DNA from: Hoeflea sp.
GTDB lineage: Bacteria > Pseudomonadota > Alphaproteobacteria > Rhizobiales > Rhizobiaceae
DNA: 64,000 bases
Assembly: GCF_002733955.1 (NCBI RefSeq)
Contig: NZ_NVXQ01000004.1
Coordinates: 1-64,000 of the forward strand
Direction: 5' to 3'
A model generated the notes under the pieces. It made no database searches and was not told where the DNA came from. It saw only the letters and a program-made list of their open reading frames with translations. The first letter of the stretch is position 1; each line of letters begins with the position of its first letter. The position numbers and the translations under genes were made by a program. Of this stretch, positions 1 to 64,000 are shown in pieces.

Positions 1-905
1 CGATCGTCACGCCGAACCACATGCATTACCCGGTGGCGCGGGAATTCCTCAAACGCGGCATCCATGTGATCTGCGACAAGCCGCTGACCTCGACGCTTGC
101 CGATGCGAAGAAGCTGAAGAAGGCAGCAGAGGCTTCCGGCGCGCTGTTCGTGCTGACGCATAATTACACCGGCTATCCGATGATCCGGCAGGCGCGCGAG
201 ATGATCGCCAGCGGCGAGCTTGGCAGGATCCGGCTGGTGCAGGTCGAATATGCCCAGGACTGGCTGTCGGAAAACCTCGAAGACACCGGCCAGAAACAGG
301 CGGGATGGCGCACCGACCCGGCCCGTTCCGGGCTCGGCGGTTCGACCGGCGACATCGGCACCCATGCCTTCAACCTGGCGAGCTTTGTCTCCGGGCTAGA
401 GCTCGATCAGCTCTGCGCCGATCTCGACAGCTTTGTCGAGGGCCGGCAGCTTGACGACAATGGCCATGTGCTGATGCGGTTTGCCGGCGGCGCCAAGGGC
501 ATGCTCTGGTGCTCCCAGGTGGCGCCGGGCAACGAGAACGCGCTGAAGCTCCGCATCTACGGCGAAAAGGGCGGGCTCGAATGGGCCCAGGAAGACCCGA
601 ACTATCTCTGGCACACGCCGCTGGGCCAGCCCAAGCGGCTGCTCACCCGCAATGGCGCCGGCGCCAGCGCCGCAGGTCAACGCGTCAGCCGCATCCCCGG
701 CGGCCATCCCGAAGGCTATCTCGAGGGCTTTGCCACGATCTACAATGAAGCCGCCGAAGCCATCATCGCCCAGCGCGACGGCAGCCCGCTTCCTGACGGC
801 GTGATGTTCCCCGGCATAAAAGACGGCCTGGCAGGCGTCGCCTTTGTCACGGCCTGCGTCGAGTCCTCAAAACGCGGCAGCGCCTGGGTCAGGTTCGAAA
901 ACTAA
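1..905 (+). CDS. Gfo/Idh/MocA family oxidoreductase, 5'-truncated by window edge
   Basis: NAD(P)-dependent sugar or cyclitol dehydrogenase-type protein; the substrate cannot be read from sequence. The frame is open from base 3 and reads IVTPNHMHYPVAREF before the first ATG of the ORF track, so the true start lies left of the window. The visible part holds the end of the Rossmann fold with the family motif CDKPLTSTLADAK, where the EKP/DKP lysine is catalytic, followed by the C-terminal alpha/beta substrate domain with GSTGDIGTHAFNLASFVSG, which carries the usual active-site D and H. It ends with TAA and converges on the RND pump gene about 120 bases away. Family assignment is firm; the specific reaction is unknown. 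Confidence 0.9.
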   Translation, partial: IVTPNHMHYPVAREFLKRGIHVICDKPLTSTLADAKKLKKAAEASGALFVLTHNYTGYPMIRQAREMIASGELGRIRLVQVEYAQDWLSENLEDTGQKQAGWRTDPARSGLGGSTGDIGTHAFNLASFVSGLELDQLCADLDSFVEGRQLDDNGHVLMRFAGGAKGMLWCSQVAPGNENALKLRIYGEKGGLEWAQEDPNYLWHTPLGQPKRLLTRNGAGASAAGQRVSRIPGGHPEGYLEGFATIYNEAAEAIIAQRDGSPLPDGVMFPGIKDGLAGVAFVTACVESSKRGSAWVRFEN

Positions 906-1012
906 AACAAGGGCTGAAACGCTCCCGGGCGGGTTGCCCCACCTGCAGCTTCCGGCGGCTGGGCGCAGGTCTGGCGTGGACTTGGCTCGAGGCACCAGCA
1001 TCGGCCAGCTAG

Positions 1013-1038
1013 AACCGGATCGCAATCACGATCCGGTT
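1013..1038 (-). terminator. Perfect hairpin enclosing the stop codon of the RND pump gene
   Basis: AACCGGATCG and CGATCCGGTT form a perfect 10-bp inverted repeat separated by six bases. On the minus strand those six loop bases are TGATTG, so the pump stop codon TGA lies in the loop. No T-run follows, so this is not a classic intrinsic terminator. An mRNA 3'-end stabilising or processing role is inferred. A similar arrangement occurs at the tadD stop codon. Confidence 0.5.
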
Positions 1039-4000
1039 TCGGCCGTTGTCTTGAGCTCGTCGGGCGCCTGCTTGCGGCGGCGGGTAACCAGCACGAAGAA
1101 CAGCGGCACGAAGAGGATGCCGAGGATAGTGCCCGAGATGGTGCCGCCGAGCACGCTGGTGCCGATGGCGTTGCGGCCGCCGGAGCCTGCTCCCGTGCTG
1201 ATGACCAGCGGCAGAACACCGAGCGAGAAAGCCATCGAGGTCATGATGATCGGGCGGAAGCGCTGTTTGGCGGCTTCGCGCACGGCTTCGAGCAGCGGCT
1301 CTCCCGCCTCGTAACGCTCGCGCGCGAACTCGACGATCAGAATGGCGTTCTTGCCGGTCAGGCCGACCACGGTGAGAAGCCCCACCTGGAAGAAGACGCC
1401 GTTCTGGTAGCCGCCGAACAGGGTCCACAGCAATGCGCCCAGAACACCGACCGGCATCGCCAGCATGACGGCGAAGGGGATAGACCAGCTTTCATACAAG
1501 GCTGCCAGGCAGAGGAAGATGGCGGCCAGCGACAGGGCATAGAGCAATGGCGCCTGGTTGCCGGACTCGCGCTCTTCCAGCGACAGACCTGTCCAGGATA
1601 CGCCGTAGCCGGGCAGTTGCGCGGCGAGCCGCTCGATTTCCGCCATGGCGTCTCCGGTGCTCACGCCCGGGGCCGGAGAGCCCTGGACCTGCATGGCGTT
1701 GACCGCATTGTAGCGATTGAGGCCCTGGGGCCCGAAGGTCCAGCTGCCCTCGGCAAAGTTGGAAAAGGGAACCAGGCCGCCGCTGGCATTGCGCACCTTC
1801 CATTTGGAAATGTCGGATGGCAGGGCGCGGGCATCGGCCTCGCCCTGGATGTAGACGCGCTTGATGCGGTCGCGGTCGATGAAGTCGTTGACATAGGTTC
1901 CGGCCCAGGCGATCTGCAGCAGCTGGGCGACATTGGTGGCGTTGACGCCCATTGCACCGGCAGCCCGCCAGTCGATGTCGAGGTGATATTGCGAAGCGTC
2001 CTCAAGCCCGGAAGGGCGCGCGGAAGCAATCAGCGGGCTCTGTGCCGCCATGCCGAGCATCTGGTTCCGCGCGGCGAGCAACTCCTCGTGTGACTGGCCG
2101 TTGCGGGCCTCGAGGTAGAAATCGAAGCCGCTCATGATGCCGAGTTCGGGCACCGAGGGCGGCACGATCGGAAAGGCCATCGCGTCCTTGATGCCCATGA
2201 AGGCGGGAAAGGCCCGGCCGGCAATGGCCTGGGCGCTTTGACCCGGTTCCGTGCGTTCCGACCAGTCCTTCAGGCGGACGAAGGCAAGACCCATGTTCTG
2301 GCCCTGTCCGGAGAACGAGAACCCGACCACGCCGAAGACCGATTCGACATTGTCCTTCTCATTGACAAGAAAATGGTTCTCGACCTGCTCAAGCACCTTC
2401 TGGGTGCGCCCCGCGGTGGCGCCGGTCGGCGCCTGGATCATCGCCAGCAGGATGCCCTGGTCTTCGTCGGGCAGGAAGGCGGTCGGCGTCTGGACAAAAC
2501 TCCAGACCATGACGCCGACGAGCGCCAGATAGAGGGCGCCGACACGGAACGGCCGGCGGACAATCCAGCCGACACTGCTCCCATAGCCGCCGGTGATGCG
2601 GTCGAAAGCGGCATTGAACCAGCCGGCCGGGCCCTTTTTCGGGTGATGGACGGACTTGGCCGTCAGGAGCGTGGCGCAGAGTGCCGGTGTCAGCGTCATC
2701 GCCACCAGCACGGACAGTCCCATGGCCGAGACGATGGTGATCGAGAACTGCTGATAGATGACGCCGGTGGAGCCGCCGAAAAAGGCCATCGGCACATAGA
2801 CCGCGGAGAGCACCAGGGCGATGCCGATCAGGGCGCCGGTGATCTGGCCCATGGACTTGCGGGTGGCCTCGAGCGGGCTCAGCCCCTCCTCTTCCATGAT
2901 GCGCTCGACATTTTCCACCACCACGATGGCGTCATCGACCAGAAGGCCAATGGCGAGCACCATGGCCAGCATGGTGAGCGTGTTGATGGAGAACCCGAAC
3001 ATCGCCAGAATGCCGAAGGTTCCGAGCAGGACCACCGGGACGGCGAGCGTCGGGATCAGCGTGGCGCGGAAATTCTGCAGGAAGACCAGCATGACGACGA
3101 AGACCAGCGCGATGGCCTCGATCAGAGTCGCGATGACTTCATCGATCGAGATCTCGACAAAGGGCGTGGTGTCGTAAGGCACGACATAGCTGACGCCTTC
3201 GGGGAAGAAGGTCGCCGCCTCCTCGATCTTCGCCTTCACCAGGTCTGCGGTGTCGAGCGCGTTGGCGCCGGCGGCCAGGCGGATGGCCATGCCGGTGGCG
3301 GGGTTGCCGTTGTAGCGGGCAATGGTGGAATAGTTTTCCGAGCCGATCTCGACGCGGGCGACGTCCTTCAGGAGCACCAGGCCGCCGTCGGTGGCGGCGC
3401 GCACGACGATGCCCTCGAAATCTTCCGGCGTGGTCAGCAGCGACTGCGCGGTGATGGTGGCGTTGAGCTGCTGGCCTTCGATTGCCGGTAACGAGCCGAA
3501 GGCGCCGGCGGAAATCTGGGCGTTCTCGGCCGAAACGGCGGCGAGCACATCGCTTGGCGCCAAGCCGTAGGCGGCGAGCTTGACCGGGTCGAGCCAGATC
3601 CGCATGGCGTATTTGGCGCCGAAGACCTGAACTTCGCCGACCCCTTCGAGACGGCTGAACTGATCGACGAGATTGGTGTTGAGGTAGTCGGACAGGTCGG
3701 TCTGGTCGAGGGCGCCATCTTCCGAGATGAGGCCAATCACCATCATGAAGCTGGCCGAGGATTTCTGCACCGTCACACCCTGCCGCTGAACCGTTTCGGG
3801 CAGCAGCGGCGTGGCTTGCGACAGCTTGTTCTGGACCTGGACCTGGGCGATGTCGGGATCGATGCCGGTCTCGAAGGTCAGCGTGATCGAGGCCGTGCCC
3901 GCCGAGGTGGAGCTGGAGGAGAAGTAGCGCAGGCCGTCAAGCCCGGTCAGCCGCTGCTCGATGACCTGCGTCACCGTGTTGGCGATGGTCTGGGCCGACG

Positions 4001-4154
4001 CTCCCGGATAGCTGGCGTTGATCGAGATGGTCGGCGGCGCGATCTGCGGATATTGCGCGATCGGCAAGGTCATGATGGACAGAACACCTGCCCCCATGAT
4101 GATGATCGAGATCACCCAGGCAAAGATCGGCCTGTCGATAAAAAAGCGTGCCAT
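1026..4154 (-). CDS. RND efflux pump inner-membrane transporter, HAE1 (AcrB/MexF-like) family
   Basis: Proton-driven resistance-nodulation-division pump of about 1042 residues, the normal family length, exporting hydrophobic or amphiphilic compounds as a trimer. The protein opens with MARFFIDRPIFAWVISI, the family N-terminus, so the start is placed at 4154 rather than the upstream ORF-track codon at 4250, which would add an unlikely 32-residue leader overlapping the adaptor gene. The proton-relay aspartate pair is visible in TM4 (LVDDAIVVVENV, near residue 406), and the second half repeats the TM pattern with VVGLTGKNAILIVEFA. It lies 16 bases after the adaptor gene in one operon. No outer-membrane TolC/OprM partner is adjacent, so a distantly encoded channel is inferred. 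The drug spectrum is unknown. Confidence 0.95.
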   Translation of the reverse strand: MARFFIDRPIFAWVISIIIMGAGVLSIMTLPIAQYPQIAPPTISINASYPGASAQTIANTVTQVIEQRLTGLDGLRYFSSSSTSAGTASITLTFETGIDPDIAQVQVQNKLSQATPLLPETVQRQGVTVQKSSASFMMVIGLISEDGALDQTDLSDYLNTNLVDQFSRLEGVGEVQVFGAKYAMRIWLDPVKLAAYGLAPSDVLAAVSAENAQISAGAFGSLPAIEGQQLNATITAQSLLTTPEDFEGIVVRAATDGGLVLLKDVARVEIGSENYSTIARYNGNPATGMAIRLAAGANALDTADLVKAKIEEAATFFPEGVSYVVPYDTTPFVEISIDEVIATLIEAIALVFVVMLVFLQNFRATLIPTLAVPVVLLGTFGILAMFGFSINTLTMLAMVLAIGLLVDDAIVVVENVERIMEEEGLSPLEATRKSMGQITGALIGIALVLSAVYVPMAFFGGSTGVIYQQFSITIVSAMGLSVLVAMTLTPALCATLLTAKSVHHPKKGPAGWFNAAFDRITGGYGSSVGWIVRRPFRVGALYLALVGVMVWSFVQTPTAFLPDEDQGILLAMIQAPTGATAGRTQKVLEQVENHFLVNEKDNVESVFGVVGFSFSGQGQNMGLAFVRLKDWSERTEPGQSAQAIAGRAFPAFMGIKDAMAFPIVPPSVPELGIMSGFDFYLEARNGQSHEELLAARNQMLGMAAQSPLIASARPSGLEDASQYHLDIDWRAAGAMGVNATNVAQLLQIAWAGTYVNDFIDRDRIKRVYIQGEADARALPSDISKWKVRNASGGLVPFSNFAEGSWTFGPQGLNRYNAVNAMQVQGSPAPGVSTGDAMAEIERLAAQLPGYGVSWTGLSLEERESGNQAPLLYALSLAAIFLCLAALYESWSIPFAVMLAMPVGVLGALLWTLFGGYQNGVFFQVGLLTVVGLTGKNAILIVEFARERYEAGEPLLEAVREAAKQRFRPIIMTSMAFSLGVLPLVISTGAGSGGRNAIGTSVLGGTISGTILGILFVPLFFVLVTRRRKQAPDELKTTAETGS

Positions 4155-4170
4155 GTCGGCCTCCGCGAGG

Positions 4171-5304
4171 TCAGTTCTGAGCCGGGTCTTCGGCGCGTTC
4201 TTCGGGGACGACGGTGGCGCCGACGGCGATTTTCTGCAGGCCTTCGACAATCACCCTGTCGCCGGCCTGAACGCCATCCGACACGATCCAGTCGGAATCA
4301 CGGTCGCTGACGATGGTCAGGGTTCGCTGCTCGACCACATTGTCGGCGGTGACGACCATGGCTGTGGGATTGCCGCGGCGGTCACGCGAGACGCCTTCCT
4401 GCGGGACCAGAATGGCGTTGTCGATGACGCCCTGCGGCATCTCCACCTGCACATACATGCCGGGCAACAGCATCTGGTCGGGATTGGGGAACTGCAGCCG
4501 CAGCGTGACCACGCCGGTGAGCTCATCGACATGCGGCTCGGCCGCGGTAAGTTCGCCGGTGTGATCATAGGCGGTGCGGTCGGCCAGGGTCAGCTTGACC
4601 CTGGTGTCGATATTGGCGCCGGCGGCTCTGGGGCCCTTGCGCTTCCAGCGCACCAGATCGGCGGCGGACTGGGTGACGTCGACATAGACGGGATCGAGCT
4701 TGCGGATCACGGCCAGCGGGTTGCTCTGGCCGGAAATGACCAGCGCGCCCTGAGTGGTCAGGGAAAAGCCGATGGCGCCCGAGATCTGGGCCCGGATGGT
4801 TGTGCGATCCAGATCGATGTTGGCGGCAAGCAACTGCGCCTCGGCGACCTGCAGGGCCGCGTCCGCACTGTCACGGGTGGTCTGGGCGGTATCAACCGAC
4901 TGCTCGCTGGCGACGTTGCTCTTGCGCAGCGACTCCATGCGCTTGAGTTCGCGATTGGCGGAATCGAGGCTGACCTGGGCCTGGTTGACGGCCGCTTCGG
5001 CGGCAACCACCTGGGCGCGGTAGGTTGCCGGATCGATGCGGTAGAGGATATCGCCCTCCTCCACTTTCGAGCCTTCCTCGAAAAGCCGCTCGACGATGAT
5101 GCCGTTGACCTGCGGGCGCACCTCAGCGACGCCGGAGGCGACGACGCGCCCGGGCAGCGTGGTGGTGACGGTTACCGTTTGCGCTTCCAGCGTCACCACG
5201 GTGACGGGCGTGGGCGGCGGGCTGCCGGGCTGCTGCGCCGAGGCGGCAGATGCCAGCACGGCGAGAACCAGGGACACGAAAACGGCGCAAGGCGCTAACC
5301 TCAT
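4171..5304 (-). CDS. RND efflux periplasmic adaptor (membrane fusion protein)
   Basis: AcrA/MexE-like adaptor of 377 residues that links the inner-membrane pump to an outer-membrane channel. A signal peptide (about residues 1-24, ending ASAASAQQ) is followed by the barrel-sandwich/lipoyl half-motif (VRPQVNGIIVERLFEEGSKV), an alpha-helical hairpin around residues 90-150, and the second lipoyl half (TIRAQISGAIGFSLTTQGALV). The start is set at the ATG before MRLAPCAVF because GGAGAAATT lies just upstream; the ORF-track start at 5373 would put 23 non-signal residues in front. First gene of the pump operon and divergent from a TetR gene, a standard efflux-control layout. Confidence 0.93.
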   Translation of the reverse strand: MRLAPCAVFVSLVLAVLASAASAQQPGSPPPTPVTVVTLEAQTVTVTTTLPGRVVASGVAEVRPQVNGIIVERLFEEGSKVEEGDILYRIDPATYRAQVVAAEAAVNQAQVSLDSANRELKRMESLRKSNVASEQSVDTAQTTRDSADAALQVAEAQLLAANIDLDRTTIRAQISGAIGFSLTTQGALVISGQSNPLAVIRKLDPVYVDVTQSAADLVRWKRKGPRAAGANIDTRVKLTLADRTAYDHTGELTAAEPHVDELTGVVTLRLQFPNPDQMLLPGMYVQVEMPQGVIDNAILVPQEGVSRDRRGNPTAMVVTADNVVEQRTLTIVSDRDSDWIVSDGVQAGDRVIVEGLQKIAVGATVVPEERAEDPAQN

Positions 5305-5394
5305 CGAATTTCTCCACTTAATCAGGAGTATCCACTTGGCGAGCATCAGCTCGATGGATAATATGGAAACCAAGCGGTTTTATATTTGTTTTTC

Positions 5395-5416
5395 GGCATA
5401 GCGCAAGCGCAATGCC
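5395..5416. promoter_or_regulatory. Palindrome in the efflux/TetR divergent promoter, candidate TetR operator
   Basis: GGCATAGCGC-AA-GCGCAATGCC is an inverted repeat matching at 9 of 10 paired positions. It lies about midway in the roughly 150-bp region between the adaptor start and the TetR start. Position and symmetry fit an operator at which the TetR protein represses both transcription units. Binding is inferred, not shown. Confidence 0.55.
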
Positions 5417-5457
5417 AAGCACAGTAAAGTGACCGTGAATGGAGGAGAGTTGACTTG

Positions 5458-6105
5458 ATGCCAGCGTGCAGTAATTCGCAGCGAAGACCGGGGAGGCCCC
5501 GGCAGCTCGACGTGGCCGAACGCGAAGCCATCATCATCAGCGCGGCGGAACGGATCATCCTGACCAAGGGGCTTGCGGCGGCCTCAATGGCGGCGATCGC
5601 AACCGAAGCGGGGATGTCGAAGCGAACGCTCTATGATGTGTTCGAGAGCCGAACCGCGCTGTTTTCATCCGTCATCCGGCGGGTCCACAAGATGCTGACC
5701 CGGCCATTGCAGGAGAGCGAACTCGGGCTGCCGCTGGCCGAACGGCTGCGCCTGCTGCTGACACCGGCGAACAAGAAATTTTCCGATCCTCTGCCGCTGG
5801 CCATTCTCCGCGCCGTCGTCACCGAGGGCGAGCGGCAGCCGGATCTGGTACGGGAATTCCTTCAGGAAGGCCCGCATGCATTTGTCCGCATGGTTCGCCG
5901 CGAACTCGACCGATCGGTTGAGCGGGGCGAGATCCGCATCAGCGACACGCAGGTCGCGGCCCGTCTGATGACGGACATGGCACATGGCAATGCGCTGGAA
6001 CATCTGCTGGTGCAACAGACAGCACAGGCGCGTGAAACCGACTACGAGCGCCGCATTGCCCTAGCCATCCGGGTGTTCCTGGGCGGGATCGGCGAGGCCG
6101 AATAA
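5458..6105 (+). CDS. TetR/AcrR family transcriptional regulator
   Basis: Predicted repressor of the divergent RND pump operon. The N-terminus has a basic arm (SQRRPGRPRQLDVAERE) and a TetR helix-turn-helix around residues 30-62 (MAAIATEAGMSKRTLYDVFESR). The rest is an all-helical ligand and dimerisation domain. Length, about 215 residues, is normal. The ORF track uses the TTG at 5455; the ATG three bases on is equally well placed behind GGAGGAGAG and is chosen here. The C-terminal half resembles AefR-like TetR proteins often paired with MexEF/AcrAB pumps, but the ligand cannot be predicted. Confidence 0.9.
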   Translation: MPACSNSQRRPGRPRQLDVAEREAIIISAAERIILTKGLAAASMAAIATEAGMSKRTLYDVFESRTALFSSVIRRVHKMLTRPLQESELGLPLAERLRLLLTPANKKFSDPLPLAILRAVVTEGERQPDLVREFLQEGPHAFVRMVRRELDRSVERGEIRISDTQVAARLMTDMAHGNALEHLLVQQTAQARETDYERRIALAIRVFLGGIGEAE

Positions 6106-6437
6106 CGCTTCACGGCCGCGGCCGGATGAAAGCCACGCGCGCACCAATGTCCCGGCTCTGCCCTGTTCATACGTCAGTGGGATTGGCTATGGCGACCCGG
6201 CAATCGGGAAGCCGAGCCCGGCAGCCCTGCCGATGGACAGAATCCGAGCGCTCTCTGGGTGCGTTGCGGGAGGCGCCGCGGCTATGCTCTTCAACTTCCT
6301 CATCAGCTCGGCGTTGCTCCCCGTTGATTTCTGTTGTCTCTAATTTAGGGACTCGTTAACTATAAAATACCATGTTGCAGCCCTGCTGCTTCATTGCAGG
6401 GGACAACTGAACAGCAACGGAAAGCGAAGACCAGATC
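6106..6437. other. Intergenic region upstream of the hybrid kinase
   Basis: About 330 bases. The ORF-track peptide at 6126-6359 has no recognisable features and is treated as spurious. The right end is AT-richer, holds the one-mismatch CtrA-like box listed separately, and is followed by TATAAAATACC, which could be part of the kinase promoter. A CGGCCGCGGCCG palindrome lies just after the tetR stop. Confidence 0.6.
6345..6359 (+). promoter_or_regulatory. CtrA-like box (7 of 8), upstream of the hybrid kinase
   Basis: TTAG-GGACTCG-TTAA, followed by C, matches the alphaproteobacterial CtrA consensus TTAA-N7-TTAAC except for one base in the first half-site. It lies about 80 bases before the kinase ATG. 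One of five such sites in intergenic regions of this window. CtrA binding is inference. Confidence 0.45.
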
Positions 6438-9400
6438 ATGATGAAAAATGACATTGGGCTGGTCTTGGCGAGAATCCTCGTGGTTGCTGCGCTGTACTTC
6501 ATCTCCGGGCGACTTGGCCTGTTTCTGGCCGTGCCGCCGGGCTATGCCACCGTCATCTGGCCACCGTCAGGCATCGCGCTCGGTGCGCTGTTCATTTACG
6601 GCTGGCGGCTGTGGCCCGGGATCCTGATCGGGTCGTTTCTGCTCAACAGCTACATCTCCGGCGCCTACACGGTGGACACGGGTGCTGATGGCGCCAAGAT
6701 GCTTGCGGCCCTGGCCATTGCATCCGGCTCGACGCTGCAAGGTCTGGTCGGCTACGGCCTGGTCAATCGGTTCGTCGGCCTGCCGCTGTCCTTTGACAGG
6801 ATCAGGCAAATCGTACGGCTGCTGGTGATCGCAGGGCCGGTGGCCTGTGTCATTGCCGCCAGCATCGGCGTTAGCACTCTCTACTTTTCGGGTATTCTGC
6901 CTGCAACGGAGCTTAGCTGGAACTGGTTTACCTGGTGGACGGGCGATGTGCTGGGGGTTGTCACCTTCCTGCCGTTGCTGCTGCTTACGCCGACCAACAA
7001 GAACAACCTTACCTGGCGCGGTACCACGATCGCGAGATTGCCGGTGACGGCGTTGCTGATCATGCTGATCCCGCTTGGACTGACCTTTTATGCATGGAAG
7101 ATCTCTTCGGAGGCCAACACCAGCAATGGGGAAATCCAATTCGAATCGCTGGCGGTTGAAAACAAGAAGGCACTCCTGAGCCGGATCAACTCCTACGAGA
7201 ACGCGCTGCTTGGCGGCGTGGCCTATTTCCAGGGGTCGGAAAATATCAGCCGCAATGAATGGCGGCGGTATGTTGACATGCTTGATATTCAGGAAAACTT
7301 TCCCGGCATCAACGGCCTGGGGTGGATCACCTCGCTGGCGCCTTCCGGCATCGACAGGTTTCTCAACGCGGCGCGCGCGGATGGCGCACCGAATTTCGAG
7401 ATACGACCGAAGAATGTCGAAGCAGGCCATTACATCATCAATTTCATTGAGCCGGAGTCCATCAACCGGCAAGCAATCGGGCTGAACATTGCTTTTGAAG
7501 AGAACCGCAAGCAGGCGGCCGATCTGTCGCGCAGCACCGGCAAGCCGGCGATCACCAAGCGCATCATCCTGGTCCAGGACGCCGAGAAGACACCCGGGTT
7601 CCTGCTGCTGCATCCAATGTACAAGGAGGGCTTCGAGCCAGGATCATCGGCCGACGAATGGGCGACGTTCGACGGCTGGATCTACGCCCCCTTCATCGCA
7701 AAAAACTTCATGAATGAACTGACCCAGAGCCAGGGAAACACCATCAATTTCCGAGTTTATGACGGGGATTCGGAAGACCCGGAGGCCTTGATCTACGACA
7801 GCCGGAAGGTTCGGGTGGCCGATTACGTCCCGGCCTTCACCAAGCGCGAGCAGATTGATGTCATGCAGCAACGCTGGCTGATTGTCTGGGAAAGCACACC
7901 AGGGTTCGAGCAAAGCTCACGCAACAACAACCCGGTTCTGGTCCTGGCCGGCGGCCTGCTGATCTCGTTCTTGCTGGGCCTGTTTCTGTTTGTCGCTAAT
8001 ATTCGCCGCAACGACGCCATCGAAGACACGCCCGGCCTCAAGGCGCTGGTGCTGCCGGCGATGGTCTTCCTCGTGCTGGCTGTCGGAACACTGGGGCTCT
8101 ATCGGGCGCTGACGGCGACCGAGCGAGATTATCTCAAGTCGCTGACCAGCAACGAAGCCAACAGGATCAGCGCCATTGTCGCCGCTGAGACAAAGGGGAA
8201 AATTTCCGCGCTTGAGCGAATGGCCTCCCGGCTGGAGTTCAGTCAAAACCGGCTGGAAGCGGCCTGGCGCACAGATGCCACCAACTTCATCGAGGATTTC
8301 GAAGGCCTGCGCGTCATCAGCAAGGTCGGCACCGACAACATCATGCAGCAGACCCAGCAATCCCCAGCCAATGAACGGCTGGTCTGGGTCAATGCAGTTC
8401 TCGACCCGGCGCGGGCAGATGTGGTCGCGGCTGCCATCGCGGCCGATGTCCCGAAACTGAGCTCTCCGCTTGAACTGGCGTTCGGCAGACATGCTTTGAC
8501 TGCATATTTCCCCTTGAACGTCCTCGGCGTCTCGGACGGATTCCTGGCCGGGGTCTTCTCGGTGGAGGAGTTTTTCAACATCGATATTCCACGGGAATTG
8601 CTGGACCGCTACCGCTTTGAGATCGCCTATGAGGGCGAGATCTATGCCAGGGCAGGAAACCAGAGCCTGCCGCTGGCAACCGACTGGCTGCTCGAAAGCA
8701 AGATACAGGTTCTGGACAGGGCCTGGTCGCTCACCTCCATCCCGACCGCAGAGTTCCTGAATTCGCAGCGCAGCCAGTTGCCCAGCGTGGCGCTGCTGGC
8801 AGGTTTTCTGATTTCGGTGCTTGCGGCGATTGCTGCCTACACGACAGGCCTTTCACGTTTGAAAACAGCACGGCTGGAGGCTTCCAATGTCCGCATCAAG
8901 GAGGAAGCAACGCGCAACTCCACCGTCATGAATACCGTTCTTGACGGGGTGGTGACCATCAACTCGCAAGGTCTCATCGAGACCATCAACCCGGCCGGGT
9001 TGCGCCTGTTCGGCTACGCGAAGGAAGAAATCATTGGTCACAACATCAAAATTCTGATGCCTCCTCCCTATCACGACGCCCATGACGGTTTTCTCAAAAA
9101 CTACCTGAACACAGGGGAACAGAAGGTCATCGGCCTTGGACGACAGGTCGTGGGACGACGCAAGGACGGCTCGGTGTTTCCGATGGACCTGGCTGTCAAC
9201 GAAATGAAGCTGGATGGGCGGCGGATGTTTGTCGGCACCATCCGCGACACCAGCGAAGCGGTGGCCGCGGCCCAGGCATTGCATGAATCCGACACGCTCA
9301 AGACCGCGATCCTGGCCAGCACCGAGTATCTCATCGTCGCTACCGGAATGGATGGCACGGTGATGGTCTTCAACGAGGCAGCCGAAAAAGCCCTCGGCTA

Positions 9401-10805
9401 CACCGCCGAAGAAGTTGTCGGAAAACAGACGCCAGCGCTCTGGCATGACCCTTTGGAGATTGTCGAGCGGGCGAAAGTACTCTCGGAAGAACTGGGAGAG
9501 ACGATCGAGCCCGGCTTTGAGGTCTTCAGGCGCAAAGTCGACCTTGTCGGTACCGATGAGAACGAATGGAGCTTCATTCGCCGTGACGGGACACGCTTCC
9601 CGGCGTTGCTGGCGGTCACGCCCCTGCGCGACGAAGACCAGCAGATGACCGGGTATCTTGGCGTCATACTCGACATAACCAAGCGCAAGGAAATGGATCG
9701 GCTGAAATCGGATTTCGTATCCATCGTCAGCCATGAGTTGCGCACGCCGCTCACCTCCATCCGCGGCGCGCTCGGCCTGATGGCTGGTCCGATGGCGAAA
9801 GACCTGCCGGAGAAAGCCGGCCGGCTGATCGACATTGCACACAAGAACTCCGAACGTCTTACCCTGCTGATCAATGACATTCTCGACATCGACAAGATCG
9901 AATCGGGCCAGATGCGGTTTGACATGAAAGAGGAAGATGTCGGGTCACTGGTGACGCAGGCAGTCGACGTCAATCAGCCCTATGCCGAAAAGCTTGGCGT
10001 TGTCTTCAAGGCGACCGACATCAATCCCGACTTGAAAGCCAATGTTGATGCTGCGCGCCTTGCCCAGGTCCTGTCCAACCTGCTGTCCAATGCGGCAAAA
10101 TTCTCCGACCGTGGCAGCGAGGTTGAGATTTCGGCTCTCAAGGCGGGCAAGCGGGTTCGCATAAGCGTCAGGGATCACGGCGCAGGTATTGCCGAGGAGT
10201 TCCGTTCAAAGATCTTCGGCAAATTCTCCCAGGGAGATTCGTCGTCAACGCGGGTCAAGGGCGGCAGCGGCCTGGGACTTCACATCAGCAAGCAGATCGT
10301 CGAACGAATGGGTGGCAAGATCGGCTTTGAAACCGAGACAGGCCTGGGCACGACCTTCTGGATGGAGCTGCCCTTGAGGGTGCAAGATCATGTCACCGGA
10401 AACCTGGAAAAGGATGATGTCCAGCGGGCAATGCTGCACTACCAGAAAAAAGAGACGCCAACGCTGCTGCATATCGAAGATGACCAGGATCTGAGCCGTG
10501 TGCTGGCGATGTCGCTGCAGGGCAAGATTGAGGTGGTGCCGGCCGCAAGCCTGCAGGAGGCCGAGCAACTCTTGCGAAACCAACGCTTTGACCTGGTTGT
10601 GCTGGATGTTGAACTTCCAGATGGATCCGGACTCCAGTTCCTCACAAACCTGATCAGCCAGATCACGCCGCCGGTTCCGGTGATGATCCTCTCGGCGAGC
10701 GAGGTCTCCGGTGATATCGAGAAATCGGTGTCCGCTGCGCTGGTCAAGTCGCGCGCGTCCGAGGAGAGGATTCTCGAGACCATTGAAACACTTGTCGACG
10801 GGTGA
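6438..10805 (+). CDS. MASE1/CHASE/PAS hybrid sensor histidine kinase with C-terminal receiver
   Basis: Large membrane sensor kinase of 1455 residues. In order: MASE1 multi-TM module (about 8-225, with GYATVIWPPSGIALGAL); a CHASE-type extracytoplasmic domain (about 235-490); TM helices near 500-520 and 533-558; a second extracytoplasmic, CHASE-like region (about 560-780); a TM helix near 784-806; a FixL-like PAS (about 829-945); a second PAS (about 955-1085); HisKA with phosphoacceptor SHELRTPL (H near 1098); HATPase_c with GSGLGLHISKQIV; and a receiver (about 1338-1452, phospho-Asp in VVLDVELPDGSG). Because it ends in a receiver, it probably passes phosphate on through an HPt such as the one at 11429. 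The ligand is unknown. Downstream genes suggest output to c-di-GMP control. Confidence 0.92.
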   Translation: MMKNDIGLVLARILVVAALYFISGRLGLFLAVPPGYATVIWPPSGIALGALFIYGWRLWPGILIGSFLLNSYISGAYTVDTGADGAKMLAALAIASGSTLQGLVGYGLVNRFVGLPLSFDRIRQIVRLLVIAGPVACVIAASIGVSTLYFSGILPATELSWNWFTWWTGDVLGVVTFLPLLLLTPTNKNNLTWRGTTIARLPVTALLIMLIPLGLTFYAWKISSEANTSNGEIQFESLAVENKKALLSRINSYENALLGGVAYFQGSENISRNEWRRYVDMLDIQENFPGINGLGWITSLAPSGIDRFLNAARADGAPNFEIRPKNVEAGHYIINFIEPESINRQAIGLNIAFEENRKQAADLSRSTGKPAITKRIILVQDAEKTPGFLLLHPMYKEGFEPGSSADEWATFDGWIYAPFIAKNFMNELTQSQGNTINFRVYDGDSEDPEALIYDSRKVRVADYVPAFTKREQIDVMQQRWLIVWESTPGFEQSSRNNNPVLVLAGGLLISFLLGLFLFVANIRRNDAIEDTPGLKALVLPAMVFLVLAVGTLGLYRALTATERDYLKSLTSNEANRISAIVAAETKGKISALERMASRLEFSQNRLEAAWRTDATNFIEDFEGLRVISKVGTDNIMQQTQQSPANERLVWVNAVLDPARADVVAAAIAADVPKLSSPLELAFGRHALTAYFPLNVLGVSDGFLAGVFSVEEFFNIDIPRELLDRYRFEIAYEGEIYARAGNQSLPLATDWLLESKIQVLDRAWSLTSIPTAEFLNSQRSQLPSVALLAGFLISVLAAIAAYTTGLSRLKTARLEASNVRIKEEATRNSTVMNTVLDGVVTINSQGLIETINPAGLRLFGYAKEEIIGHNIKILMPPPYHDAHDGFLKNYLNTGEQKVIGLGRQVVGRRKDGSVFPMDLAVNEMKLDGRRMFVGTIRDTSEAVAAAQALHESDTLKTAILASTEYLIVATGMDGTVMVFNEAAEKALGYTAEEVVGKQTPALWHDPLEIVERAKVLSEELGETIEPGFEVFRRKVDLVGTDENEWSFIRRDGTRFPALLAVTPLRDEDQQMTGYLGVILDITKRKEMDRLKSDFVSIVSHELRTPLTSIRGALGLMAGPMAKDLPEKAGRLIDIAHKNSERLTLLINDILDIDKIESGQMRFDMKEEDVGSLVTQAVDVNQPYAEKLGVVFKATDINPDLKANVDAARLAQVLSNLLSNAAKFSDRGSEVEISALKAGKRVRISVRDHGAGIAEEFRSKIFGKFSQGDSSSTRVKGGSGLGLHISKQIVERMGGKIGFETETGLGTTFWMELPLRVQDHVTGNLEKDDVQRAMLHYQKKETPTLLHIEDDQDLSRVLAMSLQGKIEVVPAASLQEAEQLLRNQRFDLVVLDVELPDGSGLQFLTNLISQITPPVPVMILSASEVSGDIEKSVSAALVKSRASEERILETIETLVDG

Positions 10806-10926
10806 CGCTCACTTTGGGCCGAGGGAGGCGCGACTTGCAACATGATTGCTGCCGCGCTGCACGGCGAAGCTGGCCTGGCTGGTGGAACACAGACACACGA
10901 ACCCCAAACCGCGAGATGCAAGACAG

Positions 10927-11313
10927 ATGAGCGAGCCCCTGAAAATTCTCTATGTGGACGACGAAGACGACATCCGGGAAATCGCAGTGATGGCGCTCGA
11001 ATTCGACCCGGCGTTGACCGTGAGGAGCTGCGCTTCGGGTTCGGAGGCGCTTGCGACCGTGACAGACTGGCTGCCGGATCTGATCCTGCTGGATGTGATG
11101 ATGCCCGACATGGATGGCCCGGAGACGCTGACACGTCTTCAGCAGGCCCCGGAAACGGCTGCTGTTCCGGTGGTGTTTACTACCGCACGAACCCAGCCCG
11201 AGGATATTGACCGGTTCATGAGCCTCGGCGCGGCAGGGGTGATCTCCAAGCCCTTCGATCCGATGACGCTGGCCGAGCAGGCGCGAGATCTTCTGGCAAA
11301 GAGGAAGAGCTGA
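10927..11313 (+). CDS. Single-domain response regulator (CheY/DivK-like receiver)
   Basis: Stand-alone receiver of 128 residues with no output domain. The acidic pair is in ILYVDDEDDIRE, the phospho-Asp in LILLDVMMPDMDGP, the Thr in VVFTTARTQ and the Lys in GVISKPFDPMTL, so all phosphorylation residues are present. The ORF-track start at 10846 adds 27 residues unlike the family, so MSEPLKILYVDDED is taken as the N-terminus. It lies 120 bases after the hybrid kinase on the same strand and probably acts in the same phosphorelay by competing for or shuttling phosphate, or by protein contact. Confidence 0.9.
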   Translation: MSEPLKILYVDDEDDIREIAVMALEFDPALTVRSCASGSEALATVTDWLPDLILLDVMMPDMDGPETLTRLQQAPETAAVPVVFTTARTQPEDIDRFMSLGAAGVISKPFDPMTLAEQARDLLAKRKS

Positions 11314-11428
11314 GCCTGCCAGGAGAGCTTGCGCTCAGGCAGGTGTAACGGCCGGGATGCATCTCATCGACCGCGCCGCAGGGTTTTGCATCGGTTGACG
11401 TCATGGCGGCGTGAGGCCACGGCTCGTG

Positions 11429-11776
11429 TCATTCCATGGCCTTGATCTGATCCAGCAGGTCCGCCATTGCCGAGGCGAACTCGGCTTCGCTGTAGCCCTC
11501 TTCCCGCACGGTGTTTTCGAACCGGAAGGCTGCTTCGCCCAGAGCCTGAAAACCGAAGATGCCGGCTGTTCCGACCAGGGAATGCGCCAGGGTCATGAGA
11601 TCAGCATCCGCTGCCCCGCGTTCACCGGGCAACTTCCGCAGGGCGAGCAGTTCCTGGATCTGCTCCAGATGTCCGCGGGAGCGCTCGATAAAGAGGAGTC
11701 GCAACGTCTCGATGCGCTCGCGGGCCTCGGCCGGCAGCTCGTCCAGCTTGCTTGCATTCATCATCTGATTGGCCAT
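11429..11776 (-). CDS. Histidine phosphotransfer (HPt) domain protein
   Basis: Small helical protein of 115 residues with the HPt signature AHSLVGTAGIFGFQALGEAA, in which the His is the phosphorylated residue and the Gly-x-x-x-x-Phe-Gly pattern follows as in ArcB/YPD1-type domains. The start is set at MANQMMNASKLDEL; the upstream part of the ORF-track ORF overlaps the neighbouring PilZ gene in another frame. Last gene of a minus-strand group with two receiver-containing c-di-GMP proteins and convergent with the single-domain receiver. The natural role is to move phosphate from the hybrid-kinase receiver to one or more of the receivers nearby (inference). Confidence 0.88.
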   Translation of the reverse strand: MANQMMNASKLDELPAEARERIETLRLLFIERSRGHLEQIQELLALRKLPGERGAADADLMTLAHSLVGTAGIFGFQALGEAAFRFENTVREEGYSEAEFASAMADLLDQIKAME

Positions 11777-11828
11777 CTGACAGTCTTCCTCATCTTGCGT
11801 ACCGATCCGGCATCCGCATCGTTGACAG

Positions 11829-13064
11829 TCACTCGCAGAACTCGACGCCGACCTCATCATTGACATGCCAGCATTTCCGGACCCGCCGGAGCTGACCGGA
11901 AGCGGTGATCTTGAGCAGGAAATATTCCGGCAGCGCCATTTGCCTTTCAAGCCGGAGCCGCGCCCCGCCATCGGAGACGCTGCGGACCGTGCAATTGATC
12001 TTGGAGGACCATTCTTCCAGCGCAATATAGGCGGGCTTCAGTGTCCGCATCCGGGTCGAGCGCCGCCGTTCCCTCGGATCTCCGGGCCCGGCTGCTGCGG
12101 GCAGCGTGCTCCAGTCCTCGCCGCCGAGCTGCGTTTCGAGCGCCTTGCGGCGGTCGCCCAGTTCGGTCGCCAGATACTGTTCCATCTGCTGAAGGCCGGC
12201 AAACTCGCTGGAAATGGCTGCCCCGATCACAGGCGAAATCTGCAGTTCTACCGACTTGAGATGATGAGAGAACGTCAGCTGCTCGTTCAGCCGTGCAAGC
12301 CGCTCGTTGACGACAGGCGTCGAAACGTTGCGATCGATGACGTAGTGGAACGTGTCTTCATCGTACCTGCCGCAGAAATCATCGGACCTGATATTGGCCC
12401 GGATCCTGGCCGCAAAACCACGCAGGATCTCATCGGCATTGGCAACGCCGAAATTGGTGCAGATCTTGCGGTATTCGGCCAGGCATATCGAAAAGACAAC
12501 AAATTTGCTGTTCTGGCGCCTGGCCGCTGCGGCTACCAGCAACAGCTTCTTGTCGAGCTCCTCACGGCTGTACATGCCGGTGAGATCATCGAACAGGGCC
12601 TTCTTGCGCAGCGACGAGACCTCGTCGTCGCGCGAGGCTTCCACCTCATAGCGAGCAATCGACTTCTTCATCGCAAGGGTGATTTCATCCATGCGCAGGT
12701 TGCGCTTGGGCAGGAAATCATAAAGGCCCATGCGAAACGCCTTGATCGCGGTGCGCTGTGATTCATCGCCGGACAACATGATGACCGGTGGCAGCTCCTT
12801 GTAGCGAAGCTTCAGCTGCTCATGTACCCGGAAGCCGTTTTCCGAATCCAGGTTGTAGTCGAGCAAGATGCAGTCCGGCATCTCCTTTTCCAGGACGGCT
12901 GCAAGGCTGTCGCTGTCACCGGCTTCAAGGGTTCTCAGATTTGCCTGCGCGAGCAGCGCCGAGAGGTGCAGACGGTAAAGATTGTCGTCATCGACGATGC
13001 AGACCGAGCGGCCATCCAGATTGATGCCACTGCCGTCAGCGGCCTGTTCATAGGTAACACTCAT
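11829..13064 (-). CDS. REC - degenerate GGDEF - PilZ three-domain protein
   Basis: Protein of 411 residues. An intact receiver at about 17-135 has VCIVDDDN, phospho-Asp in CILLDYNLDSENG, Ser in IMLSGDE and Lys in DFLPKRN. A GGDEF-fold domain at about 160-310 keeps the opening FDDLTGMYSREEL, but the active loop reads GRYDEDTF instead of GG[DE]EF and the metal-binding segment is lost, so cyclase activity is not expected. A C-terminal PilZ domain at about 330-411 has the arginine motif RRRSTR and the loop SVSDGGARL, where the usual first D/N is S. It thus looks like a phosphorylation-controlled c-di-GMP reader. The start at MSVTYEQAADG fits the receiver; the ORF-track extension covers the neighbouring intergenic gap. 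Confidence 0.85.
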   Translation of the reverse strand: MSVTYEQAADGSGINLDGRSVCIVDDDNLYRLHLSALLAQANLRTLEAGDSDSLAAVLEKEMPDCILLDYNLDSENGFRVHEQLKLRYKELPPVIMLSGDESQRTAIKAFRMGLYDFLPKRNLRMDEITLAMKKSIARYEVEASRDDEVSSLRKKALFDDLTGMYSREELDKKLLLVAAAARRQNSKFVVFSICLAEYRKICTNFGVANADEILRGFAARIRANIRSDDFCGRYDEDTFHYVIDRNVSTPVVNERLARLNEQLTFSHHLKSVELQISPVIGAAISSEFAGLQQMEQYLATELGDRRKALETQLGGEDWSTLPAAAGPGDPRERRRSTRMRTLKPAYIALEEWSSKINCTVRSVSDGGARLRLERQMALPEYFLLKITASGQLRRVRKCWHVNDEVGVEFCE

Positions 13065-13149
13065 TTGCTTGATCCAATCCACAGCAGGAAAGCCTCGGGA
13101 GCCGGGGAACTGACTTCGACACGATGATCGGCGTGGGGCGAGAGATCCC

Positions 13150-14508
13150 TCATGGCTGGTCCTCGCCCCCGGCATCGGGGCTGGCCGGAAGGTCTTCTGC
13201 CGGGTGAGCCAGCACGACCTGGTTGCGGCCATTGTTCTTGGCCAGGTACAGCGCCCGGTCGGCTTCGGCAAAGAGCTCGGCGGTGTTCTCACAGGCGTTG
13301 CTGCCGGCCACGCCGATGCTGACCGTCAGCGAAAACTGTTCCGGCCGGCCGTCGAACACGATCTCGGCAAAATGCTTGCGGAACTTTTCCAGCACGTCGA
13401 AGACAGCCTCGGGGGCGGTGTCGAGCAGCAGCACTGCGAACTCCTCGCCTCCATAACGCCCCACCACATCGGTCTTGCGGACCCAGCCGACAAGTGTCCG
13501 GGCGAGGATGGACAACACCTGGTCGCCAACCGGGTGACCCCAGGTATCATTGACCTTCTTGAAATGGTCGACGTCGATCATGGCCACGCAGAACTGCATC
13601 CCGGTGCGTTTGACCCGGGCCATCTCGTGACCGACACGCTCGTTGAAGCGGCGGTGATTGAGAAGGCCGGTCAGGCCGTCGCGCTCGATCAGCGAGCGCA
13701 GCACCCGCGCGCGCTCGACCCGCAAATTGATCAGCATCACCAGCGCATCGAGATCTGCCCGCTTGGAGATGAAATCGTCGCCGCCGAACTGCCGCGCCCG
13801 CATCTGGATGGTCTTGTCTTCCTCGGAGGACAGGAACACGATCGGAATCGACAGGTGGCTCTGGTGCTGGCGAATGATCTTGGCGATCTCGATGCCGTCG
13901 GTATTGGGCATCTGCAGATCCATGATGATGATGTCGAAGAAGGACCCGTTGATGGTCGGGATGATCTTCAGCGGGTCATTGAGAATGGACACGATCATGC
14001 CATTGGCGCGCAGCATTTCGGCGTAGACGGCCGAGGCAATCGGGTCGTCATCGACCAGCAGGATCGATGCCGGCTGCTCGCTCAGCTGACCGCCCAGATG
14101 CTCGAGCCAGTGGACCAGCTCCGCCTGTTCGATCGGGTTGGCGATGATGGTGCTGACATGCGACCGGGCACATTTGGCGCGGTAGGCAAAGCTTGTTTCG
14201 GGCGAGACGAGAATTTTCGGCAGGGCTTCGCCAAGATCTTCGCAAATGGCAAGGGCATCGGGTATCGACCCGTCAATCAGCACCAGGGCATCGTCGTCGC
14301 CATTGGCCACGGCTGCGGCCTGTCCCGGCCGGCCCTCGACGGTTGTTGCGGAATAGTTCAGGGGGGTCATGACCTGGGCGACATCATCGAGGAATTTTCC
14401 TCCACCGATGACGTGCACGGACGGTCTGGAGGGGCTGCTGAAGACCGTTTCCACCTGCGCCGATTTGCTCGCCCGGGAAATCTCGACTGGATCTGAAATC
14501 TGGAACAT
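13150..14508 (-). CDS. PleD-like diguanylate cyclase (degenerate REC - REC - GGDEF)
   Basis: Synthesises c-di-GMP from two GTP. 452 residues. An N-terminal receiver-like domain (about 28-140) lacks the acidic pair (VHVIGGG) and the conserved Lys, so it looks degenerate. A canonical receiver (about 147-265) has ILLVDDDP, phospho-Asp in IIMDLQMPNTDG and Lys in DFISKRAD. A GGDEF domain (about 280-435) has FKKVNDTWGHPVGD and the intact active site GRYGGEEF. The sequence RKTD five residues before GGEEF matches the RxxD inhibitory I-site, so product feedback is expected. The order resembles PleD of Caulobacter. The start is supported by GGAAAG upstream. First gene of the group that includes the PilZ and HPt genes. 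Confidence 0.92.
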   Translation of the reverse strand: MFQISDPVEISRASKSAQVETVFSSPSRPSVHVIGGGKFLDDVAQVMTPLNYSATTVEGRPGQAAAVANGDDDALVLIDGSIPDALAICEDLGEALPKILVSPETSFAYRAKCARSHVSTIIANPIEQAELVHWLEHLGGQLSEQPASILLVDDDPIASAVYAEMLRANGMIVSILNDPLKIIPTINGSFFDIIIMDLQMPNTDGIEIAKIIRQHQSHLSIPIVFLSSEEDKTIQMRARQFGGDDFISKRADLDALVMLINLRVERARVLRSLIERDGLTGLLNHRRFNERVGHEMARVKRTGMQFCVAMIDVDHFKKVNDTWGHPVGDQVLSILARTLVGWVRKTDVVGRYGGEEFAVLLLDTAPEAVFDVLEKFRKHFAEIVFDGRPEQFSLTVSIGVAGSNACENTAELFAEADRALYLAKNNGRNQVVLAHPAEDLPASPDAGGEDQP

Positions 14509-14705
14509 GCTGGTCTTTCCTGATAGTCGCGATTTTCCCGATTTTTTCGCGCTCGCCGGTCCTTCGGCCCTTGAGGTTGTCTAAGTCCTGAAGCTGCGCT
14601 CCAGCCTTCTTGCTGTTTCCCTGCAGCACACTTGTCTGCAAATTCGCCTGGCTGTTGATTACAACCTGTTGAACATTCTAGCTTTTTATAATTCGCTGAT
14701 ATATG

Positions 14706-14720
14706 TTAATTGTGCCTTAA
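14706..14720. promoter_or_regulatory. Perfect CtrA-like box TTAA-N7-TTAA
   Basis: TTAA-TTGTGCC-TTAA matches both half-sites and the 7-base spacer of the CtrA consensus exactly. It lies about 200 bases upstream of the diguanylate cyclase start (minus strand) and about 440 upstream of the phosphodiesterase (plus strand). Function is inferred from motif match and intergenic position. Confidence 0.55.
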
Positions 14721-15106
14721 ACGGGAACTACTGATTATCAGGTGAGACTTTTGAACCTAATCAGTAAAGGTTGAACGCCCGACGGCGAGACCTTGCGCGC
14801 TCTCAGGATTTTTCAAAGAAACCACTTCGCACTTCACACTTTTCGGGGCGGTGAATATTTGAAACCAAAAATATTCAACGTCAAAGCTTATCCGGGACGG
14901 GACCGCGGTCTGGATTTTTCCGGGGCGGAGACCGGGCGATCGGGCTGCCGCAGTCCGCGCGCCGGCAACAGGCATCGGGCTCGCCCGCATGAGTGCCGCT
15001 TGCAGCGCTTTTGAGAGTGGCTTTGAACACGTTATGCGAGTGAATTTGCAAATCCACATCATTTCGAGATCAATTCGTTAAGACGAACGCTGTAGCCAGT
15101 AACGGG

Positions 15107-15128
15107 GAGGTCAGCATCTGCTGATCTC
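15107..15128 (+). promoter_or_regulatory. Leader hairpin or palindrome before the EAL gene
   Basis: GAGGTCAGCA-TC-TGCTGATCTC pairs over 10 bp, with one G-U wobble as RNA and one mismatch as DNA. It ends 32 bases before the EAL start, which has no clear Shine-Dalgarno sequence. It may be an operator for a dimeric regulator or a translation-controlling hairpin; the sequence alone does not decide. Confidence 0.4.
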
Positions 15129-15160
15129 TGTCATTCAACCTGTGTGAACCGCGCTTCATC

Positions 15161-16543
15161 ATGCCCACTACCTTGCAAGCTACTCCTGGCAACAAGCCGT
15201 CGCAGCGATTGCGCTTCGCCTACAAGGGCGCCTCCCTGAGCCTGCTGATCTTCAGTCTCGGCTGGTTCGTCTACTTCGCCTCAATCCAGAACTGGCCTCT
15301 TGCCTGTGCCGACCTGTGCATAATCGTGCTTGGTGGCATCGGCTGGCTGCTGGTCAGACGCAACCAGTTCGACGTCGCGCTGATGGTGTCGGAAGTTGCC
15401 TTCCTGGCCTTTACCGTCGCTTTCTGCCTGGTGTTCGATGTCCCCAGCGAAGCCCATCCGCGGGTGTCACACCTGTTTCTTCCCGCCATCGCCTTGATGG
15501 CCTATTTCAATTACCTGCGCACAAGATCGCCCTTCCAGCTCCTGGTGATCGCCGGCTCGCTGTTGAGTTTCATCTTCTTTTCCAGCACGAAATTCGCGCC
15601 GTCCTTCGCCCTCAGCATTCCCGATGACATCCGGCATGTTGGAATCTGGATCAATTCCACCCTGGCCACGGCGATGCTGTGTGGAGGGGTTTACGCGATC
15701 CATCGCGAATCCTCCGGGCAAAGCCAGCTCTCACGCGCGCTGCGGACAGCCGTGCGGAACGACGAGCTGGAGTTGCACTTCCAGCCGCAGGTCGATCATG
15801 CGCAGAAGATTGTCGGCGCGGAAGCGCTGTTGCGCTGGACTCACCCGCGGCGGGGAAACATTTCTCCTGGCGAGTTCATTCCGGTCGCGGAAGAGTGCGG
15901 GCTGATGCCGCTGATCGGTGGCTGGGTGCTCAAGGAAGCCTGCCGGACGCTGGCCACCTGGAAGCACGATCCCGCCCTCAGCGAGCTCACACTCGCCGTC
16001 AATGTGAGCGCCAACCAGTTCAATCTCGAGGGGTTCGAGCAATCCGTGCTGGAAACCGTCGCGCTCTACGGCGTGGACCCGGGGAAGCTGAAACTGGAAC
16101 TGACCGAGACCGTCATCATTTCGGGCGTGGAGCCGGTTGTGGCCAAGATGAACACCTTGCGCGCCGCCGGCATCGAATTCGCCCTGGACGATTTCGGCAC
16201 CGGCTACTCATCCCTGAGCTATCTGCGGCAATTGCCCGTGAGCCAGCTCAAGATCGACCGCAGCTTCGTCAAGGAATCTCTGGAGAGCCCCAGCGGCGCC
16301 TCACTGATCAGAAGCATTGTCAGAATGGGGCTGGAGCTCGAGCTTTCGGTGCTGGCCGAGGGGATCGAGACCGTTCCACAGCACCTGTTCCTGCTTGATT
16401 GCGGGTGCCATGAATTCCAGGGCTATCACTTCGGCCGCCCGGTTCCGGAACACGTGTTCAGAACCGAGGTCGCGACCCGGATGCGGACGACGCAAAACTC
16501 GTCACGTCCTGCGCCAGAGCCCAGGTCCGTGGCGACTGGCTAG
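15161..16543 (+). CDS. Membrane-anchored EAL-domain c-di-GMP phosphodiesterase
   Basis: Protein of 460 residues. About six hydrophobic helices between residues 20 and 185 form a membrane sensor of unrecognised type. An EAL domain fills about 195-440. Catalytic and metal motifs look complete: AEALLRW, NVSANQF, LELTETV, ALDDFGTGYSS, LKIDRSFV, AEGIET and FQGYHFGRP. It should hydrolyse c-di-GMP to pGpG. No GGDEF domain is fused. Divergent from the PleD-like cyclase, so opposing enzymes share one long control region. The start is the ATG at 15161; no good ribosome site is visible, which may reflect leader control. Confidence 0.92.
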   Translation: MPTTLQATPGNKPSQRLRFAYKGASLSLLIFSLGWFVYFASIQNWPLACADLCIIVLGGIGWLLVRRNQFDVALMVSEVAFLAFTVAFCLVFDVPSEAHPRVSHLFLPAIALMAYFNYLRTRSPFQLLVIAGSLLSFIFFSSTKFAPSFALSIPDDIRHVGIWINSTLATAMLCGGVYAIHRESSGQSQLSRALRTAVRNDELELHFQPQVDHAQKIVGAEALLRWTHPRRGNISPGEFIPVAEECGLMPLIGGWVLKEACRTLATWKHDPALSELTLAVNVSANQFNLEGFEQSVLETVALYGVDPGKLKLELTETVIISGVEPVVAKMNTLRAAGIEFALDDFGTGYSSLSYLRQLPVSQLKIDRSFVKESLESPSGASLIRSIVRMGLELELSVLAEGIETVPQHLFLLDCGCHEFQGYHFGRPVPEHVFRTEVATRMRTTQNSSRPAPEPRSVATG

Positions 16544-16589
16544 GGAGCACTGCCAGACGAGGGCCGACAAGGGCCGGCAGGGACACGCG

Positions 16590-16850
16590 TCACAGCGGCT
16601 TGAGCCGGTGGAAGCCGGACTGGCCATAGACCAGCGGCGCGCCTTCGCTGATCCTCATGTCCATGATCTCGCCGATGAAGACGGTGTGGCTGCCGGCCTC
16701 GACCATTTCCGACGCATCGCAGGAAAAACCGATCAGCGCCTCGCCCAGAAACGGCAGGCCGCGCATGTCCTCAAGCCCGTGACCTTCGGCAAACTTGTCT
16801 TTCCCGGTGACACCGTCAGCGCCGGCAAAGCGCAGCGCCAGCGGGCTCGC
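16590..16850 (-). pseudogene. 5'-truncated flavin reductase-like remnant
   Basis: Reading the minus strand to the TGA at 16590-16592 gives a C-terminal flavin reductase-type segment: ALRFAGADGVTGKDKFAEG, then ALIGFSCDASEMVEAGSHT, VFIGEIMDM and a final YGQSGFHRL. This matches the back half of RutF/HpaC/nitrilotriacetate monooxygenase component B-like FMN reductases, including the E-x-G-x-H-T-V-F-I-G strand. The N-terminal flavin-binding half is missing: upstream of about 16850 the frame stays open but no longer resembles the family and has no fitting start. Too short for the ORF track. Best read as a decayed gene 3' of the aldehyde dehydrogenase. The rest of the 16544-16986 interval holds nothing else I recognise. 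Confidence 0.65.
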
Positions 16851-16986
16851 CGGATCGGGCAGAACGGCACCAGCGTCGGGCTTTCGGACTAGCGCGTCGC
16901 TCGACCCACAAGACGCTGTGGAATCGACAACGGCCCGCCCCGGGAAGGGCGAGCCGCTTCAGATTTAAGGACAAGTTGACAGCTGA

Positions 16987-18432
16987 TCAGTTGACGTCGC
17001 TGTCCCAGCCGGAGATGGCCTTGGCCTCAAGGAATTCCTCGATGCCCCAGACGCCGCCTTCACGCGCCCGGCCCGAGGCCTTGACGCCGCCGAAGGGCGA
17101 GCCAGCGCCGCGCGACTTGCCGTTCATCTCGACCATGCCGGAGCGAAGACGCCGGGCCATGCGGTTGCGCTTGGCGCCATCCTGGCTCTGGACGTAGTTG
17201 GTCAGACCATAGATCGTGTCATTGGCGATCTCGACCGCATTTTCTTCATTGTCGAAGGGAATGATCGACAGAACCGGGCCGAAGATTTCCTCACGCGCGA
17301 TGGTCATGTCGTTGGTGACATCGGCGAAGATGGTCGGGCGGACGAAATAGCCGCGGTTGAAGCCTTCCGGACGGCCGGTGCCGCCGGCGACCAGACGGGC
17401 GCCTTCATCGATGCCCTTCTGGATCAGACCTTGGATCTTGTCGAACTGGGCAGCCGAGACGACCGGACCAATGTGGTTGCCCTCGTCATGCGAAGAGCCG
17501 ACCTTGGTCGAGGCGGCAACTTCGATGGCCTTTTCCACGGCCTGGTCATAGACCGGGCGCTCGACCAGCATGCGGGTCGGCGCATTGCAGCTCTGGCCGG
17601 TGTTGTTGAAGCAGTGGCGGACGCCGCGCTCGACGGCCTTTTCGTCGGCATCGGCAAAGATCACATTGGCGCCCTTGCCGCCGAGTTCGAGGCAGACCCG
17701 CTTGAAGGTGTCGGCGGCGGCCTTGGAAATGGCAGCGCCGGCGCGGGCCGAGCCGGTGAAGCTGATCATCTCGACATCCTTGTGGGTCGAAAGATCGGTA
17801 CCAACGCCGACACCATCGCCATTGACCAGGTTGAACACACCGGCGGGAACTCCAGCGGCATCGATGATCTCGGCAAAGACGATCGAGGACAGGGGGGCTA
17901 TTTCAGACGGCTTGAGCACCATGGTGCAGCCAGCGAGCAGCGCCGGGATCACCTTCAGCGTGACCTGGTTCATCGGCCAGTTCCACGGCGTGATCAGGCC
18001 GACAACGCCGATCGGTTCCATGGCGATGCGGTCATTGGGGGCGTGGGGGCCGAGCGGCCGGATGAACTCGATATCCTTGAAGGCGGTGATGAAATTGTCG
18101 ATGTGCCAGGTGCCGGAGGTGACCTGGCTGGAGCGCGACATCGAAATCGGCGCACCCATTTCAAGGCTGATCGCCTGCGCCATGTCCTCGGCGCGTTCGG
18201 CGTAGATCTCGCGGATCTTCTTGACGTAGCCGAGCCGGACCTCGGGATCGGTCTGCGCCCAAGATTGCTGAGCCGCCTTGGCGGCAGCGACCGCCTTGTC
18301 GGTGTCCTCGGAGGAGCCGAGCGAGATCACCGCACAGGGTTCCTCGTTCGACGGGTCGATCACGGCGCAATCGCGTGGCTTGGAGGGCGAAACCCAGGCA
18401 CCATTGATGTAAAACTCGCGCTTCTCGATCAT
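16987..18432 (-). CDS. Aldehyde dehydrogenase family protein
   Basis: NAD(P)-dependent oxidation of an aldehyde to its acid; substrate not determinable. 481 residues, normal length. Active-site parts are all visible: GLITPWNWPM with catalytic Asn (about 150), CLELGGKGANVIF with the general-base Glu (about 246), and GQSCNAPTRM with the nucleophile Cys (about 280). The start is decided by the ribosome site: GGAG lies one base from the first of two nearby ATGs but seven from the second, so MIEKREFYINGAWV is taken as the N-terminus. The ORF-track start at 18480 adds 16 unlike residues. A flavin reductase remnant lies downstream. Confidence 0.93.
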   Translation of the reverse strand: MIEKREFYINGAWVSPSKPRDCAVIDPSNEEPCAVISLGSSEDTDKAVAAAKAAQQSWAQTDPEVRLGYVKKIREIYAERAEDMAQAISLEMGAPISMSRSSQVTSGTWHIDNFITAFKDIEFIRPLGPHAPNDRIAMEPIGVVGLITPWNWPMNQVTLKVIPALLAGCTMVLKPSEIAPLSSIVFAEIIDAAGVPAGVFNLVNGDGVGVGTDLSTHKDVEMISFTGSARAGAAISKAAADTFKRVCLELGGKGANVIFADADEKAVERGVRHCFNNTGQSCNAPTRMLVERPVYDQAVEKAIEVAASTKVGSSHDEGNHIGPVVSAAQFDKIQGLIQKGIDEGARLVAGGTGRPEGFNRGYFVRPTIFADVTNDMTIAREEIFGPVLSIIPFDNEENAVEIANDTIYGLTNYVQSQDGAKRNRMARRLRSGMVEMNGKSRGAGSPFGGVKASGRAREGGVWGIEEFLEAKAISGWDSDVN

Positions 18433-18605
18433 TTTCATTCTCCAAACATGTTCAGACGTCCCAGATGGGAACGATGTCATCTCAATTCAAATCTGTAGGG
18501 GTGAGCGGCAGGGGAAAGCAACCTCGATTCCGTCACTGATCGCTTCGAAACGGGCTCTCGCGTCGATTTTACACGGACGCAGATCTTACCAGGCCGGGCT
18601 TTTGC

Positions 18606-19856
18606 TCAGCGGACTGCCTTAAGCAAGGCGAGGGACGGGAAGCAGGTCGGCTTCTGGCCGTTCTTCGCCTGCCATTCGCCGATCGACCGCCTGGTCTTGT
18701 AACCGGGCAGGCCATCGGCACCGCCGACATCGTAGCCCTGTCTTTCGAGCATTGATTGCAGCCGGGCAATGTCGGAGCGCAGCATCTTGCCGGTGTTGCC
18801 CCAGGGCGTGACAAAGGCCGAGCCGCCATGGGCCATGCGGTCGGCCAGATTGCCGATGAACAGGGCATAGAGGTCGGAATTGTTGTATTCCTTGATCACG
18901 TAGAAATTCGGCGTGACGACAAATTCCGGGCCGAAAGTGCCGGCTGGCACCAGTACCATGCCCGGGGCGCGGCGCTCATGCTCGGGAAACGGTCTGCCGG
19001 AAATGCGGATGATGCCCATATCGGTCAATGCACTGATCGGGCGGGTCCGGTCGGGGCCTTCGAGCGCACAGGTGACGCCTTCGGGGATCACAGCCTCAAA
19101 GCCCCAGTCGCGGCCGCGAACCCAGCCCGACCTGGCCAGATAATTGGCGATCGAGGCCAGCGAATCAGCGGTCGAGTTCCAGATGTCGCGCTTGCCGTCG
19201 CCATCAAAATCGACCGCGTGGTCGAGATAGCTCGAGGGCAGGAACTGCGGTTGTCCCATGGCGCCGGCCCAGGAACTCTTCATCGCGGAGGCCGGAATGT
19301 CGCCGCGCTCAAGGATCTTGAGTGCCGCGAGGATTTCCTTGCGGAACAGCTCGGTCCGGGTCGACATGAAGGCCTTGGTGGCGATGACGCGGATGGCCGA
19401 ATGCGGGATTTTAGCCCGGCCGAAGCCGGACTCCCTGCCCCAGATGGCAACGACGATCGAACCCGGGACGCCGTAGCGATCCTCGATCTTGCGCAACAGG
19501 CCGGCGTGCTTTTGCATCAGCGAGCGACCCGAAGCGGTCAGGCCCTGCAGCCGCTTCTCGTTGAAATAGGCGCCGGGGCTGCGGAATTCGGCCTGGCTCT
19601 GGGCCCGCTGCTTGGGCTTGGGGAAGCCGGGAGGGGCCAGATCGGGCAGGTCCCAGTCGAGACTGACGCCGGAAAAGGTGCGGTCGAAGACCGATTTGGA
19701 GACTCCTGCCCGCATGGCTTCGGGCCAGAGATCGGCCTCGAGCCATTGGCGGAATTGCGCCTCGACGCCTGCCTTGGTGGCAGCCTGCGATGCGGGTACC
19801 GCAAGGGCGGTCATGGTGAAAGCGAAGCAGAGGGTCAGGATCAGGGCGCGAATCAT
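18606..19856 (-). CDS. Lytic murein transglycosylase (MltB-like) with peptidoglycan-binding domain
   Basis: Periplasmic enzyme that cleaves glycan strands of peptidoglycan with 1,6-anhydro product formation. 416 residues. A signal peptide (ALAVPASQAATK, cleavage near residue 26; no lipobox Cys) precedes the SLT_2 domain (about 30-330) with catalytic Glu in AIWGRESGFGRAK (near residue 142) and the motif WAGAMGQPQFLPSSYL. A C-terminal PG_binding_1 domain (about 350-405) contains LQSMLERQGYDVGGADGLPG. Stand-alone gene between the aldehyde dehydrogenase and recR. Confidence 0.93.
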   Translation of the reverse strand: MIRALILTLCFAFTMTALAVPASQAATKAGVEAQFRQWLEADLWPEAMRAGVSKSVFDRTFSGVSLDWDLPDLAPPGFPKPKQRAQSQAEFRSPGAYFNEKRLQGLTASGRSLMQKHAGLLRKIEDRYGVPGSIVVAIWGRESGFGRAKIPHSAIRVIATKAFMSTRTELFRKEILAALKILERGDIPASAMKSSWAGAMGQPQFLPSSYLDHAVDFDGDGKRDIWNSTADSLASIANYLARSGWVRGRDWGFEAVIPEGVTCALEGPDRTRPISALTDMGIIRISGRPFPEHERRAPGMVLVPAGTFGPEFVVTPNFYVIKEYNNSDLYALFIGNLADRMAHGGSAFVTPWGNTGKMLRSDIARLQSMLERQGYDVGGADGLPGYKTRRSIGEWQAKNGQKPTCFPSLALLKAVR

Positions 19857-19942
19857 GCCTTCAGCGTAACCCGAGCTTGGTGCCGGGAAAATGGCGGTTG
19901 TGACGCCATGTGCCCGGTTTGGCGCGTTCTGTCCGAACAGGC

Positions 19943-20548
19943 TCAGAAAGCGGTGCGGGCGCGGATCGCGGCGGCCAGCGTGCCCTCGTCGAGATAATCC
20001 AGTTCACCCCCCACCGGCACGCCGTGGGCCAAGCGGGTGACCTTGATGTCGAAGCCCGACAATTGCTCGGTGATGTAGTGTGCCGTGGTCTGGCCTTCGA
20101 CGGTGGCGTTGACGGCGATGAGGATCTCCTTGACCCCGCCCTTGGCCACCCGGTCGACCAGACCGGCAATCGACAGATCATCCGGGCCGACGCCATCGAG
20201 CGGCGACAGGGTGCCGCCGAGCACGTGGTAGCCGGCATTCATCGCCGCTGCACGCTCGAGCGCCCAGAGGTCGGCCACATCTTCGACGACGATGATGACG
20301 CTCTGGTCGCGGCTTGCATCGGTGCAGACCGTGCAGGGGTCGGAGGTATCGGCATTGCCGCAGGTGGAGCAGATGCGGACCTTGTCGAAAGCCTCGTTCA
20401 TGGCCAGCGCCAAGGGACCCATCAGCTGATCCTTCTTCTTGATCAGCTGAAGGGCTGCACGGCGCGCAGACCGCGGCCCGAGCCCCGGGACACGGGCAAG
20501 CAGCTGGATCAGCCGCTCGATCTCGGGGCCGGTTACACGCTTCTGCAT
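19943..20548 (-). CDS. recR: Recombination protein RecR
   Basis: RecFOR-pathway protein of 201 residues that helps load RecA at gaps. Visible parts are the N-terminal helix-hairpin-helix ([18 protein letters not shown]), the four-cysteine zinc finger ([18 protein letters not shown]), and a Toprim domain with [15 protein letters not shown] and GVGPDDLSI. The C-terminus [19 protein letters not shown] is diagnostic. Last gene of the dnaX-ybaB-recR group, 27 bases after ybaB, the arrangement typical of most proteobacteria. Confidence 0.97.
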
Positions 20549-20575
20549 TTCACTCTCCGACGGCGGTCAACGGGT

Positions 20576-20899
20576 TCAGAACGGCAGCTTCATGCCGGGA
20601 GGGATCGGCAGGCCGGCGGTGAGTTCCTTGGTGCGCTCGGCCATCATGGTCTCGACCTTGGCCTTGGCGTCGTTGTGGGCGGCGACGATCAGGTCCTCGA
20701 GGATCTCGACATCGTCTTCCTTGAACATCGACGGATCGATGGAGAGGCCCTTCATCAGGCCCTTGCCGGTCAGGCGGACGCTGACCATGCCGCCACCGGC
20801 CACGCCTTCGCATTCGAGCTCGGCGAGCTCTTCCTGCATCTTTTCCATCTTGGACTGCATGTCCTTGATCTTGCCCATCATACCCATGATGTCTTTCAT
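20576..20899 (-). CDS. YbaB/EbfC family nucleoid-associated protein
   Basis: Small dimeric DNA-binding protein of 107 residues. The N-terminal helix ([26 protein letters not shown]) and the conserved segment [21 protein letters not shown] with a C-terminal PPGMKLPF are standard for the family. The start has AGGAGATCCCG just upstream. It lies between dnaX and recR, the usual context. Exact cellular function is poorly defined. Confidence 0.96.
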
Positions 20900-20961
20900 C
20901 GGGATCTCCTTTGTGAATTTGATTTGCCGGCTTTGTTTCAGCCGGAATGCTGGCGTTCCTG

Positions 20962-22818
20962 TCAGTCCGAGCTGTCGTCGAGCCCGATGTCGTCGGGCAG
21001 GATGTCGCCGTCCTCGGATGGCGCAAGCGCGTCATCGGGAAGGGATTCCTCGGCGACGGCGATGCGGACATCGGTGACGCGGGAGCCGGGGAACTGGGCC
21101 AGGATCGCCGCAACATCCGGATCCTGCCGGGCATCGCTGTGCAGCGCCTCGCGCTTGGCGATCTCGCGCTCGGCAATGGTTGGCTGGCCTTCCTCGCGGC
21201 TGAGCGTGACCGACCATTTTGCGCCGGTCCAGTCCCCGAGCTTCTTGATCAGCTCACCGGGCAGGCTGGAGCTGGCATCGGGCGCGAGATTTATTTCGAG
21301 ACGGCCCGGTTCAAGCCGGACCAGGCGCACGCCGGTGCGGATCTGCACCTTCATGGCAATGTCGCGGTTCTTTTCCGCCAGCGCCACCATGTCCTCGATC
21401 GAGTTGATGGCAACTTCCTGAACCGGCTCCGCGACCGCCGGCGTGACGACCGACGGCTCGGCGGAATGGGCCAGGCGCATGGAAGGCTGGCCACCGCCGT
21501 TGCCCCCGCCATGTCCGCTCAGGGGCATGCGCCGGTCACCGACAGCCATGGCGGTCGCGCCGCCGCCGGACGAGCCGCCGCCGGAGGGCTGACCACCGGC
21601 ACCTGCAGATGCGCCGCCGGAATTCTGGAATGCTTTCAGCGCATCCTCGGGCGATGGCAGGTTGGCGGCGTGGGCAATGCGGATCAGCGCCATTTCGGCC
21701 GCTGAGGCCGGGCGGCTCGAAGTATCGGTTTCGGTGATGCCCTTGAGCAGCATCTGCCAGACCCGCGACAGGATGACGGTCGAGAGCTTTGCCGCGTAGT
21801 CGGCGCCGCTTTCGCGTTCGGTCTCTGTCAGCGAGGGATCTTCACCGGCTTCGGGCACGAATTTGAGCCGCGTGACCAGATGGGTGAAATCGGCCAGATC
21901 GGTGAGGATCACCGAGGGGGCGGCGCCGGAATCATATTGATCGCGAAAGCTCGCCAGCGCACCGGCCACATCGCCCGCCATCAGCGCACCGAAGAGGCCG
22001 ACAATGCGCGACCGATCGGCAAGGCCGAGCATCGAGCGCACGGCTTCGGCATCAACCGTGCCGCCGCCATGGACAATGGCCTGGTCGAGCAGCGAGAGGC
22101 CATCGCGCACCGAGCCTTCGGCGGCACGGGCGATCATGGCCAGCGATTCGTCGTCGATGGAAATGCCTTCCTGGGCGGCGACGTTCTGGAAATGCGTGAC
22201 CAGCAGGCCCGAATCGATGCGGCGCAGGTCAAAGCGCTGGCAGCGCGACAAGACGGTGATCGGGACTTTGCGGATTTCGGTGGTGGCGAAGATGAATTTC
22301 ACATGCGACGGCGGCTCTTCCAGCGTCTTGAGCAGGCCGTTGAAAGCCTGGTTGGAGAGCATGTGCACTTCGTCGATGATGTAGACCTTGTAGCGCGCCG
22401 AGACCGGGCGGTAGCGGACCTGCTCGATGATCTCGCGAATGTCGTCAATGCCGGTATGCGAGGCCGCATCCATCTCGATGACATCGACGTGGCGGCCTTC
22501 CATGATGGCCTGGCAGTGCTCGCCCGGCACCGACAGATCAATCGTCGGCTGGTCGATCTCGGCCGTCTCGTAATTGAGCGCGCGGGCCAGAATGCGGGCG
22601 GTCGTGGTCTTGCCGACGCCGCGGACGCCGGTCAGCATCCAGGCTTGGGCGATGCGGCCGGAGGAGAATGCGTTGGTCAGGGTGCGGACCATCGGCTCCT
22701 GGCCGATCAGGTCGGTGAAATCCTTCGGGCGGTATTTGCGCGCCAGCACCCGGTACGCGGCCTGGCCCTCGGCTTGTGATCCCGCCGAAACTGTGGTCGT
22801 GCCGGTTGTTTCGTCCAT
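20962..22818 (-). CDS. dnaX: DNA polymerase III subunit gamma/tau
   Basis: Clamp-loader ATPase, 618 residues from the chosen start. AAA+ domain with Walker [19 protein letters not shown], Walker [11 protein letters not shown], and sensor/Arg-finger segment [13 protein letters not shown]; then domain III (about 240-370), a Gly/Ser-rich linker ([13 protein letters not shown]) and a tau-like C-terminal domain. The zinc module between Walker A and B, normally four cysteines, shows only one (PGEHCQAIM), apparently common in rhizobia. The start at [10 protein letters not shown] is preferred over 22899 because a GAGG lies before it and the extension has no family match. Confidence 0.97.
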
Positions 22819-22977
22819 GATCCTCGTGCCGCCCTGGTGATGGCCCGGTGGCCATTCAAGTGGAATGTTTGCACCCCGGTCAGGACCCGTCAATGGCAAT
22901 CGAGCCAGTGATTGGGCCAGCTAGTGGCGGGGCCAACCAGTGACGGGCCTGCCAAACATGGCGCGGGCGAAAAGGGT

Positions 22978-23073
22978 GGGAGGCTGGCACGGTGACCCGT
23001 GCCGGGCTCGTTAGGGCTGCTTCCTTCCGGACCTGACCCGGTTGGCGAGTGGCTCGTCCACCACCAACCTCCC
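22978..23073 (-). ncRNA. ffs: Signal recognition particle RNA (4.5S-type)
   Basis: The minus strand contains the invariant SRP core GGTCAGGTCCGGAAGGAAGC (AGGTCCGGAAGGAAGCAGCC region). Its outer ends GGGAGGTTGG and CCAGCCTCCC pair over 10 bp to close a single rod of about 96 nt, the small bacterial type without Alu domain. TTTT follows the 3' end (CACCCTTTTCGC), fitting an intrinsic stop. Ends are inferred from the closing stem. It lies just before dnaX in the same direction, a common rhizobial arrangement. Confidence 0.95.
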
Positions 23074-23167
23074 GAAGGCACATATCGTCAATCACACAGG
23101 CAAAAGCAAGCCAGAGCCGAAAAAAACTGCTAGAGTTGTCAGCCAACCCTGTTCGACGGTGTGCCAG

Positions 23168-23572
23168 ATGTCTGATTTTGTTCTTGATCCTCGTCTTGAG
23201 CGTGACACGACCCTGCTGATGAAGCTGGGCTTGTGCCAGGTCCGGCTGATGGAGGATTCACGCTGGCCCTGGGTGCTTCTGGTGCCGCAACGGGGCGGCA
23301 TTAGCGAGATCTTCGACATGACGCCGCTGGATCAGACCATGCTGACCTTCGAGACCGCGATTGCCGCCAAGGCACTGAAGCAGGTCTCGCAATGCCTCAA
23401 GGTCAATATCGGCGCGCTGGGCAACCAGGTGCGCCAGTTCCATCTTCACATCATTGCCCGCAACGAGGGCGACCCGGCCTGGCCGGGACCGGTCTGGGGC
23501 CACGGCGAGGCCACGCCCTGGGACGCAAAAGCCCGTACCGAGTTTACAGAAAGACTTCTCGAGGCCCTCTGA
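23168..23572 (+). CDS. HIT family protein
   Basis: Histidine-triad nucleotide hydrolase/transferase fold, 134 residues. The motif reads RQFHLHIIARNEGD, so the first position of the triad is Gln while the central nucleophilic His and the last His are kept. The start at MSDFVLDPRLERDT is chosen because the ORF-track extension back to 23042 runs into the SRP RNA region. The stop is three bases before the nudC ATG, so the two genes are probably translated together; both act on nucleotide-type substrates. Confidence 0.9.
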   Translation: MSDFVLDPRLERDTTLLMKLGLCQVRLMEDSRWPWVLLVPQRGGISEIFDMTPLDQTMLTFETAIAAKALKQVSQCLKVNIGALGNQVRQFHLHIIARNEGDPAWPGPVWGHGEATPWDAKARTEFTERLLEAL

Positions 23573-23575
23573 TAC

Positions 23576-24538
23576 ATGACATTTTCTCTTTTTGACCATG
23601 ATGCACCGCATGGCGAAGCCAGCCGGCTTGTCGCCTTTGCCGGCAACCGGCTTGATCGCCGCTCCGAATACCGCACCGAGACCGAACTGGGCGACGCGCT
23701 GAAAGACCCGGCGACGCGCTATTTTGCCATTGCCAAAGGCCGGCTGGCGATGCGGGTTGATGGCGATACGCCCGATGGCCTGCTGACAGCCGCGGATATC
23801 GCCGGGATGCAGCCGCATCATGAAAACGCGGTGCTGATCGGCTGGGATCAGGACAATGTCGCCCGCATTGCCATGCCGGTGGACATCGACCCGGACGATC
23901 TGCCCGCGCCGTTCAAGGCGATTGATACACGCTCGGTCTACCGGCAGGCGCTGATGGATGAAGAGGCGCTTGGCGCCTATGCGCAAGGCACCAGCCTGGT
24001 GTCCTGGGCGCTGGCCAACCGGTTCTGCGGCGCTTGCGGAGGTGAGATGTCACCGGAAGCCGGCGGCTACCGGCGGAAATGCCGGGGTTGCGAGCGCCCG
24101 GTGTTTCCGCGCACCGACCCTGTCGCCATCATGCTGGTGGTCGACGAAGCTCGAGACCGCTGCCTGTTGGGGCGCAGCCCGCATTTTCCGCCGGGCATGT
24201 ATTCCTGCCTGGCCGGCTTCATCGAGCCGGGTGAGACCATGGAAGACGCGGTGCGACGGGAAACGCTGGAAGAATCCGGCATCAGGGTCGGCCGGGTGCG
24301 CTATCACGCCAGCCAGCCCTGGCCGATGCCGCATTCGCTGATGATCGGGGTTTACGCCGAAGCGCAGAGCCTGGAGATCACCCGCGACACCGCCGAACTC
24401 GAGGACTGCCGCTGGTTTGACCGTGCCGAGACCGAGGCGATGCTTGCCTCATCGCTTGGCGAAGCGGACGCTGCAGCACCACCGCCCGGCGCCATCGCGC
24501 ACCGGCTGATGCGTGACTGGCTCGACTGGGGCCGCTGA
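23576..24538 (+). CDS. nudC: NAD(H) pyrophosphatase / NAD-capped RNA hydrolase NudC
   Basis: Nudix hydrolase that cleaves NADH to NMNH and AMP, with known deNADding activity in the family. 320 residues: an N-terminal domain, a zinc ribbon (FCGACGG...CRGCERPVFPR, about 145-175), then the Nudix domain with the box GFIEPGETMEDAVRRETLEESG (about 222-243) and the NudC signature SQPWPMPHSLMIG. Tightly coupled to the HIT gene. A short GGCTGA-TT-TCAGCC hairpin lies between its stop and the convergent pheA stop. Confidence 0.95.
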   Translation: MTFSLFDHDAPHGEASRLVAFAGNRLDRRSEYRTETELGDALKDPATRYFAIAKGRLAMRVDGDTPDGLLTAADIAGMQPHHENAVLIGWDQDNVARIAMPVDIDPDDLPAPFKAIDTRSVYRQALMDEEALGAYAQGTSLVSWALANRFCGACGGEMSPEAGGYRRKCRGCERPVFPRTDPVAIMLVVDEARDRCLLGRSPHFPPGMYSCLAGFIEPGETMEDAVRRETLEESGIRVGRVRYHASQPWPMPHSLMIGVYAEAQSLEITRDTAELEDCRWFDRAETEAMLASSLGEADAAAPPPGAIAHRLMRDWLDWGR

Positions 24539-24547
24539 AGGCTGATT

Positions 24548-25432
24548 TCAGCCCTCGGCTTCTTCGGCGTGCGATCCGTTTTGCGCGAGGCGGAACGGAT
24601 GGGCGGGATAGACGCCGAGGATGCGCAGTTCCTTGGAGAAGAACCCGAGTTCATCCATGGCGCGGGCCACCGGGGCTTCGTCCGGGTGGCCATGGATATC
24701 TGCGTAGAACTGGGTGGCGAAGAACTTGCCGCCGATCTGGTAGCTTTCGAGCTTGGTCATGTTGACGCCATTGGTGGCGAACCCACCCATCGCCTTGTAA
24801 AGTGCGGCCGGAATGTTGCGCACCTTGAAGACGAAAGTGGTGACCACCACCTCGTCGGCCACCGGTCGCGGCGGGATTTTGGCTTCACGCGACAGCACCA
24901 CGAAGCGGGTGACATTGGTCTCGGTGTCCTCGACATTTTCCTCGAGGATGTCGAGGCCGTAGAGCTCGGCTGCCAGCCGCGGCGCCAAGGCCGCCATGGT
25001 CCGGTCATTGCTCTCCGAGACCAGCCGCGCCGCACCCGCCGTGTCGCCGGCCACGACCGCCTTCCAGCCATTGGCGCGGACGATCTTGCGGCATTGGCCG
25101 ACGGCGTGAACATGGCTGTGCACGGTGCGCAGCTCGGAGCGGTCGACGCCCGGAAGTGCCATCAGCTGAAAATGGATCGGCATGAAATATTCGCCGATAA
25201 TGTGCAGCCGGGATTCGGGCAGCAGGTGGTGAATGTCGGCAACCCGGCCGGCGATGGTGTTCTCGATCGGGATCATCGCCAGATCCGCGTCGCCCTGGGC
25301 CAGCGCATTGAAGGCATCCTCGAAGGTGGCGCAGGGCAAGGGATCCATGTCTGGAAACATGTCGCGGCAGGCCATGTCGGAGTTTGCGCCGAATTCGCCC
25401 TGAAAGGCGATGCGGTTGGTGGATGCGGTCAT
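24548..25432 (-). CDS. pheA: Prephenate dehydratase
   Basis: Converts prephenate to phenylpyruvate in phenylalanine biosynthesis. 294 residues, monofunctional with no chorismate mutase domain. The catalytic periplasmic-binding-like domain spans about 5-185 with the Thr-Arg-Phe motif in TETNVTRFVVLSRE, followed by an ACT regulatory domain (about 200-275) containing NGVNMTKLESYQIGG for phenylalanine feedback. It lies 29 bases after kdsB on the same strand, a pairing common in rhizobia. Confidence 0.96.
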   Translation of the reverse strand: MTASTNRIAFQGEFGANSDMACRDMFPDMDPLPCATFEDAFNALAQGDADLAMIPIENTIAGRVADIHHLLPESRLHIIGEYFMPIHFQLMALPGVDRSELRTVHSHVHAVGQCRKIVRANGWKAVVAGDTAGAARLVSESNDRTMAALAPRLAAELYGLDILEENVEDTETNVTRFVVLSREAKIPPRPVADEVVVTTFVFKVRNIPAALYKAMGGFATNGVNMTKLESYQIGGKFFATQFYADIHGHPDEAPVARAMDELGFFSKELRILGVYPAHPFRLAQNGSHAEEAEG

Positions 25433-25461
25433 CAGATCTGTCCGTTGTGAGAAAGAAGCGT

Positions 25462-26208
25462 CTATTTCGGCCCGATGATTTGGCGGGCGCGGGCAAGATC
25501 GGCGGGAGTATCGACACCCAGCGGCACCGAGTCAACGATCGCCACATCGATGCGCATGCCGTCCTCAAGCGCCCGCAACTGCTCGAGCGACTCGCGTTTT
25601 TCCAGCGTTGACGGCTTGAGCGAAACGAAGCGCTCAAGCGCCGTGCGGCGCCAGGCGTAAAGGCCGATATGGTGATAGAGCGGGCCGTCGCCATAGGGCG
25701 CGGTGGCGCGGGTGAAATAGAGTGCGCGCAGGAGACGGTCGCCGATCGGCGTTCCGATCACCTTGACGATGCTGGGATTGGTTTTCTCGTCCTCATCAAC
25801 AATCTCCACGGCAAGCGTGGCCAGATCGGCGGGCGACCCGGCAAGCGGCAGGGCGGAGCGGCGGATGGTCTCGGGCTCGATGGCCGGAATGTCTCCCTGC
25901 ACATTGAGGATGACCTGCGCCCTGGCCTCGGGGTCCATGATCGTGGCAGCCTCGAACACCCGGTCGGAGCCTGACTGATGGTCGTCGCGGGTCATCACCG
26001 CCTCGAAGCCCGCAGCCTCCACCACATCGGCAATGTCACGCGAATCAGTGGCGACCGCGACCCGACCGACATTGGCAAGCGCCGCCTGGCGCGCGACCCG
26101 GACCACCATCGGCTCGCCGGCGATATCCGCCAGCGCCTTGTTGGGCAGCCGCGACGACGCCAATCGCGCCGGAATTATCACCAGCGTATGCTCGGAACCT
26201 GTTGCCAT
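25462..26208 (-). CDS. kdsB: 3-deoxy-manno-octulosonate cytidylyltransferase (CMP-KDO synthetase)
   Basis: Activates KDO with CTP for lipopolysaccharide inner-core synthesis. 248 residues. The N-terminal nucleotide-binding motif [14 protein letters not shown] and the segment [14 protein letters not shown] are diagnostic. Start at [16 protein letters not shown]; the ORF-track start at 26469 overlaps the divergent cytochrome gene and adds 87 unlike residues. Operon with pheA, divergent from the cytochrome c gene. Confidence 0.96.
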
Positions 26209-26380
26209 GGCGCGTCCATTCCCCCATCTTGCGGCGCAGGTGTCAAAAAGTCTCACCGCCGCTGTTACAAACGGTGTTGCAACGAAACTGCAAAAGACAT
26301 AGGTTCCGCGCGATTTCAAGACTGGTTCGGATATTGCAGGAAACTGGGCGGGACACCGAACCGAAACGGAGCGACGGAAC

Positions 26381-26992
26381 ATGAACTCCTCATACTTCAA
26401 TACTGCGGCGGGCGCTTTTCTGGGCATTCTGTTTGTCGTGATGTCTCTTTCGATTGTGTCGGAAGGCATTTACGACGCCCCGGAGCCAGAGACCGAAGGC
26501 TTCATGATCGAAGTGGCCGAAGGCACCGGCGATGCCGGCGCACCTGCGGAAGAAGCCGCACCTGAACTGATCGCACCGCTGCTCGCCAGCGCCGACCCGG
26601 CCAAGGGCGAATCGGTGTTCAAGAAGTGCGCAGCCTGCCACACCAATGATCCGTCCAATGCCAACAAGGTCGGCCCCGGCCTGTGGAACATCGTCAACCG
26701 CCCGGTCGCAGCCAATGAGGACTTCAAGTACTCTGCCGCCATGGTCGAATTTGCCGAAGGCGGTTCCGTGGCCTGGGATTACGAACATCTCAGCGGCTTC
26801 CTCGCTGCACCCAAGAAATACATCAAGGGCACCGCGATGGGCTTTGCCGGCGTCAAGAAGATCGACGAGCGCGCCGACCTGATCGCCTATCTGCGCACCC
26901 TCGGCGACTCGCCGGCGCCGCTGCCTGCGGCGACCGAAGTCACTGCCGAACCAGCGGATGAAGCGGCCGAAGCGCCAGCTGAAACCGAATAG
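26381..26992 (+). CDS. cycM: Membrane-anchored class I cytochrome c (CycM-like)
   Basis: Electron carrier held by an uncleaved N-terminal helix (about 8-28, [17 protein letters not shown]) with a periplasmic heme domain. 203 residues. The heme site is [10 protein letters not shown] (CxxCH, about residue 84), with an axial Met probably in [11 protein letters not shown]. An acidic, Ala/Glu/Pro-rich linker precedes the heme domain and a similar tail follows. The position divergent from kdsB-pheA is the rhizobial cycM context. CycM proteins pass electrons from bc1 to the aa3 oxidase; that role is inferred. Confidence 0.9.
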
Positions 26993-27012
26993 GTTCTTCG
27001 CTGCAACGACAT

Positions 27013-27042
27013 CAAAGCCGGGCCTCGAGCCCGGCTTTTTTT
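27013..27042 (+). terminator. Intrinsic terminator after the cytochrome c gene
   Basis: AGCCGGGC-CTCGA-GCCCGGCT forms a perfect 8-bp GC-rich stem with a 5-base loop, followed at once by a run of T (TTTTTT). It lies 20 bases after the cytochrome stop codon. Classic Rho-independent terminator. Confidence 0.93.
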
Positions 27043-27136
27043 GTTCTGAGGGCAAGAAATGTGAGACTGGCCCTGCAAGTGCCGCAGAAGTCACCTATTG
27101 TCTGTGGATGACACAGTGACCGGAGGACCCGCACAC

Positions 27137-28963
27137 ATGATCAAACGCCTCGCCCCCATCATGCTGGCACTGGCCGGCCTGTTCGCAACGGCCAGCGCCA
27201 TGGCCCAGGAGCCCGCCTGGCAGCATGCCACGGCGATGATCGAGGCGCCAAAATACGCCGAAGGCTTTTCGCATTTTGACTATGTCAATCCGGACGCGCC
27301 CAAGGGCGGCACGCTGAAACTGTCGGAAGAAGGCACCTTCGACAGTTTCAACCCGATTCTGTACAAGGGCGAGGCGGCGGCAGGCTTGAGCCTGATTTTC
27401 GACACGCTGATGAAACCATCGGAAGACGAGGTCTCCTCGTCCTACGGGCTGCTCGCCGAGAGCATTTCCTATCCGGACGACATCTCGAAAGTCACATTCC
27501 GGCTGCGCGCGGAAGCCAAATGGGCCGACGGCACACCGGTGACGCCTGAGGACGTGGTCTTCAGCTTCGACATGGCGAAGGAACACAATCCGGCGCAAGC
27601 GCAGTATTACGCGCATGTCGTCTCGGCGGAAAAAACCGGTGAACGGGATGTGACCTTCCTGTTTGACGAAGACAACAACCAGGAACTGCCACAGATCCTG
27701 GGCCAGATCCGCGTGCTGCCCAAGCATTGGTGGGAAGGCACGGACGAGGCCGGGACAGCCCGTGATATCAGCCGCACCACGCTTGAGCCGGTAATGGGGT
27801 CAGGCCCCTACCGGATCGCCGAGTTCAAGGCCGGCTCGACAATCCGCTACGAACTGCGCGAGGACTATTGGGGCAAGGGCCTCAACGTCAATGTCGGGCA
27901 CAACAATTTCGGCGCCATCGAATATGTCTATTTCACGGACGCCAATGTCGAGTTCGAGGCCTTTCGCGCGGGCACGGTGGATTTCCGGCAGGAGAACTCG
28001 GCCAGCAAATGGGCCACGGCCTATGATTTCCCGGCAGTGGAAAACGGCGACATCGTGCGCGAGGAAATCCCAAACCCATTGCGCGCCGTGGGCATCATGC
28101 AGGCTTTCGTGCCGAACATGCGGCGCGAAAAATTCCAGGATGTGCGGGTGCGCCGGGCGCTGAATTTCGTGCTGGATTTCGAGGACCTGAACCACAATCT
28201 TGCCTTTGACGCGCTGGCGCGGGTCGACAGCTATTTCTGGGGCACCGAGCTTGCTTCATCGGGGTTGCCGGAAGGCCGCGAGAAGGAGATTCTCGAGGGC
28301 TTGGAGAACGAGATCCCGGCCGAGGTCTTCACCACGCCGTTTACCAACCCGGTGGGCGGCGATCCGCAGAAGGCACGGGCCAATCTGCGCCAGGCGCTGA
28401 CGCTGTTCCAGGAAGCCGGTTACAAACTCGACTCCGGCAAGCTGATCAACACCAGCACCGGCGAGCAGTTCGGGATCGAAATCCTGCTGTCGAGCCCCTC
28501 GCTGGAACGCTCGGTGCTGCCCTATATCGCCAGCCTGAAGAAGATCGGCATCGATGCCCGGATCCGCACCGTCGACGCCTCGCAATACACCAACAGGATC
28601 AGAAGTTTCGACTATGACATGATCTGGAATGTCTGGGGTCAATCGCTGAACCCGGGCAACGAGCAGGCCGGATACTGGGGCTCGGCCTCGGCGGACCGCG
28701 AGGGATCGCGCAACTATGCCGGTATTGCCGATCCCGCCGTCGACGAATTGATCCGGATGGTGATCTTCGCGCAGACGCGCGAGGAAAAGACCGCCGCGGT
28801 GAAGGCGCTCGACCGGGTGCTGCTGGCGAACCATTACGTGGTGCCGCTGTTTTACAGCGATGCGGTCAAGGTGGCCTACTCCAAGACGCTGAAGCACCCC
28901 GACGAGCTGCCCTATTACGGGCTTGGCTTCCCGGACGTGTGGTGGTCGACCGCGGCAGAGTGA
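27137..28963 (+). CDS. yejA: ABC transporter extracellular solute-binding protein, family 5 (YejA-like)
   Basis: Periplasmic binding protein for oligopeptides or peptide-like compounds such as microcin C in the Yej family. 608 residues. Signal peptide IMLALAGLFATASAMAQEP (cleavage about residue 23), then the SBP_bac_5 fold with FDYVNPDAPKGGTLKLSEEG and WADGTPVTPEDVVFSF, typical of YejA. The start is the ATG nine bases after GGAGGA; the ORF-track start adds 13 residues before the signal peptide. First gene of yejABEF. An intercistronic hairpin follows, probably raising its level over the permeases. Confidence 0.9.
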   Translation: MIKRLAPIMLALAGLFATASAMAQEPAWQHATAMIEAPKYAEGFSHFDYVNPDAPKGGTLKLSEEGTFDSFNPILYKGEAAAGLSLIFDTLMKPSEDEVSSSYGLLAESISYPDDISKVTFRLRAEAKWADGTPVTPEDVVFSFDMAKEHNPAQAQYYAHVVSAEKTGERDVTFLFDEDNNQELPQILGQIRVLPKHWWEGTDEAGTARDISRTTLEPVMGSGPYRIAEFKAGSTIRYELREDYWGKGLNVNVGHNNFGAIEYVYFTDANVEFEAFRAGTVDFRQENSASKWATAYDFPAVENGDIVREEIPNPLRAVGIMQAFVPNMRREKFQDVRVRRALNFVLDFEDLNHNLAFDALARVDSYFWGTELASSGLPEGREKEILEGLENEIPAEVFTTPFTNPVGGDPQKARANLRQALTLFQEAGYKLDSGKLINTSTGEQFGIEILLSSPSLERSVLPYIASLKKIGIDARIRTVDASQYTNRIRSFDYDMIWNVWGQSLNPGNEQAGYWGSASADREGSRNYAGIADPAVDELIRMVIFAQTREEKTAAVKALDRVLLANHYVVPLFYSDAVKVAYSKTLKHPDELPYYGLGFPDVWWSTAAE

Positions 28964-29020
28964 GACGCTTTGGCCTTGCACCGGTTTCGACATTCGATTC
29001 TGTATGGGGCAGACACGAAT

Positions 29021-29046
29021 CAGCCGGAAATCCGATTTTCCGGCTG
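29021..29046 (+). promoter_or_regulatory. Intercistronic hairpin between yejA and yejB
   Basis: CAGCCGGAAA-TCCGAT-TTTCCGGCTG is a perfect 10-bp stem with a 6-base loop and no following T-run. It lies 57 bases after the yejA stop and about 75 before yejB. Such structures in binding-protein operons often block 3'-to-5' decay and lead to excess of the binding protein. That function is inferred here. Confidence 0.6.
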
Positions 29047-29121
29047 GAAGGACGCGGGATTGACCAGGACAGACATCACCATGCGCGAGAAGATCGCTGC
29101 CACTGAGGGGACAGCCGCCTG

Positions 29122-30222
29122 ATGGGCGCCTATATTCTCAGACGCCTGCTTTTGATGATCCCGACCATCGTCGGCATCATGGCGATCTCGTTCGCGGTGA
29201 TCCAGTTTGCACCGGGCGGGCCGGTCGAGCAGGTGATCGCGCAGTTGACCGGCGAAGGCGATTCCGCCATCGACCGGATTGCCGGCGGCGGCGACAGCGT
29301 CGGCAGCGCGCAGGATTTCGGCGACCCGGGATCGTCCGACTATCGCGGCGCGCAAGGGCTTGATCCGGAATTCATCGCCAAGCTGGAGGCCCAGTTCGGC
29401 TTCGACAAGCCGCCGCTCGAACGCTTCGGGCTGATGATGTGGAACTATATCCGCTTCGATTTCGGCGAGAGCTATTTCCGCAGCATCGACGTGATCGACC
29501 TGATCAAGGAAAAGATGCCGGTCTCGATCTCGCTGGGGATCTGGATCCTGCTGCTGTCCTACGTGATCTCGATTCCGCTGGGGATCAAGAAGGCGGTCTC
29601 GGACGGATCGCGGTTCGATGTCTGGACCTCGGGGCTGATCATCATCGCTTATGCCGTGCCCGGCTTCCTGGTCGGCATCCTGCTGATCGTGCTGTTTGCC
29701 GGCGGATCGTTCCTGGACTGGTTCCCGCTGCGCGGCCTGACGTCGGACAATTTTGCCGAGCTCAGCCTTTTCGGCAAGATCGTCGACTATTTCTGGCACT
29801 TGGCGCTGCCGCTGATCGCGCTGTCGCTGGCGGCATTCGCCACCACGACGCTGTTGACCAAGAACTCGTTCATCGACGAGATCCGCAAGCAGTATGTCAC
29901 CACCGCCCGGGCCAAGGGCCTGAGCGAGCGTCAGGTGCTCTACCGGCATGTGTTCCGCAATGCGATGCTGATCATCATTGCCGGCTTTCCCGGCGCCTTC
30001 ATCACCGCATTCTTCTCCGGATCGCTGCTGATCGAGACGATCTTCTCGCTCGACGGGCTGGGGCGGCTGGGTTTTGAGTCGATCATCAAGCGGGATTATC
30101 CGGTGGTGTTTGCGACCCTGTTCATCTTCTCGCTGATGGGGCTGGTGGTCGGGCTGATTTCGGACCTGGTCTACACCTGGGTTGATCCGCGCATCGACTT
30201 TGAAAAGAGGGATGTGGGATGA
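29122..30222 (+). CDS. yejB: ABC transporter permease, YejB-like
   Basis: Inner-membrane permease of the Yej-type peptide importer, 366 residues. The N-terminal helix follows MGAYILRRLLLMIPTIVGIM, then comes a long periplasmic insert with Gly/Asp-rich sequence (about 50-85) typical of YejB, then the BPD_transp_1 domain with the ATPase-contact loop KQYVTTARAKGLSERQVLYRH. The stop overlaps the yejE start by four bases (ATGA), so translation is coupled. Confidence 0.92.
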   Translation: MGAYILRRLLLMIPTIVGIMAISFAVIQFAPGGPVEQVIAQLTGEGDSAIDRIAGGGDSVGSAQDFGDPGSSDYRGAQGLDPEFIAKLEAQFGFDKPPLERFGLMMWNYIRFDFGESYFRSIDVIDLIKEKMPVSISLGIWILLLSYVISIPLGIKKAVSDGSRFDVWTSGLIIIAYAVPGFLVGILLIVLFAGGSFLDWFPLRGLTSDNFAELSLFGKIVDYFWHLALPLIALSLAAFATTTLLTKNSFIDEIRKQYVTTARAKGLSERQVLYRHVFRNAMLIIIAGFPGAFITAFFSGSLLIETIFSLDGLGRLGFESIIKRDYPVVFATLFIFSLMGLVVGLISDLVYTWVDPRIDFEKRDVG

Positions 30223-31370
30223 GCGAGGCTTTTTCCGGCAATCCCCAGGCCTATGACGTCAATGGCCGGCCGAAAGGCTGGCTGTCGCCGACCAACAAGC
30301 GGCGCTGGGCCAATTTCAAGGCCAACCGGCGCGGCTACTGGTCGCTGTGGATCTTCATGATCCTGTTCATCGCCAGCCTGCTGGCCGAGTTCATCGCCAA
30401 TGACCGGCCGATCCTGGCGTTTTACAAGGGCGAGATCCTGTATCCGGTGATGGTGGATTACCCGGAGGAGAAATTTGGCGGGTTCCTGGCGCGCACCGAT
30501 TACCGCGACCCGTTCATCCAGGACGAGATCGAGGCCAATGGCTGGATGATCTGGCCGCCGATCCGCTATTCCTACACCACCGCCAATTCCTACATTCCGC
30601 ATTCGGCGCCGACAGCCCCGTTCTGGCTGCTTGAGGACGGGGAGGCCTGCTCCGCCTACCCGCTGAAGGACGAGGATCCGGGCTGCACGCTGGGCAACAT
30701 GAACTGGCTCGGCACCGATGACCAGGCCCGCGATGTGACCGCGCGGATGATCTACGGCTTCCGCATTTCGGTGCTGTTCGGGCTGACGCTAACGGTGTTC
30801 TCGGCGCTGATCGGCATCGCGGCGGGCGCGGTGCAGGGCTATTTCGGCGGCTGGACCGACCTTCTGATGCAGCGCTTCATCGAGATCTGGTCCTCGATGC
30901 CGGTGCTCTACATCCTCTTGATCATCGCCGCGGTGCTGCCGCCGGGGTTCTGGATCCTGCTCGGCATCATGCTGTTGTTCTCCTGGGTGTCATTTGTCGG
31001 CATCGTTCGGGCGGAGTTCCTGCGGGCGCGCAATTTCGAATATGTCAACGCCGCCCGGGCGCTCGGCGTCGGCAATGGCACCATCATGTTCCGGCACCTG
31101 TTGCCCAATGCGATGGTGGCGACGCTGACCTTCCTGCCGTTCATCCTGTCGGGCTCGATCACGACGCTGACCTCGCTCGATTTCCTCGGCTTCGGATTGC
31201 CGCCGGGCTCGGCCTCGCTGGGCGAACTGATCGCCCAGGGCAAACGCAATCTGCAGGCGCCCTGGCTGGGGCTGACCGCGTTCTTCACCATCTCGATCAT
31301 GCTGTCGCTGCTGATCTTCATCGGTGAAGCCACCCGCGATGCCTTCGACCCACGAAAGACGTTTCGATGA
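30219..31370 (+). CDS. yejE: ABC transporter permease, YejE-like
   Basis: Second permease of the Yej-type importer, 383 residues. An N-terminal cytoplasmic region (WLSPTNKRRWANFKANRRGY) and first helix precede a periplasmic segment of about 120 residues, then a five-helix BPD_transp_1 domain with the EAA-type loop FEYVNAARALGVGNGTIMFRH. The C-terminus [10 protein letters not shown] is the normal family ending. Four-base overlaps at both ends show tight coupling with yejB and yejF. Confidence 0.93.
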   Translation: MSEAFSGNPQAYDVNGRPKGWLSPTNKRRWANFKANRRGYWSLWIFMILFIASLLAEFIANDRPILAFYKGEILYPVMVDYPEEKFGGFLARTDYRDPFIQDEIEANGWMIWPPIRYSYTTANSYIPHSAPTAPFWLLEDGEACSAYPLKDEDPGCTLGNMNWLGTDDQARDVTARMIYGFRISVLFGLTLTVFSALIGIAAGAVQGYFGGWTDLLMQRFIEIWSSMPVLYILLIIAAVLPPGFWILLGIMLLFSWVSFVGIVRAEFLRARNFEYVNAARALGVGNGTIMFRHLLPNAMVATLTFLPFILSGSITTLTSLDFLGFGLPPGSASLGELIAQGKRNLQAPWLGLTAFFTISIMLSLLIFIGEATRDAFDPRKTFR

Positions 31371-33019
31371 GTAGTGCCGAGAGACCAAAGACAGGCGAGG
31401 CGCTGCTGTCGGTGCGCGACCTGTCGGTGGAATTCCACCAGTCCGGCGAAAGCCAGACCGCGGTCGACCATATTTCGTTCGACATCAGGCGCGGCGAGAC
31501 GGTGGCGCTGGTGGGCGAATCGGGTTCCGGCAAATCGGTGTCGGCGCTATCGGTTCTGCGGCTCTTGCCCTACCCGGCGGCCAGCCATCCGTCGGGCGAG
31601 ATCCTGTTCAAGGGGCAGGACCTGCTGTCCGCACCGGAGCCGGAGATCCGGGAGGTGCGCGGCAACGACATCACCATGATCTTCCAGGAGCCGATGACCT
31701 CACTCAATCCGCTGCAGACGGTGGAGAAGCAGATCTCGGAAATCCTGCATCTGCACCAGCTGATCAAGCCGGACGAGGCTCGGCGGCAGGTGCTGGGACT
31801 GCTGACTCAAGTGGGAATCCGCGATCCCGAGACCAGGCTGGCGTCCTATCCGCACCAGTTGTCGGGCGGACAGCGGCAGCGAGTGATGATCGCCATGGCA
31901 CTGGCCAACCGGCCGGAACTGCTGATTGCCGATGAACCGACGACGGCGCTGGACGTCACGGTGCAGGCGCAGATTCTCGAACTGCTCAGGGATCTGAAGA
32001 CCGAGCACGGCATGGCAATGCTGTTCATCACCCATGATCTCGGCATCGTGCGCAAGTTCGCCGACCGGGTCTGCGTGATGACAAACGGCAAGATCGTCGA
32101 GACCGGCCCGACTGCCGAAATCTTCGCCAACCCGCAGCACGCCTACACCAAACATCTGCTTGCCGCGGAACCCAGCGGCGAGCCGCCGGAGCGCAAGGAA
32201 ACCGCGCCGGAAGTCATGCGCGCCAAGGACATCAAGGTCTGGTTTCCGGTCAAGAAGGGCTTCCTCCGGCGCACGGTCGACCACGTCAAGGCCGTCGACG
32301 GGCTGTCGCTGTCGCTCAAATCCGGGCAGACGCTCGGCGTGGTCGGCGAATCCGGCTCCGGGAAGACAACGCTGGGGCTGGCGTTGATGCGGCTTATCCG
32401 CAGTGAAGGCGAGATCCATTTCAACACCCTGCCGCTGCACGAGCGGTCGTTCAAGCAGATGAAGTCGCTCAGGAGTTCGATGCAGGTGGTTTTCCAGGAT
32501 CCGTTCGGATCGCTGAGCCCGCGCATGTCGATTGCCGATATCGTCGGCGAAGGGCTGGAAATCCACGCCCGCGATATCTCTGCGCGCGACCGAGACAGGC
32601 TTGTCGCCGAAGCGCTGGAGGAAGTCGGGCTCGACGCCTCGACCCGCTGGCGCTATCCGCACGAGTTTTCCGGTGGCCAGCGGCAGCGCATCGCGATTGC
32701 CCGGGCGATGGTGCTCAAGCCACGCTTCGTCATGCTGGACGAGCCGACCTCGGCGCTCGACATGAGCGTGCAGGCGCAAGTCGTCGACCTGCTGCGCGAT
32801 CTGCAGAAGCGGCACGATCTGGCCTATCTGTTCATCAGCCACGATCTCAAGGTTGTGCGGGCGCTGGCCAATGACGTGATCGTCATGCGGGCAGGCAAGG
32901 TGATCGAACAGGGCAGCGCCGACAAGATTTTCGACCATCCCGAAACAGACTACACCAAAGCGCTGATGGCGGCGGCCTTCAACCTGGAAGCCGCCGGCAG
33001 CGCCGTGGTCAGCGAATAG
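31367..33019 (+). CDS. yejF: ABC transporter ATP-binding protein with two nucleotide-binding domains, YejF-like
   Basis: Energises the Yej importer. 550 residues with two full ATPase domains in tandem: Walker [14 protein letters not shown] and signature [12 protein letters not shown] in the first, [13 protein letters not shown] and [12 protein letters not shown] in the second. Walker B segments [13 protein letters not shown] and [13 protein letters not shown] are intact. An oligopeptide-type C-terminal extension follows each domain ([14 protein letters not shown]). The fused double-ATPase form fits YejF rather than separate OppD/OppF. Confidence 0.93.
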
Positions 33020-33027
33020 GCAGGATC

Positions 33028-33993
33028 ATGACCGACAGTAACGGCAAGGGACGGGTGCTGCTGGCGCTCACCGGGTGGGACCCGCAAATGTGGGTCGAGG
33101 AATTGCAGAAGGCAGCGCCGGACCGCCCGGTGGTGCTCGCACCCAACGGCGAGACCGACCCCGACATCGATTATGCCATTGTCTGGAAGCAGCCGGCCGG
33201 ACTGCTGTCGAAGCTGCCGAACCTGAAGGCTATTTTCTCGCTCGGTGCCGGCGTTGATCACGTCTTTGCCGATAGCACGCTGCCGGACGTGCCGATCGTG
33301 CGGGTGGTCTCGCCCAACCTGACCACGCGGATGAGCGAATATGTCGTCTGGCAGGTGCTTGACCACCATCGCCTCGGCCCACGCTACCGGGCGCAGCAGG
33401 CGAACCGCGTCTGGTACGAGGACCGCGAGCAGAAGGCTGCGGCCGATCTCACCGTCGGCATCATGGGACTGGGCGAGCTTGGCACGGACGCCGCCGCCAA
33501 GCTGCAGGTCATGGGCTTCAAGGTGACCGGCTGGTCACGGACAGAAAAGCACGTTGACGGTGTGACCTGCCATGCGGGCAAAGAGGGGCTCGATGCGTTT
33601 CTGGCTTCTGCCGACATTTTCGTCGTGCTGCTGCCGCTGACAGCCGAAACGAACGAGATCCTGAACCGGGACCTGTTCACGCGGATGAGCAAGCGCGGAC
33701 CGCTGGGCGCGCCGGTGGTCATCAATGCCGGGCGCGGCGGGTTGCAGAACGAGGCGGATATTCTGGCCGCGCTGGACGAGGGGCTATTGTCTGCGGTGAC
33801 GCTCGACGTGTTCCAACAGGAACCGCTTGATCCCGAGAGCCCGTTCTGGACCCACCCAAAGGTGACGCTGACGCCGCATGCGGCAGCAGCATCCATGCCA
33901 TCCTCGCTGATCGAGCCGATGGCGCGGCAGATGGATGCCTTCGAGCGCGGCGAACCGCTGATCAACCTGGTCGACCGCAAGGCCGGGTACTAA
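33028..33993 (+). CDS. D-isomer-specific 2-hydroxyacid dehydrogenase (glyoxylate/hydroxypyruvate reductase A-like)
   Basis: NAD(P)H-dependent reduction of a 2-oxoacid such as glyoxylate or hydroxypyruvate. 321 residues. Rossmann motif GIMGLGELGTDAAAKL (about 148-163); catalytic Arg in INAGRGG, Glu in FQQEPLDPESPFW and His in LTPHAAAAS. The substrate segment FSLGAGVDHV and lack of a C-terminal regulatory domain fit GhrA. Eight bases after yejF on the same strand, so possibly co-transcribed. The exact substrate is uncertain. Confidence 0.9.
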   Translation: MTDSNGKGRVLLALTGWDPQMWVEELQKAAPDRPVVLAPNGETDPDIDYAIVWKQPAGLLSKLPNLKAIFSLGAGVDHVFADSTLPDVPIVRVVSPNLTTRMSEYVVWQVLDHHRLGPRYRAQQANRVWYEDREQKAAADLTVGIMGLGELGTDAAAKLQVMGFKVTGWSRTEKHVDGVTCHAGKEGLDAFLASADIFVVLLPLTAETNEILNRDLFTRMSKRGPLGAPVVINAGRGGLQNEADILAALDEGLLSAVTLDVFQQEPLDPESPFWTHPKVTLTPHAAAASMPSSLIEPMARQMDAFERGEPLINLVDRKAGY

Positions 33994-34002
33994 GCCGGCT
34001 TA
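33991..34002. other. 12-bp palindrome made of two convergent stop codons
   Basis: TAAGCCGGCTTA is self-complementary. Its first three bases are the TAA of the 2-hydroxyacid dehydrogenase and its last three, read on the minus strand, are the TAA of the NlpC/P60 gene. The two genes end six bases apart. It may act as a minimal bidirectional structure, but is too short for a confident terminator. Confidence 0.4.
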
Positions 34003-34860
34003 TGGCCTGCGATAGAGTGTCGGCGGGCCGTAGAGCCTGGCAATACGCTCGATGGCGGCCTGCAGCGGTTCGCGGGTGACATACATGGTGCCGCCGGAGG
34101 CGTGGAGAAGCGTATCCGGGTCTTCGAGAAAACCGACATGGCCTTTCCAGAACACCAGATCGCCACGTTGCAAACCATCACTTACAGGCTCGATGACAGT
34201 GCCCAAATGTGCCGCTTGCTGGTCGGAATCGCGCGGGGCGGATTTGCCGGTCATGGCCAGCGCCAATTGCACCAGGCCTGAACAATCAATGCCAAAGCCG
34301 GTTCGTCCGCCCCAGAGATAAGGCGTGTCGATGAAGCGCGCGGCCACCGACACCGCGTCTTCAGCGGCCGGTTCGGCAACAGGGCATAGATGCGTGGCAA
34401 TGATGGCCGAGCCATCCTCCAGCAGAGCGTAGGGCGTGCCCCGCGTCTCGGCCGCGCCGACGATCGTTACCCGGCTACCCATCGACAGCGTCCTGAGCTG
34501 CGGAAAGCGCAGATCCGGCCCCGGATAGACGAAACTGCGCGGAACGGAGACGATATGGGTAGCCTGGCTGACCCCTTCCCTGATTGCGTCCTCGCGCACA
34601 TAGCCGACATAGCCATCTTCTGCTAGTTGCACCCAGGCCCAGCCGTTGGAGGTCTCGAACACGGTCAGCGCCTCTCCCAGAAGCGCCTGGGTGTCGATGC
34701 TGCACTCTGGATCAGGCCGGGGACGGATATCAGCGACGGGTATGGCCACCTCGCCCGGCGCACCTTCGATGAAGCGGTCGGCCGTGACCTGCCCCTTGAG
34801 GCGGATATCGGCCAGATCCGGCCGGTAGGCATGGGAGCGGTGATCAAGGCTGTCACTCAT
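34000..34860 (-). CDS. C40 family NlpC/P60 peptidase with SH3-like domains
   Basis: Predicted cell-wall peptide hydrolase, 286 residues. Two SH3b-like segments (about 30-150; for example TIVGAAETRGTPYALLEDGS) precede the NlpC/P60 domain (about 155-280). Catalytic Cys lies in GFGIDCSGLVQLAL, His in WKGHVGFLED, and the third residue is probably His in LLHASGG. No signal peptide or TM segment is visible, so cytoplasmic action on peptides released from peptidoglycan is possible; that also fits the neighbouring aminopeptidase. Overlaps the upstream MarR-like gene by four bases. Confidence 0.9.
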   Translation of the reverse strand: MSDSLDHRSHAYRPDLADIRLKGQVTADRFIEGAPGEVAIPVADIRPRPDPECSIDTQALLGEALTVFETSNGWAWVQLAEDGYVGYVREDAIREGVSQATHIVSVPRSFVYPGPDLRFPQLRTLSMGSRVTIVGAAETRGTPYALLEDGSAIIATHLCPVAEPAAEDAVSVAARFIDTPYLWGGRTGFGIDCSGLVQLALAMTGKSAPRDSDQQAAHLGTVIEPVSDGLQRGDLVFWKGHVGFLEDPDTLLHASGGTMYVTREPLQAAIERIARLYGPPTLYRRP

Positions 34861-35225
34861 GTTCCAGGTGCCTCCGCGGACGACAATTTGCGGCCTTCGG
34901 CGATGATGATGTCGCCCAGCCTTTCGACAAACAGCGAGCCTTCCACCGTGCGCTTGATGATGACGTTGCGCTTGTCACGCTCGTCGCGGACCCGGCGGAC
35001 CAGCCCCATATGGCCCATCGTGTCGAGCGCCCTTGTGATCACCGGCTTGGTGACACCGAGCATGGCGGCAAGGCCCCTTACCGTATGCGGGGGCGGCGCG
35101 AGATAGATGTGCAGCAGGATCGCCAGTTGCCGCATCGTCAGGTCCGGTCCGATGACGCGGACATGTTCAAGCGTGGCGGCATGCCAGAGCCCGAGGGCAT
35201 CTGAGGGCCGGAGGTCGAGCTGCAT
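34857..35225 (-). CDS. MarR-like winged-helix regulator
   Basis: Small transcription-factor-like protein of 122 residues. The winged-helix region is visible in LTMRQLAILLHIYLAPPPHTVRGLAAMLGVTKPVITRALDTM (described in parts: helix AILLHIYL, recognition helix KPVITRAL), followed by the wing VRRVRDERDKRNVII. Start set at MQLDLRPSDALGLW; the ORF-track extension overlaps the aminopeptidase region. It shares an ATGA overlap with the NlpC/P60 gene and lies 76 bases after the aminopeptidase gene, so it may regulate this small operon. The ligand is unknown. Confidence 0.8.
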   Translation of the reverse strand: MQLDLRPSDALGLWHAATLEHVRVIGPDLTMRQLAILLHIYLAPPPHTVRGLAAMLGVTKPVITRALDTMGHMGLVRRVRDERDKRNVIIKRTVEGSLFVERLGDIIIAEGRKLSSAEAPGT

Positions 35226-35301
35226 GGCGGTGTGCCTGTATCGTTTCGGTACCGGATTATAGTGGCCGAAACAAAGAGCGCACGCAAGCCAGCCGCGAGG
35301 T

Positions 35302-36708
35302 TCAGGCCGGGTGGCGCTTGCTGATGACCTCGAACAGGGCGCGAATTCCTTGGGCTTCGCCGCCGATCGGCGCATGCGGCTTGTCCTTCGGCGACCAGGC
35401 GAAAATGTCGAAATGCGCCCAGCTGGTTTCCGCTGTCACGAAGCGCTTGAGGAACAGCGCCGCGGTGATCGACCCGGCAAAGCCGCCCGCCGGGGCATTG
35501 GTCAGATCGGCGATCCGGGCCTTCACATCAGCCTCATAGGGCTTGAACAGCGGCATGCGCCAGAGCGGGTCGACCACGTCCTTCGATGCGGTGGCAAGCG
35601 CGCCGGCCAGGTCTTCGTCGTCGGTGTAGAAGGGCGGCAGATCGGGCCCGAGCGCCACCCGTGCGGCACCGGTCAGAGTGGCCATGTCGATGAGCAGATC
35701 AGGCTCTTCCTCGCAGGCATAGGTGAGCGCATCGGCAAGCACCAGTCGGCCCTCGGCGTCGGTGTTGTCGATCTGGACGGTGAGGCCCTTGCGGCTGGTG
35801 AGCACGTCGCCCGGGCGGAAGGCCGAGGCGGAAATCGAATTTTCGACCGCCGGAACCAGCACCCGCAAATCCACCGACAGGCCGGCATCCATGATCATCA
35901 TGGCCAGCGCCAGAACGTTGGCAGCACCGCCCATGTCCTTTTTCATGTTGAGCATCGCCGAGGATGGCTTGATATCGAGACCGCCGGTATCGAAACACAC
36001 GCCCTTGCCGACCAGCGTGAGTTTCGGCGCACCTTTCTTGCCCCAGCGCATTTCCAGCAGACGCGGCGCCTGATCGGCGGCGCGGCCGACCGCGTGGATC
36101 ATCGGGAAGCCTCGGGTGATCAGTTCCTCGCCCGTAACCACCGTCACTTTCGCCTTGTAGTGATCAGCAAGACCACGGAATGCGGCCTCCAGCGCATCCG
36201 GACCCATGTCGTTGGCGGGCGTGTTGACGAGATCGCGCGCAAGCGCGACAGCGGCGACGCTGCGGCGGACCGCGGCGGCATCGACAGTTTCGGCCATCGC
36301 CAGCCTCGGGCCCTGGGCCGCGGGCTTGCGGTAGCGCTCGAAACGGTAGGCCCCCATGCCGAAGCCCAGGGCCATGGTTTCGGGTGCCACCGACGAGGTT
36401 TCAATGCGCCAGGTGCCCTCGGGCAGGGTCCGCGCCAGCTTGCCACTGATGAAGGGATGACACTGTCCTTCACTGCCCAGGCCAAACAGCGCGCCGGCGA
36501 GCTTGCCTTCCGGACCGGGCACCAGCAGGACCGCGCCTTCCGCCGCCTGAAAGCCTGCGGCCCTGGCCCAGGGGAGTGCTGCCGCATCAAACGTGCCTGC
36601 GTCGATATCCGCCGGCGTCACCGCCCAGACGGGCAAGGCGTCAGCCGCTGTTTCAGCCGATTCAGGGGCAAATGGCGACGGGCGATCAATCAGGGCGTAG
36701 GGCGACAT
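35302..36708 (-). CDS. M17 leucyl aminopeptidase family protein
   Basis: Metal-dependent aminopeptidase, 468 residues. Catalytic and two-metal site motifs are present: VGKGVCFDTGGLDIKPS (Lys, Asp), MKKDMGGAA (Asp) and NTDAEGRLVLADAL (Asp, Glu, Arg), the last being the M17 signature. The N-terminal domain is shorter than in PepA, and the protein belongs to the leucyl aminopeptidase-like group common in rhizobia. First gene of a minus-strand group with the MarR-like and NlpC/P60 genes, suggesting shared work on peptide turnover. Confidence 0.93.
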   Translation of the reverse strand: MSPYALIDRPSPFAPESAETAADALPVWAVTPADIDAGTFDAAALPWARAAGFQAAEGAVLLVPGPEGKLAGALFGLGSEGQCHPFISGKLARTLPEGTWRIETSSVAPETMALGFGMGAYRFERYRKPAAQGPRLAMAETVDAAAVRRSVAAVALARDLVNTPANDMGPDALEAAFRGLADHYKAKVTVVTGEELITRGFPMIHAVGRAADQAPRLLEMRWGKKGAPKLTLVGKGVCFDTGGLDIKPSSAMLNMKKDMGGAANVLALAMMIMDAGLSVDLRVLVPAVENSISASAFRPGDVLTSRKGLTVQIDNTDAEGRLVLADALTYACEEEPDLLIDMATLTGAARVALGPDLPPFYTDDEDLAGALATASKDVVDPLWRMPLFKPYEADVKARIADLTNAPAGGFAGSITAALFLKRFVTAETSWAHFDIFAWSPKDKPHAPIGGEAQGIRALFEVISKRHPA

Positions 36709-36755
36709 GTTTTTTCCTCTCGTCCTCCCCGCGGGAGTGCGCGGAGAATCAGTCG

Positions 36756-36770
36756 TTAACTGTTGATTAG
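36756..36770 (+). promoter_or_regulatory. CtrA-like box (7 of 8) upstream of tadD
   Basis: TTAA-CTGTTGA-TTAG matches TTAA-N7-TTAA with one mismatch and is followed by GGTTAAC, a further half-site. It lies about 85 bases before tadD and about 50 before the divergent aminopeptidase gene. CtrA control of pilus genes is known in Caulobacter; here it is inference. Confidence 0.45.
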
Positions 36771-36853
36771 GGTTAACAGATTATTGCTTGAGCGAAGACT
36801 GTGGCGCCACCCTTAGAGGACCGCCATGACACTCGATTTCCGGGACCAGGCCA

Positions 36854-37669
36854 ATGTCAGCGACCCAACTACGCACCATTCTCCCCAACCGCCTGCTCAG
36901 CGCGGTCTGCATTGCAGCGCTCGGCCTCTCGCTTGCGGGATGCGCGTCGAAAGGGCAGCTGACAACAGGCTCGATCCCGTCGACAAACAAGCCGCTCGAA
37001 TCGATGAACGCGTCAGAGCTGCATTCCGCCGCCGAAAGCATCGGCCGGGCCTATGACCGCAACCCCAAGGATGCGGCGGTGGGCATGAAATATGCCTCGG
37101 TCCTGACCATGGGCGGCCGTTCCGAACAGGCGCTGGCAGTGATGCAGCAGGTGGCTATCCACAATCCGACGGACCGGACGGTGCTGGCAGCCTATGGCAA
37201 GGCGCTTGCGGGCGCGGGCCAGTTCGACAAGGCGCTGGACGCCATCCGACGGGCCCAGACGCCAGACCGGCCGGACTGGCAGCTGCTGTCGGCCGAAGGC
37301 GCCATTCTGGACCAGATGGGCGACCCTGCCTCGGCGCGGCAACGCTACCGCAAGGCACTCGACATAAAGCCCAACGAACCCTCGATCCTGTCAAATCTCG
37401 GCATGTCCTATGTGCTGCAGGGAGATCTGAGAACCGCCGAGAGCTACCTCGCCTCTGCCGTCAGGCAACCGGGCGCGGACAGCCGGGTCCGACAGAACCT
37501 TGCGCTGGTGGTCGGGCTTCAGGGCCGCTTCCAGGAAGCAGAGAAAATTGCCAGCGCAGAGCTGTCGCCGCAACAGGCGAGCGCAAACGTGGCCTATCTG
37601 CGGGGCATGCTGTCGCAGCAAAATGCCTGGAACAAGCTCAAGGATTCGGACAAGAACAACACCAATTGA
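36854..37669 (+). CDS. tadD: Tad pilus assembly lipoprotein TadD (TPR protein)
   Basis: Outer-membrane lipoprotein pilotin-like factor of the Tad/Flp pilus, 271 residues. A lipoprotein signal with lipobox LSLAGC (Cys about residue 30) is followed by TPR repeats between about 60 and 250, for example YGKALAGAGQFDKALDAIRR and YRKALDIKPNEPSILSNLG. Transcribed towards the main tad operon, which runs on the opposite strand. A perfect 12-bp hairpin encloses its stop codon. Confidence 0.9.
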   Translation: MSATQLRTILPNRLLSAVCIAALGLSLAGCASKGQLTTGSIPSTNKPLESMNASELHSAAESIGRAYDRNPKDAAVGMKYASVLTMGGRSEQALAVMQQVAIHNPTDRTVLAAYGKALAGAGQFDKALDAIRRAQTPDRPDWQLLSAEGAILDQMGDPASARQRYRKALDIKPNEPSILSNLGMSYVLQGDLRTAESYLASAVRQPGADSRVRQNLALVVGLQGRFQEAEKIASAELSPQQASANVAYLRGMLSQQNAWNKLKDSDKNNTN

Positions 37670-37683
37670 TGTTGGTGTTGTTC
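37654..37683 (+). terminator. Perfect 12-bp hairpin enclosing the tadD stop codon
   Basis: GAACAACACCAA-TTGATG-TTGGTGTTGTTC: the arms are exact reverse complements and the 6-base loop contains the TGA stop. The left arm codes for the Asn/Thr-rich C-terminus. There is no T-run, so simple intrinsic termination is doubtful; mRNA 3'-end protection or coupling of termination to translation is possible. Confidence 0.55.
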
Positions 37684-38025
37684 CGGGCCGTTCCGACGCG
37701 ACGCTCCTGTCTGCCTCGCGCCACCCTGCTCCCGTGACATCGAACCGTGGTCGGTCCGGAGCCTGAAGCACAAGTTCAAACCCGAATCTGCCTTTGAGGT
37801 GAGACGCCAAGCGCCTCGTGCGCAGGAGCTGCCTGCGCCTTGCGTTGCCTGTTCACCCGGGTCGGAGCCAGAGCCTTCAGGCACCCTGCCCCGGTCCAAT
37901 TTCGCTTGTTTCACGGCTCTGGCTTTCCCTGAGGGGACGGCTCAGGGCTTCGCCTTCTCAACCGGGGATTTCCACGGTGTCATCGCCTTCGGCAGGCACC
38001 TTTGGTGGGATGAAACAGGTCTGGC
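37670..38025. other. Convergent intergenic region between tadD and tadC
   Basis: About 355 bases between two convergent pilus genes. Several short ORFs cross it in different frames, but none shows a recognisable domain, good start or consistent coding character. Apart from the tadD hairpin at its left edge I see no clear terminator, repeat or RNA gene. Confidence 0.6.
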
Positions 38026-39030
38026 TTAACCGCCGGAGAAATTGTCCATCACCTGGATCGCCGCAGGTCCGAGAATCACGCCGACGAGCACCGGCAGGAA
38101 GAACAGGATCATCGGAACCGTCAGTTTTGGCGGCAGCGCTGCGGCCTTCTTTTCGGCCTCCGTCATCCGCTGGTCACGGCTTTCCTGCGCCAGAACCCGC
38201 AGGGCCTGGGCAATCGGGGTGCCGTAGCGCTCGGACTGGATCAGCGCCTGGGTGACGGACTTGACCATTTCCAGACCGGTCCGGCTGCCAAGGTTTTCAA
38301 ACGCCATGCGCCGGTCCTGCAGATAGGACAGCTCGGCCGTTGTCAGCACGAATTCTTCGGCCAGGGCCGTCGACTGGACGGCGATCTCCTCGGCGACGCG
38401 CTTCAGCGCGGCTTCGATGGATACGCCGGACTCCACGCAGATGAGCATCAGGTCGAGCGCATCGGGCCAGGCCAGCTTGATCGAGGACTGACGCTTCTTG
38501 GCCTGATTGGAGACGAACATGTTGGGCGTGTAAAAGCCGATATAGGCGATCACGATACAGGCCAGAACCCGGACGGTGAACGGCTTGTCGATGAGATTGT
38601 CGAGTACGAAAACATAGACAATCGCGCCGACAAGGAAGACGAACGGCAAGACGAAACGCGCGAGCAGGAACATGTTGAGCGCGTTCTGGGTGCGGTAGCC
38701 GGCCGCCCGCAGCTTGGCGATGGTGGCGCCGTCGGCAAGTGCGTCCTTGAGATTGAGCTGCTCGACAATGCCGCGCACAGAGGCGTTGTCGCGGGATCTC
38801 AGACCGGTGCTCTTCTGTCCGTTGCGCGATTGCTCGGCATTGAGGCGGGCGCGTTCCCTGGCGCGGATTTCATCGCGTTCGAGGGCGGCGGACTTCATCC
38901 GCGCATCGAGATCACCCTTTTCGAAAAACGGCGCCATGATGGTGAACAGCGTGGCGAACACTGCAATCGATATGAGAATGGGAACCAGATTGGCCGGATC
39001 GGTCAGGGAAGATGCGAGATCGGATATCAT
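38026..39030 (-). CDS. tadC: Tad pilus inner-membrane platform protein TadC
   Basis: Type II secretion system F-family protein, 334 residues, one of two platform subunits of the Flp pilus. It has TM helices near 15-30 and 115-160, a T2SSF cytoplasmic domain (about 180-300) with LMLICVESGVSIEAALKRV and LSYLQDRRMAFENLG, and a last TM helix (VPMILFFLPVLVGVILGPA). Lies 12 bases after tadB in the operon. Confidence 0.93.
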   Translation of the reverse strand: MISDLASSLTDPANLVPILISIAVFATLFTIMAPFFEKGDLDARMKSAALERDEIRARERARLNAEQSRNGQKSTGLRSRDNASVRGIVEQLNLKDALADGATIAKLRAAGYRTQNALNMFLLARFVLPFVFLVGAIVYVFVLDNLIDKPFTVRVLACIVIAYIGFYTPNMFVSNQAKKRQSSIKLAWPDALDLMLICVESGVSIEAALKRVAEEIAVQSTALAEEFVLTTAELSYLQDRRMAFENLGSRTGLEMVKSVTQALIQSERYGTPIAQALRVLAQESRDQRMTEAEKKAAALPPKLTVPMILFFLPVLVGVILGPAAIQVMDNFSGG

Positions 39031-39042
39031 GAGTTTTGGTCC

Positions 39043-40053
39043 CTAGATCTCGAAGTTGATCATGTTGCGCATCACCAGAATGCCGATCGACATCCAGACG
39101 GCGGAGGCCCCGAGAATGAGATGACCGCGTGAATCGGTGAACAGGATCATGATGTACTCGGGCGATGTGAGGTAGACCAAGGTGGCAACGACGAACGGCA
39201 AGGCACCGATGATGGCCGCGGAAGCCTTGGCTTCCATCGACATTGCATTGATCTTGCCCTTCATCTTCTTTCGGTCGCGCAACACCCGGGACAGGTTGGC
39301 CAGGGCCTCGGACAGGTTGCCGCCGGCCTGGGCCTGAATGGCGATCACGATGGCAAAGAAGTTGGCTTCCGAAAGCGGGATCCGGTTGTAGAGCCGGCCG
39401 CAGGCCTCGGGAATGTTCATGCCCATCTGCTGGGCCTCGACAATGCGCTTGAACTCGGTGCGGACCGGCTCCTGGCCTTCGGCCGAAATCATCCGGATTG
39501 CATCGTTGAGCGGCAGGCCGGACTTGATGGACCGCACCATGACATCAAGTGCATTGGGAAATTCGTTGAGAAAGGCCTTCATCCGCCGGTTGCGCAGAAA
39601 GCCGATGATCCAGCGCGGCAGGCCGGCGCCAAAGATGATCATCACGCCCAACCCGACAAGCGGGTTGCCTTGAAAGACAAAGGCCAGAAAGCCGGCGACA
39701 AAGCCAAAGATCGCCGACATGATGTAGAACTGCTGCACCGACATGGTCAGGCCGGCCTGTGCGATCCGGTCTTTCAGCGCCGGCGACTTGCGGCGATCGT
39801 TTTCCTTGTTCTTTTCTTCCAGCGTCTTGAGCGAATCCTGGACCGACTTGCGCCGCTTGTTGGCTTCGTTGAGCCTGTCGCGCGCAGCCGTTGCCTTGGA
39901 GCGATCGGTTTCCGCCGCCTTGACCCGCTTGACCCGGTTTTCCGCCTTGCGCTCGCCTTCGATACGGGAATAGAGCACGCCATAGCCCAGCGCTCCCGCC
40001 GAAAGCGCGGCCAGGCCGATGATGGCAACTACCACTATATCCAGACCAAACAC
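39043..40053 (-). CDS. tadB: Tad pilus inner-membrane platform protein TadB
   Basis: Type II secretion F-family protein, 336 residues. A TM helix at the start (IVVVAIIGLAALSAGALGYG), a charged coiled-coil-like stretch (about 35-85), two central TM helices, the T2SSF domain with LDVMVRSIKSGLPLNDAIRMI and IAIQAQAGGNLSEALANLS, and a C-terminal helix. The start codon is GTG, supported by AAGGAG eight bases upstream. Between cpaF and tadC. Confidence 0.93.
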   Translation of the reverse strand: MFGLDIVVVAIIGLAALSAGALGYGVLYSRIEGERKAENRVKRVKAAETDRSKATAARDRLNEANKRRKSVQDSLKTLEEKNKENDRRKSPALKDRIAQAGLTMSVQQFYIMSAIFGFVAGFLAFVFQGNPLVGLGVMIIFGAGLPRWIIGFLRNRRMKAFLNEFPNALDVMVRSIKSGLPLNDAIRMISAEGQEPVRTEFKRIVEAQQMGMNIPEACGRLYNRIPLSEANFFAIVIAIQAQAGGNLSEALANLSRVLRDRKKMKGKINAMSMEAKASAAIIGALPFVVATLVYLTSPEYIMILFTDSRGHLILGASAVWMSIGILVMRNMINFEI

Positions 40054-40065
40054 GCGAGCGTCTCC

Positions 40066-41574
<1,509 letters not shown>

Positions 41575-41596
41575 GGATTCACTCCAAACTTACTAG

Positions 41597-42883
41597 TTAC
41601 TTGCGGCCCAAAAGGCCCATCAGGGACGACAGACCCGCCTTCTTGCGCTTTTTGACTTCTGCCCGGCCGGTGACGACATGCGCGATCTGAGACAGCGCTT
41701 CGGCAGTTGGCGACTTGGCCGAGGATTCAGCGATCATCAAACCCGAATTTGCAGCTTCGCCGAACAGCGGAGCATCGAAGGGGATGATCGCAAGCGGATC
41801 GATTTCCAGCGGGTCGCAGAATGCCTCGGGCGCGATTTCGGGCCGTTTGGCCATGCCCACCTGGTTGAGAACCAGAAGCGGTGCGTGATCGTTGGGACGC
41901 AGTTTGCGCAGCGTGTCGAAAAGGTTCTTGGTGTTGCGCAGATTGGCCAGGTCCGGCGTCGCGGTGATGACGATCTCGTCAGCTGCGCACAGCACCTTCC
42001 GCGTCCAGTCATTCCAGATATGCGGAACATCGAGCACTGAAACCGGGGCGTTGCGCTGGATGATGTCGAGGATCGGCAGGAACGCGTCTCCGGAAAAATC
42101 ATAGGTCCGGTCCAGCATCGACGGCGCCGCAAGCATGGACAGATGCTCGGAGCATTTCGACAGCAGTCGGTCGAGGAACACCTCGTCGAGGCGGTCCGGC
42201 GAGTACACTGCCTCGGCGATGCCCTGGGTCGGGTCGGTATCGAAATTGAGATTGGCGGTGCCGAAGGGCAGATCGAGGTCGGCCAGAATGACTTCGCTCG
42301 AAAACAGGCTGGAAATGCTCCAGGCGCAATTGTGGGCAAGGGTGGAGGAGCCAACGCCGCCCTTGGCGCCGACAAAGGCAATCGAACGGCCAAGCGGCGC
42401 GGCATCAGGATCGACAAAGATGGCCGAGATGACACCGATCACATCGGCCATCGACACCGGCGCGACGATGTATTCGGAGACGCCATTGCGCACCAGTTCG
42501 CGGTAGAGCGCCACGTCATTGACATGGCCGACGATCACCACCCGCGTGTCCGGATCGCACACGGTGGCAAGTTCAGCAAGCTCTTCAAGCAGCGCCTGGC
42601 CATCAACGCGGGTCTCCAGGATCAGCAGATTGGGGGTCGGCGAGCCCGCGAACATGTTGGCTGCGGCCGACACGCCACCGGAATTGATGCGCAGGTTGAC
42701 CTTGGCCATGCGGCGGTCCTGCGAGCACCGCTCCATGGTCTTGGCCAGGCCTTCGGTTTCGACAAAGGCATGCACCGATATTCGCGGAAGCGGGCGAATT
42801 CGTTCGAAATCGCCGCGTGCTGCAGCGGTATCGCCTTCATCCGGCTGGGTCTGCTGCTCAAGCGCATAATCAAGATTGGTCAT
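41597..42883 (-). CDS. cpaE: Pilus localisation protein CpaE/TadZ (MinD/ParA-like)
   Basis: Places the Tad pilus at its cell site. 428 residues: an N-terminal receiver-like domain (about 70-155) and a ParA/MinD-type ATPase domain with the atypical P-loop FVGAKGGVGSSTLAHN, where the usual GKT/S lysine is replaced, as is common in CpaE, and a DLDLPFGTANLNFD segment. The ORF track begins at a TTG; the next codon is ATG at 42883, with AGGA eight bases upstream, and is chosen. Part of the tad operon. Confidence 0.93.
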   Translation of the reverse strand: MTNLDYALEQQTQPDEGDTAAARGDFERIRPLPRISVHAFVETEGLAKTMERCSQDRRMAKVNLRINSGGVSAAANMFAGSPTPNLLILETRVDGQALLEELAELATVCDPDTRVVIVGHVNDVALYRELVRNGVSEYIVAPVSMADVIGVISAIFVDPDAAPLGRSIAFVGAKGGVGSSTLAHNCAWSISSLFSSEVILADLDLPFGTANLNFDTDPTQGIAEAVYSPDRLDEVFLDRLLSKCSEHLSMLAAPSMLDRTYDFSGDAFLPILDIIQRNAPVSVLDVPHIWNDWTRKVLCAADEIVITATPDLANLRNTKNLFDTLRKLRPNDHAPLLVLNQVGMAKRPEIAPEAFCDPLEIDPLAIIPFDAPLFGEAANSGLMIAESSAKSPTAEALSQIAHVVTGRAEVKKRKKAGLSSLMGLLGRK

Positions 42884-42926
42884 CAACGTTGTCCTGCTTC
42901 ATCGAACGCGTTGCGGTCTGGACTGG

Positions 42927-43643
42927 TCATTGCCCCAGCCCGGCGCCTTCTGTTCTGTATGTCTCAATCACGGTCGACCGCCGCTCTGCATCTATCGGGG
43001 TCATGCCACGGGGGGCGATGAGATCGCCCGGATTGGCAATCTGGGCGGCCAGGTTGTTCTGGGTGGCGCAGCCGAAATTGGCATAGTGCTTGTTCTCGGT
43101 GGTGTTGGCGAGCATGTCCTCGGGCCAGCGGCCGCATTCACCGGTGGACGCGGTAACTGCCATGTAGGCGATGCGGATCGGCGCGGCATCGTCGGCGGAG
43201 GTCACATGATAGGGCGAGGAAAGGATGCGGTCTCCCGGCACGCCTTCATCGCGGAGGACGCTGGCCACTTGCGTTGACAGCACCGAAGCCGCGCCTGCAT
43301 TGGCCGAGCCGACCGGAACCATGATGCGGATGGCGCCTGATGCGCTCGACCGGTAGCTCTGCGCCGCACCGCGGACGATCTCGCGCATTGAAACCGTCAA
43401 TCTGCGATCACCGGAGGCAACCGGGATATCCACGGTGCGCTCTTTTTCGGCGACAACGATCGGGTGATTGGTGCGGTAATCGTCCGGCACGGCCCCGACC
43501 GTGACGCTGTGACCGGGCCATCCCGCGCAGCCTGACAGCAGCGAAACGGCCACCAGCATCGGTGCGGCAAATGTCCTTGACGGACGCAGATCAGGGTTTG
43601 CGGGAACAGAGATCTTGCTCGACATGGTGAGGTTCCTGATCAT
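42927..43643 (-). CDS. cpaD: Pilus assembly lipoprotein CpaD
   Basis: Outer-membrane lipoprotein that supports the secretin, 238 residues. Lipobox VSLLSGC (Cys about residue 39), then the CpaD domain with DDYRTNHPIVVAEKERTVDIP and the conserved end segment NFGCATQNNLAAQIANPGDL. The ATG at 43643 overlaps the cpaC stop (ATGA); an alternative start at MSSKISV (43625) with AGGAA upstream would shorten the leader. Conserved cysteines in TGECGRWP and FGCATQ are visible. Confidence 0.92.
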   Translation of the reverse strand: MIRNLTMSSKISVPANPDLRPSRTFAAPMLVAVSLLSGCAGWPGHSVTVGAVPDDYRTNHPIVVAEKERTVDIPVASGDRRLTVSMREIVRGAAQSYRSSASGAIRIMVPVGSANAGAASVLSTQVASVLRDEGVPGDRILSSPYHVTSADDAAPIRIAYMAVTASTGECGRWPEDMLANTTENKHYANFGCATQNNLAAQIANPGDLIAPRGMTPIDAERRSTVIETYRTEGAGLGQ

Positions 43644-45190
43644 TTGTAGATGAAGCCGACAACGCCGTGGTAGCGGCCCGGCGGGAGCTCGGTTTCCATC
43701 CGGCCATAGACGCGGTTGACGCGGCCGAGAAAAATGCCCGCGCCATCACTGGCTGCGTTGAAATTGTCGTCCGGGCGGGCGATTTGGTTGCGCGCCACCG
43801 GCTTGACGATGTAGGGCGTGGCGATGATGACCAGCTCTGTCTCGTTGCGGACAAAGTCCCTGCTGCGGAACAGCGAGCCCAGCACCGGCACCTTGGACAG
43901 TCCGGGATAGCCCGACATGGCCTGGCGAATGTTGTCCTTTACCAGTCCGGCCAGCACGATCGATCCGCCCGAGGGCAGTTCCACTGCGGTCTCGGCCTCA
44001 CGCCGCTTGATCGACAGACGGGTCAGGCCGGGATTGCCGGCAACGCCCTGCAGCGAGGTCGAGCCTTCGAAGGTGGGTTCGGAAACTTCCGTCCGGACCT
44101 TGAGGGAGATGCGGCCCGGTGACAGGACGACCGGTGTAAAGTCCAGCCGGATGCCGTATTCAACCTCGCGGTCGGTATAGGTGGGCCTACCCTCATCATC
44201 ATACTCGACCGAATCCCGGACCTGGAACTCGCCGCCGACAAAGAATTTGGCTGCTTCTCCGGAAATGGCGGTCAGGCTCGGTTCGGCAAGCGTGCGCATG
44301 ACGCCTGCCTGTTCCATGGCGTTGACATAGCTCGAGATGGACCGGCCACCGATCGAACCGCTGGCAATCTGAGCAAAGTTCAGGCCCGTCGACAGTGTGC
44401 CGAGATTGGAAGGGTTGGAATTGGCGAAGTTACCTGACGTGCCGGTGATCGAGGAATTGAAACCAAGCTGCTTGAGTACCTGACGGCTGACTTCGGCAAT
44501 GGTGACCTTCAGCGTCACCTGGTCCTCGCCGTCGATCTTGAGCAGATTGACGATCTGCGATTGCTGGCGGGCTTCCGCATAAATCGCCACCGCGCCATCA
44601 CCGCCGCTGCCTGCGCTTTCGGTGATGTTGCGGGTCGTCGCCTCACCACCGGTCAGAAAGATCTGCGCCAGATTGGCTGCTTGCGCGGCGTCCTGCGGCG
44701 TCCGAACAGAGCCGGTCAGGACGATGTTGTCGGAAATGATCTCGACGTTGATGTTCGAGTCGGGAAGGAAGCGCGCAAGATGCGCCTGCAGGCCCGAGAC
44801 ATCGCGCTCGATCTCCAGTTCGATGGAGACGATTTCCTCGCCATTCGATCCGAAGATGAAGATATTGGTCTGACCCACCGTCTTGCCGAAGAGATAAAGC
44901 CGGCGAGAGGTTCGGGTGACAGCATCTGCCAGGCTCGGATCAGCCACCAGGATGTCATGCGCATCGGTGGGCAGATCAATGACAAGAGCCTTGTTCAGGC
45001 CGAGCTTCACTCGCTTGGACACGCCGGGGCCGGTACGCTTGATCTTGATCACGCTTTCGGCGGCAGCAGCTTGCGAAACAAGCCGCCCGCTCGAGGGATC
45101 AAGGCTCAGACCGGCAAACACGGTTGACCCCACCAGGGCAAGGCTGGTGATCGATGACAGGAGCGATTTTGCAATAACACGCACGTTCAT
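43640..45190 (-). CDS. cpaC: Tad pilus outer-membrane secretin CpaC/RcpA
   Basis: Forms the outer-membrane channel for the Flp pilus. 516 residues: signal peptide (about 1-30), pilus N-terminal (T2SS-T3SS_pil_N) domain with KLGLNKALVIDLPTDAHDILVAD, a BON-like segment (about 130-185), and the secretin domain (about 270-480) ending VPVLGSLFRSRDFVRNETEL. GGAGA directly before the ATG supports the start. Between cpaB (8 bases) and cpaD (4-base overlap). Confidence 0.95.
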   Translation of the reverse strand: MNVRVIAKSLLSSITSLALVGSTVFAGLSLDPSSGRLVSQAAAAESVIKIKRTGPGVSKRVKLGLNKALVIDLPTDAHDILVADPSLADAVTRTSRRLYLFGKTVGQTNIFIFGSNGEEIVSIELEIERDVSGLQAHLARFLPDSNINVEIISDNIVLTGSVRTPQDAAQAANLAQIFLTGGEATTRNITESAGSGGDGAVAIYAEARQQSQIVNLLKIDGEDQVTLKVTIAEVSRQVLKQLGFNSSITGTSGNFANSNPSNLGTLSTGLNFAQIASGSIGGRSISSYVNAMEQAGVMRTLAEPSLTAISGEAAKFFVGGEFQVRDSVEYDDEGRPTYTDREVEYGIRLDFTPVVLSPGRISLKVRTEVSEPTFEGSTSLQGVAGNPGLTRLSIKRREAETAVELPSGGSIVLAGLVKDNIRQAMSGYPGLSKVPVLGSLFRSRDFVRNETELVIIATPYIVKPVARNQIARPDDNFNAASDGAGIFLGRVNRVYGRMETELPPGRYHGVVGFIYK

Positions 45191-45198
45191 TCTCCGCT

Positions 45199-46008
45199 TT
45201 AGTTGGTGGCGCCAACTTTGGATATGGAGCCGGAGCGGATCAGCTGGATGGCTGCACTGCCGTCTTCGCCGCTCAATAGATATTTCGCGCCGTCGCTGTC
45301 AGGTTCCTGAACGTCGGCGACACTGCGCAAGGCAAGGGTCAACCGATCGGCCATCTGCTGTGCGACGGTAATGATTTTTGTCTGTTCTGGCGTCAATTCG
45401 AGGGTGGCGGTGGTCCCGACAGCGGTCTGGCTGCCATCTGGGTTTTCCTCGATCCGCTGATCGATCGCCAGTATCCGGATGTTGGACAGGATGACCTCGG
45501 TCAGGAAGCCTTCTTCGCCGGTCTTGCGACGAACCATGATCACGTCCACCCGGTCATTGGGCAGAATGAAGCCGCCGGCGCTGGTCGCGACCGAGATCTC
45601 GGTGGCGATGGCGCGTTTTCCGGCGGGCAGCAGCGAGGACATGATGCGGGACGACGAATCGACGATCTTTTCGCTGCGCAACGGTTCTCCGGCAAACAGC
45701 GGCAGGCGAACGACGACACCAGCAAGTTCGGATATTGCCTCGGGACGGGTGTCGCGGCGGATCAGCCCGTCGATCACGCCATCTTCCGGCCATCCGGTCC
45801 ATTCCAGCGAATCTTCGCCCAGCCGCGCGCCGACCGGCAGGTTGGCGGTTGTCACCAGCACATCAATGGTCGGCATCTTCTCGATGACCGGATCCGATGA
45901 GACTTCCGTGACCTGGACTGTCGGTGACGTCAGGTTCATGGCCAGATACCCGGCCAATACTGCGGCCAAGCCAGCCACTGACATGATGACGACGCGGGCG
46001 GTTTTCAT
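45199..46008 (-). CDS. cpaB: Flp pilus assembly protein CpaB/RcpC
   Basis: Periplasmic, inner-membrane-anchored protein with SAF-like domain, 269 residues. N-terminal helix VVIMSVAGLAAVLAGYLAMNL, then the SAF domain (about 50-115; TTANLPVGARLGEDSLEW) and the RcpC domain with VATSAGGFILPNDRVDVIMV. The start is set at MKTARVV with GAGGAA upstream; the ORF-track start at 46140 adds 44 unlike residues from the intergenic region. First gene of the cpaBCDEF-tadBC operon. Confidence 0.93.
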   Translation of the reverse strand: MKTARVVIMSVAGLAAVLAGYLAMNLTSPTVQVTEVSSDPVIEKMPTIDVLVTTANLPVGARLGEDSLEWTGWPEDGVIDGLIRRDTRPEAISELAGVVVRLPLFAGEPLRSEKIVDSSSRIMSSLLPAGKRAIATEISVATSAGGFILPNDRVDVIMVRRKTGEEGFLTEVILSNIRILAIDQRIEENPDGSQTAVGTTATLELTPEQTKIITVAQQMADRLTLALRSVADVQEPDSDGAKYLLSGEDGSAAIQLIRSGSISKVGATN

Positions 46009-46326
46009 ACTGTTTCCTCGAACGGAGTTGGGTACGCTGTCCGCAGGATGCATCCGCAATCGTGTAATTATGGTTAATAAGCCGCTAGCAAACAGGGTTA
46101 ACGCAAAATTGCCGATGCTGACCGGAACCACATCAAGCAACAGCCCGGCGTTTGAGCCAGGCCGAGTTGACGGCTGAATGAGGGGCGGGCGGGTGTATCT
46201 GAAGCGACCGGCGGATCAGAAAATACCTTCAACCGGTGCTCAAACAGCTATCCGGAATGGCGGCTCTGACAGGTTGCTAAAAGCGACTTAGCGGATAGTG
46301 AGCTGCCGCTTCGAGGCCTAAAGGGC
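46009..46326. other. Intergenic region between cpaA and cpaB
   Basis: About 320 bases that separate the pilin/peptidase unit from the rest of the tad operon. On the minus strand it holds TTATTAACCATAAT about 60 bases upstream of cpaB, containing TTAACCAT, a form like the CtrA-bound half-site reported from rhizobia, plus TTAA-N7-CTAG (46074-46088) and a further GTTAAC. It probably holds the cpaB promoter. No gene seen. Confidence 0.5.
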
Positions 46327-46842
46327 TTAGCTCAGGCGGCCCAGCGCATGCAGGAAAAGCCCGGTCTGCGGATAGGTCGCAAACGCCGCGACGCCAATGG
46401 CCACGCCATAGGGTATGCCCTCGCGATCCTTGAAGAAATGCATGGGGATCGGAAGCGGTGCGATCAGAAGCAGATTCTGATTGGCGCGGATTGTCAGCAC
46501 GACAAGGGCGAGGATCCCGCCGAAAACCCCAGTGAACCCGAGAAACGTGACAAGGTCGATGTTGAAACCGTACCAGAGGGCTGCGGCGCTGAGGATCTTT
46601 GCGTCTCCGCCGCCCATCACGTTGAAGGCGAATAGGGCAAAACATCCGGCAAAAACCGCAAGCGCGGCAACCAATGACCAGCCAAAAGTTGCCATGTCCA
46701 TGCCGCTGAACGGCGCAATCACGAAGAATGAGGCCGCCAGGATGACCGAAATGCGATTTGGAATCTTCATGGAAATGAAGTCGCAGAATGCCGCCATGGC
46801 CACGCAGAGTGGAAAGATGACAAAAATAGCGGCCTCGACCAT
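46327..46842 (-). CDS. cpaA: Prepilin peptidase CpaA/TadV
   Basis: Aspartic inner-membrane protease that cleaves Flp prepilins, 171 residues and about six TM helices. The catalytic aspartates are in AAFCDFISMKIPN (about residue 21) and MGGGDAKILS (about residue 76), matching the C/D-x6-K-I-P-N and GGGDxK signatures. It lacks the methyltransferase domain of PilD, as usual for this family. Lies downstream of the Flp pilin gene with a terminator between them. Confidence 0.94.
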   Translation of the reverse strand: MVEAAIFVIFPLCVAMAAFCDFISMKIPNRISVILAASFFVIAPFSGMDMATFGWSLVAALAVFAGCFALFAFNVMGGGDAKILSAAALWYGFNIDLVTFLGFTGVFGGILALVVLTIRANQNLLLIAPLPIPMHFFKDREGIPYGVAIGVAAFATYPQTGLFLHALGRLS

Positions 46843-46911
46843 GGGTTCACTCCTGAATCTGCAGGAAAGGTTAAGCGAAAGACCTTAACAAAGCGCAACG
46901 GAGGTCAAACA

Positions 46912-46936
46912 GAAAAGGCCGCCCTGAGGGCGGCCA
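46912..46936 (-). terminator. Intrinsic terminator after the Flp pilin gene
   Basis: On the minus strand GGCCGCCC-TCA-GGGCGGCC forms a perfect 8-bp GC stem with a 3-base loop, followed by TTTT. It lies 33 bases after the pilin stop codon and before cpaA. It would let the pilin be made in excess of the assembly genes. Confidence 0.9.
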
Positions 46937-46968
46937 TTTATGATTGTATCTGTCGTACAGATTGCTGA

Positions 46969-47145
46969 TTAGCCAGCGCTGTAGTTCAGCTTCTTGGACA
47001 GCTGGTCGAACTGGTTGTTGAGCGAGTTGCCCAGCGTGGTGGCGCCAGTGATCAGCGCGACCGAGATAAGGGCAGCGATCAGGCCGTATTCAATTGCGGT
47101 CGCACCAGATTCGTCTTTGACGAAACGATCAAAAAGATTCTTCAT
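46969..47145 (-). CDS. Flp/Fap-type pilin
   Basis: Major structural subunit of the Tad pilus, 58 residues. Short basic leader (KNLFDRFVKDESG), then the Flp processing and polymerisation motif GATAIEYGLIAALISVALI; CpaA should cut after the Gly. The C-terminal part NSLNNQFDQLSKKLNYSAG is variable as expected. The start MKNLFDRF is chosen because AAGGAA lies six bases upstream; the ORF-track start at 47160 adds five residues. Followed by a strong terminator, preceded by a long divergent promoter region. Confidence 0.95.
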   Translation of the reverse strand: MKNLFDRFVKDESGATAIEYGLIAALISVALITGATTLGNSLNNQFDQLSKKLNYSAG

Positions 47146-47599
47146 GGGTTGTTCCTTCATCCACTAGTGTTTTTCAGCACTCCGCCAACTGCTTCGGCTG
47201 GTCGGATAGGGCGATCATAGGAGAGGGGGTTTTCAAACCGCTTAATGAACAAGGTTAGCGAAACCTTTCGCCGCCAAAGCCCCCTGCATGGTTAACAGAT
47301 CCCTAAGATTTGAACCGTCGTTCTAACCCGCAAACAGTCATATGAGATGAACAGCCAGATGGTGGTTTGAAAGCGGCGAGATTGGCGTCCGGGTTCGTGC
47401 AGGAGGTGGTGACACTTTGCGTTTGCGACCTGTCTTATAAAGTGTCGGCACCTTGGCCTGAACGGCTCTCGCTTCCGCCCTTTTGAGGCTCGAACCCAGA
47501 GCCCGCCACAAAGAAATCGCCTGAACCGCTCAGCTTTAAGGCTTCGTTCACCAAATCCGGTGATTTTAGGGACGATATCCGTAATTCCGAGGACATGGC
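47146..47599. other. Divergent promoter region between the Flp pilin and the pilus N-domain gene
   Basis: About 450 bases without a convincing gene. It includes a one-mismatch CtrA-like box (47292-47306). The ORF-track peptide at 47435-47623 and an apparent tRNA T-loop-like string (GGTTCGAGCC on the minus strand) do not form a gene. Both flanking pilus genes probably have their promoters here. Confidence 0.6.
47292..47306 (-). promoter_or_regulatory. CtrA-like box (7 of 8) upstream of the Flp pilin
   Basis: On the minus strand TTAG-GGATCTG-TTAA, followed by CCAT, matches the CtrA box with one mismatch and also contains TTAACCAT. It lies about 147 bases upstream of the pilin start. In Caulobacter the pilin gene pilA is a direct CtrA target, which makes this placement notable; binding here is inferred. 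Confidence 0.45.
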
Positions 47600-48016
47600 A
47601 TGACCAAACCCAACCCCGCGCATCGCCGGCTAGCAATGTTTGCGTGCGGCGTGGCATTGGCAGCGATGGCAGCTTTCCCGGCCCAGGCTGCGGAAGATGT
47701 GATTCGCGTTTTCATGGATCATGCCCGCATCCTCAAGCTTGACCGCCCTGTCAGCAAGGTCATCATCGGCAATGCCGACGTGGCCGATGTGGCGGTGTCC
47801 GATCCGCAGACCATCGTTCTGACCGGCAAATCCTACGGCACCACGAACCTTGTCATTCTCGACCAGGCCGGTGATGCGATTGTCGACGAACGTATTCTGG
47901 TCTCCGTCGACGAGGCCAACACGCTTCGGGTCTTCAAGCAGACAGCCAGGTCGGTCTATTCCTGTGCGCCGGCCTGTGAAGAACACGTGCCGAGCGTCGC
48001 GCCGACAAGTCCATAG
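47600..48016 (+). CDS. Stand-alone pilus N-terminal domain protein (CpaC N-domain-like)
   Basis: Secreted protein of 138 residues. Signal peptide (AMFACGVALAAMAAFPAQAAED), then one T2SS-T3SS_pil_N-like domain (about 32-112) with ILKLDRPVSKVIIGNADVADVAV and GKSYGTTNLVILD, the same fold as the N-terminus of the CpaC secretin, but no channel domain. It ends with a Cys-containing tail (YSCAPACEEHVP). Divergent from the pilin gene and upstream of TadE-like genes. Perhaps a periplasmic plug or assembly factor; function unproven. Confidence 0.85.
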   Translation: MTKPNPAHRRLAMFACGVALAAMAAFPAQAAEDVIRVFMDHARILKLDRPVSKVIIGNADVADVAVSDPQTIVLTGKSYGTTNLVILDQAGDAIVDERILVSVDEANTLRVFKQTARSVYSCAPACEEHVPSVAPTSP

Positions 48017-48195
48017 GACGTGGTGGCCCGGTTCGGGCCTGCTTCAGCCTCGAAGGATAAGAAGCGCGCAGCCGAATGTGCTGGAAATTAGCTGTTTGTT
48101 CACCAATTGCGCAGCTTGCCGGCGCTCACGTTACCAAAATTCAACCAGTTTGACCTAGCGTTGACCCCAGGAAACGAAAGTCCGGGAGTCCGACA

Positions 48196-48804
48196 ATGAC
48201 GGTCGACGATCAAGCCAGCACAGCCGGAAAGCCACCGCGGCGGATGCCACGGATGCTTTCGCGTTTCCGTCGTTCAAGCGACGGCACCGCTGCAATCGAA
48301 TTTGCGCTGCTGGCGTTTCCGTTCTTCCTCCTGATCTTTGCGACAATCGAGGCCTTCATTGCCTTTGCCGGCGAGCAGTTGTTGGAAAATGCAGTGGATA
48401 CGATGGCGCGGCAGGTTCGCACCGGACAGGCCAAGAATCTCAGCGAGGAAGAGTTCCGGACCAAGTTCTGTGCTGAAATCAGCCTGATGATCAACTGTGC
48501 GGAGAAGGAAGATCCCGAGGATCAGAAGCTCTATCTGGACGTGCGGGAATTCGCCAGTTTCGCGGCGATACCAACTTACGTCCCGAAGCAGAGCAACGCG
48601 CAGTTCTCCGACCTGGATTCATCCGATTTCGCCTACAGCCCCGGCGGCCCGGAGAGTATCAATATCGTCCGTGCCTATTATCGCTGGGAAGTGATGACGG
48701 ACCTCGTCCGGCCCTTCATCACCAATATCCGCAAGGATGGTGAAATGCCACGCGACTATCTGATGGTGGCAACCGCCGCTTTTCGCAACGAGAAATTCCC
48801 GTGA
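48196..48804 (+). CDS. TadE/TadF-like pseudopilin (first)
   Basis: Minor pilin-like protein of 202 residues. Basic N-terminus (SRFRRSSDGTAAIEFALLAFPFFLLIFATIEAF; quoted in parts as SSDGTAAIEFALLAF) with the TadE motif, in which CpaA could process after Gly, then one TM helix and a periplasmic domain. One Cys-containing segment (KFCAEISLMINCAEKED) may hold a disulfide. 50 bases before the second TadE-like gene, so an operon is likely. Confidence 0.9.
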   Translation: MTVDDQASTAGKPPRRMPRMLSRFRRSSDGTAAIEFALLAFPFFLLIFATIEAFIAFAGEQLLENAVDTMARQVRTGQAKNLSEEEFRTKFCAEISLMINCAEKEDPEDQKLYLDVREFASFAAIPTYVPKQSNAQFSDLDSSDFAYSPGGPESINIVRAYYRWEVMTDLVRPFITNIRKDGEMPRDYLMVATAAFRNEKFP

Positions 48805-48853
48805 GTAAAGTCATGCATGTCTCCGCAGGCGAAAACCAGAAGGACCCACTGCA

Positions 48854-49426
48854 ATGACCGGTTGTCTCGAAACATTGAACCGAGCCGTGCGAAGATTGCG
48901 CGGCAATCAATCGGGTGTCGGCGCCGTCGAGTTCGCGCTGATCGCACCGGTCCTGATCATGCTTTACATGGGTTCGCTGGAAGTTTCGGTTGCCATGTCC
49001 GTCAACAAGAAGCTGGCGCGCTCTGCAAGCACCGTCGCCGACCTGGTGACGCAGGACAGTGAAGTCGACAAGAAGTTCCTCGAGTCCATGGTCAATGTGG
49101 CGCAAAGCGTGATGACGCCGTTTCCCGCCGACGGCGTGAAAATGAAGATTACCGGCATTTCCATCGACGGCTCAGGCGTGGGCAAGGCGATGTGGTCGTG
49201 GAAAGAAGACAAGTCCACACCCTATGCCAAGAACTCGATTCAGACCCTCCCCAAGGACCTTGCCATCCCGAACACGTTTCTGGTGCGTACCGAAGTCGAG
49301 TTCGACCACAAGCTCCTGCTTTTTGTTCCGGATCTTCCCAACCTCGATGCCCGCACGTTGAAGATGAAGAAAACCTATCACCTTCGTCAGCGCATCGACG
49401 ACCAGGTGGAATGCAAGGACTGCTGA
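48854..49426 (+). CDS. TadE/TadF-like pseudopilin (second)
   Basis: Minor pilin-like protein of 190 residues. The TadE motif QSGVGAVEFALIAPVLIML starts the single TM helix near residue 20; the periplasmic part (about 45-190) ends with YHLRQRIDDQVECKDC, carrying a Cys pair. Differs from the first copy beyond the helix, so the two are distinct subunits rather than recent duplicates. No large TadG with a von Willebrand domain is seen in this window. Confidence 0.9.
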   Translation: MTGCLETLNRAVRRLRGNQSGVGAVEFALIAPVLIMLYMGSLEVSVAMSVNKKLARSASTVADLVTQDSEVDKKFLESMVNVAQSVMTPFPADGVKMKITGISIDGSGVGKAMWSWKEDKSTPYAKNSIQTLPKDLAIPNTFLVRTEVEFDHKLLLFVPDLPNLDARTLKMKKTYHLRQRIDDQVECKDC

Positions 49427-49487
49427 GAGCTGTTCACCGTGACCGGGGGTGATCCCAGGGTGCGGGTGATTACGAGCCGGCCTTGCC

Positions 49488-49507
49488 CGAACCGGTCAAC
49501 CGGTTCG
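49488..49507. terminator. GC-rich hairpin between convergent TadE-like and PhnD-like genes
   Basis: CGAACCGG-TCAA-CCGGTTCG is a perfect 8-bp stem with a 4-base loop, 12 bases before the end of the PhnD-like gene and 60 after the TadE-like gene. No T-run on either side, so termination is possible but unproven. Confidence 0.4.
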
Positions 49508-49519
49508 TGAAACCCGGCC

Positions 49520-50464
49520 TCAGGGGATCCTGGCTGCGGATTTGCGGTCCGACAGCGCCTCAACCAAGCCACGGATATTGTGGTATTCCTCCGGATCAGG
49601 CGTGACATAGCCGCCGCCATAAACCGGCTCGAAAATGTCGAGCAGGCCCGGCGCCGACACTGCCATCTGATCCAGAAACGCACCCAGGGCCTCGACCAGA
49701 TCATCGGGCAGCGACCGGTTTGCCGCGTGCGGCCCATAGGGAATGCGCTGGGAAGACCATATGATGCGGACAGGGTCGGCGGCTTCGATCGCCGCCCGGT
49801 TCCAGCCGCCGAACAACCGCTCGGGATCAGAGCCGGCGTCACCTGGGACATCGGGAAGCCAGCCAAAGAAACCGTCGATCTCACCGGTCTGGTAGAGTTC
49901 TATGACCGAGCCAACGCTGCCTGCACGAACCAGTTTCGGCAGATCCAGGCTGCCCGCTCTTATCGCCTGATGCGGGATCTGCCAGCCTGAAATCGATGCT
50001 TCGCTGGAATACCCAACCTTCAATTCTGCAACAGGCAATGTCACACTGTCGCGGGCCACGAGCACCGAGCGGAAGCCGGTGGAGCCGTCTGCGGCAACCG
50101 GACTGCGAAAAGCCCTTACACATCCGCACGCCGCCTCCGTGGCCGCAAACGACCTTGCGGAATGGATGGCATAGCCGACACGACCGCTGGCATGCGCATC
50201 AATCAGCGCCGCATAGCTGCCAAGCTTGATGATTTCAACCGGGATGCCCAAAGCACCGGAAAAGGCATGCTCGATGGCCTCGAGCTTTATGGGATCGGTT
50301 GCAGCAACGTGGGTCTCGACCAGCCCGATGCGCAGCACGGCAATCGAATCCCGGTAGTCGGCCTTGGCGGTTCCGGCCCAGAACATTGCACAGCATAGGG
50401 CCGCCCGGCCTGGACCCCGGAGGCATCCCGCAAGTCTGAAAATGCGATCCATCATACCCATCAT
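49520..50464 (-). CDS. PhnD-like phosphate/phosphonate-type substrate-binding protein
   Basis: Periplasmic binding protein-like, 314 residues. Signal peptide region ([17 protein letters not shown]), then a type 2 periplasmic-binding fold with [25 protein letters not shown] and a [15 protein letters not shown] segment matching PhnD-type proteins. No ABC permease or ATPase lies nearby, so it may be a sensor-associated or orphan binding protein rather than a transporter part. The start is uncertain: MMGMMD offers four ATGs within 13 bases. Confidence 0.8.
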
Positions 50465-50592
50465 CCGTCTATATCACGGTCACGGTGAAATGCACGGTTA
50501 TGGTGAAAACAAGGTTACCGGCCGCCGGAAATCTGAAGTCTTCCGGTGCCGCCCGAAACCGGCTAACTTGGCCGCCACTTCGGAGACATTTC

Positions 50593-51813
50593 ATGGCGCG
50601 CGCATTTCTGTTTGTTCTGGATTCCTTCGGCATCGGCGGTGCCCCCGACGCGGAATCTTATGGTGACCTGGGAGCCAACACGCTTGGCCACATTGCCGAG
50701 CAATGTGCCGCCGGCCTCGCTGACCGGCCCGGTTTGCGCAAAGGGCCGCTGTCGCTGCCGCACATGCAATCGCTGGGACTGGCCGAAGCGGCGGTCAACG
50801 CCACAGGCGACCTGCCGGCAGGCTGGGCGCTGTCATCGCGCCCGCGCGGCATTCACGGCGCGGCAAGCGAAGTCTCGCGCGGCAAGGACACGCCCTCGGG
50901 ACATTGGGAAATTGCCGGCCAGCCGGTGATGTTCGACTGGGGCTATTTTCCCGATGACGGCCCGGCCTTCAGCGACGAGCTGGTGGCCAAGATCGTCGCA
51001 CTTGCGGAGCTGCCGGGCATCCTGGGGAATTGCCATGCGTCCGGAACCGAGATCATCGCCAGATTTGGCGCCGAGCACATGAAAACCGGCAAGCCGATCT
51101 GCTACACCTCGTCCGATTCGGTGTTCCAGATTGCCGCCCATGAGGAGAGCTTCGGCCTGGAACGGCTGATCGAGCTGTGCCAGACCGTGCGCAAGCTCAT
51201 CGACCCGCTGAACATTGGCCGCGTCATCGCCCGGCCGTTCGTCGGCTCGGCCGAGACCGGGTTTGACCGGACCGGAAACCGGCGGGACTTTTCGGTTCCA
51301 CCGCCGGGCCCGACCCTGCTCGACCAGGTCAGCGAGAGCGGTCACCGGGTGTTTGCAGTCGGCAAGATCGGCGACATCTATGCGCACCAGGGCGTGACAG
51401 ATGTCCGCAAGGCAAGCGGCAATCCGGCGCTTTTCGAGGCCACGCTGAAGGCCACCAGGGAAGCCAGGGACGGCGATCTCGTGTTCACCAATTTTGTCGA
51501 TTTCGACATGCTTTACGGTCATCGCCGGGATGTGGCGGGCTACGCCGCGGCACTGGAAGCGCTCGATGCGATGCTGCCGCGGTTCGCCAAGCTGCTGAAG
51601 CCGGGCGACCTGGTGCTGATGACCGCCGACCATGGCTGCGATCCGACCTGGCGCGGCACCGACCACACGCGTGAACGGGTTCCTATCCTGGGCTTCGGCC
51701 CGGGCATCGCGGCGCGTGATATCGGCGTTCGCACGAGTTACGCCGATATCGGGGCGACGCTGGCGCGGCATCTGGGCCTGCCGGCAACCGCCAATGGAAG
51801 GAGCTTTCTGTGA
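50593..51813 (+). CDS. deoB: Phosphopentomutase
   Basis: Interconverts (deoxy)ribose 1-phosphate and 5-phosphate, linking nucleoside phosphorolysis to central metabolism. 406 residues. The N-terminal motif [21 protein letters not shown] and C-terminal metal motif [20 protein letters not shown] mark the alkaline phosphatase-like fold of DeoB. Start set at MARAFLF; the ORF-track extension to 50485 reads through the intergenic region. Its stop overlaps the add start by four bases (GTGA). Confidence 0.96.
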
Positions 51814-52796
51814 CCGCCTCCGTCAACGCCGCCGCCATCAGAAAAGCCGAGCTGCATTGCCACATCGAAGGCGCCGCCTCCCCGGCGCTGGTGAAGGCGC
51901 AGGCACAGAGATACAAGGCGGATGTGTCCGGCTTCATTTCCGGCGATCGCTATGTCTGGTCCGATTTCACCGAGTTTCTCACAGCCTATGACGGTGCGGC
52001 GTCGCTGTTTCGCAGCGAGGAAGACTACGCGTTGCTGGCGCGGACCTATCTTGAAGGGATCGCCGCGGAGAACGCGATCTATGCGGAAATCTTCGTCTCG
52101 CCCGATCATGCGGCCGCTGCCGGGCTGCCCCATACGGCCTATTTCGACGGGCTGGCCGAGGGCATTGCCCAAGCCAAAGCATCCTCCGGAATCGAATGCC
52201 GGATGATCATTGTCGGAATCAGGCATCTCGGTGCAGAGAAGGTGGAAGCGGCAGCACGGCTTGCAGCCTCACGGCCTCATCCGCTGATCACGGGCTTTGG
52301 CATGGCCGGTGAAGAACGGTTTGGCAAGGTGGCCGATTTCGCCCGCGCCTTCGACATTGCGCGCGATGCCGGACTGGGCATCACGGTTCATGCCGGCGAA
52401 CTGGCGGGGCCGGAGAGCGTCCGCGATGCGCTCGATCACATCCGACCCGACCGGATCGGCCACGGCGTGCGGGCGATCGAGGATGAAGCGCTGGTTCAGC
52501 GGATCGCTGATGAAGGCGTGGTGCTGGAGGTCTGCCCGGGATCAAACCTGGCGCTCAATGTCTATCCGGAGATTTCCAGTCATCCGTTCGACCAGCTGCG
52601 GCGGGCCGGGGTAAAGGTTACGCTGAGTTCTGATGATCCACCGCATTTTGCATCATCTGTCGGCCGGGAGTACCAGATGGCGGCGGACGCCTGGGGCTAT
52701 GATGCCCGGCAACTGACCGATTTCACCCGCACAGCACTGGAGGCCGCGTTCGTGGAGCCCCAAACCCGGGCAAATCTCTTGGGACAGCTTGACTGA
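51810..52796 (+). CDS. add: Adenosine deaminase
   Basis: Zinc enzyme converting (deoxy)adenosine to (deoxy)inosine, 328 residues. Metal and catalytic motifs are intact: AELHCHIEG (HxH), [11 protein letters not shown] (His, Glu), DRIGHGVRA (His) and LSSDDPPHF (Asp pair). The start is GTG, overlapping the deoB stop, with AAGGAG upstream, so translation is coupled. It feeds inosine to the purine nucleoside phosphorylase encoded at 57726. Confidence 0.94.
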
Positions 52797-52974
52797 AATC
52801 CATTCCGCAGGTTGCCGGAGCCGCGGAATACGTGTCTAAATCAGGGTCGGCTCATGCCGCGCTGCCGGAGCGTTATCGTGCCCGGGCCGGCTAAAAATTT
52901 ACGGAACTGGGCATGATCCGCACTGATTTTGCGATCAGCCCGGCACCCGGTCAACAGCTTCGAGGCAGAACAAC

Positions 52975-53604
52975 ATGGACGGCGTTACAGTCATCAACCA
53001 CCCTCTGGTGCAGCACAAGCTTACCATCATGCGCAAGAAGGAAACCTCGACAGCTGGTTTCAGACGCCTGTTGCGGGAGATCTCGACGCTGTTGTGCTAC
53101 GAGGTCACGCGCGATCTGGAACTGACCATGGAGACGATCGAGACGCCGCTGAAGGAAATCCAGGCCCCGGTTCTTGAAGGCAAGAAGCTTGTTTTTGCCT
53201 CGATCCTGCGCGCCGGCAACGGTCTGCTGGAAGGCATGCTCGACCTCGTGCCCTCGGCACGCGTCGCCCATATCGGGGTCTACCGGGATCACGAAACGCT
53301 TGAAGCGATCGAATATTACTTCAAGGCGCCCGAGGATGTCAGCAACCGGTTGATCATCGTCGTCGACCCGATGCTTGCCACCGGCAATTCGTCCATCGCC
53401 TCGATCGAGAAGCTGAAGGAGCGCGGCGCGCGCAACATCCGTTTTCTCTGCCTGCTGGCAGCGCCGGAAGGCCTGCGCAATTTCCAGGCCGCGCATCCGG
53501 ATGTGCCGATCTACACCGCCTCGATCGACAGCCATCTCAACGAGCAGGGTTATATCGTCCCCGGCCTGGGCGACGCCGGCGACCGCATGTACGGCACCAA
53601 ATAG
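52975..53604 (+). CDS. upp: Uracil phosphoribosyltransferase
   Basis: Makes UMP from uracil and PRPP, 209 residues. The PRPP loop is [20 protein letters not shown] (about 128-147) and the uracil-binding C-terminal segment reads [17 protein letters not shown], a family hallmark. Follows add after 178 bases on the same strand and completes uracil reuse from the nearby cytidine deaminase and thymidine/uridine phosphorolysis steps. Confidence 0.97.
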
Positions 53605-53675
53605 GCCGCTGCACCCGTAGCACCCGCCAATCAGGCAGATTGCATCAGCCGGTTTGGCAAGAGCCGGTATCAGGA

Positions 53676-54686
53676 TCAGTTGAGCAGCGTCAGCAGTGTC
53701 TCGGCGTTGGAGTTGGCCATCGAAAGTGACTGGATGCCCAGTTGCTGTTGCGTCTGCAGCGCTTTCAGCCTGGTGGATTCCTCGTTCATGTTGGCGTCAA
53801 CCAGGCGCCCGACTCCGCGATCGATGCTGTGGGACAGGTCCTGGACAAACTCAGACTGCATGTCGATACGCCACTTCACAGTGCCGTAGGTGGACGCCTT
53901 TTCAATGGCATATTGCAGCATCGCGTCGATAACCACGATCATCTCGTCGAGCTCTGCATCGGTGGTCGAAGCGTCAAGTTCGATCTCGGTCACCGTTGGA
54001 TAGCCGGCAACTGCCGGGCTGGGGCTCTTGAAAAGCACCCATCCGGTGGTAAAGCCCGCGTCCCAGGCAAAATTCGGACTGGTGGCAATGCCCAGATCGC
54101 CGATGTGTCCGGGCATGAAATCAAACATCGCCCAGGTGTCGGACGGCTCGGCCACTTGTGTCTCGTCGAGGAAATCGAGCTTGATGGTCTGCACCGAAAT
54201 CAGCCCGTCCTTGCCACGACTGAAACCTCCGACGAGTTCCTTGTCGGACGCATTGTTGGCAGCATCGTAGGCTGTGGACAGATAAAGCCAGTTTTCGCCG
54301 CTGAAGGTCGCGGACTGGGCGATGCTGACAAGCTGTTGCTTGAACTCGATGAATTCTTTCTGCACCTTGCCCCGATCGACCCCCGGCTCGCGCGCGGTCA
54401 CGAAACGGGCCTTGATCTCGTCAAGAATATCAACCGATGCTTCCATGCCATTATAGGCGACGTCGACCTTTGCCGCGCTCAGCGCGAGGGCATCTTCCAC
54501 TGCGGACAGCGACTTGTTGTCCGAGCGCATGGTGGTGGCAATCGACCAGTAGGCCGAATCGTCGGCGGCGGTTTCAACCCGGTTCCCAGTCGCGACCCGG
54601 TTCTGGGTGGTCTGCATGCTGGAGGTGATGCCGCGAAGCGTTTGCAGAGCTGCGGTGGCACCGTGGTTGGTGTGGATACTCGTCAT
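53676..54686 (-). CDS. Flagellin, stand-alone copy
   Basis: Flagellar filament subunit of 336 residues, Rhizobiales type. Conserved N-terminal D0/D1 segment (about 1-140) with DSAYWSIATTMRSDNKSLSAV and SATFSGENWLYLS, a short variable centre, and C-terminal D0 (LQTQQQLGIQSLSMANSNAETLLTLLN in parts: QTQQQLGIQSLSMAN). Start at MTSIHTNHGATAAL, the family N-terminus; the ORF-track start adds 17 unlike residues. No other flagellar gene is in this window, so the copy is separate from the main cluster. Convergent with upp. Confidence 0.92.
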   Translation of the reverse strand: MTSIHTNHGATAALQTLRGITSSMQTTQNRVATGNRVETAADDSAYWSIATTMRSDNKSLSAVEDALALSAAKVDVAYNGMEASVDILDEIKARFVTAREPGVDRGKVQKEFIEFKQQLVSIAQSATFSGENWLYLSTAYDAANNASDKELVGGFSRGKDGLISVQTIKLDFLDETQVAEPSDTWAMFDFMPGHIGDLGIATSPNFAWDAGFTTGWVLFKSPSPAVAGYPTVTEIELDASTTDAELDEMIVVIDAMLQYAIEKASTYGTVKWRIDMQSEFVQDLSHSIDRGVGRLVDANMNEESTRLKALQTQQQLGIQSLSMANSNAETLLTLLN

Positions 54687-55009
54687 ACAAAACTCGACTA
54701 CATCTGGAAAACAGACCGCATTGGCCGCGAACGTCAACTGTCAACGTCCCAGTTGTCATGACTGGTTTGTCCGGCACCCCGAAACTAGGCCTGAAACATT
54801 ATCGTATTGTTAAGCACGTTTCACAAAAAACTGAGTTTATTCTGCTCTGACAAGGTTATGTTTAAAAATTCTGAGCATTAGGAAATTCTTACATTCACTT
54901 CTCTTAAGCTTCTCTTAACCAAACAGGCCGGTTTTCTTTTGCGCCGCAGCTCTTTCACCGATCATTAGCTTCAAGTCTGTTGAATAGGCCGACGATCCGG
55001 AGGGTCCGC
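54687..55009. other. Divergent promoter region between flagellin and retropepsin-like genes
   Basis: About 320 AT-rich bases. It holds the perfect CtrA-like box at 54904-54918 and long T/A-rich stretches (TTCTTACATTCACTTCTC). No ORF of interest. Promoters of both flanking genes are expected here. Confidence 0.6.
54904..54918 (+). promoter_or_regulatory. Perfect CtrA-like box TTAA-N7-TTAACC
   Basis: TTAA-GCTTCTC-TTAA, followed by CC, matches the extended CtrA consensus fully. It lies about 90 bases before the retropepsin-like gene and about 218 before the divergent flagellin. The best CtrA candidate in the window by motif; binding is inference. Confidence 0.6.
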
Positions 55010-55564
55010 ATGATCAAGAATATTTTTCTCATATGCTGCACTGTGCTCGTAATTTCGGGCCTGCCCTACTATGCTCAGGATATTTCTGCGCTGATTACCA
55101 AGGACGCCGATGTGCAAGCCGCTCCGCAAGAGCCCGTGCTCGCCAAAGTACAGAAGACTGCTTCCAAACCCATCGCGCATTACACGACCGGGGTCCGTGC
55201 CGCCACGGTTCCGATGTCGAGGGATGGGCATTTCACCGCTGATTTCCGCATCAACGGCCGCAGCGTCAAAGGCCTTATCGATACCGGGGCGACCTATGTG
55301 GCGATCAATGCCTCGACCGCCCGCCATCTCGGCCTTCGGCTGGTGACATCGGACTTCAAGCACCAGGTGCGAACCGCCAACGGCACCACCGGCGCGGCTC
55401 TGGTCGCTCTTGACCGGATGCAGATCGGGGCCATTTCGGTCGAAAATGTCGAGGCTTTCGTGCTTGATGACAAGGCGCTTTCGTCGACCCTGATCGGCAT
55501 GAGCTTCATGTCGAAGCTGCAATCCTACCGGGTCCACAACAACCGGATGGAATTGGTCAATTGA
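55010..55564 (+). CDS. Retropepsin-like (clan AA) aspartic protease, membrane-anchored
   Basis: Protein of 184 residues. An N-terminal hydrophobic helix (FLICCTVLVISGLPYYA) and linker precede a retropepsin-like domain (about 70-180) with the catalytic motif KGLIDTGATYVAINA and the second conserved segment LIGMSFMSKLQSYRV. This is the TIGR02281-type family common in alphaproteobacteria; it would work as a periplasmic dimer. Its substrate is unknown. Start MIKNIFLI follows CCGGAGGG. Divergent from the flagellin gene. Confidence 0.88.
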   Translation: MIKNIFLICCTVLVISGLPYYAQDISALITKDADVQAAPQEPVLAKVQKTASKPIAHYTTGVRAATVPMSRDGHFTADFRINGRSVKGLIDTGATYVAINASTARHLGLRLVTSDFKHQVRTANGTTGAALVALDRMQIGAISVENVEAFVLDDKALSSTLIGMSFMSKLQSYRVHNNRMELVN

Positions 55565-55631
55565 TGTCTGTTACAGCAGCCTTTGCGCATCCGGTCGGAT
55601 GCGCGGCGCTGTAGCCGACCGCCCTCCGCTT

Positions 55632-56948
55632 CTACCCGTGACGTCCCATGACCACCGGTGACACTGCCGTCGCGGTATCGCCGAGCTTCACCGCCGCGCG
55701 CAGCTGCCGTTCGGCCTGTGCCAGCTGATCATCGTTCCGGGCGTGGATGAAGGCCAGCGGCGTGTCCTTTTCGACGCGGGTTCCGACGGGCAGCAGCCCT
55801 GTCAGCCCGACGGCGTGGTCGACCGGGTCGCCCGGCCGCGTGCGGCCACCGCCAAGCTCTACCACGCTCAAGCCGATGGCGCGGGTATCGTAACCCGTGA
55901 CATAGCCTTCCCGACCGGCGACACAGGCCGAGACGATCGGCGCCGTCTCCAGATGGCGGTCAGGATCAGCGAGAAAGTCGAGCGGGCCACCGAGCCCGGC
56001 CACCATGCTGTTGAAGCGTTCAGCCGCACTGCCATCCTCCAGCGCCCTCAAGGCGCGGGCCCTGGCGTCTTCCACCGTGCCTGCCAGACCACCGGAGACC
56101 AGCATCTCGGCGGCCAGCGCAAGGGTGACGTCGAGCAAGCGGCTGTCGCGGGCCTTGCCGGTGAGAAAATCCGCCGCATTCCGGACTTCGACCGCATTGC
56201 CGGCGGCACTTGCCAGCGGCTGGTTCATGTCGGTGACCAGCGCCGTGGTCGGCATGCCGGCGCCCACGGCGACCTCGACCAGCGAGCGTGCCAGTTCATT
56301 GGCCCGCTCCGGATTGTCCATGAAGGCGCCGTTGCCGCATTTGACATCAAGCACCAGCGCGCCGAGCCCGGCGGCAAGTTTTTTCGACAGGATCGAGGCG
56401 GTGATCAGCGGCACCGATTCGACCGTCGCGGTGACATCGCGGATTGCATAAAAGCGCTTGTCGGCCGGCGCCAGATTGCCGGTCTGGCCGATGATGGCGC
56501 AGCCCGAAGCGGCGACCACCTTGCGAAACAGGGCGCTGTCGGGCATCGCCGAGTAGCCGGGGAGCGATTCCATCTTGTCGAGCGTGCCGCCGGTGTGGCC
56601 GAGGCCACGACCGGAAATCATCGGCACCGCCAGGCCGCAGGCGGCTGCCATCGGCGCCAGCATCAGCGAGATGTTGTCACCGACCCCGCCGGTGGAATGC
56701 TTGTCGACCACCGGCCGGTCAAGTTCCGGCCAGGACAGCACCTCGCCGGAATCCCGCATCGAGACGGTCAGCGCCACCGCCTCGGCGCGGCTCATACCCT
56801 TGAAGAACACCGCCATGGCAAAGGCCGCAATCTGGCCTTCGCTGACGCTTTCATCGCCGAAACCTCTGATGAAAGCGGCGATGGCTGCGGGGTCAAGCTC
56901 GCCGCCGTCGCGCTTGGTGCGGATGATCTCCTGCGGCAGCAAGCTCAA
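55632..56948 (-). CDS. deoA: Thymidine phosphorylase
   Basis: Phosphorolysis of thymidine/deoxyuridine to base and deoxyribose 1-phosphate, 438 residues. The active-site motif VVDKHSTGGVGDNISL and SGRGLGHTGGTLDKMES are diagnostic. The start is TTG (TTGA overlap with the deoC stop), with GGGAGAAG upstream, so the unusual codon is credible and coupling to deoC is likely. Last gene of the nucleoside catabolism operon. Confidence 0.96.
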   Translation of the reverse strand: MSLLPQEIIRTKRDGGELDPAAIAAFIRGFGDESVSEGQIAAFAMAVFFKGMSRAEAVALTVSMRDSGEVLSWPELDRPVVDKHSTGGVGDNISLMLAPMAAACGLAVPMISGRGLGHTGGTLDKMESLPGYSAMPDSALFRKVVAASGCAIIGQTGNLAPADKRFYAIRDVTATVESVPLITASILSKKLAAGLGALVLDVKCGNGAFMDNPERANELARSLVEVAVGAGMPTTALVTDMNQPLASAAGNAVEVRNAADFLTGKARDSRLLDVTLALAAEMLVSGGLAGTVEDARARALRALEDGSAAERFNSMVAGLGGPLDFLADPDRHLETAPIVSACVAGREGYVTGYDTRAIGLSVVELGGGRTRPGDPVDHAVGLTGLLPVGTRVEKDTPLAFIHARNDDQLAQAERQLRAAVKLGDTATAVSPVVMGRHG

Positions 56949-57733
56949 TAGGCTTCTCCCTGCCCTGCCGAAGGCGTGCGGTCTTCGAGCGTTGCGAGAA
57001 TATCGCCAAGCAGGCCCGACGCGCCAAAGCGGAAGGTTGATGGCGAGACCCAGCCGACGCCGAGGATTTCCTTGCAGAGTGCGAAATAGGCGCGGGCATC
57101 CTCAACCGTGCGGATGCCGCCTGCGGGCTTGAAGCCGACGGGTTTGCCGGAGCGCTGGATCACTTCAAGCATGATCCGTGCAGCGTCGAGCGTGGCGTTG
57201 ACCGCGACCTTTCCGGTCGATGTCTTGATGAAATCCGCCTGTTCTTCCAGAGCGATATCGGAGGCGCGGGAAATCAGCGCCGGGTCCTTCAGCTCGCCGG
57301 TTTCCAGAATGGTCTTGAGCGTGGTGGGTGCGGGTGCTGCCGCTCGCACGGCGCGGATCATGTCGCGAACCGCCTGTTCGTCACCGGCAATAAGCGCCTT
57401 CCAAGGAATCACCAGATCGATCTCGTCGGCGCCGTCCGCAACAGCGCGGGTTGTTTCCGCGACGACCTCATCAACCGGCAGATCGCCGGAGGGAAAATTA
57501 ACCACGGTAGCAATCCGGACAGGGGATTTTGCGCCGAGTTGTGCCCGTGCAGCGGCAACGAAACGCGGCCAGATGCAGACGGCCGCCACCGAGCCGAACT
57601 CATTGATGGCCCGGTCAACCAGCGAAAGCGTTGCCGCTTCGGTCGCCGTATCGCCGAGTTCGGTCAGATCGAGGCAGGACAGCGCTGCCAGGGCAACGGC
57701 CTTCGTGGACGTGAGATCGATTGGTTCAGCCAT
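56945..57733 (-). CDS. deoC: Deoxyribose-phosphate aldolase
   Basis: Splits deoxyribose 5-phosphate to acetaldehyde and glyceraldehyde 3-phosphate, 262 residues from MAEPIDLTS. Class I aldolase with Schiff-base Lys in ADFIKTSTGKVAVNAT and second Lys in VGFKPAGGIRTVEDA. It overlaps the preceding phosphorylase gene by eight bases and the following deoA by four, showing tight translational coupling. Confidence 0.95.
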   Translation of the reverse strand: MAEPIDLTSTKAVALAALSCLDLTELGDTATEAATLSLVDRAINEFGSVAAVCIWPRFVAAARAQLGAKSPVRIATVVNFPSGDLPVDEVVAETTRAVADGADEIDLVIPWKALIAGDEQAVRDMIRAVRAAAPAPTTLKTILETGELKDPALISRASDIALEEQADFIKTSTGKVAVNATLDAARIMLEVIQRSGKPVGFKPAGGIRTVEDARAYFALCKEILGVGWVSPSTFRFGASGLLGDILATLEDRTPSAGQGEAY

Positions 57734-58535
57734 GGGACGGCTCCGGGGTTTCAAACATTGCGGTCAGGATCGCCGACAGGCGCTTGCCGCCGATGGGCGC
57801 CATGTCCTTGGTTTCCTGGTGGCTGAGCTCGCCGCCGGTCATGCCGGCGCCGAAATTGGTGATCACCGAAGCGGCGATGACATTGATGCCGAGGAACCGG
57901 GCGAGAATGACTTCGGGCACGGTGGACATGCCGACGGCGTCCGCGCCAAGCGTTCGCGCCATGCGGATTTCCGCCGGGGTTTCGAAGCTGGGGCCGGAAA
58001 ACCACATGTAGACACCTTCATGCAGCTCGGTTCCGGTGGCTTGAGCCGCGGCCTTCATGCGCTCGCCAAGCTCGCTGTCATAGGCGCTGGTCATGCCGAC
58101 GAAGCGACCATCGCTTGGTTCACCAAACAGCGGATTGGTGCCTGAGAAATTGATGTGATCGGAAATCCGCATCACCGAGCCGGGCGGCATGTCATTGCGC
58201 AAGGACCCGGCAGAGTTGGTCAGGATCAGATTGGTGACGCCGATGCCCTTGAGCGCCTCGAGCGGCGCGCGCATGGCATCGGCCCTGCCGTTTTCGTAAT
58301 AGTGGACGCGGCCGGACAGGATTACCACCGGGGTCTGACCGATGAGGCCGGCGACCACCTCTCCGGCATGGCCGGAAACGCCGCTTTCGGGAAAGCCCGG
58401 CAGATCGCCATAGGGAATGCGGATCGGGTCGGAAACGGTCTCGACCAACGAGCCAAGGCCCGATCCCAGCACCAGCGCATGGCGCGGCATCAGGCCTTCA
58501 AGCCGCTCTGTCAGCACATCGATCGCCGGGCTCAT
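57726..58535 (-). CDS. punA: Purine-nucleoside phosphorylase (trimeric class)
   Basis: Cleaves inosine/guanosine-type nucleosides to base and ribose 1-phosphate, 269 residues. Phosphate-loop ALVLGSGLGSLVE, GRVHYYENGRADAM and the base-site segment MSTVPEVILARFLG with VITNFGAGM place it in the low-molecular-mass PNP group. Start set at MSPAIDVLTERL; the ORF-track extension is the antisense frame of cdd. ATGA overlap with cdd. Confidence 0.94.
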   Translation of the reverse strand: MSPAIDVLTERLEGLMPRHALVLGSGLGSLVETVSDPIRIPYGDLPGFPESGVSGHAGEVVAGLIGQTPVVILSGRVHYYENGRADAMRAPLEALKGIGVTNLILTNSAGSLRNDMPPGSVMRISDHINFSGTNPLFGEPSDGRFVGMTSAYDSELGERMKAAAQATGTELHEGVYMWFSGPSFETPAEIRMARTLGADAVGMSTVPEVILARFLGINVIAASVITNFGAGMTGGELSHQETKDMAPIGGKRLSAILTAMFETPEPSHG

Positions 58536-58924
58536 CCGAGTGCCTCCGTGACGAAGGCGTGCGGCAACAGCTCGTCCATGCGCAATGTCTTCTTGATGCC
58601 CTCGGCGTCGCACAGATGCACCAGCGTATCGGCATCGGCAAATTCCGCCAGCCGCTGGCGGCATCCGCCGCAGGGCGGGCAGAGTTCGAGCTTTTCGGCA
58701 ATCACCGCAACTTCGCGGATGCGGGTGCCGCCAGCCATGACCATGTGGCTGATCGCAGTGGTTTCGGCGCACCAGCCTTCGGGAAACGAAATCACCTCGA
58801 TATTGGCCCCGGCATGGATCCTGCCGTCATCGGCGCGAATGGCCGCGCCGACGGGGAACTTGGAGTAAGGCGCATGGCATTTGGCCATGGCGTCACGGGC
58901 AGCCTCGAACAGGTCATGCGCCAT
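58532..58924 (-). CDS. cdd: Cytidine deaminase
   Basis: Converts cytidine/deoxycytidine to uridine/deoxyuridine, 130 residues. The zinc site is complete: GWCAETTAI with catalytic Glu, and CPPCGGCRQRLAEF with the two other cysteines. Start at MAHDLFEAARDAM; the ORF-track extension lies in the permease gene. One base separates it from the permease stop, so it is in the same operon as the nucleoside importer. Confidence 0.94.
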   Translation of the reverse strand: MAHDLFEAARDAMAKCHAPYSKFPVGAAIRADDGRIHAGANIEVISFPEGWCAETTAISHMVMAGGTRIREVAVIAEKLELCPPCGGCRQRLAEFADADTLVHLCDAEGIKKTLRMDELLPHAFVTEALG

Positions 58925-58925
58925 T

Positions 58926-59897
58926 TCATCGCTCCTTGACGTAAGGCACGCCGCCGGCGCGCGGCGGGATCGCCTTGCCGATGAAGCCTGCAAGCAGGAT
59001 CACGGTCAGCAGATAGGGCAATGCCTGCATGAACTGCACCGGCACCACGCCGATGATCGGCAGCTCGTTGCCCTGCATGCGGATCGACATGGCGTCGAGG
59101 AAACCGAACAGCAGGCAGGCGAACATGACGTTGACCGGCTTCCACTTGGCAAAGATCAGCGCCGCAAGTGCGATGAAGCCCTTGCCCGCGGTCATGCCCT
59201 TGACGAAGCCTGCGGTCATGGCCATCGACAGATAGGCGCCTGCAATGCCGCAGAGGATGCCGCAGCAGATCACTGCCCGGTAGCGCATCCAGGTCACAGA
59301 AATTCCGGCCGTGTCGACCGCGCCTGGATTTTCGCCGACGGCGCGCAGCCGAAGCCCGAAGCGGGTCCTGTAAAGCACCCACCAGGTAAACGGAATCAGC
59401 ATGAACGCCAGATAAGTGAGCAGGAAATGCCCGGACAGCAGGTCGGAATAGATCGGGCCCAAAACCGGGATGTCGGCGATCTCGGCGGCAAAGGGGAGTT
59501 CGACCGTGGTGAAGCGGGCGTCGCCGCTCAATTGCGGTGTGCGTCCGCCCTGCCGGAACCAGGCCTGTCCGAGAATGACCGTGGCGCCGAGCGCGATGAA
59601 GTTGATGGCCACGCCCGAGACGATCTGATTGCCGCGCTGGGTGATCGAGGCAAATCCATGCACCAGCCCGAGGCAGACCGAGACGAGAATGGCGGCACAA
59701 AGACCGATGAGGGCGGAGCCAGTGACCGCCGCGGCGGCGCCCCCGGCAAAGGCTGCGGCCAGCATCTTGCCCTCGAGGCCAATGTCGAAAATGCCGGCGC
59801 GCTCGGAGTAGAGACCGGCCAAGGCGGCCAGGATCAGCGGCACCGACACACGGACGGTGGACTGCAGAATGACGATGAGAGTGTCGAAATATTCCAT
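58926..59897 (-). CDS. Nucleoside-type ABC transporter permease (second)
   Basis: BPD_transp_2 permease of 323 residues with about eight TM helices. The conserved ERAGIFDIGLEGKML segment (about 30-44) and LRAVGENPGAVDTAGISV match the YufQ/NupQ-like nucleoside permeases. Start at MEYFDTLIVI; the ORF-track start overlaps the first permease in another frame. Works with the first permease and the double ATPase. Nucleoside specificity is inferred from family and from cdd, punA, deoC and deoA in the same operon. Confidence 0.92.
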   Translation of the reverse strand: MEYFDTLIVILQSTVRVSVPLILAALAGLYSERAGIFDIGLEGKMLAAAFAGGAAAAVTGSALIGLCAAILVSVCLGLVHGFASITQRGNQIVSGVAINFIALGATVILGQAWFRQGGRTPQLSGDARFTTVELPFAAEIADIPVLGPIYSDLLSGHFLLTYLAFMLIPFTWWVLYRTRFGLRLRAVGENPGAVDTAGISVTWMRYRAVICCGILCGIAGAYLSMAMTAGFVKGMTAGKGFIALAALIFAKWKPVNVMFACLLFGFLDAMSIRMQGNELPIIGVVPVQFMQALPYLLTVILLAGFIGKAIPPRAGGVPYVKER

Positions 59898-59901
59898 GGT
59901 C

Positions 59902-61035
59902 TTATTCCGCCGCTGGCAAGGGTTTGTCGGAGCCTGATCCGCCGAGGGTGGCGAAAAACGCGGTGATCGCGGGGCGGAACATGTTTTCCAGCGCACCGGC
60001 AAACAGGATAACGAGGCCCTGGATGATGGTGATCATGTCACGCGAGATCTGCGGCATCTCGAAGGAGATTTCCGCGCCGCCCTGATAGAGCATACCGAAC
60101 AGGATGGCCGCGGGGATGATGCCGGCCGGATGGGAGCGGCCCATCAGCGCCACGGCGATGCCGACGAAACCGGCGCCGCTGACGAAATCGAGCTGCATGC
60201 GGTGCTGGTCGCCCATGATCGGGTTCAGCGCCATCATGCCGGCCAGCGCGCCCGACATCATCATGGTGATGACGATGATCCGGCTCTGGCGAATGCCGGC
60301 ATAGGCTGCCGCGGTGGGGCTGTGCCCCATGGTGCGTATTTCATAGCCCAGCTTCGTGCGCCAGATCACCACCCAGACGACAAAGGCCGCGACCAGCGCC
60401 AGCAGGAAAGAGAGGTTGAACGGCGCGCCGCCGATATCGAGGCCGACGGAAGCAAGCAGCCAGTCGAGCCGCGGCAATTGTCCGCCATCGGCAAAGGCGC
60501 GGGTCTGCGGCGCCATGGAGCCCGCCGGCTTGAGCACGTCCACCAGCACATAGACCATCAGGCTCGAGGCAATGAAATTGAACATGATGGTGGTGATCAC
60601 CACGTGGCTGCCGCGCTTGGCCTGCAGCCACCCCGGGATCATCGCCCAGAAACCGCCGACCATCGCCGCGCCGAGAATGGCGGCGGGAAAGACGATGTAC
60701 CAGGGCGCGAACTGATCGAGCCAGAGGCAGGGCAGCGCCACACCGAGGCCCGCAACATAGGCCTGGCCTTCGCCGCCGATGTTGAACAGGCCGCAATGGA
60801 AGGCGACAGCCACGGCCAGCCCGGTAAAGATGAAATTGGTGGCGTAGTAGAGCGTGAAGCCGATGCCTTCACCATAGCCGAAAGCGCCCTCGATCAGCAG
60901 GCTTGCGGCGCGCAGCGGGCTTTCGCCCACGGCCAGCACCACCAGGCCCGCGACAAGAAAGGCCACGATCAGATTGATCAGCGGGATCAATCCATAATCC
61001 ACCCAGGCGGGCAGCTTTGCATAGGGCACACTCAT
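59902..61035 (-). CDS. Nucleoside-type ABC transporter permease (first)
   Basis: BPD_transp_2 permease of 377 residues with about nine TM helices. The segment HCGLFNIGGEGQAYVAGLG (about 80-98) and YEIRTMGHSPTAAAYAGI are the matching signatures of YufP/NupP-like subunits. ATGA overlap with the upstream ATPase gene and four bases before the second permease. Part of the predicted (deoxy)nucleoside importer. Confidence 0.92.
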   Translation of the reverse strand: MSVPYAKLPAWVDYGLIPLINLIVAFLVAGLVVLAVGESPLRAASLLIEGAFGYGEGIGFTLYYATNFIFTGLAVAVAFHCGLFNIGGEGQAYVAGLGVALPCLWLDQFAPWYIVFPAAILGAAMVGGFWAMIPGWLQAKRGSHVVITTIMFNFIASSLMVYVLVDVLKPAGSMAPQTRAFADGGQLPRLDWLLASVGLDIGGAPFNLSFLLALVAAFVVWVVIWRTKLGYEIRTMGHSPTAAAYAGIRQSRIIVITMMMSGALAGMMALNPIMGDQHRMQLDFVSGAGFVGIAVALMGRSHPAGIIPAAILFGMLYQGGAEISFEMPQISRDMITIIQGLVILFAGALENMFRPAITAFFATLGGSGSDKPLPAAE

Positions 61036-62567
61036 TGTGCGGCCTCCTTGGAATCTTCCACACCGGCCATCAGCAGGCCAAGCTCACCCTCGCCGGCATC
61101 CGGCGCGCGTTCGCCGACAATGCGGCCGTCAAACATCACCAGCACCCGGTCGGACAGGGAACGGATCTCGTCGAGTTCGACCGAGACCAACAGGACTGCC
61201 TTGCCGGCGTCGCGCATCTCGATGATGCGCTTGTGAATGAACTCGATGGCGCCGACATCGACACCGCGGGTCGGCTGACCGATGACGAGCACCGCCGGAT
61301 CGCGTTCCATTTCCCGCGCCAGCACGATCTTCTGCTGGTTACCGCCGGAAAAATTGGCCGTCTTGAGCCTGGGGTTGGGCGGACGGATGTCGTATTTCTC
61401 GATCTTGTCGGTGGCGTCCTTGCGGATCGCATCGATGTTGAGAAACATGCCGTTGAGATATTTCGGATCGTCGTGATAGCCGAGAATGGAGTTCTCGCTT
61501 TCATCGAATTTCAGCACCAGACCCATGTGCTGGCGGTCTTCCGGCACATGGGCGAGGCCGCGATGCCTGAGCTCCGAGGGATCGGCGGTGCCGGTGACAT
61601 GGATCGGCTCGCCCTGCAGCAGCACCTTGCCTGACACCGCGCGGCGAATGCCGGAAATGGCCTGCAGCAATTCGGACTGGCCATTGCCCGCGACGCCGGC
61701 AATGCCGACGATCTCGCCGGCACGGACATCGAAGGAGACATTCTTGACCATGGCGACGCCGCGACCATCGCGCACCGACAGGTTTTCGACCGAGAGCAGC
61801 ACATCGCCCGGTGTCGCCGGGCCCTTGTCAACCTGCAGCAGCACGTGGCGACCGACCATGAGTTCGGCCAGTTCCTCCACCGAGGTTTCGGCCGTGGTGC
61901 GAGTGGCAACCATTTCGCCACGGCGCATCACCGAGACCTCGTCGGTCACCGCCATGATTTCGCGCAGCTTGTGGGTGATCAGCAGGATGGTCTTGCCCTG
62001 CGACTTGAGCTGCTCGAGAATCCGGAACAGGTGATCGGCCTCCGCAGGCGTCAGCACGCCGGTGGGTTCGTCAAGGATCAGGATCTCGGCGCCGCGATAG
62101 AGCGCCTTGAGGATCTCGACGCGCTGCTGAAGGCCGACCGGGAGTTCCTCGATGACGGCATCGGGATCGACCTCAAGCTCGTATTCCTGCTCGAGCCGGC
62201 GCAATTCGTCGCGTGCCTTGGTGATGCCGGCATTGAGGACCTGGCTTTCCTCGGCGCCCAGCATGATGTTTTCGAGAACGGTGAAATTCTCGACCAGCAT
62301 GAAATGCTGGTGGACCATGCCGATGCCGGCCGCGATCGCCGCGTTCGGATCCTTGATCACGGTCTTCCTGCCATCGACGAAGATGTCGCCCGCGCCGGCC
62401 TGGTAGAAACCGTAGAGGATCGACATCAGGGTCGATTTTCCAGCGCCGTTCTCGCCGATGATTCCGTGAATGGTGCCCTTGCGGACACGCATGTTGATGT
62501 TCTTGTTGGCGTGAACGAGACCGAATTTCTTGTCGATCCCCTTCAGCTCAATGGCAATGTCGTTCAT
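61032..62567 (-). CDS. Nucleoside-type ABC transporter ATP-binding protein (two domains)
   Basis: Double ATPase of 511 residues, as in YufO/NupO and sugar importers. First domain has Walker A GENGAGKSTLMSI and the Q-loop region MVHQHFMLVENFTV; its signature reads LPVGLQQRVEI, slightly off LSGGQ as usual here. The second domain has GIAGVAGNGQSELLQ instead of a canonical P-loop and FSGGNQQKIVLARE. First gene of the operon. A BMP-family binding lipoprotein, expected for this transporter class, is not found on either side within the window. Confidence 0.93.
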   Translation of the reverse strand: MNDIAIELKGIDKKFGLVHANKNINMRVRKGTIHGIIGENGAGKSTLMSILYGFYQAGAGDIFVDGRKTVIKDPNAAIAAGIGMVHQHFMLVENFTVLENIMLGAEESQVLNAGITKARDELRRLEQEYELEVDPDAVIEELPVGLQQRVEILKALYRGAEILILDEPTGVLTPAEADHLFRILEQLKSQGKTILLITHKLREIMAVTDEVSVMRRGEMVATRTTAETSVEELAELMVGRHVLLQVDKGPATPGDVLLSVENLSVRDGRGVAMVKNVSFDVRAGEIVGIAGVAGNGQSELLQAISGIRRAVSGKVLLQGEPIHVTGTADPSELRHRGLAHVPEDRQHMGLVLKFDESENSILGYHDDPKYLNGMFLNIDAIRKDATDKIEKYDIRPPNPRLKTANFSGGNQQKIVLAREMERDPAVLVIGQPTRGVDVGAIEFIHKRIIEMRDAGKAVLLVSVELDEIRSLSDRVLVMFDGRIVGERAPDAGEGELGLLMAGVEDSKEAAQ

Positions 62568-62866
62568 GTCCCCTCGTCTTTTTTGTTTGCCGTCACCGGC
62601 TCATCGCCGGCGCAGCTTGCGGTCCAAAACGTCACATCGCCCTTGAAACGCTGAGCTCGTCTGTCCCTTGAGGTCGTGTGCGGCCTGTCGAAAACCGATA
62701 CAAATTTTCGGGCCAATGCTTTAGTCTCGACAGTTCTGATTGCAAAGTCCAGAATCAAATGAGAGCGCAGTTTTTGTGGCCGATTGTTTTCAACATGGCC
62801 GGGTACCGGGTGCGGGCCAGGTCCGGGCTCTTGCCCCCAGGCGCATGACATGGTGAAAGCAGGCCT
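62568..62866. other. Divergent intergenic region between nucleoside importer and thioesterase
   Basis: About 300 bases. The ORF-track reading across it is antisense to the thioesterase and has no family match. No strong repeat or terminator was seen. It should hold the promoter of the nucleoside operon. Confidence 0.55.
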
Positions 62867-63301
62867 ATGACAAGATCGCCACCACCACCCCGCACCGCCT
62901 TCAAGGCGTTTCGCGAGCTGCAGACCCGCTGGGCGGACAATGATGTCTATGGCCACATGAACAATGTGGTCCACTATCAGCTGTTCGACACGGCCATCAA
63001 TCACTGGCTGATTGAACAGGGGCTGCTTGATCCGCTCAAGGGTGAGATTGTCGGGCTGGTTGTCGAAACCGGCTGCCGCTACCACGCCGAGGCGATGTTT
63101 CCGGACGCGATCACCGCCGGCATCAGCGTCGAGCGGCTTGGCGGATCCTCGGTCACCTACACAATCGGCCTGTTCCGCAATGACGAGGAGACGGCCTTCG
63201 CTGACGGCCGGTTTGTCCATGTCTATGTCGACCGCGCGGCACGGCGGCCGGTTCAGTTGCCGGAGACCTGGCGCGCAGTTCTCGGGACCATCGAAACATG
63301 A
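62867..63301 (+). CDS. 4-hydroxybenzoyl-CoA thioesterase family acyl-CoA thioesterase
   Basis: Hotdog-fold thioesterase of 144 residues. The active-site segment RWADNDVYGHMNNVVHYQLFD carries the family's D-x-x-x-x-H-x-N pattern near residues 25-35. Substrate acyl chain unknown. Its stop overlaps the slyX start (ATGA), so the pair is co-translated. Confidence 0.9.
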   Translation: MTRSPPPPRTAFKAFRELQTRWADNDVYGHMNNVVHYQLFDTAINHWLIEQGLLDPLKGEIVGLVVETGCRYHAEAMFPDAITAGISVERLGGSSVTYTIGLFRNDEETAFADGRFVHVYVDRAARRPVQLPETWRAVLGTIET

Positions 63302-63528
63302 GCGAAAAAGACGAGACCAGCATCGACACCGAAACCCGGCTTGTGCGGCTCGAGGAACTGGTCGCGCACCAGCAGGCCGCGATCGAGGACCTGTCGCGGC
63401 AATTGACCGAAGGCTGGAAACAGAGCGAGAAGCTACGCAAGGAGCTGGCCCGGCTCACCGACCGGTTCGATGAGCTTGAAGACGGCGCTGACGCCCCGCC
63501 CGCCAATCAGCCGCCGCCACACTGGTAG
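63298..63528 (+). CDS. slyX: SlyX family protein
   Basis: Small coiled-coil protein of 76 residues. Heptad-like sequence TRLVRLEELVAHQQAAIEDLS followed by a Pro-rich end PANQPPPHW, the SlyX pattern. Function of the family is unknown. Coupled to the thioesterase gene. Confidence 0.88.
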   Translation: MSEKDETSIDTETRLVRLEELVAHQQAAIEDLSRQLTEGWKQSEKLRKELARLTDRFDELEDGADAPPANQPPPHW

Positions 63529-63549
63529 GTTGACGCTTCACGTGCGCGG

Positions 63550-64000
63550 TCAGCTCGCGGCTGGCTCATAGCTGACGAAGGCGAAGCGGCTGCCATCGGG
63601 CGACCAGCAGGGCACATTGATGGTGCCTTGGCCGCCAAACAATTTCAGCAGCGTGCGGACAGATCCGTCAACCAGGTCGAGCAGCCACAATTCGACATCG
63701 CGGTCGCGCGGGTGGCCTTCGGTTCCAGGCTGGTAGCTCAGATACAGAATCTTGCCGCCACCGGGCGCGGGATGCGGAAACCAGTTGACCCGGTCGTCAG
63801 CGGTCATCTGCTCGGGCATGCCACCAGCGGCCGGAATTCGCCACAGATCCATGGAACCGCCTCGATCGGAATTGAACCAGATCCAGGCGCCATCGGGCGA
63901 ACAGTCCGGCCCGTCATAATGGCCGCCGCCGCTGACGAGGTGCTGTTCGGCGCCGCCCTCAATTTCGATCGTGTAGAGGCCGAAGACATCCTCGCGGCGG
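63550..64000 (-). CDS. TolB-like PD40 beta-propeller protein, 5' end outside window
   Basis: C-terminal part of a propeller protein; the frame stays open to the window edge, reading VFGLYTIEIEGGAEQHLVSG upstream of the ORF-track ATG at 63852. PD40 repeats are visible in DCSPDGAWIWFNSDRGG, WFPHPAPGGGKILYLSYQPG and CWSPDGSRFAFVSYE. About 149 residues seen. It could be a TolB-related biopolymer-transport or peptidase-associated propeller; the missing N-terminus prevents a better call. Confidence 0.85.
   Translation of the reverse strand, partial: RREDVFGLYTIEIEGGAEQHLVSGGGHYDGPDCSPDGAWIWFNSDRGGSMDLWRIPAAGGMPEQMTADDRVNWFPHPAPGGGKILYLSYQPGTEGHPRDRDVELWLLDLVDGSVRTLLKLFGGQGTINVPCWSPDGSRFAFVSYEPAAS

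Follow-up and report, generated by a model that had tools for sequence, protein, structure and literature searches.

Signalling pathways joining phosphotransfer and c-di-GMP

It is a long-standing question by what means c-di-GMP signals are kept apart in cells that contain dozens of cyclases and phosphodiesterases. In Caulobacter and rhizobia, the kinases PleC and DivJ directly phosphorylate both the lone receiver DivK and the REC-REC-GGDEF cyclase PleD, whose first receiver takes the phosphate, in a system with neither an HPt nor a PilZ protein. In Borrelia burgdorferi, a hybrid kinase with two periplasmic sensor domains and with REC and Hpt fused to it, a REC-GGDEF cyclase, phosphodiesterases and a stand-alone PilZ reader without receiver make up a single pathway, Hk1-Rrp1-PdeA/PdeB-PlzA (PMC4013479). 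In the HptB pathway of Pseudomonas (HsbR, HsbA, HsbD), hybrid kinases encoded at other chromosomal loci feed a stand-alone HPt which is linked to a diguanylate cyclase; HsbR acts as a phosphatase/kinase switch, and the cyclase HsbD, having no receiver, is reached through HsbA (PMC5085249). The ShkA-ShpA-TacA relay of Caulobacter consists of a hybrid kinase, a separate HPt and a separate response regulator, and is tied to c-di-GMP as an input of the kinase, its output being a transcription factor and no cyclase taking part in the relay (PMC7010744). Finally, the VieSAB operon of Vibrio cholerae encodes a sensor kinase, a response regulator that is itself a c-di-GMP enzyme, namely an EAL phosphodiesterase, and an auxiliary receiver protein modulating phosphotransfer, VieB, which also has a TPR part; it includes no PilZ protein (PMC4352251).

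The locus described here lies in a window of 64,000 nucleotides, by which the whole stretch of DNA analysed is meant. Five recurring genes, encoding a hybrid kinase, a lone receiver, a stand-alone HPt, a diguanylate cyclase and a REC-degenerate GGDEF-PilZ protein (RGP), suggest a self-contained and so far undescribed signalling cassette, as opposed to a chance cluster. It shares with DivK-PleD the lone receiver and a cyclase with two receiver-like halves, although only the second of these can take phosphate, as against the first in PleD. The kinase, cyclase, phosphodiesterase and PilZ reader of the Borrelia pathway all have counterparts at the locus, but that pathway, besides its fused HPt and its receiver-less reader, contains neither a lone receiver nor a REC-dGGDEF-PilZ protein (PMC4013479). 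The step from hybrid kinase to stand-alone HPt is common to the HptB pathway, which is set apart by its distant kinases, by the HsbR switch and by the lack of a receiver in its cyclase. The ShkA relay is similar in its kinase and separate HPt and unlike the cassette in the position of c-di-GMP and in its output, whereas VieSAB, which has a comparable auxiliary receiver, differs in its enzyme. The logic of the cassette is closest to that of Hk1-Rrp1-PlzA and of HptB-HsbD. None of the compared systems has its gene set; the initial annotation of this DNA had known of no system with the exact set of genes either, and no description of the five-gene set was found in open-access papers.

Organization of the locus

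The six genes that had been annotated at this place are all present at 6438-16543 of the window, as verified by ORF and Pfam analysis (Table 1). The domain labels originally assigned also held for the kinase, the lone receiver, the HPt, the cyclase and the EAL protein, whereas the PilZ protein had been under-described, its middle GGDEF domain having been missed.

Table 1. Genes of the locus, with their positions in the window and the evidence for each assignment
Gene product	Position	Strand	Evidence
Hybrid sensor kinase, 1455 aa	6438..10805	+	Pfam over cut-off: MASE1, CHASE, PAS, HisKA, HATPase_c, REC
Lone receiver, 127 aa (D55, K107)	10930..11313	+	Pfam REC; 39% match to the first receiver of PleD from this genome, weaker match to the receiver upstream of it
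Stand-alone HPt, 115 aa (H65)	11429..11776	-	Pfam Hpt 42.5 bits
RGP (REC-degenerate GGDEF-PilZ), 411 aa	11829..13064	-	Pfam REC+GGDEF+PilZ; alignment; AlphaFold2
Diguanylate cyclase, 452 aa	13150..14508	-	Pfam REC+GGDEF; alignment
Membrane-anchored EAL phosphodiesterase, 460 aa, accessory	15161..16543	+	Pfam EAL

Two converging transcription units, kinase-receiver and cyclase-RGP-HPt, can be distinguished, and the EAL gene is transcribed divergently from the cyclase. The lone receiver follows the kinase after 124 bp, the gaps within the opposite unit are 85 bp (cyclase-RGP) and 52 bp (RGP-HPt), and 652 bp separate the EAL and cyclase genes. A promoter scan performed no better than on shuffled sequences. 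The flanking genes tested for a shared target or function differ between loci and are mostly metabolic; since they show no shared function, the block is regarded as self-contained.

The two output proteins

In the RGP of the window, the receiver carries D69 and K120 and the middle GGDEF domain occupies residues 156-286 (E 1.8e-18 for the protein). The catalytic signature of this GGDEF domain is lost (DEDTF), and in all 13 aligned copies it is degenerate, in differing ways; the domain is therefore taken to be retained in a non-catalytic form. The receiver Asp and Lys and the RRxxxR motif of PilZ are kept in 13/13 copies, and the (D/N)x(S/T)xxG motif in 12 of them, the exception being the window protein, where a serine (S362, in SVSDGG) stands at the D/N position and, judging by the motif, may weaken c-di-GMP binding. 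RGP probably reads c-di-GMP. In the AlphaFold2 model (pLDDT 78, pTM 0.50), a REC domain is followed by a helix, a GGDEF fold and, at the position of PilZ, a C-terminal domain rich in beta structure; REC and GGDEF match WspR (3bre, 3i5a), DgcR and PleD best in the PDB. The label of a plain REC-PilZ response regulator was rejected, given the GGDEF-fold domain that Pfam, the alignment and AlphaFold2 all place between REC and PilZ. No paper on a REC-GGDEF-PilZ or GGDEF-PilZ architecture was found in the open-access literature, to which extent this three-domain response regulator adds to the known architectures. No relatives of RGP were present in the plasmid collection at E 1e-30.

The cyclase of the window comprises a degenerate receiver-like half (about 29-129), likewise overlooked in the initial annotation, followed by the true receiver (D197, K249) and a GGDEF domain with the I-site RKTD (344-347) and the signature GGEEF (353-357). 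In 12/12 aligned copies the receiver Asp and Lys, DxD, the I-site RxxD and GGEEF are kept, so that each has the receiver residues, the GGEEF A-site and the metal Asp by which a response-regulator diguanylate cyclase is recognized. It was also considered whether this protein could be the PleD of the cell; this was rejected, the score being 186.7 bits against an NCBIfam PleD cut-off of 474 and the first half being degenerate, and a canonical PleD over the cut-off (679 bits) is encoded elsewhere in the genome, on contig C4.

Distribution and genomic location of the five-gene set

RGP was used as the survey marker because of its unusual domain set. It was found in 5/151 genomes of the window's family and, at a stricter threshold than in the family search, in 7/398 genomes of the order, while a class sample of 385 genomes yielded none besides the window genome. 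Of 18 genomes of the genus, 5 possess the block, and its surroundings differ among them. In a contig search with RGP, the best six among the matches listed aligned through the PilZ part, and the carriers named among the matches listed were Aurantimonas manganoxydans, Notoacmeibacter species, Pinisolibacter aquiterrae (Ancalomicrobiaceae), Cucumibacter marinus (Devosiaceae) and a MAG labelled Phyllobacteriaceae.

Conserved synteny of all six genes within the order had been proposed as a check, and it was found for five of them and not for the EAL gene: at 13 of 15 other loci examined, spread over at least three families of Hyphomicrobiales, the kinase gene is accompanied by those for the lone receiver, HPt, RGP and cyclase. 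At a fourteenth, L107, the contig ends inside the cyclase, before the HPt, and in the stretch of L109 that was retrieved, cyclase, RGP and HPt are present but kinase and lone receiver are missing. This grouping of five genes is more than chance. The gene orders observed were cyclase-RGP-HPt converging with kinase-receiver in the window's genus, cyclase-RGP-kinase-receiver plus a divergent EAL-HPt pair in f27 (the group of Pinisolibacter, Ancalomicrobiaceae), and RGP-HPt-cyclase with the kinase mostly downstream. In four loci of the last order, RGP and HPt share 4 bp, and in Aurantimonas the HPt and cyclase genes overlap as well; the orientation of RGP is reversed in Notoacmeibacter. In addition, HPt, RGP, cyclase and kinase core show correlated pairwise divergences (Pearson 0.85-0.92), those of the lone receiver tracking the others less well (Pearson 0.66-0.78, Spearman 0.16-0.30), all these values including the contribution of species relatedness.

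The cassette changes its genomic location. Its flanks in the window (3004-6106 and 16995-20500) lie far apart in two relatives: in G046 about 0.6 Mb separates them, and in G139 they belong to different contigs. The cassette is therefore placed at a rearrangement point of the window chromosome; the G046 cassette is at a third place. The DNA similarity between loci L014 and L115 runs from 8 bp ahead of the cyclase gene to about 0.15 kb past the kinase start. One flank is common to L014 and L116, and some copies have therefore been passed on in place. In the cassette tree, which is at odds with family taxonomy, the copies of the genus join f27 (support 100/99), and a single clade for the window's family is rejected (p-AU 5.8e-5). 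Horizontal transfer would be the simpler reading of this conflict, which could also stem from ancient duplication with loss.

As a separate matter, the MAG labelled Phyllobacteriaceae (L107, JAAYVT010000337.1) groups with Pinisolibacter by its genus code (g135) and in the cassette tree, and its label may be wrong.

Proposed phosphate flow and alternative readings

The proposal of a phosphorelay wired to c-di-GMP, made when the locus was first annotated, is borne out by the five-gene synteny and by the invariance of the phospho-acceptors of the HPt, of the two output receivers and of the lone receiver. We consider it fairly probable, on the basis of these genomic comparisons, that the five genes constitute a self-contained relay cassette, moving horizontally or repeatedly lost, in which the kinase acts through the HPt on both the cyclase and RGP. 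The kinase would sense a periplasmic or membrane signal (through MASE1, CHASE and a second loop) together with a cytoplasmic one (through PAS), autophosphorylate on H1099 and pass the phosphate to a receiver, which would be its own D1390 or, in some relatives, probably the lone receiver. From there the phosphate would reach H65 of a dedicated HPt, to be distributed to the receivers of cyclase and RGP. Phosphorylation is expected to activate the cyclase, the output of which the I-site would limit, while RGP would work as a two-input gate on its target, being addressed by phosphorylation through the receiver and by c-di-GMP through PilZ, and possibly through the dead GGDEF domain as well. The lone receiver may serve as an intermediate or as a sink or feedback element, and EAL phosphodiesterases recruited beside the cassette in some lineages would reset the signal. 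A maker and a reader on one dedicated relay, relocating as a unit, would offer a tractable natural test case for local c-di-GMP signalling.

A more far-reaching version, which we put forward tentatively and as somewhat doubtful, is that of a mobile plug-in circuit in which one relay feeds cyclase and RGP and the reader requires both local c-di-GMP and its own phosphorylation at the same time in order to respond. Such a circuit would be insulated from the many other cyclases of the cell, and phosphodiesterases would have been recruited to it independently in separate lineages.

The main rival to a dedicated relay, though an unlikely one, is a branched two-component system with no obligatory relay, where HisKA would phosphorylate cyclase, RGP and lone receiver directly and the HPt would drain phosphate or serve another hybrid kinase. 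The kinase keeps its H-box in 12/12 loci, and in the window its terminal REC has D1390 and K1437, but among the 12 loci compared three, all from Notoacmeibacter, lack this receiver and G218 has a degenerate one, while the rest of the cassette is kept, as a branched system would allow. The canonical route through the kinase's own receiver is therefore not universal, and the lone receiver, which keeps its D and K in 12/12 aligned copies, may for the same reason carry part of the phosphate route. Moreover, a pseudoREC-REC-GGDEF cyclase accompanied by a lone receiver resembles DivK-PleD. Against a branched system, the phospho-accepting His of the HPt is kept in 12/12 aligned copies, the HPt gene is translationally coupled in several loci, and in those genomes of the genus that were checked, the HPt is present or absent along with the cassette. 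In addition, the three Notoacmeibacter loci (L016, L017, L027) each have an additional kinase and an additional lone receiver, and the position of this extra receiver next to the receiver-less kinase suggests that the fused receiver can be replaced by a separate one.

It is less likely still that the HPt is a shared hub, also serving other hybrid kinases as HptB does in Pseudomonas, with the cassette as an output module for many inputs. The window genome has two Hpt matches over the cut-off, that of the cassette and one in a 763-aa frame taken to be CheA from its length and the surrounding receivers, and G046, which carries the cassette, has the same two; the cassette HPt is thus the sole stand-alone one over the cut-off in both genomes, a point in favour of a hub. 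However, the long CheA-type match is the only one in the cassette-less relative G139, from which it follows that other kinases of the genus do not need the cassette HPt, and the kinase travels with the cassette. The absence from G139 of any HPt other than CheA makes it probable that the HPt is dedicated to the cassette. Lastly, a loose neighbourhood of signalling genes without common function, to which the abundance of such genes in the window genome (68 stretches match the PleD model) and the unfixed place of the EAL gene would lend themselves, is highly improbable and already contradicted for the five genes, which recur in few orders in at least three families and in different contexts with block edges matching the module, and it can hold only for the EAL gene.

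Phosphodiesterases beside the cassette

The EAL protein of the window (Pfam 221.5 bits) has the catalytic residues (E221, N281, E313, D343, K364 and E400) and four hydrophobic segments. Its gene was rejected as a core member of the cassette, given that a full-length ortholog lies at 2.67 Mb in G046, about 0.8 Mb away from the cassette at 3.48 Mb, and that no EAL gene was found beside the cassette in L014, L116 and L117. Nevertheless, EAL proteins of unrelated architecture adjoin the cassette in four lineages, the others being GAF-GGDEF-EAL in L115, CHASE4-GGDEF-EAL in Aurantimonas and, in f27, REC-EAL, whose gene adjoins that of the HPt. Under a rough binomial null, an EAL neighbour in four out of 8-10 lineages has a probability of about 1e-5, a figure which is indicative only, the lineage grouping and the 6 kb span having been chosen after the data were seen. 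The initial view that every step, breakdown included, is present at the locus applies to some of the genomes only, and the EAL gene is not a stable member of the cassette.

Further features of the sensory part

The kinase of the window is ordered MASE1 (15-215), CHASE (269-453), a second putative periplasmic loop (residues about 555-780), two PAS domains, HisKA, HATPase_c and a C-terminal REC. The loop (window 8100-8780) sits between two hydrophobic segments and gave no meaningful Pfam match even at E 1; it is possibly an undescribed sensor domain. Kinases of near-equal length are found in L014, L115 and L116, and that of Aurantimonas is shorter (1302 aa), passing directly from CHASE to PAS.

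Elsewhere in the window genome (G000), a weak stand-alone Hpt-like match of 22 bits, below the cut-off, lies on contig C11 (150950-151147) and could be a second HPt. Finally, the kinases of L104, L105, L106 and L107 have about 120 extra residues between the ATPase domain and the terminal receiver. By analogy with Caulobacter ShkA, a c-di-GMP-binding pseudo-receiver is a possible identity for this segment, and it would create a feedback loop.
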